From Eunapius fragilis (taxonomy: Eukaryota > Porifera > Demospongiae > Spongillida > Spongillidae), in NCBI GenBank assembly GCA_963681505.1, contig OY811988.1:4644607-4708606 (forward strand): DNA of 64,000 nucleotides, written 5' to 3'. The translations under genes and the position numbers were made by a program. The notes beneath the pieces are model-generated. The model saw only the letters and a program-made list of their open reading frames with translations, was not told the origin of the DNA and did not search any database. Position 1 is the first letter of the stretch. Each line of letters begins with the position of its first letter. Positions 1 through 64,000 of the stretch are shown here, piece after piece.

Positions 1-204
1 ACATCTAATCATCCGTCCAATTAATCTTAACACAGAAACTTAAATACAATCTTGTAAGACAGCAGTGTATTAATAATTGAAAAGAATAACCAGCTAATTA
101 TCAGGTGTTAAAGCCTTAGTGCAATGATTGACTGCACCTTATCTTATTATTATCTTTTGTCATTAATTCATCATAACATACCATCTACCATTATTCTAAT
201 ACAG

Positions 205-291
205 GATGTAAGTACCAACGATGTTAATGCACATCTGTTTAATGCACATCTGTTTAATGCCAAGATGGAAGCATCCGTGAATAAGGAGCAG
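205..291 (+). CDS. Copy A exon 4 (87 nt, 29 codons)
   Basis: The exon follows taatACAG and is followed by GTGAGT; it is 29 codons in phase 0 and begins Asp-Val-Ser-Thr-Asn-Asp-Val. It has an internal repeat (NAHLF twice) and ends VNKEQ. Copies B (23604-23690) and C (49031-49117) have the same length and frame. Its first nine bases, GATGTAAGT, copy the GAT-microexon/donor junction of the downstream arrays, so a 3-nt GAT exon could also be spliced here. Copy C has GTAAGC at this place. Confidence 0.7.
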
Positions 292-3200
292 GTGAGTTTC
301 AATTTCATGGTGCTGCTTCAATAGCATTTCAGGATTTAAATTCTCGACATGCTACGCATGGCTTTCAAATCACTATGACAACGGACCTTTAACATTCCTA
401 CTGTTCCGTGTTACCATGGATACAAATAATGCAGGGTGTAAGTGTCAATGATGATGCATCCCCCAGGACAATGTATTCTTAATTTCCTAGAAAAAAGCAT
501 TGGTGAATGCGCAGGTAGGTTTGTACTTAAGCATTTCATGTTTGTCTGTTCTCACTGCCATGATGATGGGTCCAAAAATGCCCATTGTCCATTGTGACCA
601 TGGAAATTGGTGTTGAATAATCCAGTTTGTAAGTACCAATAATATTACATTCCACAATGTATATTATCATCATGTCTACCTGCTCATTGTTTGGGCACTG
701 TTTTAGTTTAAAAAGCTGGTAAGTGCCAATGATATAACGCTCCCCAATACAAGTGTATCTTCACATGATTATTGTGCTTTGCTGTGATGGACACTGTTAT
801 ACGTAAATACTGTTAAAAAAGCTGGTAAGAGCCAATGATATAAAACTCCCCTGTGTATCCTTCATATCTACCTGTTCTTTTATCACCATGGATGTTGTTG
901 TAAATAATACAGAGGGTAAATGCCAATGACATTGCATTCTCCAGAGTATCTTAACATGCCTGCTTGTTCATTGTCACCATGCATACTTGTGTTGAATAAT
1001 CTGGCCTGTAAGTACCAGTGATATAACAGTCCTCAATGCATATTATCATGTCTTTGTTTTAGATTTTAAAAAAGCTGGTAAGGCCAATGATAAACACTCC
1101 CCAATACAAGTGTATCCTCACATGTTCATTGTGCTTTATTTCGATGGAAACCGTAATAGGGGGTAAGAGTCAATGATTTAAAATACCACAGCATCAACCT
1201 GTTTGTTTTCACCATGGATACTGTTATAAATAATACAGAAGGTAAATGCCAATGTTATTACAATATCCAGTGTATCTTAACATGGCTACCTGATCTTTGT
1301 TACCATGGATACTGTTGTCTAATCCAGCCTGTAAGTCCAATGATATTACATTCTCCAATGCATATTATCATGTCTACCTGTTCTTTGTTTGGGCACTGTT
1401 TAGATAAAAAGGCTGGTAAGTGCCAATGATAAAAACTCCCCAATACAAGTGTATCTTCACATGTTTATTGTGCTTTGCTGTGATGGACACTGTTATAGTT
1501 TAAAAAAGTGGTAAGAGACTATGATATAAAATTCCCCGGCATACTTTCATGGTTACCTGTTTTTTTGTACTGCTATGAATAATACAGAAGGTAAAAGCCA
1601 ATGATGTTACAATATCCAGTTAACTTAAAATGGCTACCTGATCTTTATTACCATGGATACTGTTGTCTAATCCAGCCTGTAAGTCCAATTATAATACATT
1701 CTCTAATGGATATTATCATGTCTACCTGTTCTTTGTTTGGGCACTGTTTAGATAAAAAGGCTGGTAAGCGCCAATGATAAAAACTCCCCAATACAAGTGT
1801 ATCCTCACATGTTTATTGTGCTATGCTGGGATGGACACTGTTATAGTTTAAAAAATTGGTAAGAGACTATGATATAAAATTCCCCGGCATACTTGCATGG
1901 TTACCTGTTTTTTTGTACTGTTATGAATAATACAGAAGGTAAAAGCCAATGATGTTACAATATCCAGTGCAACTTAAAATGGCTACCTGATCTTTATTAC
2001 CATGGATACTGTTGTCTAATCCAGCCTGTAAGTCCAATGATACTACATTCTCCAATGCATATAATCATGTCTACCTGTTCTTTGTTTGGGCACTGTTTAG
2101 ATAAAAAGGCTGGTAAGTGCCAATGATAAAAACTCCCCAGCACAAGTGTATCTTCACATGTTTATTGTGCTTTGCTGTGATGGACACTGTTATAGTTTAA
2201 AAAGGTGGTAAGAGCCTATGATATAAAATTCCTTGCATGGTTACCTGTTCTTTGTACTGTTTTAAACAATACAGAAGGTAAGTGCCAATGATATTACATT
2301 CTCAAGTTAAATAAAACATGGCTACCTGTTCTTTGTTACCATTGATACTGTTGTAAATCATCCAGCCTGTAAGTACCAATGATAACACACTCTATTATCC
2401 TATTTACCTGTTCTTTGTTTGGGTAATGTTTTAGATTAAAAAACTGGTAAGTACCAATGATAACTACAAATGAATCTTCACATGTTTATTGTGCTCTGTT
2501 GCTATGGACACTGTTGTATGTAAAAAGCTGGTAAGAGCCAATGATGTCAAATTTTACCAGTGAGTTTTGCATGACAACCTGTTCTTTGTCACCATGGATA
2601 CTGTTACAAATGATATAGAAGGTAGGTGCCAATGATACTACATTCGCCAGCCTATTTGAACATTGACTACCTGTTCTTTTTTACCACGTTATTCCTTAAA
2701 CAATCCAGCGTGTAAGTGCAAATAATGTTACATTCTTCAATGTGCATTAACATGTCTAATTGTTTTGTTACCACGGACACTATTATAGATAAGGAAGCCA
2801 GTAAGTACCCAGTGATGTTACATTTCCCAGTGCTTACCTGTTCTTTGTTAACGTGGATACTTTTATAAATAAAATAGCGTGTAAGTTCCATTTCTCCAAT
2901 GTACTTTTAACATGCCTGTTACCATGGACAATATTGTTGAATAATCCAGCCTGTAAGCACCAATTATATTACATGTGATATTACAAACTATGATGATAAT
3001 ATCACATAATTCTGTTCTCTTATATGGACATTGATTCAGACGGTAAGTACCAATAATAATGCATTCCCATGCATCATAGCATTGCCATCATTCATTGCTA
3101 CTATTCTTGAATAATGTAGGATGTAAGTATCAGTGATGTAAAACCTCCAATGTGTCTTAACATTGTCACCGGTTCTATGGTACTGCGATGAATGATCCAG

Positions 3201-6200
3201 CCTGTAAGTCATGTTGATATTACAATTCCCAATGTAAACATGCCTGCCCCTTCTTTGTTGTTACATGGGCATTCAGCCTGTAAGTACAAATGAATTTAAA
3301 TTCCAAAGCTACCATAACACTGCCTCCTTCCGTGCTACCATTTTTGAATAATGCAGGAGGATGTACGTTTCTATGATGTACCATTTCCAATGCATTTTAA
3401 CATGTCTGTTTGCTCTGTATTACTACTATTATGGATAAATGCAGACGGTAAGTACCATATTACCATGGGTACTACACCACCATGTATTGTATAACATCGC
3501 CCATGGACAATATCATTAAAAAATTCAGGATGTAAGTATCAACAATGTAACATCTGCACTGTATCGTAACATGACTACTGTTCTTTGTTACTATGCCTGA
3601 ATAAAACAGTCTGTAAGTACCACATTGTACACCTCTAATGTAGAGTAACGTTGCCACCTTCCTTGCTAACCATTGTTGATTAATGCAGGATGTAAGTATC
3701 AATGATGTAAAATCTTCAAAGTATCTTAACATGCATGCTTTTCATTCTATCATGGACACTGTTATGAATAATACAGATGGTAAGTGCCAATTGTATTATA
3801 CATTCCCCAATGTATCTTTAACATTAACATCTCTGCCTGTTTATTGTTACCATGGACATTATTGTTGGAAAATCCAGCCTGTAAGTACCAATGATATCGT
3901 TTATGGCATTACAATGATGATTACATATTCCTTTTCTTTGTTCCCATGGATAATCTTGTTAATAATGCAGACAGTATGTACAAAGGATGTTTGATTCCCA
4001 ATCTATTATAATATTGCCACACTTCCTTACTACCTTGTTGAAAAATGCAGGAGGATGTAAGTATCTATGATGTACAATCTCCAATGTATTATTAACATGT
4101 CTATTTGCTCTTATTACCATGAATACTGTTATGGACTGCCACCATCCCCAATGTATTGTAACATCGCCACCTTTCCTGCTATCATGGACATTCAATGATA
4201 CCAATTTATCGTAAACATGGCTAACTGTTCTATGTTAACACGATGCTGTCATAAATAATACAGACAGTAAGCGCCAATTGTATTACATTCTCCAATGTAT
4301 CTATAACATGCCGACCTGTTTTTTGTTACCATGGACATAATTGTTGAATATTCCAGCCTGTAAGTACAGTTGATAATACATTCCCTAATATGCATACCTG
4401 CTCTTTGTTACCATGGATATTATTGTTGAATAATAAAGCCTGTAAGTACAAATGATACTACGTGTGACATTACATATGACAATTATATAATCCTGTTCTT
4501 TGTTACCGTGGATATTCATACGAATAATACAGCAGGTAAGCACCAATGATAATACATTCCCAATGTATCATAACATTGCCACCTTTTGTTGCTACCATTC
4601 TCGACAAAATCAGGATGTAAGTATCGATGATGTACAACCTCCAGTGTATATTACTATGGCTGCATGTTCATTTTTACCATGGTTTTAATACAGACCGTAA
4701 GTACGAATAATGGTACATTCCCAATGCATCATAACACATTACCCTTTGTATGGAATAACGCAGGACGTAAGTATCAATAATGTACAATGATGTACAATCT
4801 CCAATATATGCCTATCTGTTCTTTGCTACTATGGATACTGTTATAAAAAAAAACAGACGGTATGTGCCAAATATACCAATGATATTTCATCTCCAATGCC
4901 TCCTTTCCTTTCTACCATGGACTAATCCATTGAATAACACAGGATGTAAGTATAAATGATGTACAATCTTCAACGTATCTTGACATGGCCACCTGTTATT
5001 TTGTTACCATGGATACTGTGATGAATAATCCAGCCTGTAAGTACAAATGATTTTACATTCCCCAATGTATCTTACCTGTCATTGTTACATTGTATTATTA
5101 ACATGTCTATTTGCTCTTATTACCATGAATACTGTTATGAACTGCCACCATCTCCAATGTATTGTAACATCGCCACATTTCCTGCTATCATGGACATTAT
5201 TGTTGAATAATGCAGAATGTAAGTATCAATGATACTAATTTATCGTAAACTTGGCTAACTGTTGTATACTAACACGATACTGTTATATATAATACAGACG
5301 GTAAGCGCCAATTGTATTACATTCCCCAATGTATCTATAACATGTCGACCTGTTTTTTGTTACCATGGACTTAATTGTTGAATATTCCAGCCTGTAAGTA
5401 CAATTGATATTACATTCCCTAACGCATCTTTAATATGCATACCTGCTCTTTGTTACCATGGATATTATTGTTGAATAATAAAGCCTGTAAGTACAAATGA
5501 TACTACGTGTGACATTACATATGAAGATCATGTTATCCTGTTTTTTGTTACCATGGATATTCATACGAATAATACAGCAGGTAAGCACCAATGACAATAC
5601 ATTCCCAATGTATCATAACAATGCCACCTTTCGTTGCTACCATTGTCGACAAATTCAGGATGTAAGTATCGATGATGTACAACCTCCAGTATATATTACT
5701 ATGGCTGCATATTCATTGTTACCATGTATATAATACAGACGGTAAGTACGAATAATGTTACATTCCCAATGCATCATAACACATTTACCCTTTGTATGGA
5801 ATAATGCAGGACGTAAGCATCAATGATTTACAATGATGTACAATCTCCAATATATGTCTATCTGTTCTTTGCTACCATGGATACTGTTATCAATATTCAG
5901 ATGGTATGACCAAATATATCAATAATATTTCATCTCCAATGCCTCCTTTCCTTTTTACCATGGACTAATCCATTGAATAACACAGGATGTAAGTATAAAT
6001 GATGTACAGTCTTCAATGTATCTTGACATGGCCACCTGTTATTTTGTTACCATGGATACTGTATTGAAAAATCCAGCCTGTAAGTACAAATGATATTACA
6101 TTCCCCAATGTATCTTACCTGTCATTGTTACATTGTATTATTAACATGTCTGTTTGCTCTTATTACCATGAATACTGTTATGAACTGCCACCATGTCCAA

Positions 6201-7293
6201 TGTATTGTAACATCGCCACCTTTCCTGCTATCATGGACATTATTGTTGAATAATGCAGAATGTAAGTTTCAATGATACTAATTTATCGTAAACTTGGCTA
6301 ACTGTTGTATACTAACACAATACTGTTATAAATAATACAGACGGTAAGCGCCAATTGTATTACATTCTCCAATGTATCTATAACATGCCGACCGGTTTTT
6401 TGTTACCATGGACATAATTGTTGAATACTCCAGCCTGTAAGTACAATTGATATTACATTCCCTAATGCATGTTTAACATGCATATCTGCTCTTTGTTACC
6501 ATGGATATTATTGCTGAATAATAAAGCATGTAAGTACAAATGATATGACGTGTGATATTACATATGATGATTATACATTCCTGTTCTTTGTTACCATGGA
6601 TATTCATATGAATAATACAGCAGGTAAGCACCAATGATAATACATTCCCAATGTATCGTAACATTTCCACCTTTCATTGCTACCATTGATGAATAATTCA
6701 GTGTGTAAGTCTAAATCACACAATTCCCTGTACCAAATCTACCAATGATATATCCTCCCCAATGTATTGTAACGTTGCCCCCTTTACTTGCTACCATTGT
6801 TGAATAATGCAGGATGTAATTATCAATAATATACAAACTCCAATGTATTCTAATATGGGTATTTATTCTTTCTTACCATGGTTACTGTGATGAAAATTTA
6901 CATTCCCCAACGTTTCCAACATGGCTACATGCTCTTTGTTACCATGGACATCATTTATACTTACATCCTGTGTTATTCAATGGATTAGCCTGTAAGTACC
7001 AATTACATTCTCCAATGTTACTTTACAATTTCACCTTTCCTTGCTACCTTGGACATCTTATTGAACATTGCTCAATGTCTCACATTTCCCGATGCCCTTT
7101 TTATATGGCCAACTATTTTGCACAATGCAGGATAATGTGGTAAACTATACAGATCCATTTTGTTACTTACAGTATCATTTTTGCATGTTCTGATTATGCT
7201 ATTGACTCCTAAAGTAACTGTAAGTTAAAGTGACATGTACGTGTATAATAATGCGGTTCTAAACCATTTTTATGGACTACACAGGACAACTAA
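205..7293 (+). CDS. Microexon gene copy A (5' end outside window), secreted cationic/acidic peptide precursor
   Basis: Member A of a three-gene tandem family. The window opens in the intron that follows exon 3 of the better-preserved copy C, so the signal-peptide exons lie upstream. About 74 candidate exons can be read, all in phase 0: an 87-nt exon, a 3-nt and a 24-nt exon, a Lys-rich block, an acidic block, a 9-nt exon and a terminal exon with a TAA stop at 7291. Each microexon lies between an AG (usually aataatNCAG) and a GTAAGT-like donor. Introns are mostly 70-100 nt. Exon order matches copies B and C, but the repeat blocks have been amplified differently. No conserved domain is recognised. 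The secreted nature is inferred from exon 1 of copies B and C. An alternative reading is an untranscribed satellite with splice-like motifs; multiple-of-three length changes and the conserved flanking exons argue against it. Confidence 0.65.
435..514 (+). CDS. Copy A exons GGT (435-437) and 24-nt exon (491-514)
   Basis: A one-codon exon GGT (Gly) lies between aatGCAG and GTAAGTG, then a 53-nt intron, then a 24-nt exon after tttcctAG reading KKALVNAQ, followed by GTAGGT. The intron and both exon lengths are the same in copy C. The eight codons differ only in the first one or two residues between copies (KE in C, TK in B), which supports a translated exon. Confidence 0.65.
626..2800 (+). CDS. 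Copy A cationic microexon block
   Basis: Candidate exons by first base: F 626; FKKL 707-718; L (weak, acceptor within AAAAAAG) 822; R 913; ILKKL 1063-1077; G 1160; K 1239; P 1328; IKRL 1404-1415; FKKV 1499-1510; K 1588; P 1676; IKRL 1752-1763; FKKL 1847-1858; K 1936; P 2025; IKRL 2101-2112; FKKV 2196-2207; K 2275; P 2366; IKKL 2435-2446; L (weak) 2528; K 2619; R 2709; IRKP 2789-2800. A unit near 1010 has lost its acceptor (ctgg for ccag). Four-codon exons follow gttttAG or gttatAG; one-codon exons follow aataatNCAG. Donors are GTAAGT, GTAAGA or GTAAAT. The product would be strongly basic with alternating hydrophobic and Lys-Lys pairs. Confidence 0.6.
1404..2446 (+). repeat. About 349-bp higher-order repeat, four microexons per unit
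   Basis: The exon set IKRL / FKK(V or L) / K / P recurs three times, at 1404, 1752 and 2101 (steps of 348 and 349 bp), followed by a diverged fourth start at 2435. Introns and exons were duplicated together, lengthening the cationic block. Confidence 0.8.
2878..7139 (+). CDS. Copy A acidic Pro/Thr/Asp microexon block
   Basis: Candidate one-codon exons by first base: R 2878, P 2950, T 3040, D 3120, P 3201, P 3277, ED 3357-3362, T 3445, D 3529, S 3610, D 3689, M 3777, P 3878, T 3971, ED 4051-4056, T 4264, P 4357, P 4439, Q 4533, D 4614, T 4694, D 4764, T 4857, D 4943, P 5034, N 5216, T 5298, P 5391, P 5484, Q 5578, D 5659, T 5739, D 5810, M 5901, D 5986, P 6077, N 6259, T 6341, P 6434, H 6527, Q 6621, C 6702, D 6813, P 6989, then DNV 7131-7139. 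CCT, ACG and GAT exons follow ccag, acag and gcag respectively, so the units fall into subfamilies used in a regular order. The D exon present in C at 52098 is deleted in A near 4190. Confidence 0.6.
4264..6340 (+). repeat. About 1.04-kb higher-order repeat, eleven microexons per unit
   Basis: The exon series T P P Q D T D T D P N starts at 4264, is repeated from 5298 (with M for one T) and begins again at 6341. Steps are 1034 and 1043 bp. Copy C has a single unit of this type, so copy A gained one or more units after the genes separated. Confidence 0.85.
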
Positions 7294-7440
7294 GAAGGAA
7301 ACAAATGTTGCAGCTGCTATGCTTGAGTAGTGACTATATAGGTTTTGTTGCACTTTGAATAGGTCTTACAAATGAATATTCATTTTCTTTTATTGTTCTA
7401 CGGAATACATGAATGCATCAATAACTTAACGTGTACCTTT
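7285..7440 (+). CDS. Copy A terminal exon and 3' UTR
   Basis: After a 145-nt intron and the acceptor ggactacACAG, the exon reads GAC AAC TAA (Asp-Asn-stop). The following 150 bp are conserved in copies B (from 36881) and C (from 53728), where the codons are GAA AAC TAA. A sequence catcaataa lies near the end; copy B has a perfect AATAAA there. The conserved run defines the probable 3' UTR. Confidence 0.65.
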
Positions 7441-7452
7441 TTTATCTACTAC

Positions 7453-8075
7453 CAACGTACGTACGTCCGTCCGTACGCCTGCGTAACTTATTTATATACT
7501 CGGTGTACCTAGCAACCAATAGGAATGACCACCCACCACACAAAGTACATAGCAACGCGTACTTAGCGACCATGCGCTTGCCACTAAACCTACATGCCTG
7601 TACTGGAGGTAATAATGTCATCACATGCAGTAACAATTAAAGCAGCGCTATTGTGGTTTACTCTCGTATTGTACTGTAGTTACTATCTGACAATAATAAT
7701 TCCATGTTTGTATTGCGCGGGCATGTTATAGAGGTTGCAGGTGGTAGACTACATATGCAGCTAGCATTCGGTAAAACAGTTTTTATTTTATAATTGCCCA
7801 TGTTTGGACACATACAATTTTCTGTCGTTTGAGGAACGAATTAGTCAGAAAATATGCTCCCATATAAATATGGACATGCAGTTGTTAAGTGCAAGCATGC
7901 ATGTATAGATGGATACAGATACTAGTGTGGGAACGCAGGATGTGAACTACATGGCAGCATGATGATCGATAAGGATATGGTAGGGTAAGAACAGGGGTTC
8001 CCAGGTGAGGTAATATCTGTAGACAGGGTCAGCAGCTGTATGCGTGTGCGCAGGGCTGATGGCCTTAACAAATAA
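7453..8075 (-). repeat. Spacer repeat T, reverse copy, downstream of gene A
   Basis: A roughly 0.5-kb sequence begins at the cgtacgtacgtccg region beside the gene's 3' end and includes atgttatagaggttgcaggtgg. It also follows gene C (53905-54057 and 54960-55430). Copies in the opposite orientation occur at 11585-12120, 19905-20290, 42540-43020 and 44990-45410. No coding capacity is seen. It may be the terminal part of a larger element. Confidence 0.7.
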
Positions 8076-8110
8076 GGTTGGTGAAGAAGGTTAGGTCTAT
8101 TACACGGAGC

Positions 8111-8141
8111 CGAACGGAACGGAACGGAACGGAACGGAACG
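8111..8141. repeat. (GGAAC)n microsatellite
   Basis: Five to six tandem copies of the pentamer GGAAC, next to the dispersed repeat that starts with related cggaacac motifs. Confidence 0.9.
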
Positions 8142-8425
8142 CAGGACTAAAACACGGAACACACGGAACGAAGCACTATAAGTATCATGTCACTGCGCAC
8201 GCATCTCACCTTGTGTGCGTGTAGAATACTCAATGGCTTTGATCGTGTTCCGTGTATCTTGTTCGCCTCTTCAAACTTCGGAAGTTTTATCTTTATTGCT
8301 AGAGCCTCCTGCAGATTCAATATCAACCCTTCCACCAGTAAACCATTCTGCAGTAAACCCAAAAGGAGGTTAAATATACATCTAACATAGCACGGCGGAA
8401 GAAATAGGTATGGCCATTGGGGGTT
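8142..8425 (+). repeat. Dispersed repeat, inverted partner at 57990-58270
   Basis: The stretch with gaagttttatctttattgct and the flanking gcactataagtatcatgtca is found again on the opposite strand near 57990-58270, with small indels. No convincing protein is encoded. The ends of both copies carry cggaac motifs. Confidence 0.7.
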
Positions 8426-8737
8426 TGCGCGAGGGTTTAGTGTCATTCGTATTTAACGAAGTCCTAATAGGCACAATGGAACCGATTGCTGCTTAAATTA
8501 CTATTGTGAGAATTATTTTAAAGGCTATCTTCCTCTACATGTAACTCGTTAGGATCTTATGAACACATTGGCAACCTTAACTTTTAAGTATAGCTATATT
8601 TTTTTTCTTTCGCATTTTAGGCCACACAGGGTACAGGGTAGCCTGGCTTAGATTAGAGTTATACAGCTGTAGAGGGGTAGCCTGGTGTTTAATGTGAAAC
8701 CAAAGCTACAAACATAAGGTCGTGCTACATGAACGTA

Positions 8738-9713
8738 TCGGAAGTTTCGCTAGAAACGTTCATTATAGGATTTGACCCTGACTATGAACTCATTACAAAT
8801 ACGCGACCCGTCTCTAACAAAACTCCCGACGATCTGATTGTTTAGCTTTTATACCAATCAAACTAGAAGTCAAAAATGAGCAGTTTCGTCCTTGTTTTAT
8901 GTCATAGAAACGCATGGTTGTAGAGAACAAAAGAGTACTGCCCGTCCTCGTACCCAGTCCAGGAACATGGTCTCCTTCTCCTTCTTGGCAACGCATAACT
9001 CGGGATAGGAACACTTTTAAACATTGAAAATTTCACCAATAGCTTCAGAATAAGCTGAAAGAGCCGCTTTAATAAATAAAAATAGCCGATGTTATATTTT
9101 GGTAATCAATCGACTATACATAAGACGCAAAATTTATCTAAAAATGGCGGTACCCAAAATAGAAATAATCCGAGCGAAAAGAAACGGTTCGCTAAAAGGC
9201 AATGTTATTGGGAGAGTCCTGAATCTGCTCGCTTGGCGAAGAGAGTGCGGTACGGGAAGGCTAAGCGTACCCTGCAAAACCAAACGAGGCTATCGAAAGA
9301 GTAAAGTTATTCAAAGGTATGTAAATGTACCTACCTACTCTTACTAAGCTTGGTTTTGGTGGCTGAACATTACGGATCAATTACGTATCATCAATTACGC
9401 ATTGGAATAATGTGCATGAACAACTTTAGAAATAATGAATGAAACAAGTAACTTTCTCTATGAGAAAGTTGATGGGATATAGGATTTGAAGGCAATGGTG
9501 GTGTGAAAAGCAAGGAAACAAGGGTCTGTAATAGTAAGGGAAAATGTCATAGTCCTTTATTTAGCACACGAACATAGTATATGCTAAAAACGGACTAAAT
9601 ATAGGACTATGACATTTTCCCATACAATTACAGACCCTTGTTTCCTTACCACTATCGCCGTCAAATCCTATATCCCACTAACTTTCTCATAGAGAAGGTT
9701 TTTTTTTTACTTG
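8738..9713 (+). mobile_element. Helitron-like non-autonomous element with terminal giant hairpin, copy 1
   Basis: The element starts TCGGAAG directly after an A (8737) and ends CTTG directly before a T (9714). The last 270 bp form a near-perfect palindrome. The body (8738-9350) matches the inverted copy at 17760-18436. The same A-TC...CTTG-T boundaries occur in the copies at 17491-18436 and 22776-23449, two of which have an empty site elsewhere in the window. Target choice A^T without duplication, a 5' TC and a 3' hairpin are Helitron traits; the CTTG end in place of CTRR and the huge hairpin are not typical. No helicase gene is present. Confidence 0.6.
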
Positions 9714-9714
9714 T
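9444..9714. repeat. Long foldback hairpin of the Helitron-like family
   Basis: The left arm runs from acaagta through caaggaaacaagggtctgta, and the right arm mirrors it through tacagacccttgtttcc to tacttgt. Arms are about 125 bp around a short centre. Related hairpins occur at 17490-17759, 23205-23450 and 28621-28900, and half of one at 37545-37625. Confidence 0.85.
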
Positions 9715-9752
9715 TATAATCTGATGCCATAATAATAACAATAAGTAGTATT

Positions 9753-10787
9753 CACTTTATTGTTTTATGCATAGAAGATTGGCAGTGTGATCAGCTTAGG
9801 TGGTCAAAACAAGGTGTCCAAAAGCTGCCCAGGAAGGATCCTACTATTTAAATAGTCTTACATTTGTATTTCTAGATTTCTTATTCCAGCGGGCCATCCA
9901 AACTGTTTATGAAGCATGTATTTGAACGCTTAGCACCAAATGATGTCCCTACTGTGCCAATACATTCCCTCGCACCTCTGCTCTATCTCCCTGTCGATAC
10001 CTGGCCACCACATTGCTTCTGGCTAGTGCTTTCATCTTCACTACACCAATGTGTCCTCCATGCAACTCATCCAGTACTCTTCCTTGCAGATTGTGTGGTA
10101 TCACCACTCGTATTCCCCTCATGACACAACCTTGCTCCACTGTGAATTTGTGTCTTCTCTCAAAGTACGGCTTCATCGTCTCTTCTGATACTGTGGGTGA
10201 CCACCCCATCTGAGTTAACTGAAGCACCTTGGCCAACACCAAATCCCTTGCTATCGCTTGCCATAATTCTGCAACTGTCACAGGCAGTGTTTCTAGTTAA
10301 TTGATGCGATATGTCCTCCCCTCTGCCTCATCTGCATTTACGATGAAGCCGTACTTTGAGAGAAGACACAAATTCACAGTGGAGCAAGGTTGTGTCATGA
10401 GGGGAATACGAGTGGTGATACCACACAATCTGCAAGGAAGAGTACTGGATGAGTTGCATGGAGGACACATTGGTGTAGTGAAGATGAAAGCACTAGCCAG
10501 AAGCAATGTGGTGGCCAGGTATCGACAGGGAGATAGAGCAGAGGTGCGAGGGAATGTATTGGCACAGTAGGGACATCATTTGGTGCTAAGCGTTCAAATG
10601 CATGCTTCATAAACAGTTTGGATGGCCCGCTGGAATAAGAAATCTAGAAATACAAATGTAAGACTATTTAAATAGTAGGATCCTTCCTGGGCAGCTTTTG
10701 GACACCTTGTTTTGACCACCTAAGCTGATCACACTGCCAATCTTCTATGCATAAACAATAAAGTGAATACTACTTATTGTGATTGGG
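9753..10787. repeat. Large palindrome of a Ty3/gypsy integrase fragment
   Basis: The left arm (about 9753-10180) and right arm (about 10338-10787) are near-identical inverted copies around a centre of about 150 bp. Both encode part of a gypsy integrase zinc-binding region (for example the GGHIGVVKMKALARS segment), on the minus strand in the left arm and the plus strand in the right. Minus-strand RNase H sequence continues beyond the right arm, so the right arm is probably an inverted duplication inside a decayed minus-strand pol gene. Confidence 0.8.
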
Positions 10788-11140
10788 AGACGCAAAAGCG
10801 CATCGGCATTTGAGTGTTGCGTGGTGCTCCTGTATTTGATGTCAAAAGTGTATTCCGACAATGATACAGCATACAGCTGCAGCCGTGCTGCGGTAACTGC
10901 TGGGAACCCCTTTTCTGGGTTGAGGATGAACACTACACGCTAGTGATCTGTCACCAGCGTGAAGTGGTTACCGAAAAGATATTGTTTTATTCCCCATACA
11001 AGAGCAAGAGCCTCTATTTCTATCTGTGAGTAGTTTTTTTCGGTGGGGGATAGGGTCCGAGAAGCAAATGCAATTGGTTTTTCTCCTTGTGCCCATGTAT
11101 GGGAAAGAACCGCCCCCAGTCCATATGGGCTGGCGTCCAA
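10745..11140 (-). pseudogene. Ty3/gypsy RNase H fragment
   Basis: Minus-strand frames read MDASPYGLGAVLSH, then FASRTLSPTEKNYSQIEIEAL, then TDH, and after an interruption HSNADALLRLP. These are the usual RNase H landmarks of gypsy pol (DAS, RTLS.TE..YSQIE.EALA, TDH, NADALSRLP). The frame is broken and reverse transcriptase is missing. With the integrase pieces at 9949-10281 it makes an ordered but defective pol remnant. Confidence 0.75.
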
Positions 11141-11584
11141 CGGCTGATCAGGGTTAAAGTGTGTTAGGACCAGGTCCTATGCAATCAGTTGTTTGATCTC
11201 CTCAAAGGTATTATCGCAACTCGGTGTCTGCTTTTGTATTTCATGTCGTTGATGACAAAACACGGGCCTTTAAATATTTGCATTTGTTCCTCATAGCGTA
11301 AAGCCATCCTTTTGAGATCATATAACCAAGCAAACGATTGTTTACTTGCTTGTTTGGTTAAGTTGTGTCTCAATCCTCCATTTTGAAAAAAAGCATATTC
11401 ACTAGAAACTTTGCCAGGGGGTTCGGGCTCGTGACGTTTTCCGATGTACTGAACAAAACAAAAAAAAAGGCGTCCTGACTCCCACAACCTTCGATATCAA
11501 AGACGTTATGAGGGGAGGTGGGGGGCTCTAATGAAACGTCAAAATGACGGTATCTTTTCCAAATTAGTTTGTAGACGCCCCCTA

Positions 11585-12120
11585 AAGGGACCTGCGAACT
11601 ACATGCTGCCATGTAGTTCACATCCTGAGTTCCCACACTAGTATCTTTATCCATCTATACATGCATGCTTGCACTTAACAACTGCATGTAGGCTACGCCT
11701 CCTTATTTAGATGGGAGCGTATTTCGTCCCATAGCAAAAGAAAATTGTATGTGTCAATTATAAAATAATAACTATTTTATCCAATCTACCACCTGTAGCT
11801 CTATAACATGCCCTCGCAATACAAATACTTCATGTTCTCGGCCTGTAGATGAGACTTGAGAGCAGTGTTGCCGCGATATACAAAAGGTCAAAGGAATCGT
11901 CGAGCTCGATAGTATGGTATCGACATATATCGACGACTCGTCGGCGGCAACACTGCTTGAGAGTAAACACAAATGCTTTGATTGTTACTGCATGTGAATT
12001 ATTACCAACTGTAGGTTTTGTGGCAAGCATGGTCGCTAAGTACGTGTTGCTGTGCACTTTTGTGTGGGAGGTGATCGTTCTTATTGGTGGCTAGGTACGC
12101 GTACCTTGCAACCAATATAG
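11585..12120 (+). repeat. Spacer repeat T, forward copy
   Basis: Opposite-strand counterpart of 7453-8075, from the ctgccatgtagttcacatcc region to ctaggtacgcgtacc. It is interrupted near 11870-11960 by a short insertion with the inverted motif agtgttgccgc...gcggcaacact. Together with the reverse copy at 7453 it brackets the Helitron-like and gypsy remnants. Confidence 0.7.
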
Positions 12121-12559
12121 GAATTGACTCTCATGGTAAAAGTGGCTCTACCTAAAAGTTGTCCACCGGACCACTTTTGATCGCCAAAATTGGTCCGCCG
12201 GACCAAATGTGTCCGCCATAACACTGCGAAAAAGCGTTATTATACACGTCGGTGTAACATAGTTATACACGCTGTTATGCACAATCTGTTATACACATTG
12301 CGTATAACTCTGTATAAATGACTGAGTATATGCGCCAAGGTCTCACCAGTCAGTTATACACATTGCGTAACATTGTATATAACAATAGTATGGTCTCATA
12401 ATTCTTTACCACACGTAGGCTTCAAGCGGATTGGAAAAGCTGAAACTAATGTTATACTTCTCTTTTTCCTACTAGCTTGCGCTCAATCGTACATTGCTTC
12501 ATGTTTTTCTCAGATTAATAAGTATAATTATGTACGATGTTAATAAGTGAGCAATTTTG

Positions 12560-13270
12560 TATCATGCTTCCCAGTTGCTGAACGTAAGTGCATCTAATTG
12601 CAGAAGCCGGTTTAGTTTTGAGTACAATTATGTTAACAAAGTTTTGGTCTGCGCATCTTTTGAATACACCTGTGACATATTTTGTTGTTCTGCAGGTATG
12701 TGTCTTTGCCCTTTTTGTGCATGGTGTGCAACATTTAGAATATCGCACAGATTATTTGAAGCCAAATGTTGCCTTTCTTACAGGTGACCATAAAAGTGGC
12801 CTCACTGTGCATAGTGCTTCTTAAATCGTGGCAATAGGGGGCAAGTTCAAGGGTGCTGCTATGTGTATGATGTGCAACATTTAGAATATCACACAGGTTG
12901 CAATTGTTTGAAGCCAAGTGTTGCCTTACAGGATGTCCAACATAGTGTCCTTAGAGTGCATGGTTCTTTTGACATCTTGTAAGTTAAATGGGTGCTGCTT
13001 TGTGTATGATGTGCAACATTTAGGAAGTTGTTTGAATCCAAGTGCCACCTCTCTTTCAGGATGCCTACTATAGTGTCCTCCAAGTGGGTAAAGCTACTTT
13101 GTGTATGATGTGCAATATCAAACAGGTTGAAGCTGCTTTTTTTTGCCTTTCTTACAGGATGTCCACCGCAGTATCTGTAGAGGGCATGGTGCTTGTGACG
13201 TCTTGGCGATGTGTGGTATGTTCAATGGGTGATGCTTTGTGTATGGTGTACATCGTTTGGAGTGTCACAC
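12560..13270 (+). repeat. Imperfect tandem repeats with splice-like signals
   Basis: Units of about 110-190 bp share tgtgtatgatgtgcaacatt, then gccaagtgttgcct, then CAGGATGTCCAnCA, then gacatcttGTAAGTTAAATGG in some units. A further unit lies at 14270-14400. The AG and GTAAGT motifs resemble exon borders, but lengths and frames differ between units. Coding status is unknown. Confidence 0.55.
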
Positions 13271-13389
13271 AGACATAGCTTCCAGCAAAGGGCCAAGGGC
13301 CTGAAGTATTGGAGGTGAGGCCTGCCCAATGGTTGCATCTACAACCAAGTATTTTAAAAAGTTAGCTTGGGTAAGGACAATTGAATGGC

Positions 13390-14215
13390 CGCGGTAAATC
13401 TGTTCAGTCCCATTGGGGCCGTTCCACAGCGCTAAGGGCGGAGTCCCTGAGGCTCTAGCCTGATAGCAGACTATGTCGGTCGCGATATGACGTAACTCCT
13501 AGCCAGCGCCTCGAGGTGCCGCACGTAGTGCGTGGCTTAGCGAGGTGGCTTCTGGGCTATAGCAGGGAGCCCCTAAGATTTACCCAATAGGATTTGAACC
13601 TACAACCTCTTACTAAGAAGGTAAATAAATGATCTCCCAAATGAGCTATGGGTAGATTCACCAACGGCTCGGCTTAGACTGAATAGCACTCGGGGTGGAA
13701 CCCTAACACCGGAGGTGCGAGGGCGGGCTAAGATCGGCGGGGATAGGGATACCACCCTAACTAGGGTGGTAAACCATACCATAGGACCGACGTAGTTGGT
13801 CCTATATATCCCTGTCGGTCCGATGCTGCGGGACTAGGATAGCGATATCCGAGGGTGCGGCTATAGACCGACGTAGTCGGTCTATAACCTCATATAAGTC
13901 CCGGATATCCCGTGTGTGGGCCCCCAGCGCTGATATCCGAGGCACCTACCTGGGTGGCGGGGAGTCCCAAGTGCGGCATCGTAGATGCCGATATCCGAGG
14001 CACCTAGGTAGTCGCCGAGGCTATAGCCGGGCGGGGTATCCTAGGTCCCAATATGGAATGTCGGTCCGATGCTGCGGGACTCCTGAGGCTCTAGCTTCGA
14101 TGAGGCTAGAGACTCAGCATCTCTGGCCTCATATGACGTCGACCGCCACCCAGGTAGGTGCGTGGCTATGCCTCGAATCGTCGGGAGCGTAAACCGCCTC
14201 CGGCTACGGCGCAAA
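13390..14215. other. GC-rich nested segment with internal repeats
   Basis: Base composition changes abruptly from AT-rich to GC-rich. Motifs such as gaccgacgtagt(t/c)ggtc, gatatccgaggcacct and tgaggctctagc recur in direct and inverted order. It contains the tRNA-like sequence at 13581-13655. It is probably a nested retroposon or MITE; its ends were not fixed and no protein is recognised. Confidence 0.45.
13581..13655 (-). tRNA. tRNA-like sequence, possible SINE head (anticodon UCU by folding)
   Basis: On the minus strand there is an A-box-like TAGCTCATTTGGGAG, a B-box GGTTCAAATCC, an acceptor pair TACCCA/TGGGTA, a T stem GTAGG/CCTAT and an anticodon stem TTAC/GTAA with loop CTTCTTA (anticodon TCT). 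About four extra bases between D stem and anticodon stem make a functional tRNA unlikely. A tRNA-Arg-derived SINE promoter or tRNA pseudogene is the better reading. Confidence 0.5.
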
Positions 14216-14824
14216 TATTATTGTAGTGCAATTGTATCCCCTTAATAGATTGTTGTGAGCTAGTAAAGTGTTACAGGATGTCCACCATGTTAGCTTTAGA
14301 GTGCATGGAGCTTTTGACATCTTGTAAGTTAAATGGTTAGTTCTCAATGGGCACTGCTATATGATGTGCATTTGAATAATAGTATTACACAGGTTCTGAG
14401 AGGTCATGTAGCCTCCCATACAAGTACTCGATGACCACCATGGTATGTTGTAAGAGTACCTGGTGCTTTCTGATTTCCTTAGCTTACTGGTACTGTTCTG
14501 TGTATTGTGTAGCACACAGGTCGTTTGCCAACAGGAGGTGGGTGCATTTCTCTACACACTGGACAAGAGAGCAGATGTGGCATCACAAAGAACTAATTAT
14601 GCTAACCGCATCATGTGTGGACTTATCATAAGTTGTGGTTTCCCATAATTGTATTGCTTGGAAACGAGGATTATGAAATCACGAGTGCGTTGTTATACAT
14701 AGGTACATGCATACTCAATGGTATACTTCGGTTTTACTCAGTGTTATACTTTCATTGTTACACACACCTGTGTATAGCGTCCCAATACGTAATGCTATAC
14801 TGAAGCGTATATGTTCCGTACCGA

Positions 14825-15150
14825 TGATCAATTTGTCCCGTTGATCAACGGGACGCCGGTTGATCAACTGGGTACCCGGTTATTCAACCGGGTGCCCAGT
14901 TGCGTTACAACTATCCGGTTGTCTAACGGGGCAATATAGTTTACCCGGTTGTTCAACGGGATCTACCCGGTTGGTCAACGGGACTTACCCGATTGTTCAA
15001 TGGGTTGTCCAGTTGTCTAACCCGACTGTTCAATGGGTTATTCGGTTGTCTAACGGGACAGTATAGTTTACCCGGCTGTTCATCGGAACTTACGTATACC
15101 GGTTTGTTGAACCCGGCTGTTCAACAGGACTTATACCCAGTTGTTCAATG
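14825..15150. repeat. Array of CCGGTTGATCAACCGG-type palindromes (left)
   Basis: About a dozen degenerate palindromes of the form cCCGGTTGtTCAACGGG follow each other every 20-30 bp. A smaller array of the same palindrome is at 17082-17160. Outside the arrays, gtatatgttccgtaccgatg (left) and the reverse of a related sequence (right, near 17168-17190) are similar, so the arrays look like subterminal repeats of one element. Confidence 0.8.
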
Positions 15151-15417
15151 GGTGAATATTTGTGTATAAATTACTTATTGAGGCGACCATATGGAAACAA
15201 AAACTACACCCCCTCACCTCCCTGCCCATGAGTTATAATTCATGAGTGTGAATGCATCACTGAAGACCTGAAACAAATACACACTAAGAATGCTATCATC
15301 AGTGGTATATCGAATTACCATGCAGCAAACGACTGACAGTTCCAGACAAGTGAATGAATTTCGAGGGAACAGACAGACAGGACTTATGAAACCATTCTTT
15401 ACAGGAGAAGTATTGTA

Positions 15418-15648
15418 TCATGGTGCCTTCAGCGATGAGATGGCAAATACAATAAATAGAAGGTTTGTGGTGTGTTGCTGTGGGTTTCGGTGACCATGGG
15501 TTGGGAACAATGACATGTGTCCTATTTCAGAGCAGTTGATAACGTGATGCCTCATTATTTCCTGATCAAAATATATCATGGCAGGATCTTGACCAAAGGT
15601 TAGTGCAGTTGCAAATACTATTGAGAACAAGCCGCAATCACTGCACAT
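15418..15648 (-). pseudogene. Ulp1-like (C48) cysteine protease fragment
   Basis: The minus-strand frame reads SDCGLFSIVFATAL, then FDQEIMRHHVINC. DCGLF with the nucleophile Cys and the downstream FDQ..MR.H are typical of transposon-linked Ulp1 proteases, and the same landmarks occur at 57484-57747. Only the C-terminal catalytic part remains. It lies in the same element and on the same strand as the integrase pieces at 16031-16795. Confidence 0.6.
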
Positions 15649-16030
15649 GTATTAGCTTGTTTTTGGTCATCAAAATGGGCTACAATATCAGGTCCAACTT
15701 GACAAGAATGCAAAATATCTGCCTCTAACTTTGCTCATGATGAGACAGTTGTCCATGGTTGCTATCATGCACTTAGACAGTAGATGGTGGTATACCAATG
15801 GTAGATATTGCAATCCAATGACTGTTGTTAATGTTCAATATCTGAATAAAGGGTGTTCTTCTAGGCTCCATTTGAAATTTAAAGACTGAATAATAAACTG
15901 AAATCCATCAATAAATGGGTTTTGTTTCTTTACATACATTTGCAAGACAGAACTTACAGACAATGTGTGATAGCCAGTGAGTCCAGGGAGGAGAATTAGA
16001 TGCTGCATGACTCTGTAATTCTGGAACTCA

Positions 16031-16795
16031 TCATTCGTTCCAGTGTATAGTAAACTTGTTCCACCAGGCCTTGCGATTAAGGATGTCGCGGCCACCACTC
16101 ACTAGCTGTACAGCTCCTGGCCAAGTGGCTAGAACGTCCTCAATCAAATGATTCACAAATTCTCTCCCATTGTCACTATGCAGATAGTAGGGAGAATAAA
16201 CATAGGTAAAATCCACTTCTCAAAAACATTTGTCACTTCTTTGGCAGTCTTCTGTGGTGCTAAATTGAAATTTGACCAATGGTATGCAAGATCCACTTAT
16301 TGCCATCATGAGGCATTTGCCTCATGTCAATTAGATCAATCTGTAAAGTGGATAATAAAAATGATTGGGCAGAAAAATACACTGACCTGTACACGTGACA
16401 AGAATCCATTTGCCACTATAGGCCTCAGTTTGAGTTTTTGAGGCACACGAAGACTGCAAGTTTCACAAAGCTTAATGAAATGCTCTACCACACTTCTAGG
16501 AACATGCGAGTACAAAGATTGAACTTAGACAATTAGAATCACCTGCATGCATGTAACTAAAGCATATAAGGAACATTTAAAACGTGCAAACCTTGGCAAA
16601 TGTCTTTTTTGAGCCCGCATGTAGACAGTCTTTAGAATGAACCTGCTCCAATATGCTATAAAACTCTTCCACTGTAGCAACTCTGCGAGAAGCTTTCATC
16701 ACTGATAGTGATTCTGGTACAGCGAGGTGTAAATATCTGACTTCATGCGACGCCGTATACGTTAAATGAAATCTTACCTGCTTTTCTTCCTTCAA
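16031..16795 (-). pseudogene. GIN/KRBA2-type integrase remnant
   Basis: Minus-strand frames give a zinc-binding part (VATVEEFYSILEQVHSKDC, then HAGSKKT), a linker with LIDMRQMPHDGNKW containing the probable first catalytic Asp, and LHSDNGREFVNHLIED with the second catalytic Asp, followed by WPGAVQLVSGG. Stops and frame changes separate the pieces, and the catalytic Glu was not found in frame. LHSDNGREFVN and the WPG segment point to the GIN/KRBA2-like integrases of cut-and-paste elements rather than to gypsy. Confidence 0.65.
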
Positions 16796-17081
16796 AGAGA
16801 TAACTAGTACATCACGAAGCCTGCCGATGGCATATCCAGTAGAGCAAAGCCACCCTATTTGACGAAATGTTCAAATGAGGCATCTGGATTTGTTTTCCTT
16901 TCAAGTGATCAACGATTTGTTTGGCCAAGTCCTGCCGTATCACATCATTCCTGAAACGCTTCCCTCCAATAGGAAACAAGGAATCTACATATTACTCTTC
17001 AAAGATCTTGCAGCTGGCGCTCTTACCCATGATCGGCGTGTTCACACTTTATTGAGCATGCGCAATACTTTTTTTTATTAA

Positions 17082-17160
17082 TCCGGTTGATCAACCGGTC
17101 GTCCGGTTAATCAACCGGGTATCCGGTTGATTAACCGGACGACCGGTTGTTCAACCGGAT
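17082..17160. repeat. Array of CCGGTTGATCAACCGG palindromes (right)
   Basis: Four adjacent near-perfect palindromes (ccggttgatcaaccgg, ccggttaatcaaccgg, ccggttgattaaccgg, ccggttgttcaaccgg). They are better preserved than the left array at 14825-15150 and lie near the opposite end of the same insertion. Confidence 0.85.
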
Positions 17161-17490
17161 AATTGTACTGCATCCGGACAGAACATATACACGTTTATAA
17201 CGTGTGGATAAAAGAAGAATACAGTACAGCATAACAATGCCTTTTACACTATAGGTGAAAACGGTCAAGCCTTGCCAAAAACGGTACGCCATTCAGATCA
17301 TAGTTACTTAACTATGCACACAGTCTGTCCTAGATTATATTTTTTTAGGACAATGTGTCTGGCTTGCTACTTACAATATTATAATTGCATGTTTATTTCA
17401 AGACGCCACATGTAATAAAGAGAGAGTGATGAATTGTATAAATTATAAATGCATTGTGCATGCTCAGTGAATACATACATGATGCACATA

Positions 17491-18436
17491 CAAGTAAATA
17501 AGAAACCTCTATAAAGTTGGTGGGATATAGACTTGAAGGCAATGGTGGTGTAAAAAGCAAGGAAACAAGGGTCTGTAATAGTAAGGGAAAATGTCATAGT
17601 CCTATATTTGGCCCGTTTGTAGCATATACTATGTTCGTGTGCTAAATAAATTTTCCCTTACTATTACAGACCCTTGTTTCCTTGCTTTTTACACCACCAT
17701 TGCCTTCAAATCCTAAATCCCACCAACTTTCTCACAGAAAACGTTTTTTATTTACTTGTTTCATTCATTTTTTCTTTTTTCGTGCACATTGATCCGTAAT
17801 ATCACCAATGTCCTATTGTAAACCAAGCTTAGTAAGAGTAGGTAGCTACATTTACATCCTTTGAATAACTTTATCGGTTTACTCTTTCGATGGCCTCGTT
17901 TGGTTTTGCAGGGTACGCTTAGCCTTCCCGTACCGCACTCTTTTCGCCAATCGAGCAGATTCAGGACTCTCCCAATAACGTTGCCTTTTAGCGGACCGTT
18001 TCTTCTCGGGTCTCCTTGATGCCGTCATTCTTACTTTAAGATATCTAAAATGTTATCTAATTATGCGTCTTACATATACCGTATAGTCGAGTGTTTACCA
18101 AAATATAACATGGGCTGTTTTATATGAAAGCGGCTCTTCCAGCCTATTCTGAAGCTATTGGAGAAATTTTCATTGTTTAGAAGTGTTCCTATCCCGAGTT
18201 ATGCGAGGAGACCATGTTCCGGGACTGGGTACGAGGGCGGGCAGTACCCTTTTGTTCTCTACAACCGCGCGGTTCTGTGACATAAAACAAAAACGAAACT
18301 GCTCGTTTTTTACTTCTAGTTCGATTGCTATAACAAGCTTAACAATCCGATCGTCGGGAGTCATGTTAGAGACGGTTCGCGTTTTTTAATGAGATTCATA
18401 GTCGTGGTCAAGGGACGTTTCTAACGAGACTTCCGA
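17491..18436 (-). mobile_element. Helitron-like hairpin element, copy 2, with empty site at about 43326
   Basis: Read on the minus strand it starts TC after A and ends CTTG before T, like copy 1. The homologous spacer at 43310-43345 continues through the site without the insert (catatacaagcaaaac), giving a clean empty site and no target duplication beyond shared acaag. The 17490-17759 part is the foldback hairpin and the rest matches 8738-9350 inverted. No coding region is recognised. Confidence 0.65.
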
Positions 18437-19215
18437 TACAAGCAAAACACACGCTGCATGTGATGTAACACGCAATGCTTATGTTGAGAAGCTGTTGTCA
18501 TAATCTGTGATCAATGCCCAGTAACTCTATAGACTTGATTCCTTTGATCCCATTAATTGTTCGAATAACCATGTAAATAAAAGCATATGCAGGAATATGA
18601 ATGCCTTGAATAATAATGATTCACTACAATAGTATATAACTCTAACTGCATGCTTAGAAGAATAGCTGAAGTTCTTTTTATAATGACTTCCCCATGCAGC
18701 AAAATCAAATAACTGACGGGAGGGGGAGGAGGAAGGAGGGGGGGTGGGGTGGGTACATGGTGATAAAGCACCCCCATCCCTCTGCCCCCCCCCCCCCCCC
18801 CCCATATCCCTGCACGTGACCATGTGAGGAGTGAGGATGTTGATACATGTCCAACACCTCACGTGTAAGCATAAACATTCATTAACTATTTCCCTGTTTA
18901 CATGGACAAGTATTACGTATTTCCTTTTTAACTCCCTGTGCGTATAGCTGGAGCAATTTGTAGGGAAGGGGTGTATGGTGACCCTGTGGTTCATATGTAC
19001 ACATCACATGTAAAGCATTCACACGTCATGGTAAAGTTTGCACCATTTACTGCGCTTGGCGGGATTTATCAAACCAGCTCTGAACACTCCATTCTAATAT
19101 GAGTCAACTGACGCTTGTTCAATTCATTTTGTGCAATTGTCTGTTGTAAAAATCTTGGGCAGACCCATGCATTCACATAAAAATCTGCAAGGATAGAGTA
19201 CAGTAATTCAGATTA
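18437..19215. other. Duplicated spacer, no gene recognised
   Basis: Matches 43330-44040 with scattered differences, marking the upstream part of the gene B/C segmental duplication. It includes a purine/pyrimidine-rich stretch and a poly-C run at about 18785-18803. The Pro-rich open frame over it differs between the two copies and is not credible as a gene. Confidence 0.6.
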
Positions 19216-19218
19216 TCA

Positions 19219-19690
19219 GTGTGCATGGCCATTTGGAAATCTGTAGTTAAATTAATTAAGGTAGTCTTAATCGATTCTATGGCTAAAAATCGAAGTTGCA
19301 TGTCTCACCGTGTCATTCATATCTTTGACCGTTCCAGGCCAAATAAACCGTTCACTGATCCTGCTCGAAGTTCGCTTCACCCCCATGTGCCCGGACAGCA
19401 CTCATGCTGAGTACGACGCTGCTCGGACTTTCTTAACTCCAACATTTCCATTGTCTATAATAAATCACACCCATGACTTGCGGACGACACAATTGTGTGC
19501 ATTAGCCAAATTGAAATCTTGCCCTTCTTCTTCTTAAAGTACCTTTCACAACAAATTTCTGAGCCTTTCTTTGTACGCATTGCTTGCGTGCTACGCTTGC
19601 ACCCACGGGTACATTCCTTACCAAGTATTCATATGCTTCTTCTACTAGGCTCCCACTTTTGGCATCTCCCTCTTCACTTGAATTAGCCAT
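19219..19690 (-). pseudogene. Integrase-gene remnant (N-terminal exon and zinc-binding piece)
   Basis: On the minus strand, from ATG at 19690, the frame reads MANSSEEGDAKSGSL, VEEAYEYLVRNVP and QRKAQKFVVKGTL, as in the N-terminus of GIN/KRBA2-like integrases. A zinc-binding piece (SGHMGVKR in the sister copy) follows near 19300-19410. The sister copy is at 44030-44620. Palindromic GGTCCGGCCGGACC-like motifs lie just upstream at 19783-19835. Confidence 0.55.
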
Positions 19691-19904
19691 TTTCAAAGAG
19701 AATAAGATTAATCTCCACTCGTTCAAGGTGTTTATGTGCCCGGACCAGTTTTGGATTAACGGACATATTTTGGCGCCATTATAGGTCCGACCGGACCACT
19801 TTTGGTCGCCAAAATAGGTCCGGCCGCGGAGCAAATTTTTCTCCCAGGAATAAAGTTTTCGTGACTGCACCCGGGTCGTGAAATCATTTTTTAAAAACGT
19901 GACC

Positions 19905-20290
19905 CGCATATAGATGGGAGCATATTTTCTGTGTAATTTGTTCCCCAAACGAAAGTAAATTGTATGTGTCCAAACACGGATAATAACTGTTCTACCCAAT
20001 GCAAGCTGCATATGTTATCTATCACCTGCAACTTTTATAACATGCCCTCGCAATACAAATACTTCATGGAATTATTATTGTCAGATAGTAACTACAGGAT
20101 TCATGTTCTCGGCCTGTACGATGAGACTTGAGAGGGAACGCAGTTGCTTTAATGTGATGACATTACCTCTTGTAGGTTTTGTGGCAAGCATTGTCACTAA
20201 GTACGTGTTGCTATGTACTTTTGTGTGGGAGGTGGTCGTTCCTATTGGTAACCAATAGAGTGTTACGCGGGCGTACGGACGTTAATCTTT
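19905..20290 (+). repeat. Spacer repeat T, forward copy upstream of gene B
   Basis: Matches 44990-45410 upstream of gene C, as part of the segmental duplication, and the T copies elsewhere. It ends at gttacgcgggcgtacggacgt, the reverse complement of the start of the copy behind gene A. Confidence 0.7.
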
Positions 20291-21789
20291 GTTGAGATCA
20301 CTACTAGTCTTTTTCTTGATGTATAGAATTAGTTGTATAGTAATTAAGAGATATGATAATGCAACTGACTAGTACATTGGATTCAGTTTTAGCAAACCAA
20401 AGTCTCTGATCATCCTGAGAGAATGATAATAAACCTAGCCAAAGCTGCCAATCTTGTTCTCGTTTCAAGAAACACTGGAAAAAATTTAGGAGTGTCAATC
20501 AATGGAATGATATCTACGCAATACTTTACGGTATCAGTGAAGGCTTCCACAATAACGGCAGCGTAATGGTACTAATGCTACAGTCCAGGTGAATCATATT
20601 CCTTCACTGAGCATTTTAAAACATGTCTTAAATTTCCAGTCTTGGATACGATGTTATCTGAACTTGACAGGGATTAACAGCCAACATATTTTATCCACAT
20701 GTGTGCAATTCACGCTTGTGCCCCATGGTTGCTCCATATTCTGGAATCAAGCTAACTACCGCCCTTGTTGACTCTTATGGCCTGGACAAAATCTCACTTG
20801 GAAATGATCTTTCAACACTTTAAAAACTTAGTATGGGCACACTTGTATTCGCACTTGGAAATTAACTTAAAACACTTCCTAGACGGCACTAGCTTGTTGT
20901 ACACATGTATACAGACTACATTGCAGGAAACAATATTAAGTGTTCATGTCATTGCTGACAAAGTATGTATTTACATAGATCTTCTAGTATTTGCATTGTT
21001 CTTCACTCTGTACAACGTCGTTTTGCTTGGCTTTATTGGGTCAATAATCCAAATCTTGGAAGGTCTGTGTACATACTTTATACTTCGTCATCATCAGCAC
21101 CAATTTTTGCTTCCTGCTAATTCATCTTTATACATGACAGTTGAATGTGGAGTGTATTTTCAATTTAAATTCATTGGCAGGTATTTTTCATGTGCGAAAA
21201 ATGTTGCTTGGTGAGAACAAAGCTGCTTGAGTTCATAAAATAAGTCTGATTCTGTTTTTTAATCCTGCTACAGCCAATATCACTGCTCTCGCAAAATTTG
21301 AGAGTATACAGTTTATTCACAGATTGTTTACGGTTGTTTACGGTTGCGTTGCAGGATGTTTACTAGGTCGATAAAAACAGTTAGGTATGTGTACCGAGTA
21401 GTTTTACAATCCTTGCGTATAGAGCCAGAAAACCCGCATCCTTTATACCGAGATCAATCGTTTGGTTGTGGATATTTAGTTTAGATTGTGAGAAAAACCT
21501 TGCAAACATGCACGTTTGGTAAAACGGTGTCTTATGGGCAAAATATCCACTATACAGTGCATCAGTATACACCCAATTAAGTATAACAATGCATTTTACA
21601 TAATGATTCAACGTCTTCTCTATATGCTCCAAGAAATCTAAAAAAATTTGTATTTCAAAAATATCTCATGTCCATAACATAAATTCCAGAGCAACGTGGC
21701 ACTCTGATCTTAACATGCCTTAATGTCAGCTAACCTTGACACTCAAGGGTAGCTAAACAATCTTTGTAACCAACAAATAAACATGTTTC
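20291..21789. other. Spacer upstream of gene B, no gene recognised
   Basis: 20291-20458 matches 45425-45595 and 21170-21789 matches 46770-47790. The middle part, 20460-21170, has no counterpart there, where a reverse-transcriptase fragment occurs instead. A 149-codon open frame at 20765-21214 has no recognisable domain and is not conserved in the sister spacer. Confidence 0.5.
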
Positions 21790-22169
21790 TGTAGTAAAAG
21801 GTTTGATGGGGGGGGGGGGGGGGGGGGTAATATGACTATAAAGAATGGCGGAGGGTACCGATTGCGGTGTACCACATGTTTGTCACGTATCTATGCTGCA
21901 TGCATGTGCACTTACCGATAATCGGGCTACTAGGCACTAATACTGTTGCGTGCAACAAGGATTGGGAAGCAAAAGCAGCGGGCTATTCTTTCTCGGGATA
22001 AGGAGAGGAGAGGAGGTGAGGTGGGGGGGGGGTTAAATTTCGGCATACACAAGCTGTCGGGGGTGGTGTTCGTTTGAAATTTCAGATTATTATGCGGTGC
22101 AATATTCTTTTCGGTATCAACGGTATATATTCCATTGAATCAATCGTTTCTGCAGATCATCGATCGAGA
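21790..22169 (+). promoter_or_regulatory. Conserved upstream region of gene B (probable promoter)
   Basis: The region directly before the signal-peptide ATG is conserved with 47799-48179 before gene C, including ggcggagggtacc, tttgtcacgtatctat and ttccattgaatcaatcgtt. Two poly-G tracts (21808-21827 and 22023-22032) differ in length from those of gene C. No certain TATA box was identified. Confidence 0.4.
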
Positions 22170-22241
22170 ATGTTAAAGGAAGTTGCTTTTCTTCTGACCC
22201 TGCTGGTCATGTTCGCTGATGCCCGCCCTCAATCCCGCGAG
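22170..22241 (+). CDS. Copy B exon 1, signal peptide
   Basis: ATG at 22170 opens a 24-codon exon ending before GTATGC. Residues: short basic start (MLKE), hydrophobic core VAFLLTLLVMF, then ADA/RPQSRE, a good signal-peptidase site after Ala-Asp-Ala. Copy C has the same exon with three substitutions. The product is probably secreted or enters the secretory pathway. Confidence 0.75.
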
Positions 22242-25200
22242 GTATGCAACCATCGCGGAAGTATACATGTATGCAAAAATAATAATCATACAATAACAGA
22301 AGAGAACAATGAGCGATGAGGTTGAAATGAGAGGGCAGGACACCGCCATACTGGCCAACAGCGAGGACTTTCTAAACGGTAAGAGAGTAAGAAAGCATAT
22401 TCCTTACTGGCGTTAATAAATATTGATACCCTGATTTTAATATTCTTAGCTGAGATAGCCAACGCAAAGAATGCTGGACGCTTGGAGTCAAAGGTTAGAA
22501 TTCTAACGATCTTCTTTTCTATATTTAACCTCCTGTGTGTCTTTGTCCTCGAGTTGGTTTGGCAAAGCGATAAAACGCTCAAAATCAATTATTGATTCGC
22601 CATGCTGCTGCTGATTGAACGATTGATTTGAATTAAAGTCCTCTAGAAAACCAATCATTGATTGATTCAGATTTGGCTTTTCATTGCGTGATAGCAAATC
22701 AAATGCCAGATAATGATATTATGAAACTGATGAACAACCTTAACGAACTGGTTGTACACCTAATCATCTGTCCAATCAGGAACTGCTATATAGGAATTGA
22801 CCTGGGTCGTGATTATCATTTTTAAAACGCGACCAGCGTATAACTCGCGTAGTAAGGAACGGATCGTTTAGCTCTTTGTTTCGATCGATTCAGAAGGCAA
22901 AGACGGTCATTTAAATGTTTTGTTCCAGTCTTCTAACTGTTTGCTATAAGACAACAAAAAATCTAGTGTTTAGGAATGGTTTTAAAGAGCGCAAATTATA
23001 CCAATAGCTTTAGAATCTCCTGGAAGGGTATCTTCGGGTATCAGATATACATAAAACGGATATGCGTAATGATTACGTAATATGGAGTGCTATGTTTAAC
23101 CGTTTCCATGGCGACATTTAAAATTGTGCAGCATTGGGATTTCATTTGATCGCAGTTTTGTTCACCACTTTTAGCTAGCGATGTTTATTTTTTAATGCGT
23201 GGGATATTGGAATTGGAGGCAATGGTGGTGTAAAAAGGATGGGTACAAGGTTTTGGGAAAAGAAAAATGAGACAAAAATCCTATATTTAACACATGAAAA
23301 TGTAACAGAACCAAAAGAAGTGCTAAATATTGGATTTTTGTCTCATTTTTCTTTTCCCAAAACCTGGTTCCCATCCTTTTTACACCACCATTGCCTCCCA
23401 CTCCTATATCCCACCAACTTTCTTGTTAGAAAATGTTTTTCTTTACTTGTTAATCTTATAACACAGAACTTAAAAACAGTCTTGTAAGACAGCAGAATTT
23501 AAAACGATAACGAGTTAATTATTAGATGTTAAAGCTTTAGTGCATATGTTTGTTCGATTTATCCTTTGTCATGCATCATATCATACGATGTATTCTAATG
23601 CAGGGTGTAAGTACCAACGATGTTAATGCACACCTGTTTAATGCATATCTGTTTAATGCCAAGATGGAAACATTTGTGAATAAGGAGCAGGTGAGTTTCA
23701 TATTCATGGTGCTGCTTCAAAAGTATTTTAGGATTTAATTTCTCAACATGTTACGCATGCTTTCAATTCACTATGACTACGGATCTTTAACATTTTTACT
23801 GTTCAATATTACCATGGGTAAAAATAATTCAGGGTGTAAGTATCAATGATGCTGCATCCCCCCATGACAATGTGTTTTTAATTTCCTAGACAAAAGCATT
23901 GGTGAATGTGCAGGTGCGTTTGTACTTAAGCATTTCATGTTTGTCTGTTCTCACTGCCATGATGATGAGTCCTAAAATGCCCCTTGTTTGTCAACTTGTT
24001 CTTTGTTTGGGCACTGTTTTAGGCTCCATTTCTGGTTAGTTCCAATGATGTATTGGTCCCCAGTACAAGTGTATCGCACATGTTTATTGTTCTTTGTTGT
24101 GATGGACACTAATGTAAACTAAAAAAGGCGGTAAGTTCCAATGATGTATTGCTCCACAGTACAAGTGTATCTCACATGTTTATTGTTCTTTGTTGTGATG
24201 GACACTAATATAAACTAAAAAAGCTGGTAAGTTAAGTTCCGATGATGTACCGCTCCCCAGTACAAGTGTATCTCACATGTTTATTGTTCTTTGTTGTGAT
24301 GGACACTAATATAAACTAAAAAAGCTGGTAAGTTCCAATGATGTATCACTCCCCAGTACAAGTGCCTGTTCATTGTTACCACGGATATTTGTGTTGGATA
24401 ATCTAGCCTGTAAGTACCAATTACATTATAATCCTCAATGCATTATATCATGTCTTTTTTGGGAACTGTTTTAGTTAAAGCTGGTAAGGCCAATTGATAA
24501 ACACTCCCCCAATATGCATCTTCACATGTTTATTGTGCTTTGTTATGATGGAAACTGTAATAGGTGGTAAGAGCCAATGATATAAAATTCCCAGCATCCA
24601 CCTTTTCTTTTTCATACGATCATATCTACCTGTTCTTTGTTTGGGTAATGTTTTAGCTCAAAAAACTGGTAAGTACCAATGATAAGTATAAGTGCATCTT
24701 CACGTGTTTATTGTGCTTTGTTACAATGGAAACTGTAATAGGTGGTAAGAGCCAATGATATAAAATTCCCCAGCATCCACCTGTTCTTTTTCATACTATC
24801 ATATCTACCTTTTCTTTGTTTGGGTAATGTTTTAGCTCAAAAAACTGGTAAGTACCAATGATAAGTATATAGCATCTTCACATGTTTATTGTGCGTTGTT
24901 GCCATGGGCACTGTTATAGGTTAAAACGTTGGTAAGAGCCAAAGATACAAATCTCCACAGCATCAACCTGTTCTTTTTCATACTATCATATCTGCCTATT
25001 CTTTGTTTGGGTAATGTTTTAGATTAAAAAAGGGGTAAGTGCCAATGATAAGTATAAAGCATCTTCACATGTTAAATGTGCTTTGTTGCCATGGGCACTG
25101 TTATAGGTTAAAACGTTGGTAAGAGCCAAAGATATAAAATTCCACAGCATCTACCTGTTCTTTTTCATACTATCATATCTGCATATTTTTTGTTTGGGTA

Positions 25201-28200
25201 ATGTTTTAGATTAAAAAAGGGGTAAGTGCCAATGATAAGTGTAAATGTATCTTCTCATGTGTATTGTGCTTTCTTGCTATGGACGCTGTTGTAGGCAAAA
25301 AAGTTGGTAAGAGCATATGATAGAAAATTCCCCAGCATTCACTTGTTCTTTTTCATACAATCATATCTGCCTATTCTTTGTTTCGGTAATGTTTTAGGCT
25401 AAAAAAGTTGTAAGTGCCAATAACAAGTATTAGTGCATCTTCACATGTTCATTGTGCTCTGTTGCTATGGACGCTATTGCAGGCAAAAAAGTTGGTAAGA
25501 GCATATGATAGAAAATTCCCCAGCATTCCCCTGTTCTTTTTCATACAATCATATCTGCCTATTCTTTGTTTCGGTAATGTTTTAGGCTAAAAAAGTTGTA
25601 AGCCAATAATAAGTATTAGTGCATCTTCACATGTTCATTGTGCTCTGTTGCTATGGACGCTATTGTAGGCAAAAAAGTTGGTAAGAGCATATGATAGAAA
25701 ATTCCCCAGCATTTACCTGTTCTTTTTCATACAATCATATCTATTCTTTGTTTCGGTAATGTTTTAGGCTAAAAAAGTTGTAAGTGCCAATGATTAGTAT
25801 TAGTGTATCTTCACATGTTCATTGTGCTCTGTTGCTATGGACGCTGCTGTAGGCAAAAAAGTTGGTAAGAGCATATGATAGAAAATTCCCCAGCCCTCAG
25901 CTATCATATCTGCCTATTCTTTGTTTCGGTAATGTTTTAGGGTAAAAAAGTTGTAAGTGCCAATTATAAGTATTAGTGTATCTTCACATGTTCATTGTGC
26001 TCTGTTGCTATGGACACTGTTGTATGTACAAAGCTGGTAAGAGCCTATAATGTAATACTTTACCAGTGAATTTTGCATGACTACCTGTTCTTTGTCACTA
26101 TGGATACTGTTACAAATGATGCAGAAGGTAGGTGCCAATGATACTACATTCTCCAGTCTATCTGAACATTGACTACCTGTTCTTTGTTACCATGGACGTT
26201 ATTTCTTAAACAATCCAGCGTGTAAGTGCAAATAATGTTACATTCTTCAATGTGAATTTACATGTCTAATTGTTTTTGTTACCACGGATGCTATTATAGA
26301 TAAGGAACCCAGTAAGTACCAATATTATTTATCAATGCAAATTTTTATGTATTAAAATGCAAATTTTTATGTATTTGTTGGGGCACTGTTTAGACAAAAA
26401 AGCTGGTAAGGCCAATGATAAACAGTCCCCTATACAATTGTATCTTTACATGTTTACTATGCTTTATTGTGATTCTACCTGTTCTTTGTCACCATGGATT
26501 CTGTTACAAATAATACAGAAGGTAAGTGCCAATGATATTATATTGTATCTTATCAATGACTACCTGTTCTTTGTTACCATGGACGTTGTTTTTTATGTAA
26601 TCCAGCGTGTAAGTTCAAATAATGTTATATTCTCCAATGTGTATTAACATGTCTACCTGTTTTTGTTACCACGGACACTATTATAGATCAGGAACCCAGT
26701 ACGTACCAATTATAATATATTTCTCAATGAAAATTATTATGTATTTTTTTGGGTACTGTTTAGATAAAAAAGCTGGTAAGGCCAATGATAAACACTCCCC
26801 AATACAAGTTGGATCTTCACATGTTTATTGTGCTTTGTTGTGATTCTACCTATTCGTTTTCGCTATGGATACTGATAAAAATACTACAGAAGGTAATTGC
26901 CAATGATACTAATTCACAAGCTAAACTTAAAATGGCTACCTGTTCTTGTTACCATGGATACTGTTATAAATAATACAGAAAGTAAGTGCCAATGATAGTA
27001 GATTCTAGAGTTAAACTTAAAACGTGGTTACCTGTTCTTTGTTACCATTGATACTGTTGTAAATAATCCAGCCTGTAAGTACAAATGATAATACATTCTA
27101 TTATCATTTCTACCTGTTCTTTGTTTGGGTAATGTTATAGATTAAAAATCTGGTAAGTACCAATGATGAGTACAAATGTATCTTCAAATGTTTATTGTGC
27201 TCTGTTGCTATGGACACCGTTATATGTAAAAAGCAGGTAAGAGCCAAAAATTTTACCTGTGAATTTTGCTGTTCTTTGTCACCATGGATACTGTTACAAA
27301 TAATATAGAAGGTAAGTGCCAATGATACTATATTCTCCAGTCTATCTGAACATTGACTACCTATTCTTTGTTACGATGGATACTGTTACAAATGATACAG
27401 AAGGTAAGTGCCAATGATACTACATTCTCAAGTCTATCTGAACATTGACTACCTGTTCTTTGTTACCATTAACGTTATTTCTTAAACAATCCAGTGTGTA
27501 AGTGCAAATAATGCTACATTCTTCAATGTGTTTTAACATGTCTACGTGTTTTTGTTACCACGGACACTATTATAGATAAGGAAGCCAGTAAGCACCCAAT
27601 GATGTTACGTTTCTTGTTGTTTTCAAACATGGTTACCTGTTCTTTGTTACTGTGGATTTTTATAAATAATATAGCGCGTAAGCTCCATTTCCACAATGTA
27701 CTCTTAACATGCCTGTTACCATGATAATATTGTTGAATTATCCAGCCTGTAAGTACCATTTATAATAGCATGTGATATTACAAACTATGATGATAATATC
27801 ACATATTTCTGTTCTTTTATATGGATAATTAATACAGACGGTAAGTACCAATAATAATGCATTCCCATGAATCATAGCATTGCCACCATTCATTGCTACT
27901 ATTCTTGAATAATGTAGGATGTAAGTATCAGTGATGTAAAACCTCCTATGTGTCTTAACATGGTCATCGGTTCTATGTTACTGCGATGAATGATCCAGCC
28001 TGTAAGTCATATTGATATTGCAATTCCCAATGTAAACATGCCTTCCCCTTATCTTTGTTGTTACATGGGCATTCAGCCTGTAAGTACCAATGATGCTACA
28101 TTCCAAATATACCATAATACTGCCTCCTTCCGTGATACCACTGTTGAATAATGCAGGAGGATGTACGTATCAATGATGTACAATTTCCAATGCATTTTAA

Positions 28201-31200
28201 CATGTCTGTTTGCTCTTTATTACCATGAATACTGTTATTGATAAATGCAGACGGTAAGTACCAAAATTACATGGGTACTACACCACCATGTATTGTATAA
28301 CATCGCCCATGGACAATATCATTAAATTATTCAGGATATAAGTATCAACAATGTAAAATCTCCACTGTATCGTAACATGACTACTAAGTATCTTAACGTG
28401 CATGCCTTTTATTCTACCATGGATACTGTTATGAATAATACAGACAGTATGTGCCAATTGTATTGTTTAATGATCTACATGTAGACTGATTAATTTGATC
28501 CCTAGAATTTATGATATAATATAAGTATTAGCAACAAAGGTTTAGTAAATAAGTGGGTGTGACCATTGAATAATCATACTAATGAGCAACAGTTTTTTTT
28601 GTTTTAATACTTGTGATTACACAAGTAATAAAAACATTCTCTATAGGAGAAGGTTGGTGGTATATAGGAATCAAAGGCGGTGGTGGTGTAAAAGCAAGGA
28701 AACAAGGTTTCTGATTGAAAAGGAAAAATGAAATAGACCTATATTAGCAAGCACATTTATGACAACATGTTGCTAATATAGGTCTATTTCATTATTCCTT
28801 TTCAATCAGAAACCTTGTTCCCTTGCTTTTTAAACCACCATCACCTTTGGTTCCTATGTACCACCAACCTTCTCGTATAGAGAATGTTTTTATTACTTGT
28901 TTCCTAAATTTTTCTGGTGGATTTGGTATTGTGTTTAGTTCTTGAACCGTATAGACCCAGATAGCAAAAACGTCAACTTGTGCGGTCATGACAGATTTAT
29001 TTTTGAATCTGCATTTTTGGGTATACCATTACACTAGTCCCCAGCCTACCTCCAGTGAGGACCATAGGGTGATAAAGGTTAAAAGTACTGGCTAAAGCGA
29101 AGCCATATAATACATAGGATAAATGTACCCTAAGTCTCACGCTTTTAAACCATGCACCGCAATACATTACCAAATTGACGTAAGCAACTTTGGCAGCGCA
29201 TACTATACTATAAGGCGGAGAGAGACGCATTATCTACCGCTGTAACTATTACAGAAACTATTCCTTCCATTTTAGCGATATCTCATAATTTTTGGATTCA
29301 ACGTTTATCGATGCTGTAACGTACCTTTAGGTGGTCGTTTTGTTGGTTCTTTCGGTACGTGCTTGACATGCACTCGTTTGGCAGATCTGGCAGCATCTGC
29401 ATGGATCTTTTCATATTTAGATGCTCGAATGGAATCAGAATTGTCCTATTGCATGCTAAAACCATCGAATTTGATAACGCTGGTTGTTTTATACCGGTGC
29501 GTCATGACCATTGTGATAGCTGATGTAATGTGCTATTTGTAGATCAACACCAAATAAGGAACTACTCGCTTTATTTAAATTGCCCGATCGGTTAGGCGTC
29601 TAACAGACACCCGAAGATAACCTGCCGACTCGTCCTGAAGCGATTGGTACACTTGGCGTGCTTTACAAACGTTCCTGTCGTGAGGTATACTATTGTAAAC
29701 CCCCGAACTACAACCGTTGACGACACACGAGTCTCCAAAATATTTCACAGACGAAAAGGGACACACACCCAACACGCATGCGCAATACATTACATCATTA
29801 TTTGCCCAGCCTATTACATAGCCCTCCCTCATGAAAGATACGTCCTCGTATCGACTTAGTGAGTAACGAAATTCCCGAACCAGTCTGGTTCTTTTCGCTC
29901 TCTAACTGGATACCGTCTCTGTTCTAGAGGGGAAGCTGCATCTTCTTCCAGATCATCTGGTGCAGGAGAACCCTCATTCTCTAGAACTTCTTGAATGTTA
30001 TCAGTCTCCTCAACTTGGCCTGGCAACTGACCCGCATTTTCCATCTCCACATCTCCCCCCTCTGATTTTTCTTCAATCTCTCTGACATGTGGGAGCGGCA
30101 TCTCATCATCCGTATCTTCCTCTGCGTCAGGATTAGCAGGGTATGTATTTGGAATTTGTACACTGACACGTAACTCCTGTGGTGTTGTAGCTGGTTGACT
30201 AACCTTGTGAAGGCGGACATCTGGGTTACAAGGTTTGAGGCGGTCAAAGTGCACAACTTGACGTTGCCTTCTCTTTGCTGTGTGCTGGATCCTGTATGTA
30301 ACATCTGAAAGTTGCTTAATAACCTCAAAAGGTCCTTGCCAAGATCTGTGCAACTTTTTACAGTTGAATCCTTTTTTTCTTGGAACTGCAGGGTTCCACA
30401 GCCACACTAAATCACCTGTGTTGAACCTTTCCCCATGAATCCTTCTATCATAGAATGCTTTCTGCCGTAACTGACTTTGTCCTGTCTTTTCCCGAACTTT
30501 GTCAAACGTTTGACCCATTCTCTTCTGTACTTTGGCGACATATTCACTGTGTGACACGTTTTCCTGCTGTGGTGTTCCACACAAGAGATCCACTGGAAGT
30601 CGGGCCTCGTAACCGTGCATAAGGTAAAACGGCGTATAACCCGTTGAAGCATGCACACTTGTATTGTACGCAAAACAGGCCATCTTTACATGCCTATCCC
30701 AGGTGAAGTGGCAGCCTTCCAACGCAGTAGCCAGGATGTCACACAGTGTCTTATTAAATCTCTCTATCTCTCCGTTGCAAGAAGTATGATATGGTGTAGT
30801 TCTGGTTTTCTGAATACTCATGGTTTTGCACAACTCTGCAATTACATCGGACTCAAACTGTGGTCCCTGGTCTGAATGTAGTTGTTCCGGGAATCCATTT
30901 TGGCAGATGTATTCTTCTACAAGAATTCTCGCTACCGTTTTAGCTTCCTGATTCGGAACAGCATAGGCTGACATATACTTCGTGAAGTGATCTCCAACCA
31001 CCAGGATGTACCGGTTGCCATCTTCAGACTCCACGAGTGGACCAAGAAAATCCATTGCCACAATCTGCAGCGGGGATCCGACCTTAATAGAGGTCAATGG
31101 GGCTCTCCTCTTGGGTGCTGGACCTTTTCTAGCAGCACAATCCCTGCATGTGCGACACCAATTGATTACATCTTTCTGATGACCAGGCCAGTAGAATCTT

Positions 31201-34200
31201 TCTCGTAACCTATGCAATGTCTTATCCTCCCCAAAGTGCCCTCCACATGGACCTTCATGCAACTGCCTTAACACTTCCTCTCTGAGGCTCTTTGGAACGA
31301 TGAGTTGCAATCTGTTAGAAGTTCCATCTTGATTTTCGAACTGCCGATACAGGACCCCTTCCTCCAGCCGTAGTTGCATCCATTGTTGAAACAGGGCCCG
31401 TGTAGCAGAACTGAACCCTTTTGTCTGGCCAACTTCTGGCTGCTTGGCCCCCTCCTTGTGTCGCTTTAAAACTGGTCCAATATCCTTGTCTTGTAACTGC
31501 AAGCTGGAGACATCCATATCTGACACTGCCTCTGGTAATATAATAGGCACCACTGCACTCTCACCTGAGGTGTGCGCTGTACCATCATGTACTGGGCACT
31601 TGCGGTTATTACAAGAAATACGGGACATAGCATCTGCATTGTTATGACTGCGACCCTCTCGGTGTACAATCTCATAGGTGAACTCTTGTAACTTCTCAAT
31701 CCACCTCGCGAGTTGGCCTTCTGGCTCTTTGAAATTATGTAACCACAGAAGTGAGCCATGATCTGTTCTGAGGCGAAAAGGTCTTCCCAACAAGTAGTGA
31801 CGAAATTTATTAGTAAAGACCACAACTGCTAATAACTCTCTCCTAGTTACACAGTAGTTTCGCTCCTCCTTACTGAGCAGCCTACTGTCAAAACAGACAA
31901 CCCTTTCTTTACCATCCTGAATCTGGGATAGAACTGCTCCCAGGCTGTGGTTGCTTGCATCTGTATCTAAGATGAAGGGTTTGGAGCTGTCGGGGTATGC
32001 TAGGATAGGAGATGAAGTGAGTTTTGTCTTTAGAGCACTGAAAGCACTCATGCAATCACTCGTCCACTTGAAGTCGCTTCCTTTTCTGGATAATTCGTGC
32101 AAGGGTTTGGCAACTTCCGCATATCCATGGATGAAGTGTCTGTAGTAGTTTGCCAGACCCAGGAATCCTTGCAACTCTACCAGGCAAGTGGGTGTGGGCC
32201 ATTCAGTAACCACTTTTGATTTCTCCGGGTCCGAAGTCACTCCTTGCTCTGACACTATGTGTCCCAGATAGAGTACTTTCTTCTGGAAAAACCTGCATTT
32301 GTCTGGGTTTAGTGTCAGCCCTGCTGCCTGAAGTCTGGAAAGGACCATGCTCAAATTATCCAGGTGCTCATCAAACGATCGCCCCATGATAATAATATCG
32401 TCGAGGTATACTAGGCAAGATGACCATTGTACTCCCGCTAGTACGACATCCATGAGCCTTTGGAATGTGGCCGGAGCGTTGCATAATCCGAAAGGCATAA
32501 CGTTAAACTCAAAATGACCATCCTGAGTGCAAAATGCGGTCTTCTCCTTATCCTCAGGGCATATCTCAACTTGCCAGTAGCCACTTGCAAGATCCAGAGT
32601 AGTGAACCACTTTGAACCTGCCAATGAGTTGAGCGTATCATCAATCCTTGGCAGCGCATATGCATCTTTACGTGTTAGTGAATTAAGTTTCCGAAAATCC
32701 ACACAGAATCGTAGCGACCCATCCTTCTTTTTCACCAGGACTACAGGAGATGCCCAAGGACTGGAAGATGGCTGAATTATGTTCTTGTCTAGCATATCCT
32801 GTAACACTTTCCTGCTCTCCTCTCGCTGATGGAATGGTGTTCTTCGAGGTCTCTGTCGAACTGGTTGTGCCTCTCTGTGTGAATATGATGTTGTAGTACC
32901 TTTGTCTTTCCTATTTCCTTCTTCTGAGGAAACACTGCCTCGTACTTAACCAGCACATCAAACACCCGCTTTCTCTCTTCTGGACTGAATTCTGCAGCAA
33001 TCCTTTGGGCTATCTCCCAGAGTTTTTCCTCCTTCTCTGGAGTAATCCTTGACTTTGTAGGTTTTGTACAGAAAGGCTCGCCACATTCTTCCATGGTCAA
33101 GGATCCAACAGTCACCCCTTCACTGCTCTTCAGTAGCTCCATCCTAGCTAAAGAGTCTCCACAGTACACCGTTATCGCCTCACAACTGGAATTCATCAGA
33201 CGCACCGGTACTGTTCCATTCTTTGGTATGACTAGAGCATTTGCAACCTGGATCGCCGCCTTCTTGGACATACTTGTCGAGTCTATCAGCCAAGGCCCTT
33301 GCTCCAAATCTCTCCCAACTAGTCCACAAACATCCACTTCATGCAAGGGTGGTATTTTGATGGTATTCCTTAATGTGATACAGGCTGTGGTGTACTTCTT
33401 TACCTGATCACGCTTTGGAGCCTTTCCTTCCAGTGGCAGAGTCATGCCTGGTTTACTCCTGACCACAATTTTCCCCTCAGCAGGGTCCAACACACAACCA
33501 TTCAGTACAATGAAATCCATTCCCAAGAGCGCCTCCATAGGTAATCCTTCCACAACAATCACTGGATGTGTGAACTCTCCATTCCCAAGTCTAATTGATG
33601 CCACCTTCATTCCTACAACTCTCATGGGATGCCCAGATGCATCAATAAGCTTTTCCGTTCCTCCCCATGCATCCAGCTCTCCACCTTCCGATTCCTCCCA
33701 CACATCTCTCCGCACAACAGACACGTCCGCTCCTGTATCTACTAAAAAACTGACGGGTACATTCGCCAGATAGCCTTGGATAAAACAATTTCCAGGACCT
33801 TTACTGGGAATTGTCAGCACTCGACTCCTTCCATTACCGGGTACCTCACATACCTGTCTAGCCCCCCCTATGACTCTGTAAGGGTAATCAGAACGCTCAT
33901 CTTTTGACATGACCTCATTAAATATATTAGTCCTACAGTTCCTAGCAATGTGGCCATGCCGCCCGCACTTAAAGCAACCTTCTCTTTTTGTGGCTCGACC
34001 ACTGCGTGCTGATTCTAGTTGCCGCAGGCGATTTTCATGTTCACTCAGTGAGCTCTTCATACTTGCAAAACTAAGCTCTTGGGAGGCTTTAAGACCCGCT
34101 ATCCCTTCAGCTAGCGTCTGAATGCTCTTGGCTAGGTCTGTTCCCTGTGAAGGTAGCCCCCTCTCAACATTAACAGGAGCACTCACGTGGACGGTTCGTC

Positions 34201-36889
34201 TGTGCACAGCCTGGTTGATGCATTCTAGCCTGATTGCCTCTTGTACCGCTTCATCAAGTGTTTTAGGCCCACTCCTACGAACTCCTATTGCGAGATCACT
34301 GTCCTCTTCAAGTAGCACGAGAAATCGGGACATGGCAAACCCACTGGCCAGATCCTCTGATTCTGGGTTTGCTCGTGTAGCGAGCTCCTTCAAGTTCTCT
34401 GCCACGGAGGCCCAGTCCTCTCCTTTTTTCCTTTGGTAGGCCCACAGCTTCTCCTGGTATACTAGCCTCTTCGCCTCTGGTTCAAACCTACGAGTTAGGG
34501 CTTCGACAGTTGTCTCGAAGTTTTTTCGAGTGTCTGGATCCAGCGTTTCTAGCGTCAGAGCTGCTTGTCCCGTCAGTTTACAGTCCAGCCAAATTTGTTG
34601 TTCCGCTTCGTCCCAATCATACATCGCCGCGAGCCCTTTAAACTTTCGGAACCATGTGTGCCAGTCCCCAGCACCGGAGTACTCGGACGGCTGCGCGACC
34701 GGACCACGCTTCTTTACGTTCCCGGTATTCGGAGTGTCTTGCGATGCCATATCCTGCCGACTACGCCAATGTAAACCCCCGAACTACAACCGTTGACGAC
34801 ACACGAGTCTCCAAAATATTTCACAGACGAAAAGGGACACACACCCAACACGCATGCGCAATACATTACATCATTATTTGCCCAGCCTATTACACTATCC
34901 CGAAGGAAGAAAAAAGACGACGGAGGAGAAATTTTAGGTGGGACTGGGTACGGACGATGGGGACGAGTATTTTTGTTCTCTAAAAGTACACCGTCTTATG
35001 ACACAAATACAGCGCGGAACTGTTCTCCTTTTTGATATCGCTCGATTGCCACTAAGAGCGAAGTGACCCGATTCTTAAATGTCCCGCTAGACGTGAGTGA
35101 CGTTTTTATAATGACATTCATGATACTGCAGGATTCCTATATGGGACCTACTCGCGATACAAACAGAAAATTAAATTAAATTAATAAAGACGAGGCCAAA
35201 TGAAAAATGTTCAGTGGACCTTTGCCTCTGCAAAGGCCAAAGCTATAGAATGGTGTTGTGAGTAGGAATGAAATGACCTGGTTCCTCGAAGGCACATGAT
35301 AGCTGAGCGGATTAATGAAAAACTTAGTTTGCATAGCAACCAAGAAAGAGTGGTAGACCTCTTGCCTTTAATGAATGATGCTATACTCTTGTACACTGCC
35401 AATTGTATTATACATTCCCCAATGTATCTTTAACATTAACATCTCTACCTGTTTCTTGTTACAACCATTTTATTTCTACCATGGATACTGCTATGACAAT
35501 ACAGACGGTAAGTGCCAATTGTATTACATTCCCCAGTGTATCTTTAACATGTCTACCTGCTTTTTGTTACGATGGACATAATTGTTAAATATTCCAGCCT
35601 GTAAGTACAATTGATATTACACTCCATAATGCATCTTTAATATGCATATGCTCTTTGTTACCATGGATATAATAAAGCCTGTAAGTACAAATGATATTAC
35701 GTGTGGCATTACATATGTATATATTCCTGTTCTTTGTTACCATGGATACTCATACGAATAATACAGCAGGTATGCACCAATGATAATACATTCCCAATGT
35801 ATCGTAACATTGCCACCTTTTGTTGCTACCATTGTCGACAAATTCAGGATGTAAGTATCGATGATGTACAACATCCAGTGTATATTACTATGGCTGCATG
35901 TTCATTGTTACCATGGATATAATACAGGCCGTAAGTACGAATATTCCCAATGTATCATAACACATTGCCCTTTGTATGGTATAACGCAGGAGGTAAGTAT
36001 CAATGATGTACTATCTCCAATACATGTCTATCTGTTCTTTGCTACCATGGATACTGTTATTAATAATCAGACGGTATGTACCAAATATTAATATTTCATC
36101 CCAATGCCTCCTTTCCTTTCTAACATGGACATTACCATTGACTAACACAGAATGTAAGTATAAATGATGTACAATCTTCAATGTATCTTGACATGGCCAC
36201 CTGTTACCATGGATACTGTGATGAATAATCCAGCCTGTAAGTACCAGTGATGTTACATATAATATTACATAATACATCATAACATTGCCATCCTTTGTTG
36301 CTACCATTGATGAATATCTCAGAGTGTAAGTCTAAATCATACTAATCAATCAATGATATTTCATCCCCAATGCATCATAACGTTGCCACCTTTCCTTGCT
36401 ACCATTGCAGGATGTAAGTATCAATAATATACCAACTTCAATGTAGTATAATATGGCTATTTATTCTTTTTTACCATGGTTACTGTGATGCATTCTCCAA
36501 CGTATCTAACATGGCTACCTGTTCTTTGTTACCATGGACATCAATGATAAATAATCCAGCCTGTAAGTACCAATGATATTACATTCTCCAATGTATCTTT
36601 ACATTTCCACCTTTCCTTCCTACCTTGGACATCTTGTTGAACATTGTTCAATATCTCACATGCCCCGATGCCCTTTTTATTCGGCCAACTATTTTGAACA
36701 ATGCAGTATAACTTGGTAAACTATAAAGATCCATTGTGTTACATTAATAATATCATTTTTGCATGTTCTAATAATGCTATTTAGAATCTCATGACTTCAA
36801 AAGTGACTGTAAGTTAATGTGACATGTACATGTATAATACTGCGGTTCTAAACCATTTTTATGGACTACATTTCTAACAGGAAAACTAA
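22170..36889 (+). CDS. Microexon gene copy B, interrupted by large insertions
   Basis: Complete in exon order but enlarged by insertions: a Helitron-like element in intron 3 (22776-23449) and a 6.9-kb composite insertion in a late microexon intron (28465-35396). About 71 candidate exons: signal peptide, exons 2-4, the 24-nt exon, a long Lys-rich block dominated by AKKL and AKKV exons, and an acidic block in two parts around the insertion. The donor after the GAT exon at 28334 is mutated (ATAAGT), and the TCT and GAT exons that follow it in A and C are deleted. Both insertions lie in introns, so a transcript could still be made. Whether B is active or decaying cannot be told. Confidence 0.6.
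22300..22493 (+). CDS. Copy B exons 2 (22300-22378) and 3 (22450-22493)
   Basis: Exon 2 (79 nt) follows aataaCAG and ends in phase 1 before GTAAGA; exon 3 (44 nt) follows attcttAG and restores phase 0. Residues begin KRTMSDEVEMRGQDTA and end AKNAGRLESK. Lengths and phases equal those of copy C. The donor of exon 3 lies in a perfect palindrome, GTTAGAATTCTAAC. Confidence 0.7.
22776..23449 (+). mobile_element. Helitron-like hairpin element, copy 3, inside intron 3 of gene B
   Basis: The element starts TCAGGAACTG after an A (22775) and ends CTTG before a T (23450). Copies A (around 20) and C (around 48835) are uninterrupted at this point (tccaattaatctt), so the insertion lies exactly between A and T with no target duplication. 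The 3' half is the foldback hairpin. The 5' part is a shortened version of the copy 1 body with the gcgac/gtcgc motifs. Confidence 0.65.
23604..23913 (+). CDS. Copy B exon 4 (23604-23690), GGT (23833) and 24-nt exon (23890-23913)
   Basis: Exon 4 has 29 codons starting GVSTNDVNAHLF and ending VNKEQ, before GTGAGT. A GGT exon (23833-23835) and a 24-nt exon TKALVNVQ (before GTGCGT) follow as in copies A and C. Lengths and phases are unchanged despite substitutions. Confidence 0.7.
24023..27587 (+). CDS. Copy B cationic microexon block
   Basis: Candidate exons by first base: APFL 24023; weak single codons 24128, 24224, 24325; P 24407; LKL 24475-24483; V 24564; LKKL 24657; V 24742; LKKL 24836; VKTL 24920; IKKG 25023; VKTL 25107; IKKG 25210; AKKL 25295; AKKV 25398; AKKL 25483; AKKV 25586; AKKL 25669; AKKV 25768; AKKL 25853; GKKV 25941; weak L 26034; K 26125; R 26219; IRNP 26300; TKKL 26394; K 26519; R 26606; IRNP 26687; IKKL 26764; K 26890; K 26979; P 27072; IKNL 27141; weak Q 27234; K 27309; K 27401; C 27495; IRKP 27576-27587. 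AKKL/AKKV pairs repeat every 184-188 bp. This block is far more Ala-rich than in A or C. Confidence 0.6.
27675..28446 (+). CDS. Copy B acidic microexon block, first part
   Basis: Exons: R 27675, P 27746, T 27838, D 27918, P 27999, P 28077, ED 28157-28162, T 28251, D 28334 (donor mutated to ATAAGT), T 28444. The order equals copy C from 50765 to 51669, except that the S and D exons are deleted near 28385. The array is then cut by the insertion at 28465. Confidence 0.6.
28622..28900. repeat. Foldback hairpin related to the Helitron-like family
   Basis: Perfect terminal inverted bases acaagtaataaaaacattct and nearly perfect arms of about 130 bp, including aataggtctatttcatt, separated by a loop of about 20 nt. 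A half copy is at 37545-37625. Confidence 0.85.
29694..29818 (-). repeat. 3' LTR of the Ty3/gypsy element
   Basis: 125 bp, TGTAATAGGC at its 5' end and GGGTTTACA at its 3' end on the minus strand; same sequence as 34770-34894. Confidence 0.95.
29856..32807 (-). CDS. pol: Ty3/gypsy pol: reverse transcriptase, RNase H, integrase
   Basis: 983 codons counted from the first Met; pol-like residues continue upstream in this frame to about 32872, so that Met is not the true beginning. Reverse transcriptase: first catalytic Asp at 72 (LDLASGYWQ), YLDD at 134-137. RNase H: D283, E324, D349 and NADAMSR near 391. Integrase: zinc finger H517, H524, C554, C557, then catalytic D586, D646 and E682 (D,D35E). 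A GPF motif at 825-827 marks a GPY/F domain. The C-terminal tail is acidic and lacks a chromodomain. The frame is open throughout with all catalytic residues present, but it is offset from gag-protease. Confidence 0.95.
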   Translation of the reverse strand: MLQDMLDKNIIQPSSSPWASPVVLVKKKDGSLRFCVDFRKLNSLTRKDAYALPRIDDTLNSLAGSKWFTTLDLASGYWQVEICPEDKEKTAFCTQDGHFEFNVMPFGLCNAPATFQRLMDVVLAGVQWSSCLVYLDDIIIMGRSFDEHLDNLSMVLSRLQAAGLTLNPDKCRFFQKKVLYLGHIVSEQGVTSDPEKSKVVTEWPTPTCLVELQGFLGLANYYRHFIHGYAEVAKPLHELSRKGSDFKWTSDCMSAFSALKTKLTSSPILAYPDSSKPFILDTDASNHSLGAVLSQIQDGKERVVCFDSRLLSKEERNYCVTRRELLAVVVFTNKFRHYLLGRPFRLRTDHGSLLWLHNFKEPEGQLARWIEKLQEFTYEIVHREGRSHNNADAMSRISCNNRKCPVHDGTAHTSGESAVVPIILPEAVSDMDVSSLQLQDKDIGPVLKRHKEGAKQPEVGQTKGFSSATRALFQQWMQLRLEEGVLYRQFENQDGTSNRLQLIVPKSLREEVLRQLHEGPCGGHFGEDKTLHRLRERFYWPGHQKDVINWCRTCRDCAARKGPAPKRRAPLTSIKVGSPLQIVAMDFLGPLVESEDGNRYILVVGDHFTKYMSAYAVPNQEAKTVARILVEEYICQNGFPEQLHSDQGPQFESDVIAELCKTMSIQKTRTTPYHTSCNGEIERFNKTLCDILATALEGCHFTWDRHVKMACFAYNTSVHASTGYTPFYLMHGYEARLPVDLLCGTPQQENVSHSEYVAKVQKRMGQTFDKVREKTGQSQLRQKAFYDRRIHGERFNTGDLVWLWNPAVPRKKGFNCKKLHRSWQGPFEVIKQLSDVTYRIQHTAKRRQRQVVHFDRLKPCNPDVRLHKVSQPATTPQELRVSVQIPNTYPANPDAEEDTDDEMPLPHVREIEEKSEGGDVEMENAGQLPGQVEETDNIQEVLENEGSPAPDDLEEDAASPLEQRRYPVRERKEPDWFGNFVTH
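32789..34750 (-). CDS. gag: Ty3/gypsy gag and aspartic protease
   Basis: 653 codons from ATG at 34750. Residues about 20-190 form a retrotransposon Gag region, followed by a zinc knuckle (C259, C262, H267, C272; CX2CX4HX4C) and an aspartic protease with DTGA at 338-341 and LLGMDF near 408-413. The frame passes into non-pol residues for its last 25 or so codons and stops inside the start of pol. The break lies at a dinucleotide run (32871-32880, CACAGAGAG on the minus strand). It could be a slippage mutation or a site of programmed frameshifting. Confidence 0.9.
   Translation of the reverse strand: MASQDTPNTGNVKKRGPVAQPSEYSGAGDWHTWFRKFKGLAAMYDWDEAEQQIWLDCKLTGQAALTLETLDPDTRKNFETTVEALTRRFEPEAKRLVYQEKLWAYQRKKGEDWASVAENLKELATRANPESEDLASGFAMSRFLVLLEEDSDLAIGVRRSGPKTLDEAVQEAIRLECINQAVHRRTVHVSAPVNVERGLPSQGTDLAKSIQTLAEGIAGLKASQELSFASMKSSLSEHENRLRQLESARSGRATKREGCFKCGRHGHIARNCRTNIFNEVMSKDERSDYPYRVIGGARQVCEVPGNGRSRVLTIPSKGPGNCFIQGYLANVPVSFLVDTGADVSVVRRDVWEESEGGELDAWGGTEKLIDASGHPMRVVGMKVASIRLGNGEFTHPVIVVEGLPMEALLGMDFIVLNGCVLDPAEGKIVVRSKPGMTLPLEGKAPKRDQVKKYTTACITLRNTIKIPPLHEVDVCGLVGRDLEQGPWLIDSTSMSKKAAIQVANALVIPKNGTVPVRLMNSSCEAITVYCGDSLARMELLKSSEGVTVGSLTMEECGEPFCTKPTKSRITPEKEEKLWEIAQRIAAEFSPEERKRVFDVLVKYEAVFPQKKEIGKTKVLQHHIHTERHNQFDRDLEEHHSISERRAGKCYRIC
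34751..34768 (-). promoter_or_regulatory. Primer-binding site of the Ty3/gypsy element
   Basis: Directly after the 5' LTR (one intervening T), the minus strand reads TGGCGTAGTCGGCAGGAT. TGG is complementary to a tRNA CCA end. The gag ATG follows without any gap. The tRNA could not be identified from memory. Confidence 0.65.
34770..34894 (-). repeat. 5' LTR of the Ty3/gypsy element
   Basis: 125 bp, same sequence as 29694-29818; contains the promoter for the minus-strand transcript by family analogy. Confidence 0.95.
35505..36715 (+). CDS. Copy B acidic microexon block, second part
   Basis: After the insertion the array resumes: T 35505, P 35598, P 35678, Q 35767 (donor GTATGC), D 35848, A 35928, E 35990, T 36071, N 36151, P 36234, S 36323, D 36411, P 36560, then the 9-nt exon YNL 36707-36715. 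Relative to C, several exons near the insertion (P, T, ED, D) are missing. E for D at 35990, N for D at 36151 and S for N at 36323 are single-codon substitutions. Confidence 0.6.
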
Positions 36890-37060
36890 GGAGAGCACAA
36901 ATGATGCATCAATAGAGCCGCTGCTGTGCTTGAGTAGTGACTATATAGTTTTGTTGCACTTTGAATAGGTCTTACATATGAGTATACATTTTTTTCTGCT
37001 TTTATTGTGCTAGAGAATACATGAATGCATCAATAAATGAACGTGTACCTTATTCTTCTG
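36881..37060 (+). CDS. Copy B terminal exon and 3' UTR
   Basis: GAA AAC TAA follows tttctaACAG; the stop ends at 36889. The conserved 3' UTR follows and holds a perfect AATAAA at about 37032, a likely poly-A signal. Homology with A and C ends near 37075. Confidence 0.65.
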
Positions 37061-37395
37061 CTACTATAATTTCCAACGCCGCAAGGCAGCTAACAGACGG
37101 ACTTGTAGAGCACATCTACGTAGGTTGTAACTGGTTTTGGGTCGAAACTTTCACTCACAGAATATGCACGTAACTAAAGAGGATAGCATAGACCAAGATC
37201 TGATCACGCGCGGAAGGTACTGCCACGGCTGATGCATGGGGGAAACGATCCTATAGCTATAAGACCATTTCAGGCTGCATACCCTGCTCATTTTGGTCCC
37301 ATACCGCCGAACAGTCAGAAACAGTTCCAGAACCAAAACAGGGAGCCTACACCAGCACGTTGGTTCTACGTGGCTTATGTTAATTGGTTTCATTA

Positions 37396-37480
37396 GCTAG
37401 TAGGCTTACGTTGGTCCATTGGGCTCAACAGCTAGTAGGCTTATGTTGGTCCATTGGGTTCAACAGCTAGTAGGCTTTGC
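37396..37480. repeat. 35-bp tandem repeat, about 2.4 copies
   Basis: agctagtaggctta starts at 37396, 37431 and 37466. The rest of 37075-37545 shows no gene. Confidence 0.85.
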
Positions 37481-37545
37481 TTTATATGCCGTGAATGAGT
37501 ATGCCAGGTTTAAACTGGAAGTTATTTACTACTTCATTCATTATA

Positions 37546-38619
37546 CAAGTAATAAAAACATTCTCTATGCAAAAGTTGGTGGAATAAAGGATTGGAAAAC
37601 AAAAGTGGTGTAAAAGGAAGGAAACAAGGGTCTAGTAAATTAAATAAGGAACCTACGCTACGCGAGTAAGTTCCATATAGGAAGGCTGCAGTATCATGAA
37701 TGTCATTAAAAACCGCCACTCGCGTCTAGCGGGACAGCTAAGAGTTGAGTCACTTTGCTCTTAGTGGCAATCGAGCGATATCAAAAAGGAGAACAGTTCT
37801 GCGTTGTTTTAATTTCATGTCATCAGACTGTATTTTTTAGAGAACAAAAACACTCGTCCCCATCGTCCGTACCCAGTCCCACCAAAAAATTCTCTCCTCC
37901 GTCGTCGTCGTCGTCGTCTTCTTCCTTTGGGATAGTATAACTCACGACAGGAACGTAAAGAACGCCAAGAGTACCAATCGCTTCAAGATGTGTCCGCAGG
38001 TAGACGCCTAACCGATCGGGCGAAGCGATTAGTACCTTATTTGGTGTTGATCTACAAATAGCACATTACATCAGCTATCACAATGTTCATGACGCACCGG
38101 TATAAAAAAACCAGCATTATCAAATTCGATGGTTTTGCCATACAATCTCAAGGACAATTCTGATTCCATTCGAGCATATAAGAGTGGAAAGATCCAGATC
38201 TGCCAAACGAGTGCATGTCAAGCGCGAAAGAACCAACAAAACGAAGGTACGTTACAATGTGGATATTGGATCCATAAATTATGAGCATTCATGCATGGTA
38301 TATATCGCTAAAATGGAAGGAATAGTTTCTGTAATAGTTACAGCGGTAGATATTGCTCCTTTATAGTAAAATGCGCCAAAGTTGCTTACGTCAATTTGGT
38401 CATAATGTATTGCGGTGCATGGTTTATCTGATAATAGCGTGAGATCAATTTAGGTAGGGTACATTTATCCTATGTATTATATGGCTTCGCTTTTGCCAAT
38501 GCTTTGGCAAAAGCGAAGCCATCCCAAGTTATGCAGGAGTTTCGTTATAAAAGGGTCGCGTGTTTTTATTTCATAGTCGGGGTCAAATCCTATATGGAAG
38601 TTTCTAGCGAAACTTCCGA
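37546..38619 (-). mobile_element. Composite: Helitron-like ends with inverted body shared with 28.9-35.2 kb
   Basis: The outer ends (CTTG-T at 37546 and A-TC at 38619, minus strand) match the Helitron-like family, but only half of the hairpin remains. The inside (about 37670-38500) is an inverted copy of the sequence around the gypsy insertion (28930-29693 and 34899-35160) and keeps the gypsy empty site. A (GTC)n run lies near 37903-37918. Confidence 0.5.
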
Positions 38620-38862
38620 TAAGAAAGGTGTTGACATATAGGATTGGAAGGCAACAGTGGTTTTCAATGGATGGTATAGCGTGTGAGGAGGGGGTAAAAG
38701 ACACAGCACTTACGTAGAACTGCATGTGATGTGGCAATAGGTGCTGGAAATATGAAGGATGGAGCATTAAACATACCACTGAAGGAAATGGCATTATATT
38801 AGATATATAATCAAGTTTTTTTTTTAACTTTAAATACATATTACACTTCAAGATATTATCAG

Positions 38863-39080
38863 CACTGGAATGCCGAACTATCGACCGTGGCTTCAAAATC
38901 TGGAGAAGTATCTTCGTGCAACTTTGCCAAGTGATTGCATAAACATGAGTGTCACCAGATTGGCAGTGATATTTCAGTACAAAGGTATCATTGAAGTCGA
39001 TCTGCTAATTAGTCCACAGATAAAGGATCTTATGGAGTTATACCAGTTCCTATCCCGTATACCTGAGGAACATCTTCCAG
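38863..39080 (+). CDS. Putative exon, possibly OAS-like nucleotidyltransferase
   Basis: Between attatcAG and GTGTGG lies an open stretch of about 218 nt including MPNYRPWLQNLEKYLRATLP, FQYKGIIEVDLLISPQ and DLMELYQFLSRIPEE. The partner on the minus strand (63643-63861) keeps nearly all residues but has GTG for the internal ATG, so the Met is not a start. The VDLL(I/V)SP segment followed by a helix with LYxFL..IP recalls the nucleotidyltransferase core of invertebrate 2'-5'-oligoadenylate synthetases. That assignment is from memory of the family and is tentative. The rest of the gene was not assembled. Confidence 0.4.
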
Positions 39081-39920
39081 GTGTGGTAACCTTAGAACTT
39101 CGCTCTTTATAAATGCATCCTAATAATATCATAGCTGATTAAACCTGTTAAATTAAATATGCTGATGTATAAGTAACTCCTCATTGGAAATTTATAGATG
39201 ACATCATTTGCTCTATTCACCATGGTATATTGCATGAGTATTTAATTAATCATTGCGTGGATCACACTTATAAAAATATGTTATACTAAATCCAAGAATT
39301 ACAAGATCTGTTCTGATTTAGCAAAGTTACAATCTTGCAAAGATACATAATATTCGATGCTTGCTGATGCCTTTGGTGTTTATCTTTTACTATTTTTTTC
39401 TACACAATACTAGTTTTAAACTCATAATTTGCTATATGTTTATTTTTCCCTACATGTCCTGCCCCTCCTCCATCTCAATATTCCTGGTGCAGAAGGCTAG
39501 TTGAGCTTCATCTTAAGCAACATCAGATTGGCCTTTGAGAATCAGCACGTCACACATATTTCATCCAGTTCCTATTGACAGAGTTGCATACATCACTGCT
39601 CATTTCTGACTACCAATGAGCAGGAGCAGCCTTCCCATAGAGTGCTGTTCTTTCAATACCTTTAATCCTAACATGACAATTAAAGTTAGTGACAATACTT
39701 AGTTTGGTCAGCTTTATATTGCAAAGATATTATTGGTGGGGAATACATACTGGTATTGATTTCAATATGATTGGATAGATTAACATGCAGGATGCTTTCC
39801 ATACCTTTATGCAGTTCTAAAGTTTGCACCAACAAATGACATGTAGCCTTCATTTCAGAACAGCCAAATCAAGTAAGTGCCCATCAGCCATTACACCTCC
39901 TTATTTATGGGGTCTTTCAG

Positions 39921-40307
39921 TTGCATATTCAATTTTGGGACTGTGTGCGGAATGTATTTTTAAAAAGGCATAGTGCATCAAAACAAGTGAGAAGGACTCG
40001 GGACGTGGCTAAATCTGGGATAGTTTGGGTCCTAAGTGTTAATGGGATATCAATTGAGTACTCTGGGATAGAGTCATCTTATTTTGTAACGGACCCTTGC
40101 ACTACTAATGTGATGTATTTTATAGGTGTGTATCCATGTACAGGTAAGCTGTTTGAATATAAGACTTTGGTTAACTCAGTGCGCAAACCTAGCCTTAGAG
40201 GACATAGGACCATGACTATAAAGTTTGCTCCTGCACTAACTCTGACAACTAATTTAAATGGATTCCCTGTGGGTAAAAAGTATGAATGTACTAGGCACAA
40301 CTACTAA
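39921..40307 (+). CDS. Conserved open frame of unknown function (128 codons)
   Basis: The frame reads QFWDCVRNVFLKRHSASKQV, then GVYPCTGKLFEYKTL, then FPVGKKYECTRHNY. The minus-strand partner near 62024-62602 keeps both halves with mostly conservative changes but in two frames. No family is recognised. It may be one exon of the gene in the long inverted repeat or an unrelated remnant. Confidence 0.35.
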   Translation: MHIQFWDCVRNVFLKRHSASKQVRRTRDVAKSGIVWVLSVNGISIEYSGIESSYFVTDPCTTNVMYFIGVYPCTGKLFEYKTLVNSVRKPSLRGHRTMTIKFAPALTLTTNLNGFPVGKKYECTRHNY

Positions 40308-42539
40308 GCAACTACTATGCAGATCCCCAGACAACTTATATCCCTGTATGTGCATCTCTAAATGCTTACGTGAAAGACTTAATCAGAAAAGCAAAAGTGT
40401 GAGAAACAATATCAGGAATGATTAGCTTGAAATACCCTAATCCTTCCTGATATCACTGCTAGTAGTTGCAGCATATGACAGAGCTAATGAGTGTGGTTCA
40501 ACACATGTTTCTTTGTAAGACTGAATTTGTTACCTTTTTATGTAATAAATCACTTTTGCACATACGTTTCAATATTGAGTGACTAGGAAACTAAAAGAGC
40601 TTTTTGGAGGTCATGAATCATTGGAGTAAGTCTCCTGGAGGAATGAACACGGTTATTAATCAAAATGTGCAAAATGCAATTTCATTTTCAGTGTATATTG
40701 GAATTAATACTACACATTTGGAGAGCCAGGAATTACCCTTCCTCCTCGCTGCGCAGCAACCTCTCGCATCCTGGATCTCGCTGACCAGTTTTACAATGTC
40801 TACATGGCTGGAATCTCTTACTCCGATAATCCGCACAGTGAATTGAACAAAATTGCTATGAATATCAGCACCATAGACCAATGGAAACACAAATAGGGCC
40901 GAAATATAATATATAAAGAGATACTTGTGTACCATTGCGCAGGGAATTTAGGCACTCGTATTCATTAGTTTCAATAACAAGTATAATTATTTCAGAAATG
41001 TGTACATGTATGGAACTATAGTACCATACTAAGGTTATAAAATACTTGAAAGAAAATGCGAGCGTATTTTCATGTGTAGTACATTTCAATTTTCTGCATA
41101 AATGGGACAGTTACCTTATAATGCTGTTTAAGTAGTTATCGTGGCTAACTTTAATAAATATTCATGAAGCTGGATTTAGAATATACTAATTAACTGTCCT
41201 GGTATATAATGGCAATTTTCTATCACCTCCCATGCAATTTTAATAATGCGCAGTTTCAATTTATATGTTATATTAACAGATAACAAGTGTTCCCAGTTTA
41301 CATTTTAAAAAGGTCTGAATGGAATTTTAAATCAGGTGAACATGATCTAAAATAGTGAATCACAATGTGAATAGTGGACATCAAGGCTTCAACGTTACTA
41401 TTTATTCCCACAATTCTAGATATTCGTATACCAAATCACCTATTCGGCTGTTTCTTCAAACGTTCTATAAATAAAAGCGTAACTAGCCAAACGGCTGAGA
41501 TGGGCCACAATTTAATGGAATACCCCCAAAGTTCACCATTATATATTGTCTGCGATTTTTGGGAACATCGATTCTTGATTTGATAGATGATACTGTGAGT
41601 GTAAGTTGCGCTAATCCAACGAACGTTTCATAATGATCGTCTAAAAATAATTCTCACATTATGACGCGATCAAAATACGATCTCAAATCGATTAGCTACG
41701 TTGTCTTCTAACTCATCAGTAATTACATGTGATAGGAATAGCTAGGAAGGCAACAATCTCTGGTTAAGTATTATATCTGCTCGATGTAGCCATCTTCTGC
41801 TGATAACAAAGAGCGCTTTAGGGTTCATAATATTCAGAAAAGATGCTGCCAACGACCTTTTCGTCCCAGATGTACATCGAACGCAATCTGCGAATGGAAT
41901 TGTTTTGAACGCACGCGACATAGTATTGTCTGAGCACAGCTAGAGCTAGGCTCAAAGGAGGCTTTGTTTATCTGCATGCTGAAGTGAGACTAGTAGTCTG
42001 AATGCGCGTAGTTAAAATGCATGAGATTATGAATTACTTACCGGCCATAAACGTTTTTAAACGTTTTCAGGAGTGTAATGATGAGTAATAAGCATACACA
42101 GAGATCAAAACCATAATGTATATTTTGAATGCGTTCCTCATTATAAAATATGAACATGTTTCCCTTTTATGAAAACCACTTTTAACAACGTGCAGGTAAG
42201 GCTTATACGCTGCATTCAGATATTTGCCGGCGCAGGAGCTTACGTAATAATTTAATTGCAGTCGTTCGAATTGGTTATGCGTGAGGTGATGCAGGTGAGC
42301 GCGAGAAGAAGAAATACGTTAGTCTCATACACGCCTGATGTGCGAGACACTTGATGGCGAATTTGGCATTGTTCTCGTGAAAACTAAACTTTATTTTGTG
42401 ACCTCTGATGCTTTAAAAAAATAATAATAACAATGACGTTGTTTCACGGTAAAGCAAAAACAGAGTACAAAAGAAAAGTGCGTACCGAAAGCATCTGCAC
42501 TTGTTGTAAAACTGAGTTCACAGACAAGTAAAGGGACCT

Positions 42540-43020
42540 TCGAACTACATGCTGCCATGTAGTTCGCATCCTGAGTTCTCACACTAGTATCTTAATCCAT
42601 CTATACATGCATGCTTGCACTTAACAACTGCATGTAGGCTACGCCTCCTTACTTAGATGGGAGCATATTTTCTGTGTAATTCGTCCCCAAACGAAAGAAA
42701 ATTGTAAGTGTCCAAACACGGGCAATTATAAAATAATAACTATTTTACCCAATGCAAGCTGCATATGTAATCTACCACCTGTAGCTCTATAACATGCCCT
42801 CGCAATACAAATACTTCATGTTCTCGGCCTGTAAGATGAGACTTGAAAGTGAACACAAATGCTTTCATTGTTACTGCATGTGATGACATTATTACCACCT
42901 GTAGGTTTTGTGGCAAGCATAGTCGCTAAGTACGCGTTGCTATGTACTTTTGTGTGGGAGGTGGTCGTTCCTATTGGTTGCTAGGTACGCGTACCTAGCA
43001 ACCAATATAGGAATTGACTC
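42540..43020 (+). repeat. Spacer repeat T, forward copy
   Basis: Begins at the end of the long inverted repeat and includes ctgccatgtagttcgcatcc and ctaggtacgcgtacc. Same family as 11585-12120. Confidence 0.75.
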
Positions 43021-43035
43021 TCATGGCAAAAGTGG

Positions 43036-43110
43036 TCTAACCTAAAAGTGGTCCGGCGGACCACTTTTGGTCGCCAAAATTGGTCCGGCCGGACCACCTT
43101 TGGACGCCAA
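43036..43110. repeat. GGTCCGGCCGGACC-type palindrome cluster
   Basis: gtggtccggcggaccac and ggtccggccggacc alternate with ttggtcgccaaaa. Related clusters occur at 12160-12210, 19783-19835 and 44700-44755, on both sides of integrase remnants. They resemble subterminal repeats. Confidence 0.7.
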
Positions 43111-44029
43111 ATTAAAATGTTCCTGCCTTGCCAAAAACGGTCCGCTATTCACTCTACACGCAGTCTGTCCTAGCTTTTTTTTATTTTTTTTTTAGGACAA
43201 TGTCTGGCTTGATATTTAAAATGTAAGTTTATTTCAAGGCGCCACATGTAATAAATGGAGAGTGATGAATCATATAAATTATAAATGCATTGTGCATGCT
43301 CAGTGAATACATACATGATGCATATACAAGCAAAACAGATGCTGCATGTGATGCAATAAATGGTAATGCTTATGTTGAGGAGCTGTTGTCAAAATCTGTG
43401 ATCAATGCCCAGTAACTCTATAGACTTGATTCCTTTGATCCATTAATTGTTCGAATAACCATGTAAATAAAAGCATATGCAGGAAGATGAATGCCTTGAA
43501 TAATAATGATTCACTACAATAGTGTATAACTCTAACTGCATGCTTAGAAGAATAGCTGAATTTCTTTTTATAATGACTTCCCCATGCTGCAACATCAAAT
43601 AACTGAAGGGAGGAGGAGGAGGAGGAACAAGAGGAGGTAAGGGGGAGGTGTAAGGAGAGGAGGAAGGGGGGGTGGTGTGGGCACATGGTGATAAAGCACC
43701 CCCATCCCTCTGCCCCCACATATCCCTGCATGTGACCATGTGAGGAGTGAGGATGTTGGTACATGTCCAACACCTCATTGTAAGCATAAACATGCATTAA
43801 CGTGTATTACTTATTTCCTTATTTACTGCCTGTGCATATTGCTGGAACCATATGTAGGGAAGGGCTGTATGGTGACCCTGTGGTTCATATGTACACATCA
43901 CATGCAAAGTATTCACACATCATGGTAAAGTTTATTCACCATATACTGTTCTTACATACATCCCATTCTAATAAGAGTCCACTGACATGTCCCGTCCTCC
44001 ACAACTCCCCTGTGGAATTAGGTACTTGT

Positions 44030-44620
44030 TCAGTTCATTTTGTGCCATTGTCTGTTATAATAATCTTGGGCAGACCCATGCATTTGCATAAAAATCTGCA
44101 AGGATAGAATACAGTGAATCAGATTATCAGTGTGCATGGCCATTTGGAAATCTGTAGTTGAATTTATTAAGGTAGTCTTAAAATAGATTCTATGGCTAAA
44201 AATCGAAGTTGCATGTTTCACTGTGTTATTCATATCTTTGACCGTTCCAGGCCAAATAAACAGTTCACTGATCCTGCTCACAGTTCGCTTCACTCCCATG
44301 TGCCCGGACAACAGTCATGCAGAATACGGCGCTGCTCTGACTTTCCTCCAACAAATATTATTTCCATTGTCTATAATAAAGCACTGCCCATGACTTGCGG
44401 ACGACACAATTGTGTGCATTAGCCAAATTGAAATAAACAAACATTTCCCTTCTTCTTCTTAAAGTAACTTTCACAACAAATTTCTGGGCCTTTCTTTGTA
44501 TGCATCGCTTGCCATGCTACGCTTGCACCCACCGGGTATATTTCTTACCAAGTACTCATATGCTTCTTCTACAAGGTTCCCACTTTTGGCATCTCCCTCT
44601 TCACTTGAATCAGCCATTTT
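44030..44620 (-). pseudogene. Integrase-gene remnant, sister of 19219-19690
   Basis: The minus strand from ATG near 44618 reads MADSSEEGDAKSGNLVEEAY, EYLVRNIPGG, then after frame changes a zinc-binding piece SGHMGVKRTVSRISELFIWP. It is frameshifted and lacks the catalytic core. Confidence 0.55.
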
Positions 44621-44841
44621 CACATTCATCTCCACGCGCTCAAGGTGTTTATGTGCCCGGACCAGTTTTGGATTAACGGACAAATTTTGGCGTCCTTTTA
44701 GGTCCGGCCGGACCACTTTTGGTCCCCAAAATTGGTCCGGCCGGAGCAATTTTTTCCCCGGGCTAAAATTTTCGTGAGAGCACCCGGGTCGTGAAATCAT
44801 TTTTTTTAAACGCGACCCGCGTATAACTCGCATGTAGGCTA

Positions 44842-44996
44842 AAGGACGACATACACGGGTCGACTTCCTGCCGATTTATCGCCTGCAACTCAAATGAATA
44901 TGGGTGAAAATTCAGTAAACTACGGAGTTTTTACGCATATTCATTCGGGTTGCAGGCGATTAATCGGCAGGAAGTCGACCCCTATATGTCGGCCTT
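44842..44996. mobile_element. Small hairpin MITE, about 155 bp
   Basis: Arms of about 50 bp (gggtcgacttcctgccgat ... atcggcaggaagtcgaccc) enclose a short centre with a further inverted pair, caaatgaatatg/catattcattcg. Copies of the host repeat at 11690 and 42645 lack it (ggctacgcctcc), giving an empty site next to TA. Confidence 0.8.
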
Positions 44997-45410
44997 AAGC
45001 CTCCTTATTAAGATGGGAGCATATTTTCTGTGTAATTCGTTCCCCAAACGAAAGAAAATTGTATGTGTCCAAACATGGGCAATTACAAAATAATAACTGT
45101 TTTACCCAATGCAAGCTGCATATGTAATCTATCACCTGCAACTTCTATAACATGCCCTCGCAATACAAATACATCATGGAATTATTATTGTCAGATAGCA
45201 GCTACAGTACATGTTCTCAGCCTGTACGATGAGACTTGAGAGGGAACACAATTGCTTTAATGTGATGACATTATTACTTCCTGTATAGGTTTTGTGGCAA
45301 GCATGGTCGCTAAGTATGTATTGCTATGTACTTTTGTGTGGGAGGTGGTCGTTCCTATTGGTAACCAATAGAGTATATAAATAAGTTACGCGGGCGTACG
45401 GACGTAAATC
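44990..45410 (+). repeat. Spacer repeat T, forward copy upstream of gene C
   Basis: Corresponds to 19905-20290 upstream of gene B. It ends at gttacgcgggcgtacggacgt. Confidence 0.75.
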
Positions 45411-45596
45411 TTTGTTGAGACCACTACTCTTGATTACAGTAGTTATTTTCTTGATGTATAGAATTAGTTGTATAGTAATTAAGGGATATGATGATGCAAC
45501 TGCAAGTACATTGGATTCAGTTTTAGCAAACCAAAGTCTCTGGTCATCCTGAGAGAATGAGAATAGACCTAGCTAAAGCTGCTAATCTTGTTCTCG

Positions 45597-46770
45597 CTAT
45601 TTGTTGATGGGTCCACTATTCTTTCACAAGAAGGCACCACTCAGGGAGATCCACTTGCTATGCCAGTGTATGCCCTTGGCATTCAACAGCGTTCATCTGT
45701 TGATGTGAACCAAGTTTGGTATGCTGATGCTGTTGCAGCAACTAGTACAATACCCAACCTGAAAGAGTGGTGGGACAACATCAACAATTTCGGTCCCCCT
45801 TATGGATACTATGCTAATGCAAAGAAATCCTGGCTTATTGTAAAAGAAGCCCACTATACTTCTGCACTTTCAGCATTCCATGGCACTAGCCTGAACATCA
45901 CAACTACTGGTAAACCACATCTTGGTGCACCTCTGGGAACACTGTCACTTGTCACTCAATATGGGAAGGACAAAGTCGAAAATTGGGTGAACAACGTCCT
46001 TACATTGTCCCACACCACATGCAGCGTATTCTGCATTAATTCATGGTTTAGTACACAAGTGGTCTTATTTAGCCAGAACAGTTCCTGATATCGCAATGCT
46101 CTTCCAACCCCTGGAAGATGTGATTCGTTCTAAGTTCATTCCAGGTCTAACTGGCAGGGCACCACCTAATGATTAAGAATGCAACCTACTCTCACTACTT
46201 CAATTCCTAGATCGGGTGGTCTTGGCATCCCCAATGCAACTACTATTTCTCATTCAAATTTCTGAGCCTTTCTTTGTATGCATCGCTTGCGTGCTACGCT
46301 TGCACCCACCGGGTGCATTTCTTACCAAACTACCCTACTGAGGCTACTGAACAGCAGGTTGAGGCCAAAAAGGAAGTTCGTAGCTCAAAACGGAAACACA
46401 GCCAGGGCAGTGCGTCCAACCTCCGTCCCCAGCTGGCAAACTCCACTCAACACTCAATGGATCTAGCTCAAGAAAAGGGTGCATGCAACTGGTTGACAAC
46501 TCTACCTATTGATGAGAATGGCTTCACCTTACATAAAGGTGCATTTCGTGATGGTTATCACTCTTAGATACGGTTGGCTACCATCTAATATTCCCTCCAC
46601 TTGCACATGTGGAAAGTTTTTCACTGTTGAACACACTCTCTCTTGTCCACTGGGTGGCTTTCCATCTATTCGCCACAATGAGATCCGTGACCTAACAGAA
46701 TCTCATGACAGAGGTATGTCACAATGTTTCCATGTGCGAATAACAAGTGATATGAGTGTATTTTCAGCTT
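45597..46770 (+). pseudogene. Reverse transcriptase fragment (probably non-LTR)
   Basis: The frame contains SQEGTTQGDPLAMPVYAL, then VWYADAVAATS (usual YADD changed to YADA), NAKKSWLIVKE and GAPLGT, then breaks. A later frame gives EKGACNWLTTLPIDENGFTL, HKGAFRDG, then YGWLP and C.CGK....HTLSCP.GGFPSIRHNEIRDL, the C-terminal part of the same type of protein. An internal segment near 46255-46320 repeats spacer sequence also found at 19560. Mutated catalytic residue and stops make it a pseudogene. Confidence 0.7.
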
Positions 46771-47798
46771 AGCAGGTATTTTCCATGTGCGAAAAATGCT
46801 GCTTGGTGAGAACAATGTTGTTTGAGTTCATAAAATAAGTCTGGTTCTGTTTTTAATCCTGCTACAGCCAATATCACTGCTCTCGCAAAATTTTAACTCA
46901 TCAATAATGTTTTTGTCATGAATTCAATTATTGCTTATCTCATCCCAGATCACCTATCTCAAAATTCAAATTCAAGTTAAGCAGTACCATTTGCTTAGAC
47001 AAAAGTTGTTATAGGTTTTATAGCAACTGGACAGCAACTGTCAAACAATTACGAATGCCAGCTTTTTACCCTGTTGTGGAAACTGATTTCTATAGACAGT
47101 TAAAATATTCAAAAAAGCAGTGCCAATGCTCCATGAATGTACAGACCACTGCAAATTTTAAGTTTTCTTTATCTAGAACATGAGCAAGTTTTAGATAATA
47201 AGTTTGTACATGATTGAACACGACTAATTCATTGACTTAATGTCTATTGTTTTGTTAAATGTATGATTATATACAACCAAAACGATAACAATGCACTTAC
47301 ATATAATGAGAGTATACAGCACATTAGGTACTTAGAGCAGAAGGATTTCGGTTGTTTATTCACAGATTGTTTACGGTCTCGTTGCAGGATGTTTACTAGG
47401 TCGATCATAACAGTTAGGTATGTGTACCGAGTAGTTTTACAATCCTTGCGTATAGAGCCAGCATACACCTCAGGTTGTGGATGTTTAGTTTAGATTGTGA
47501 GAAAAACCTTGCAAACATGCACGTTGGCAAACTTTCCGCTTTACGGTGCATCAGTATACACCCATATATAACAATGCATTTTCCATAATGATTCCAACGT
47601 CGTCTCTATGCTCCAAGAAATCTATAAATTCTTGCACTTCAACAATGCTTCATGTCCATAACATAAATTCCAGAGCAACGTGGCACTCGAAGCTTAACAT
47701 GCCTTAATGTCAGCAAACCTTGACACTCAAGGGTAGCTACAAAAAAACAATCTTTGTAACCAAGAAAAAAGCATGTTTATGAAGTAAAAGTTTTGATT
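46771..47798. other. Spacer upstream of gene C, no gene recognised
   Basis: Matches 21170-21800 upstream of gene B with an extra stretch at 46900-47330. Short open frames are not conserved between the two copies. Confidence 0.6.
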
Positions 47799-48179
47799 GG
47801 GGGGGGGGGGGGGGGGGGGGTCTTTTTTTTAATGCATAAAATTTGACTATAAAAATGGCGGAGGGTACCAATTGCGGTATATCGCATGTTTGTCACGTAT
47901 CTATCTTGCATGCACGTGCACCTACCGACATTGGGCATTGGGGCTGCGAGGCACCAATACTGTTGCGAGCAATCAGGCTTATGAAGCAAAAGCAGCGGGC
48001 TATTTCATTCTCAGGATAAGGGGGGAGGGGGGGGGGGGGGGGGGGATAAATTCCGGACACGCTGACGGGGTCGGTGTTTGTTCGAAATTTCCGATTATTA
48101 TGCGGTACAATATTATTTTCGGTATCTACGGTATACATATACAATTGAATCAATCGTTCCTGCAGATCATCGATCGAGG
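47799..48179 (+). promoter_or_regulatory. Conserved upstream region of gene C (probable promoter)
   Basis: Aligned with 21790-22169. It holds poly-G tracts at 47799-47820 (22 G) and 48027-48045 (19 G, against 10 in gene B). tatacatata at about 48131 lies 40-50 bp before the ATG, but its role is unproven. Confidence 0.4.
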
Positions 48180-48251
48180 ATGTTAAAGGAAATTGCTCTT
48201 CTTCTGACCCTGCTGGTCATGTTCGCTGATGCCCGCCCTCAATCCCATGAG
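48180..48251 (+). CDS. Copy C exon 1, signal peptide
   Basis: 24 codons from ATG (48180) to GAG before GTATGC. Core IALLLTLLVMF, then ADA/RPQSHE. ATG context is aggATG. Equivalent to 22170-22241. Confidence 0.75.
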
Positions 48252-51200
48252 GTATGCAACCATCGCGGAGGTATTACATGTATGCAAAATTAATAATAAT
48301 ACAATACAGCAGAAGACGATGAGCGATGAGGTTGAAATGAGGGAGCAGGACACTGCCCTACTGGCTAACAGCGAGGACGTTCTAAACGGTAATAGAGTTA
48401 GAAAGCATATTCCTTACTGGCGTTAAATACATATTGATACCCTGATTTTAATATTCTTAGATGAGATAGCCAACGCAAAGAATGCTGGACGCTTGGAGTC
48501 AAAGGTTAGAATTCTAACGATCTGCTTTTCTATATCATACACTTGAAACCCCATTGTGTTGCTTTAGCCTCTAGTTGTTTTGCGCAAAAGCGATAAAACG
48601 CGCAAAATCAATTATTGATTCGCCATGCTGCAGCATGATGCTGATTGAACGATTGATTTGAATAAAAATTCTTTAGAAATCAATAACTGATTGATTCAGA
48701 GTTGGCTTTTCGTTGTGCGATTGATAGCTAATCGAATGCCACATAACGATATTATGAAACTGATGAATGAGTTGTATTATTGTTGAATACATAACACCCA
48801 TTACAAACTGGTTGTACATCTAATCATCCGTCCAATTAATCTTAACACAGAAACTATTTAGAACTTAAAAACAATTCTGTAAGGCAGCTGTATATTAATA
48901 ATTTCAAAGGATAACCAGCGTATTATTAGGTGTTAAAGCCTTAGTGCAATGATTGACTGCACCTTATCTTACTTATTATCCTTTGTCATTAATGCATCAT
49001 AACATACCTGCTACCATTATTCTAATACAGGATGTAAGCACCAACGATGTTAATGCACATCTGTTTAATGCACATCTGTTTAATGCCAAGATGGAAGCAT
49101 CCGTGAATAAGGAGCAGGTGAGTTTCAAATTCATGGTGCTGCTTCAAAAGCATTTCAGGATTTCATTTCTCAACATGCTACGCATGGCTTTCAATTCACT
49201 ACGACGACGGACCTTTAACATTCATACTGTTCCGTGTTACCATGGATACAAATAATGCAGGGTGTAAGTATCAATGATGTTGCATCCCCCATGACAATGT
49301 GTTCTTAATTTCTAAGAAGGAAGCATTGGTGAATGCGCAGGTGGGTTTGTACTTCAGCGTTTCATGTTTGTCTGTTCTCACTGCCATAATGATGGGTCCT
49401 AAAATGCCCATTGTTCATTTTTACCATGGAAATTGGTGTTGAATAATCCAGTTTGTAAGTACCAATAATATTACATTCCACAATGTATATTATCATCATG
49501 TCTACCTGCTCATTGTTTGGGCACTGTTTTTAGTTTAAAAAGCTGGTAAGTGCCAATGATATAACGCTCCCCGGTACAACTGTATCTTCACATGTTTATT
49601 GTGCTTTGTTGTGATGGACACTGTTATAGGTAAAAAAGTGGGTAAGAGCCTATTTTATAAAATTCCCCAGCATATCTTGCATGGTTACCTGTTCTTGTCA
49701 CCATGGATACTGTTATAAATAATACAGAAGGTAAGTGCAAATGATATTACATTCTTAACATGGCTACCTGTTCTTTGTTACCATGGATACTGTTGTAAAT
49801 AATGCAGAAGGTAAGTGCCAATGATATTACATTCTCGTGTTTAACCTAACATGGCTATCTGTTCTTTGTTACTATGGATACTGTTGTAAATAATCCAGCC
49901 TGTAAGTACCAATGATAATACATTCCGCAATGTATATTATCATCTGGTCATTGTTTGGGCACTGTTTTAGTTTAAAAAGCTGGTAAGTGCCAATGATATA
50001 ACGCTCCCCAATACAACTGTATCTTCACATGTTTATTGTGCTTTGTTGCGATGGACACTGTTATAGGTAAAAAAGTGGGTAAGAGCCTATGATATAAAAT
50101 TCCCCAGCATATCTTGCATGGTTACCTGTTCTTTGTCACCATGGATACTGTTATAAATAATACAGAAGGTAAGTGCCAATCATATTACATTCTAGAGTTA
50201 AACTTAACATGGCTATCCGTTCTTTGTTACCATGGATACTGTTGTAAATAATGCAGCCTGTAAGTACCTATGATAATACATTTGCCAGTGTATATTGTCA
50301 TATCTACCTGTTCTTTGTTTGGGTAATGTTTTAGATTAAAAAACTGGTAAGTGCCAATGATAAGTACAAGTGTATCTTCACATGTTTCTTGTACTTTGTT
50401 GCTATGGACACTGTTATATGTAAAAAGCTGGTAAGAGCCTATTATACAATGAATTTTGCATGGCTACCTGTCCTTTGTACCATGGATACTGTTACAAATA
50501 ATACAGAAGGTAAGTGCCAATGATATTATACTCTCCAGTGTATCTTAACAATGATTACCTGTTCTTTGTTACCATGGACGTTGTGTTTTATATAATCCAG
50601 CGTGTAAGTGCAAATAATGTTCCATTCTTCAATGTGCACTAACATGTCTAATTGTTTTTGTTACCACGGACACTATTATAGATAAGGAAGCCAGTAAGTA
50701 CCCAATGATGTTACATTTCCCAGTGTTTACCTGTTCTTTGTTACTGTGGATATTTTTAATATAGCGCGTAAGTTCCATTTCCCCAATGTACTCTTAACAT
50801 GCCTGTTACCATGGACAATATTGTTGAATAATCCAGCCTGTAAGTACCAATTATATTACATGTGATATTACAAACTATGATGATAATATCACAAATTTCT
50901 GTTCTTTTATATGGATGTTAATTAATACAGACGGTAAGTACCAATAATAATGCATTCCCATGCATCGTAGTATTGCCACCATTCATTGCTACCATTCTTG
51001 AATAACGTAGGATGTAAGTATCAGTGATGTACAACCTCCAATGTGTCTTAACATGGTCACCGGTTCTATGTTACTGCGATGAATAATCCAGCCTGTAAGT
51101 CATGTTGATATTACAATTCCCAATGTAAACATGCCTGCCCCTTCTTTGTTGTCCCATGTCCATTCAGCCTGTAAGTACCAATGATATTACATTCCAAAGC

Positions 51201-53736
51201 TACCATAACACTGCCTCCTTCCGTGCTACCATTTTTGAATAATGCAGGAGGATGTACGTTTCAATGATGTACAATTTCCAATGCATTTTAACATGTCTGT
51301 TTGCTCTTTATTACTACTGTTATGGATAAATGCAGACGGTAAGTACCAAATTACCACGGGTACTACACCACCATGTATTGTATAACATCGCCCATGGACA
51401 CTATCACTAAATAATTCAGGATGTAAGTATCAACAATGTAAAATCTCCACTGTACCGTAACATGACTACTGTTCTTTGTTACTACGTATACCTTTCGGAA
51501 TAATACAGTCTGTAAGTACCACATTGTACACCCCCAATGTATTGTAACGTTGCCACCTTCCTTGCTAACCATTGTTGATTAATGCAGGATGTAAGTATCA
51601 ATGATGTAAAGTATCTTAACATGCATGCTTTTCATTCTACCACGGATACTGTTATGAATAATACAGACGGTAAGTGTCAATTGTATTATGCATTCCCCAA
51701 TGTATCTTTAACATTAACATCTCTGCCTGTTTCTTGTTACCATGGACATTATTTTTGAATAATCCAGCCTGTAAGTACCAATGATATTGCATAGGGCATT
51801 ACATATGATTACATTTTCTTTTTCTTTGTTACCATGGATAATCTTATGAATAATACAGACGGTATGTACGAAGGATGTTACATTCCCAATCTATTATAGT
51901 ATTGCCACCCTTCCTTGCTACCTTGTTGAATAATGCAGGAGGATGTAAGTATCTATGATGTACAATCTCCAATGTATTATTAACATGTCTATTTGCTCTT
52001 ATTACCATGAATACTGTTATGAACTGCCACCATCTCCAATGTATTGTAACATTGCCACCTTTCCTGCTATCATGGGCATTATTGTTGAATAATGCAGGAT
52101 GTAAGTATCAATGATACCAATTTATCGTAAACATGGCTAACTGTTCTATGTTAACACGGATACTGTTATGAATAATACAGACGGTAAGCGCCAATTGTAT
52201 TACATTCCCCAACGTATCTGTAACATGTCGACCTGTTTTTTGTTACCATGGACATAATTGTTGAATATTCCAGCCTGTAAGTACAATTGATAATACATTC
52301 CCTAATGCATCTTTAATATGCCTACCTGCTCTTTGTTACCATGGATATTATTGTTGAATAATAAAGCCTGTAAGTACAAATGATATTACGTGTGGCATTA
52401 CATATGACGATTATATATTCCTGTTCTTTGTTACCATGGATATTCATACGAATAATACAGCAGGTAAGCACCAATGATAATACATTCCCAATGTATCGTA
52501 ACATTGCCACCTTTCCTTGCTAAAATTGTTGACAAATTCAGGATGTAAGTATCGATGATGTACAACCTCCAGTGTATATTACTATGGCTGCATGTTCATT
52601 GTTACCATGGATATAATACAGGCGGTAAGTACGAATAATATTACATTCCCAATGTATCATAACACATTGCCCTTTGTATGGAATAACGCAGGACGTAAGT
52701 ATCAATGATGTACAATCTCCAATATATGTCTATCTGTTCTTTGCTACCATGGATACTGTTATTAATAATCAGACGGTATGTACCAAATATACCAATGATA
52801 TTTAATCCCCAATGCCTCCTTTCCTTTCTACCATGGACTAATCCATTGATTAACACAGGATGTAAGTATAAATGATGTACAATCTTCAATGTATCTTGAC
52901 ATGGCCACCTGTTTTTTTGTTACCATGGATACTGTGATGAATAATCCAGCCTGTAAGTACCAATGATATTACATTCCCCAATGTATCTTACCTGTCATTG
53001 TTACATGGGTATTATTGTTGAATAATCCAGCCAGTAAGTACCAGTGATGTATTCCATATTTTGATCATATATTACATAATACATTCCAAATGTATCATAT
53101 GATTGCCATCTTTCGTTGCTACCATTGATGAATAATTCAGAATGTAAGTCTAAATCATACAATTCCCAGTACCAAATCTGCCAATGATATTTCCTCCCCA
53201 ATGTATCATAACCTTGCCACCTTTCCTTGCTACCATTGTTGAATAAATGCAGGATGTAAGTATCAATAATATACAAACTCCAATGTAATTTAATATGGCT
53301 ATTTATTCTTTGTTACCATGGTTACTGTGATGAAAATTTACATTCCGCAACGTATCTAACATGGCTACCTGCTCTTTGTTACCATGGGCATCATTTATAC
53401 TTACATCCTGTGTTATTTAATGGATTAGCCTGTAAGTACCAATTAGATTCTCCAATGTATCTTTACATTGTCACCTTTCCTTGCTACGTTGGACATCTTT
53501 TTGAATATTGTTCAATGTCTCACATTCCCCAATGCCCTTTTTATATGGCCTACTATTTTGAACAATGCAGGATAATTTGGTAAACTATACAGATCCATTG
53601 TGTTACTTTTTTGCATGTTCTGATATACTATTTAGAATTTCATGACTCCAAAAGTGACTGTAAGTTAAAGTGACATGTACATGTATAATAATGCGGTTTT
53701 TCTAAACCATTTTTATGGACTACACAGGAAAACTAA
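48180..53736 (+). CDS. Microexon gene copy C, complete, about 53 exons and 173 residues
   Basis: The clearest member of the family. Full inclusion of the exons given in the following entries joins 522 nt of coding sequence (173 residues and stop) from 5.56 kb. Exons 1-4 supply a signal peptide and 70 residues; the remaining 79 residues come from about 49 exons, most with one codon. All junctions after exon 3 are phase 0, so any exon can be skipped without changing the frame. Introns are 53 to about 175 nt, mostly 75-100. The predicted product has a basic Lys-rich middle and an acidic Pro/Thr/Asp tail. The organisation resembles schistosome micro-exon genes (signal peptide plus symmetric microexons), but no sequence relation to them is claimed. 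Role unknown; antimicrobial, biomineral-binding or peptide-precursor functions are possible. Confidence 0.7.
48310..48504 (+). CDS. Copy C exons 2 (48310-48388) and 3 (48461-48504)
   Basis: Exon 2 begins QKTMSDEVEMREQDTA and ends LANSEDVLN in phase 1. Exon 3 completes an Asp codon and reads EIANAKNAGRLESK. If the intron between them is retained, the frame ends after GNRVRKHIPYWR, giving a short alternative product. A second acceptor three bases into exon 2 (CAGCAG) could remove one Gln. Confidence 0.7.
49031..49117 (+). CDS. Copy C exon 4 (87 nt)
   Basis: Same 29 codons as copy A (begins DVSTNDV, ends VNKEQ), between aatACAG and GTGAGT. The intron before it (48505-49030) corresponds to the start of the window in copy A and holds the Helitron-like insertion in copy B. 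Confidence 0.72.
49261..49340 (+). CDS. Copy C exons GGT (49261) and 24-nt exon (49317-49340)
   Basis: One-codon Gly exon, 53-nt intron, then KEALVNAQ between tttctaAG and GTGGGT. The 53-nt intron is the shortest in the gene and close to the lower limit for spliceosomal introns. Confidence 0.65.
49452..50693 (+). CDS. Copy C cationic microexon block
   Basis: Exons by first base: F 49452; FKKL 49534-49545; VKKW 49630-49641; K 49728; K 49808; P 49899; FKKL 49971-49982; VKKW 50067-50078; K 50166; P 50257; IKKL 50335-50346; weak L 50428; K 50507; R 50601; IRKP 50682-50693. The FKKL/VKKW/K/P set is repeated with a period of about 437 bp. The four-codon exons follow gttttAG or gttatAG and precede GTAAGT/GTAAGA. 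The unit before 50428 has lost its AG (tatat), leaving only a three-base exon option. Confidence 0.62.
50765..53579 (+). CDS. Copy C acidic microexon block
   Basis: Exons by first base: R 50765, P 50837, T 50931, D 51011, P 51092, P 51168, ED 51247-51252, T 51336, D 51420, S 51509, D 51588, T 51667, P 51768, T 51859, ED 51939-51944, D 52098, T 52181, P 52274, P 52367, Q 52461, D 52542, A 52622, D 52692, T 52773, D 52859, P 52950, P 53031, N 53141, D 53253, P 53429, DNL 53571-53579. Donors are GTAAGT in nearly all, GTACGT at 51253, GTATGT at 51862 and 52776. The codons CCT, ACG and GAT dominate and recur in the same order in copies A and B. Confidence 0.62.
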
Positions 53737-53890
53737 GGAGGACACAAATGGTGCAGCTGCTGTACTTGAGTATTGACTATATAGATTTTGTTGCACTTTG
53801 AATAGGTCTTACATATGAATATTCATTTTCTTTCTGCTTTTATTGTGCTAGAGAATACATGAATGCATCAATAACTGAACGTTACCTTTT
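53728..53890 (+). CDS. Copy C terminal exon and 3' UTR
   Basis: GAA AAC TAA after gactacACAG; stop ends at 53736. The UTR matches A and B up to catcaataactgaacg near 53880. Confidence 0.65.
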
Positions 53891-53904
53891 TTTATCTACT
53901 ACCA

Positions 53905-54057
53905 ACGTACGTACGTACGTCCGTACGCCTGCGTAACTTATTTATATACTTGGCCTAAAGCCTATTTGTTGCTAAGTACGCGTACCTAGCAACCAATAGG
54001 AATGACCACCTCCCACACAAAAGTACATAGCAACGCGTACTTAGCGACCATACGCAT
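53905..54057 (-). repeat. Spacer repeat T, reverse copy, first part
   Basis: Homologous to 7453-7600 behind gene A. It is split by the Merlin insertion at 54066 and continues at 54960. Confidence 0.8.
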
Positions 54058-54065
54058 GCCTATAC

Positions 54066-54084
54066 GGCACTTATGCAGTTCCCC

Positions 54085-54118
<34 letters not shown>

Positions 54119-54951
54119 ACTTTAATTAATTGAATTCAAGATTGCGACCGCCTTTTTTAAATGTTCAAATCATGTTTAAATCTATAGTGAAAACCAGCTA
54201 TCATTGCTACCGCCTTTTTTTGCTACGATGGCTGCATTACCTGTTCCCGCTCTGGCTCCTGCTATGATTCCCACTCCGGATCTCCACGACTTCAAGTGGG
54301 GACTACGTTATTCAATACGAACTACAGTTTCAGCTGGGGATCGTAGGAGAACACACACCATAGTCGACTGGAAGAACTTTTGTAGGGATATTTGCTTGGA
54401 GTACTTTATTAGGAATCCAGTCGTCTGTGAGAAGTGTGCAGGAAGTACAACGTAGGACATCTAGTTAGAGAGCAATCGCAACGAAAGTAGGATTCATGGT
54501 TCCAGTCGATCGCAGAGATGCAGCAACTCTTCTTCCAATCATACAACAGTACATCGCACCTGGAACTACTATAATCTCGGACCTCTGGGCGGCATACAAC
54601 ACAATAGGAACACTCGGATACCAGCATCTCACCGTTAATCACAGTTTAAACTTTGTAGATCCAACCACAGGAGCATGCACCACTAATCACATAGAAAGCG
54701 TATGGCAAAAAGCTAAGCAGAAACATAAACAGCGATACGGGACACATAGGGAACTTTTACACATGCATTTAGCGGAATTTATGTGGAGACAAAGATTTGG
54801 ATATTGCTTTCATGACTTTGTAGCACATGTTAGGGGCAGTTTATCCAGTGTAGGTTTATTCGTATGTATTGTGTTCATGATACCGAAAATGTTATGATAT
54901 CGTAAATCGAATAATTAAAGGGGGGGGGGGGGGGGGAACTGCATAAGTGCC
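54066..54951 (+). mobile_element. Merlin (IS1016-like) DNA transposon, defective
   Basis: Terminal inverted repeats GGCACTTATGCAGTTCCCC at both ends run into poly-C (54088-54104) and poly-G (54920-54936). The 8-bp target duplication is gcctatac (54058-54065) and gcctgtac (54952-54959), one mismatch. The spacer behind gene A (about 7590-7605) shows the uninterrupted site. 8-bp duplications and the transposase type are Merlin traits. Confidence 0.9.
54229..54897 (+). pseudogene. Merlin transposase (DDE_Tnp_IS1595 type), internally deleted
   Basis: The first frame ends IVDWKNFCRDICLEYFIRNP plus a few residues and a stop. The second, from 54496, reads MVPVDRRDAATLLPIIQQ, GTTIISDLWAAYNTI, then TTNHIESVWQKAKQKHK and FMWRQRFG. 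These are the ISXO2/IS1595-type landmarks with the second Asp (SD) and the HIE...W region. The segment with the first catalytic Asp should lie between the two frames and is missing, so the enzyme is inactive. Confidence 0.85.
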
Positions 54952-54959
54952 GCCTGTAC

Positions 54960-55430
54960 CGGAGGTAATAATGTAATAATGCCATCACATGCAGTAACAA
55001 TTAGCTATTGTGGTTCACTCTCAAGTCTCATCGTATTGTACTGTAGTTACTATCTGACAATAATAATTCCATGTTTGTATTGCGCGGGCATGTTATAGAG
55101 GTTGCAGGTGGTAGACTACATATGCAGCTAGCATTCGGTAAAACCGTTATCATTTTATAATTGCCCATGTTTGGACATATACAATTTTCTGTCGTTTGAG
55201 AAACGAATTAGACAGAAAATATGCTCCCATACAAATATGGACATGCAGTTGTTAAGTGCAAGCATGCATGTGTAGATGGATAAAGATACTGGTGTGGGAA
55301 CTCAGGATGTGAACTACATGGCAGCATGATGATCTATAAGAATATCGTAGGGTAAGAACAGGGGTTCCCAGGTGAGGTAATATCTGTAGACAGGGTCAGC
55401 AGCTGTATGCGTGTGCGCAGGGCTGATGAC
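54960..55430 (-). repeat. Spacer repeat T, reverse copy, second part
   Basis: Matches 7605-8072 behind gene A, up to the TTAA at 55432 where a MITE is inserted. Copy A continues ttaacaaataagg without the insert. Confidence 0.8.
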
Positions 55431-55435
55431 CTTAA

Positions 55436-55996
55436 TGATAGATCGAACAAACGCCTACATGTAGGCGAAAAGTGCTGTTTTAGCCTACGTGTAGGCGTTC
55501 TATTGCAACTTATGGTCCTCGCATTCAATGCCGTATAAAACTTTGAACTCGAATAAAGTAACACTTATGCATAGGGCTTCGTTTTTAATTCGCTTTGGAG
55601 CTCATTCAACCGTCGGCTCTTTAGATACACGATCGAGATGGAGGAGCGTACAAAAATTGCCTACGATCTTGATGAAAGTGAGCATAAAAGTTGGAAATCG
55701 TGTGTATTTGGTAAAAAGAGTTAAAATTGTATCTACCTATAACACGAAGAATGCTTCTAGTACGTTTTTTGCAAATCGGAACAACTCCAGCTAAATGAGG
55801 GGCGTGCCCCAACAGAGCGTTCGTAGCACTAGCAGCACGCTGGCGTTGTTTTCTGCCGCCAGCTTGCAAGTGGCCCACTTTATTATATTGGTCCTTATTA
55901 TTTCAAGCGTTGGCAGTTTGTACATTGTTTGAAATAAAGCGATTTGCAACGCCTACATGTAGGTTAACGCGCCTACGCGTAGGTGACGATCTATCA
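55436..55996. mobile_element. TTAA-flanked MITE (piggyBac-like target)
   Basis: Inverted ends TGATAGATCG/CGATCTATCA are flanked by TTAA on both sides (55432-55435 and 55997-56000). The empty TTAA site is present behind gene A near 8075. Subterminal palindromes gcctacatgtaggc and gcctacgcgtaggc occur at both ends. No transposase is encoded. Confidence 0.85.
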
Positions 55997-56000
55997 TTAA

Positions 56001-57860
56001 CATATACTGAAATTGAGAGAGGAAAACAAGGATTAGGAGAATATACACTTCACCCGCAAATTTCAAATGTACTTGATTTGCAACCACCATTGTTTTCAGA
56101 AAGTATATATCATCCCCCGAGCATCATTGATTGCATTACACACATGTATTGTGAGAATGAAATGAATTCTAATGCTACACCTAGCTGTCTCAAGTAACCT
56201 GACACAAATGCAACATGCCAGAAACATAATTGAAAACAACAAAGATAGCTTTGATCCAAGACTTCACACATTTACTATAATGAGAGCTACTAAACCTCAT
56301 GTGGTCACCTTATTCCCTAAGGAAACATGCTCATGTCCATCTACACCATTATGCTACCACATTATGGCAGCAAAGCTAAGTATTGGTCAAGATGATTATA
56401 TCACTAAAAGAAAAAATTAACCTTTCACAACTTTGAAAGTCGAAAAGAAAAAACTTCAGGCAGAAAGAGACCCTGACCAGGGGATGTTGACATCGTTCCT
56501 GCCCCTGATGCACATAGTAAGTATTGAAATTAGTAGGCATGCAATATTTGAAGCATCATTTAAGCACAGTAATGCACTGTTCTACTTTATAGCAGGAATA
56601 ACAATTTAATGTTATTGGTTACAGATTTTAACTCTACCAGAAACATAGAGTGCAACCTGATGTTACAGTTGTTCCAACAGGCAGCACACTTTCTGGTAGG
56701 CATTTGAATAACGTTAACTGTATGTGATATCAATAGTGAAGTCACCAATGCTTGCAATTACTTCTTTTGTTGCCTAAATGCAGGTGCCAACAAATTCAAG
56801 GTCAGAGGTAAAATGTCAGATCAGGTTGCTGTAGAGCCAGATGAAACTAATGCAACAGTACTTTCCGATGAACGCTTTTCTCCTGTTAAAAAAGAGGCTA
56901 ATGATGAGGCACACGTAGCTCCAGATCTATCAGAAGAATCCCACTTATCTGTTAATCAATGCTCAAAGCTCAAGACTGACTCAGCAACAAATGTAACATA
57001 GAGGAAACCAGAGATCAGTGTGGCTTAAGTAGAAATGAGGCGGCTTTTAAACTAGAAGTTGCTGTTTGTAGGAAAAAAGCCGCAGAGAGAAGGAGGCATT
57101 TGACAAGATGAATGAAAAAATAAATGATGGTGATGGATATTCTGGATGTGTAAATGCACGGCAGCAATATTGGATAAAAGATTTCCTTCTCTATGATTCT
57201 GATAAGAAGATTCTAGAATCTCGTACCACCTGGATTAACGCATCTATTATTGATGCATCTCAGACACTTCTGGCACATAAATTCAAACACTTTGATGGAT
57301 TTCAGTCTGTTGGATGTGGGGACAGCATGACCTTTTGTATACAAAGAAAAGGATTTGTTCAGATTCTGTACGATGAGGTACGGCATCATTGGCTTGCTGT
57401 TGCGTCTGTGTCTAATGGTATTGATGAACCAGTAGTAAATGTTTCAAAAAAGCAAATAGCCTGCATTGTGAATACAGTGTAAATTGAACTTCATGGATGT
57501 CACATGCCAGAATGGTTCTGATGACTGTGGCCTGTTTGCAGTTTGCATATGCCACTACTATTTGCTATGGAAAAAAGCCAGAAAATTCATTTTTGATCAG
57601 GGCTTGATGAGACATCATTTGCTTAAGTGCTTGGAAAATAAGCTTATGGAAAAATTCCCTGTTAGAAAAGAATGCAGAAATTCTGACAAAGTTATCAACC
57701 ACAATGCAGTTATGGTTCATTGTTCATGTAGAATGCCAAAGACATGATTGCATGTTCAAGTTGCGGTGAAGTCTATCACAAAAATCTATGCGTTGAAGTT
57801 ACAGCTGCATGTTCTTTAGAGGAGAAATGGATTTATGCAAACTGTTCTTATTAGAAGTTT
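56001..57860 (+). pseudogene. Transposon-derived gene remnant: SWIM finger, Ulp1 (C48) protease, PHD-like finger
   Basis: Three pieces in order. A SWIM zinc finger (CSCPSTPLCYHIMAAKLSIG, about 56330-56390). A C48 protease in two frames: 57108-57482 (WINASIIDASQTLL, HFDGFQSVGC, HHWLAVASVS with the catalytic His) and 57484-57747 (NGSDDCGLFAVCICHYY with the catalytic Cys, FDQGLMRHHLLKCLE). Then a PHD-like CSCRMPK and MIACSSCGEVYHKNLCVEV, frameshifted. SWIM and Ulp1 domains occur together in KDZ/Zisupton-type and related elements. Stops and frame changes make it a pseudogene; flanking terminal repeats were not found. Confidence 0.65.
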
Positions 57861-57984
57861 CTTCCATTGTTGTATTAAGATGAAACTTGCATGGCGAAAT
57901 AGATGTAATGCAATGCACCACTTGTCTCCCGTCGTAAATATGCATTTCTCGGTGGAAGGGTTGTTATGCAGAAAGCTCTGCATG

Positions 57985-58270
57985 TGCATGGCCTTACATT
58001 TTTCTTCCGCCTTGCTATATGGTAGATGTACATTTCACCGGCCTTTAGGGGTTTACTGGTGGAAGGGTGATATACACTGATATTGAATCTGCAGGAGGCT
58101 CTAGCAATAAAGATGAAACTTCCGAAGTTTGAAGAGGCGAACGAGATACACGGAACACGATCAAAGCCATGGAGTACTCCACACGCACACAAGTATGAAC
58201 ACGTGAGATGCGTGCGCAGTGACATGATACTTATAGTGCTTCGTTCCGTGTTTTAGTCCTGCGTTCCGTT
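57985..58270 (-). repeat. Dispersed repeat, inverted partner of 8142-8425
   Basis: Reads tcttccgccttgctatatgg, ggaggctctagcaataaag and cgttccgtgttttagtcctg, the complement of the copy behind gene A, with the same flanking cggaac motifs. Confidence 0.7.
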
Positions 58271-58279
58271 CCGTGAAAT

Positions 58280-59710
58280 AAATCTAACCGGTGAAGAAGT
58301 GTTAGAATCAGTCTAGTAAGCGTATTGTGCACGACCACTGGCAGATCTATAACCCCGCTTTTTTTTTTCACTACATAATGTGAGAGTGCTGTTAGGAGTA
58401 CCTGACAGTGGCTTAAACAAGTTGACGTGCAACAGTACAAGACTGTTGATGATGTGTTGGTGAGAAAGTCTGCTGCTCAATTTGAGCAGCTTGAACTCCG
58501 TTTTTCCCTTTTTAAGGGGTTTTTCCAGGAGGAGGTGTGGGCCCACTTCCTCTAAATGGTTGGCCCCTGCTCATGTGTTGGCAGTATGTGTAGTACATTG
58601 TGTACTGAATGTATGGATGGATGAGGCTAGTACTGATGGCGTGCACAATGGACGCAGCACCAATTAATATTGAAAGATTTATGAGATTGGCATATAGAAT
58701 GCATGCATGCGATATGTTGCCCTAACTCGATGTAGACATCACGAGCACGTTAAGGTTCATATCAGAGACAATCCAGAATGATACAAAGAGATATATTACG
58801 AAAAATGTGGTAATCAAACAACTGTTGCTATAAATTCATTTTTTCAAAATAATGTACATGCATATACATGAAATAAAAATTAAAAGTAATCAGCCCGGGA
58901 TTTTTCACGGGCACACGCTAGTACATCCGTAAAATAACATCTACACGCACACTTTTCCATCAAGGTTTCGTGCGGATCAATCACATGAAATGGTGTGCAA
59001 TACGTTGAGGTTTTGTCATACTTTACGCAGATACATGAGTAGTCAACTCACGGCAGGGACCCATAAATCTGCCAGAAGTGAAGCTTGGCTTTGAAATCCA
59101 CGATTCGTGCGAAACCGTATGCGTTGCTTTGGATTAAACCCTTTGCCTAATCAAGACACCGATGAAAGGGTACGGTATTAGCGCCGCAGTAGGTGAGTCC
59201 ACCAGCTCTAACACCATCCCGATTACCAACTTACTTCAGTTGTTTAACATACCATTATGTCTTTTGCCGCCATTGCCCCGTCACATTGAGCGACAAGTTA
59301 CAACACATAACAATACAATTTTTGGCACGGGTTTATCACGTTTAGGGCGAGATCGTTACCAAAGTAAGCTACAGGTATGCGACAAATGCTTCAGAAGGCT
59401 CGTAAACATGGGTTTTGTGAAAGCTGATACCTTTGGGTACATTTTTACCTAGCTTGTATAAAGTGGATAATAGTACACTAGGAAACACGCTAGGGCTGTG
59501 CACACCGACCACAAAATACGCATACATAAAAGGCGCTCGCGAGTCATGAGCACGTGAGCTCTATTTCTATCTATTACATAGCTCGCTGACCTATACACTC
59601 TTAGCCATACTCGAGATCTCACATCAAACACACGCCTTCTCTTTGCTTAAGCCTTTTACATATAATGTTATCCAGCGATATTACGTACGTGCCATGCAGT
59701 ACAGATAAGT
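58280..59710. other. Spacer without recognised gene
   Basis: AT-rich single-copy-looking sequence. A 96-codon frame at 59162-59452 ends LQVCDKCFRRLVNMGFVKAD with a CxxC motif, but no family is recognised and no second copy exists for comparison. Confidence 0.4.
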
Positions 59711-59714
59711 TTCG

Positions 59715-62700
59715 CACCTTTACTTGTCTGTGAATTCAGTTTGAGAACTAGTGCAGATGCTTTCGGTACGCACTACTCTGTTTTTGTTTTATGTGAAAGA
59801 ATGTCACTGTTTGTTTTTTTAAGCATCAGAGGCCACAAAATAAAATTTAATTTTCACGAGAGCGATCGCCAAAGTCTCCATCAAGTCTCACACATCAGGC
59901 GTGTATGAGACTAAGGTATTTGATCTTCTTCTCACGCTTACCTGCATCACCGGTGCAATCTCACGCATAACCAATTCGAACGACTACAATTAAATTATTA
60001 TGTAAGCTCCTGCGCGGGCAAATATCTGAATACAATTATTACATCAACTGCAACGTATAAGCCTTACCTGCACGTTGGTAAAAGTGGTTGTGACACTTCA
60101 TTCATAAAAGGGAAACATGTTCACAATTTATAATGAGGAACACATTCAAACCATTATGTTTTTGATCTCTGCATCAGTGCGTATGTTACTAAGCTTATTT
60201 ACTCAACACTGCACTCCTGAAAATGTTTATGGCTGGTAAGTAATTCATAATCTCACGCATTTTAACTACGCGCATTCAGACTACTAGTCTCACTTCAGCA
60301 TGCAGATAAACAAAGCCTCCTTTGAGCCTAGCTCTAGCTGTGCTCAGACAATACTATGTCGCGTGCGTTCAAAACAATTCCATTTGCAGATTGCGTTCGA
60401 TGTACATCTGGGACGAAAAAGTCGTTAGCAGCATCTTTTCTTCTTGGGATGAATATTATGAACCCTAAAGCGCTCTTTGTTATCAGCAGAAGGGAAGGTC
60501 GCCACATTTGGTGATGGCTACAATCAAGCAAAAGATATTATACTTAACCAGAGATTGTTGCCTTCCTAGCTGTTCCTATCACATGTACTTACTGATGAGT
60601 TAGAAGGCAACGTAGCAAATCGATTTAAAGTAGTATTTTGATCGCGTCATAATGTGAGAATTATTCTTTGATGATCATTATGAAACAGCAACGTTCATTG
60701 GATTAGCGCAACTTACACCTACAGTATCATCTATCAAATCAAGAATCGACGTTCCCAAACATCCTAGACAATATATAATGATGAAGGATGCATATGGGGG
60801 GTATTCAATTAAATTGTGGCTCATTTCAGCCGTCTGGCTAGTTACTCTTTAGAACGTTTGAAGGAACAGCCGAACAGGTGATTTGGTATACGAATATCTA
60901 GAATTGTGGGAAATAAATAGTAACGTTGAAGCCTTGATGTCCACTATCCACATTGTGATTCATCATTTTAGATCACGTCCACCTGATTCAAAATTCCATT
61001 CATACTTTATGTAAACTGGGAACACATGTTATCTAGTCTATATAACATATTGAAACCACGCATGATTAATATTGCATGTGAAGTGATAGAAATTTGCCAT
61101 TATATACGAGGGCAGTTAATTAGTATATTCTAAATCCAGCTTCATGAATATTTGTTAAGTTGAAGTCACGATAACTGCTTAAACAGCATTATAAGGTAAC
61201 TGTCTCATTTATGCAGTAAAATCAAATGCATTACACATGAAAATACGCTCGCATTTTCTTTCAAGTATTTCATAACCTCAATACGGTACTTCAGTTGCAT
61301 ACATGTACACATTTCTGATATAATTATATTGAAACTTAATTATATTGAAACTTAATGAATACCAGTGCCTAAATTCCCTGTGCAATGGTACACTAGTATC
61401 TATCTATATATTATGTTTCGGCCCTATTTGTGTTCCCATTGGTGCATTCAAGTCTATGGTGCTGATATTCATAGCAATTTTGTCCCATTCACTGTGCGGA
61501 TTATCGGAGTAAGAGACTCCAGCCTTGTAGACATTGTAAAACGGATTAGCGGGATCCAGGATGCGAGGGGGTGCTGCACAGCCAAGAGGAAGAGGAATTC
61601 CTGGTTCTCCGAGTGTGTAGTTTTTATTCCAATATACACTGAAAATGAAATTGCATTTTGCACATTTTGATTAATAACCATGTTACTTCCTCCAGGAGAC
61701 TCACTCCAATGATTCATGACCTCCAACAAGCTCTTTTAGTTTCCTAGTCACTCTATAATGAAAAGTATGTGCAAAAGTGGTTTATTACATAAAAAGATAC
61801 CAATTTCAGTCTTACAAAGAAGCATGTGTTGAACCACACTCATTAGCTCTGTCATATGCTGCAACTACTAGCAGTGATATCAGGAAGGATTTGGGTCTTG
61901 CAAGCCGACCATTCCAGATATTATTTCTCCACATTTTTGCTTTTCTGATTAAGTCCTTCACCTAAGCATTTAGAGATGTACATACAGGGATATAAGTTGT
62001 CTGGGGACCTGCTTAGTAGTTACTTAGTAGTTGTGCCTAGTCAATACATACTGTTTACCCACAGGGAATCCCTTCAATTTAGTTGTCGTAGTTACGGCAG
62101 GAGCAAACTTTATAGTCATGGTCCTATGTCCTCTAAGGCAAGGTTTGTGCACCAAGTTAACCAAAGTTTTGTATGCAAAAAGCTTACCCGTACATGGATA
62201 CACACCCTTGAATATCACTAAAACACAACACATCAGTAGTACAAGGGTCCGTTACAAAATACTTCGTTTATAGACCTGTTTAGCTAAAGATCTCTCTATC
62301 CCGAAGTACTCAATTGATATCCCATTAACACCTAGGAACTGAACTATCCCAGACTCAGCCATGTCCCGAGTCCTTCTCACTTGTTTTGATGCATTATACC
62401 TTTTTAAAAATACATTCCGCATACAGTCCCAAAATTGAATATGCAACTGAAAGACCCCATAAATAAGGAGGTGCATGCATGGCTGGTGGGCCTTACTTGA
62501 TTTGGCTGTTCTGAAATGAAGGCTACTTGCCATTTGTTGGTGCAAACTGTAAAACTGCATAAAGGTATGGAAAGCATCCTGCATGTTAATCCATCCAATC
62601 ATATTGAAATCAATACCAGTATGTTTTCCACATCAATAATATCTTTGCTATATAAAGCTGACCAGACTAAGTATAGTCACTAACTTTAATCATAATGTTC

Positions 62701-63965
62701 GGGTAAAAGGTATGGAAAGAACACAACTCTATGGGAGGCTGCTCCTGCTTATTGGTAGTCAGAAATGAGCAGTGATGAATGCAGCTCTGTCAAAAGGAAG
62801 TGGATGGAATATGTGTGATGTGCTGATTCTCAAAAGCCAATCTCTCCTTGATGTTGCTTAAGATGAATCCCAACTAATATTTACAAGGCACATACATTCA
62901 CAACGAGCAGTGACATCAGAGATTCTGATTTGAGAAAAAAAACTTTGGTATTATAACTGATGAGCTCCAATGGGATGGACTTATGCATGTGATCAGCACA
63001 TTCATATTTTTATGCTCTGGAAATGCTAGACAGCAAAGGCATTGAAAACTAAATCATTTTGATTCAATTTGCAGGTTTCAATGGATATTGGAATATAATC
63101 CCAAAAATCAATTCAAAAGCAAGTGAACCAAACAAAACATTAAGTCTACTCAAGGTCTGTAGCCTACTGCACCAGGAATATTGAGATGGAGGAGGGGGCA
63201 GGATATGTAGGGGGGGAAAAAAAACATATAGCAAATTATGAGTTTAAAGCTGTGTAGAAGAAAATAATAAAAGATTAACACCAAAGGCATCAGCAAGCGT
63301 AATTAGCATTGATTTCATTGAATATAGAGAAAAAAAAAAGAAAATAACATTGCAAGATTGTAACTTTGCTAAATCAGAACAGATCTTGTAATCCTTGGAT
63401 TTAATATAGCATATTTTTATAAGTGTGATCCAAGTTCCAGCATGCAATAGATTAAATACCCATGCAGTATACCGTAGTTGAATAGAGCAAATTATGTCAT
63501 CTATAACATTCCAATGAGGAGTTACTTATACATCAGCATATTTGATTGAACATGTTTAATCAGCTATGATATTATTAGGATGCATTTATAAAAAGCTATG
63601 CACAACCAATGAAGTTCAAAGGTTAGTATTATGCAACCACACCTGGAATGATATTCCTCAGGTATACGGGATAGGAACTGGTACAACTCCATAAGATCCC
63701 TTATCTGTGGACTAATTAGCAGATCGACTTCAATGATACCTTTGTACTGAAATATCACTGCCAATCTGGTGACACGCATGTTTATGCAATCGCTTGGCAA
63801 AGTTGCACGAAGATACTTCTCCAGATTTTGAAGCCACGGTCGATAGTTCGGCACTCCAGTGCTGATAATATCTTGAAGTGTAATATCTATAATAAAATAT
63901 TACGGAACTTGATTATATATCTATTGTAATGCCATTTCCTTCAGTGATATGTATAATGCTCCATT
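59715..63965. repeat. Long inverted repeat, right arm (partner 38755-42535)
   Basis: Opposite-strand counterpart of the left arm, slightly longer through indels. It contains matching pieces near 60334-60531 (VPDVHRTQSANGIVLNARD on the minus strand), 61365-61670 and 62024-62602. Similarity stops close to the window end at about 63965. Confidence 0.85.
63643..63861 (-). CDS. Putative exon, possibly OAS-like nucleotidyltransferase (second copy)
   Basis: Minus-strand match of 38863-39080. Differences include Arg for Ser after INM, Arg for Lys in the IRDLMELYQF segment, GTG for the internal ATG, and a one-base indel close to the donor (GTGTGG). Near-complete conservation of residues in two diverged copies supports a coding exon. 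The OAS relation is tentative. Confidence 0.4.
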
Positions 63966-64000
63966 TTATGACCATTCTATTTGAGTAAACAGGAACTATG

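Follow-up and report, generated by a model that had tools for sequence, protein, structure and literature searches.

The window considered here, 64,000 nucleotides of the Eunapius fragilis genome, contains tandem repeats of 70-100 bp that look like satellite DNA, each of which, according to the original prediction, carries a pyrimidine tract, an AG acceptor, a very short insert and a GTAAGT-like donor. Splicing of very short exons is difficult, and exons of only 3 nt are rare. The question raised by this locus is whether the inserts are exons of a gene. Judged from sequence, it is very probable that the array is coding: the genes would be secreted peptide precursors in which the mature part is mostly encoded as one residue per 3-nt phase-0 exon, spliced stepwise, and, within the same judgment, the gene in the window would belong to a large freshwater-sponge family that evolves fast.

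Of the three gene copies (A, B and C), copy C has the predicted start and stop, an ATG at 48180 and an in-frame TAA whose last base is 53736 (Table 1). With exon lengths of 1-24 nt allowed, its chain consists of 45 exons without a stop (42 measure 3 nt, two 6 nt and one 12 nt), and the first of the 3-nt exons is the start of exon 4. Once the weak CCT at 51168 and the 9-nt exon at 53571 are counted, the array holds about 46 microexons. Reading the inserts as exons is supported by the sequence; four "CTG/TGG" units are better read as the 12-nt exons FKKL and VKKW, from a TAG acceptor preceded by pyrimidines, and one CCA as IRKP. Exon 4 begins with GAT followed by GTAAGC, as array units do, so a 3-nt form is possible. 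For exon 2, an alternative start 3 or 6 nt downstream is possible. The signal-peptide exon ahead of the array and the stop/3' UTR exon behind it are present as predicted, with matching termini in A, B and C; the penultimate exon encodes DNL in C, DNV in A and YNL in B, and the 3' UTR end of copy C at 53880 is the original estimate. An AG acceptor was claimed for each repeat; 7 of the 33 AAAAAG-type units in copies A-C have no C/TAG acceptor within 40 nt and must be skipped. The three copies keep the common plan, yet copy A begins upstream of the window, retroelement ORFs at 29.9-34.8 kb separate the 5' and 3' parts of copy B, and the loci number dozens rather than three. Exons of 2 and 4 nt seemed to occur in A and B but were rejected: the matrix had favoured AATNCAG, and when a more upstream TAG is used the lengths become 12, 15 or 9 nt.

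Table 1. Predicted features of the three gene copies, numbered from the first position of the window
Feature	Position	Strand	Description
Copy C exon 1	48180..48251	+	Putative signal peptide MLKEIALLLTLLVMFADARPQSHE; phase-0 end; paralogues exist
Copy C exon 2	48310..48388	+	Acidic propeptide QKTMSDEVEMREQDTALLANSEDVLN and first base of following codon
Copy C exon 3	48461..48504	+	(D)EIANAKNAGRLESK; phase 0 restored; homologous exon in other loci
Copy C exon 4	49031..49117	+	87 nt; DVSTNDVNAHLFNAHLFNAKMEASVNKEQ; open in A, B, C
Copy C microexons		+	GGT (G) 49261-49263; TTT (F) 49452-49454
Copy C cationic block	49534..50346	+	12-nt and 3-nt exons
Cationic block, 12-nt exons			FKKL 49534-49545; VKKW 49630-49641; FKKL 49971-49982; VKKW 50067-50078; IKKL 50335-50346
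Cationic block, 3-nt exons		+	AAG 49728; AAG 49808; CCT 49899; AAG 50166; CCT 50257
Copy C microexons	50507..50839	+	AAG 50507; CGT 50601; CCA 50691; CGC 50765; CCT 50837
Alternative for CCA 50691	50682-50693	+	12-nt IRKP, read from sequence; counterpart in copy B
Copy C acidic block	50931..51669	+	3-nt exons plus one 6-nt
Acidic block, first half		+	ACG 50931; GAT 51011; CCT 51092; CCT 51168 (weak acceptor, outside chain); GAGGAT 51248 (6 nt)
Acidic block, second half		+	ACG 51336; GAT 51420; TCT 51509; GAT 51588; ACG 51667
Copy C microexons, first part	51768..52694	+	CCT 51768; ACG 51859; GAGGAT 51939 (6 nt); GAT 52098; ACG 52181; CCT 52274
Copy C microexons, rest	51768..52694	+	CCT 52367; CAG 52461; GAT 52542; GCG 52622; GAC 52692
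Copy C microexons	52773..53431	+	ACG 52773 (weak); GAT 52859; CCT 52950; CCA 53031; AAT 53141; GAT 53253; CCT 53429
Copy C penultimate exon	53571..53579	+	9 nt GATAATTTG (DNL); donor GTAAAC
Copy C terminal exon	53728..53880	+	GAA AAC TAA (53728-53736), then 3' UTR
Copy A	1..7293	+	ATG upstream of window at C18:4643982; exon 4 205-291; array
Copy A 3' end		+	Penultimate exon 7131-7139; terminal GACAACTAA 7285-7293
Copy B 5' part	22170..28259	+	Signal exon ATG 22170; exon 4 23604-23690; array
Copy B 3' part	35503..36889	+	Array; penultimate exon 36707-36715; terminal GAAAACTAA 36881-36889

The spacing between acceptor and donor bears directly on the coding reading. In the window, AGNNNGTAAGT occurs 112 times against 2.0 expected (shuffle maximum 6), with 110 occurrences on the + strand. 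Genome-wide, the gap from AATGCAG to GTAAGTATCAATG measures 3 nt at 329 of 336 places and a multiple of three at 335; six of the seven deviants are 6, 9 or 12 nt long and one is 4 nt, and gaps of 0-2 nt are absent with these fixed flanks. No stop codon occurs among the 329 genome-wide triplets or among 512 units from 23 stretches, for which 20000 letter shuffles within loci averaged 11.5 stops, never fewer than 2; the third-base T bias (68%), which reduces the chance of a stop, is preserved in these shuffles. Triplets taken at intron offsets lack stops at 2 of 21 offsets and contain 1 to 15 stops in 512 at the remaining ones. At the level of sequence, the predicted stop-free, phase-0 reading in multiples of three was borne out. 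A model-free spectrum of [CT]AG-N(L)-GTAAG, computed for L from 0 to 30, peaks at L=3 on the coding strand for 21 of 27 loci, some of them overlapping; L003, L004, L010, L011, L015 and L023 lack a clear peak. Among the fetched units, 39 of 52 intron-length deviants (in 2177) are not multiples of three, which differs from the seven codon-gap deviants (Fisher p = 0.003). With short flanks, 9 of 421 codon gaps in the fetched loci are not multiples of three, and five of these have 7 nt, the length of the stop exon. Ten apparent 7-nt exons were also explained: nine prove to be the exon that carries the stop, AAATRAG or AATTAAG (L016-L020, L022-L024, L033), and the tenth (L032) is a TAC of 3 nt whose donor had been misplaced. 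The 3-nt share of chained exons in the 23 stretches, 512 of 546, is partly built in, since 3-nt units had served to train the matrices; the AGNNNGTAAGT count, the spectrum and the genome-wide fixed-flank gap tests are unaffected by this training. The chained set omits L015 (no array peak) and L001-L008 (overlaps), the 23 stretches are the 27 chained ones minus C18B, L010, L011 and L023, and the 512 units include the first codon of exon 4 and the four copy C units better read as 12-nt exons.

Beyond the three copies in the window, the plan, as read from the sequence, is shared by dozens of loci. Arrays stand behind a conserved putative signal-peptide exon in 23 of the 24 fetched loci, other chromosomes included, and 56 of 68 genome matches, whose E values run to above 1, show a hydrophobic exon starting with Met. 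One locus (L023) has the signal exon with the array nearly absent. Counterparts of exon 2 are present in many loci and in gene models of Ephydatia muelleri, and a GGACAC..ATGG-like motif of the copy C terminal exon/3' UTR recurs in C6, C12 and C21 loci. Five E. muelleri models have the same precursor and continue from exon 3 into an array codon plus donor: one residue (F, H, P, I or K) is followed by VSI, the translation of GTAAGTATC. In protein searches all named matches were from Ephydatia; an array unit used as a read-through protein query matched itself alone, and a Pfam-A search with five precursors gave no match above the cut-off, and thus none to a curated antimicrobial or toxin family there.

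Variation within the arrays is concentrated in the predicted codons. In stretches with at least 8 units, within-locus diversity is 0.70, 0.67 and 0.46 at the three codon bases, 0.00-0.06 at donor +1 to +5 and 0.1-0.5 at most other unit positions, so that in the fetched loci no part of the unit varies more than the codon, and the donor ranks among the least variable parts. Between copies A and C, divergence is 3.1% at donor +1 to +8 and 8.0% in introns (p = 1.5e-4); constraint on the acceptor side (p = 0.18) and faster codon change (p = 0.07) were not significant in this comparison. The donor is GTAAGT in 438 of the 512 units and is complementary to ACTTAC, the 5' end of U1 in the three copies read. 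Pairing to donor +7/+8, predicted from the canonical end, was rejected; the three U1 copies start with TAACTTACC, which limits pairing to donor +1 to +6. Residue types depend on the locus (chi-square 762, shuffle maximum 562). The units are plainly homologous tandem repeats, and a constant spacing could by itself be inherited, as would be the case in a satellite with chance splice-like motifs and a meaningless 3-nt spacing. However, descent leaves unexplained why variation is highest at the codon, why stops are absent from the 329 triplets and why six of seven long gaps measure 6, 9 or 12 nt; signal-peptide exons before arrays on many chromosomes and residue types that vary by locus also argue against this explanation, which is very unlikely. 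A satellite lacking coding meaning was rejected by the frame, stop and codon-variability tests.

Decay was also considered. Some arrays contain double-length gaps left by decayed units, which, together with the retroelement ORFs of copy B and the nearly array-less L023, would fit formerly coding genes that now persist mostly as remnants. An open exon 4 in three copies, the donor constraint, the stop-free genome-wide triplets and the matching termini make this hardly credible.

In the coding reading, the conserved 5' exons would supply a signal peptide and an acidic propeptide, and the conserved 3' end the stop and 3' UTR, while each microexon would lie within its own intron cassette, about 91 bp long and similar to the adjoining ones (median intron 88 nt). 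Because acceptor and donor lie 3 nt apart and U2AF and U1 are unable to hold both, introns would have to be removed in order, presumably from 5' to 3'. In each step, one codon would join the growing upstream exon and the next strong GTAAGT donor would be freed. AG-NNN-GTAAGT also looks like a ratchet point, and transcribed arrays could instead be mostly skipped or serve as stepping stones of recursive splicing, with few or no codons in the mature mRNA; the units that lack an acceptor would agree with this, as would the retrieved E. muelleri models, all of which have the precursor and none of which carries an array through. A ratchet point, however, requires neither frame nor the absence of stops, and gaps of 0-2 nt are absent with fixed flanks, which leaves such stepping stones a very slim chance.

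Several known systems resemble the coding reading in part. Bicycle genes of aphids, an unrelated lineage, encode secreted proteins of high divergence, built from numerous tiny symmetric exons that are larger and of another phase than the sponge microexons. The likeness to schistosome micro-exon genes (MEGs) in the original prediction is fair as an analogy: MEGs are described as multi-copy genes for secreted products, with a signal peptide and mainly short symmetric exons removable in frame (PMC8293314), and a putative signal peptide, short symmetric exons and multiple copies are common to both. MEG exons reach 36 bp and MEGs are called schistosome-restricted in the same source (PMC8293314). 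The sponge arrays likewise consist mostly of short (at most 36 bp), symmetric coding exons, but their host belongs to a different phylum, outside the schistosome lineage, and they differ in having mostly single-codon exons, dozens in the longest genes, within look-alike intron cassettes. Isolated 3-nt microexons occur in animals, e.g., in Drosophila homothorax (PMC7392893), and 1-nt microexons in plants, where the VPS55 case has conserved GTRAGT donors and two adjacent microexons are given as a validated example (PMC8831610). Such microexons are lone exons in ordinary genes, whereas the mature sponge peptide would consist mostly of microexons. A literature search, mostly without subscription papers and bioRxiv, found no gene built of one-codon exons and no earlier report of a layout with most mature residues in their own 3-nt exons. 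If the coding reading is true, this genome splices tens of consecutive single-codon exons in many genes, and would offer a test bed for U1/U2 factors at overlapping sites, for splicing in a fixed order and for the part that introns can play as raw material of protein evolution. Judging by the E. muelleri models, a peptide repertoire would be overlooked by standard annotation, and comparable arrays in other genomes may pass as satellite DNA.

The joined codons predict cationic-amphipathic plus acidic peptides for the window copy and Pro/Arg-rich, Gly/Arg-rich or Cys-rich ones elsewhere. The predicted product of the window copy has a Lys-rich, largely amphipathic stretch of charge +18, followed by an acidic tail of -14. 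For eleven joined copy C exons the helical moment at 100 degrees is 0.66, against a shuffle mean of 0.22 (p = 0.0005), and the test is weaker for the whole +18 stretch (0.38, p = 0.06). Conotoxin-like and antimicrobial precursors combine a conserved signal and propeptide with a hypervariable, Cys-rich or cationic mature peptide, encoded in one or few exons, and a C-terminal Gly-Lys; the predicted sponge precursors resemble them in plan but not in the number of exons. The peptides probably act in host defence or chemical ecology. Signalling peptides or matrix components, encoded in the same way, are rather unlikely. Lys-stop after a Gly codon, as in amidated signalling peptides, is found in five of ten called stop exons (G-K-stop at L016, L018, L019, L020 and L025; the others are Q-K, Q-K, C-K, R-K and G-N), and Tyr-Leu-Pro-Pro and Gly-Arg repeats could be structural, but the within-genome variety and the cationic, Pro/Arg-rich and Cys-rich types suit defence or offence better, and a search for the amidating enzyme matched one Pfam domain, PF03712, weakly and partially (best E 1.6e-5). 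In evolution, gaining a cassette by tandem duplication or losing one would add or remove a residue with the frame intact, and single-base changes would swap residues. With a separate phase-0 cassette for most residues, many peptides could come from one gene, and it is tentatively suggested, as a possibility, that the locus is a residue-by-residue assembly line, which yields many peptides by single-codon skipping and evolves one residue at a time by frame-safe unequal crossing-over of cassettes. Cysteine counts are odd in 7 of the 23 stretches.

Copy C, one of the three tandem array genes (A, B and C) in the window, can be read from the DNA as a complete predicted gene, as listed in the table. 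The original prediction of a signal-peptide exon ahead of the array and an in-frame stop exon behind it was upheld. Candidate microexons were linked by a script using acceptor and donor matrices, with exon lengths of 1 to 24 nt all permitted and the start of exon 4 as the first exon. The 45 chained exons were of 3 nt (42), 6 nt (two) and 12 nt (one) without stops, in agreement with the earlier claim of stop-free inserts in multiples of three. Exon 4 holds an in-frame 15-bp tandem repeat (HLFNA) preserved in copies A, B and C (224-260, 23623-23659 and 49050-49086), with YLFNA once, in copy B. Two long retroelement ORFs, which we take from their motifs to be Ty3/Gypsy-like, lie inside array B (29856-34750, minus strand), and array units restart at 35.5 kb. 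On its downstream side, copy C is adjoined by an ORF (54496-54894, plus strand) that hits PF12762, the ISXO2-like transposase domain (E 1.1e-16).

Predicted features of copy C and predicted mature peptides of related loci
Feature	Location	Strand	Description
Exon 1	starts ATG 48180	+	72 nt, encodes MLKEIALLLTLLVMFADARPQSHE
Exon 2		+	79 nt, acidic propeptide with exon 3
Exon 3		+	44 nt, acidic propeptide with exon 2; phase 0 at its end
Exon 4	49031-49117	+	open in all three copies
Array units	after exon 4	+	roughly 70-100 bp each; conserved acceptor, short insert, GTAAGT-like donor
Weaker unit	51168	+	outside the chain
9-nt exon	between array and terminal exon	+
Terminal exon	ends 53736	+	GAA AAC TAA, completes the gene
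Mature peptide, L020	C21		LRRRPRPRPDPLRRLLPPLLPPIRGK
Mature peptide, L016	C21		GKGGKRGGPRGGGPRGPKIGGGGK
Mature peptide, L025	C21		CDPGCPGCICSWRGK
Mature peptide, L048	C22		CSKQPRLCTRPCSIVTIVPHSYVKLCC
Mature peptide, L047	C19		CTTLPPGPLLTCKRCIGILTKLGPTVRQCC

In the window, AGNNNGTAAGT occurs 112 times against 2.0 expected, and 21 of the 27 fetched loci show their highest coding-strand peak at L=3 in the plain C/TAG-N(L)-GTAAG spectrum. The 3-nt peaks of the matrix-based chains (328 of 368 exons in one run, 457 of 504 in another) are not independent evidence because the matrices were trained on 3-nt units. Genome-wide, between the fixed flanks AATGCAG (left) and GTAAGTATCAATG (right, 13 nt), a 3-nt gap was found at 329 places, gaps of 0-2 nt at none, and gaps of 4-20 nt at seven (lengths 4, 6, 6, 9, 9, 9 and 12). 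The phase-0 spacing thus extends beyond the window, the gap being a multiple of three at 335 of 336 places, and reversed-pattern controls gave 0 every time. Stops (TAA, TAG, TGA) are absent from the 329 triplets; TRR was found at three places, each of them TGG. When flanks of 7 and 10 nt were set at 21 places inside introns of the fetched units, 52 of 2177 lengths deviated, 39 of them not multiples of three; all 221 codon gaps between flanks of these lengths were 3 nt. These intron deviants differ from the seven deviating codon gaps found genome-wide (Fisher p = 0.003, the latter having a 13-nt right flank, unlike the control). When the flanks were much shorter, the fetched loci gave 421 codon gaps: 401 of 3 nt, eleven of other multiples of 3 and nine of non-multiples, five of these nine being as long as the 7-nt stop exon.

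Codon statistics were based on 23 of the 27 stretches; copy B (poor chain) and loci L010, L011 and L023 were dropped. The 512 3-nt units contain no stops, compared with a mean of 11.5 and a minimum of two in 20000 within-locus letter shuffles by codon position, which preserve the strong third-base T bias. At 21 fixed offsets within the introns, triplets contain 0 to 15 stops per 512, with none at two offsets, indicating that low stop counts also arise in merely conserved sequence; the codon itself is not conserved. Within loci, the three codon positions have mean diversities of 0.70, 0.67 and 0.46. Donor positions +1 to +5 range from 0 to 0.06, and the remaining positions, the AG excepted, from about 0.1 to 0.5. 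Residue usage varies by locus more than in shuffles (762 versus a shuffle maximum of 562). Between copies A and C, gaps are found in none of the 45 chained exons, 43 of which were also called in A. Divergence is 3.1% in donors versus 8.0% in introns (p = 1.5e-4); significance was reached neither for acceptor-side constraint (6.5%) nor for quicker change of the first and second codon positions (13%).

For units with AAAAAG ahead of the last codon, the better acceptor is a TAG behind a pyrimidine tract. A C/TAG lies at most 40 nt from the donor in 26 of the 33 such units in copies A, B and C, giving exons of 12 nt in 23 and of 15, 9 and 0 nt in one each; the seven with no C/TAG within 40 nt are probably skipped. 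The predicted joined product of copy C is GFFKKLVKKWKKPFKKLVKKWKPIKKLKRIRKPRP followed by TDPPEDTDSDTPTEDDTPPQDADTDPPNDPDNLEN, with net charges of +18 and then -14. For 26 residues, FFKK...IKKL (eleven exons), the helical hydrophobic moment at 100 degrees is 0.66, shuffled versions averaging 0.22 (p = 0.0005); taken over all 35 residues of the stretch, the moment is 0.38 (p = 0.06, shuffles). Judged by composition, the peptides may be defence peptides.

The window sits in C18, one of 24 contigs of the genome (218,937,333 bases). A 68-residue precursor query gave 68 genome matches, 56 of them the signal-peptide exon, on C1, C3, C5, C6, C7, C11, C12, C13, C18, C19, C20, C21 and C22; the weakest matches, with E above 1, may be due to chance. 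Behind the signal exon, 23 of 24 fetched signal-exon loci carry arrays with four or more 3-nt units; L023, the 24th, has one unit and a stop exon. The mature peptides in the table lack residues wherever a unit went uncalled. Five of ten called stop exons (L016, L018, L019, L020 and L025) come after a Gly codon and encode Lys-stop, and those examined have a similar 3' UTR exon downstream. Five precursors matched no Pfam model above cut-off. Among the matches listed, mirror-image arrays at C12:3126346-3127792 and 3138455-3139901 carry identical 13 codons in identical order, pointing to a recent inverted duplication, and C20:2128269-2154221 has similar but not identical arrays on both strands.

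Precursor queries also match gene models of Ephydatia muelleri, which are annotation, not transcripts; several have the exon 1-2-3 joins predicted from Eunapius fragilis. Five continue into the array (..SLTFQ-F-VSINDVA, ..SLTFQ-H-VSINDIA, ..VTLQ-P-VSIRNVA, ..VKPQ-I-VSIHDVT and ..VKPQ-K-VSITNVM). Since VSI is the translation of GTAAGTATC, these models show differing codons before one common donor. The K and I models are apparently alternative models of a single gene, and P0001, P0003 and P0008 diverge elsewhere.

Donors are GTAAGT in 438 of 512 units, and of 13 U1 gene copies found, the three read carry ACTTAC, matching these donors. These three copies (L038, L040 and L042, forward orientation) start TAACTTACC, which differs from the canonical start ATACTTACC. 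As acceptor and donor are 3 bases apart and could not be occupied together, the introns would have to be removed in order, each step adding one codon to the upstream exon and exposing the following donor. The unit would expand and contract through tandem duplication, with the frame always kept. The start of exon 4 (GAT|GTAAGC ACC AAC GAT GTT AAT GCA) resembles the array unit (NNN|GTAAGT ATC AAT GAT GTT GCA), so the cassette may stem from such an exon, most of which became intron through an internal donor, or the change may have gone the opposite way; both directions would be compatible with this likeness.

Schistosome micro-exon genes combine a signal peptide with short symmetric exons (PMC8293314). 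The sponge arrays share this logic but differ in scale and lineage, the likeness described here being one of gene plan. Single 3-nt and even 1-nt exons are documented (PMC7392893; PMC8831610). Searches covering part of the literature found no arrays of one-codon exons and nothing relevant on Spongilla or Ephydatia microexons. The single ingredients of the sponge layout are already known; the layout is called categorically new because, to our knowledge, no known gene assigns a separate exon to most residues of its product. If true, most residues of a secreted product would each come from their own exon, a gene layout without known precedent.

For this freshwater sponge, the published assembly has 23 chromosomes, a longest scaffold of 24.99 Mb and a 28.5-kb mitogenome (PMC12616128). 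Here, contig C24 is the mitogenome (28,504 bases), and its code-4 COX1 is demosponge-like in our judgement. Several COX1-like fragments with stops on a nuclear contig (C9:9623953-9676564) are likely nuclear copies of mitochondrial DNA.
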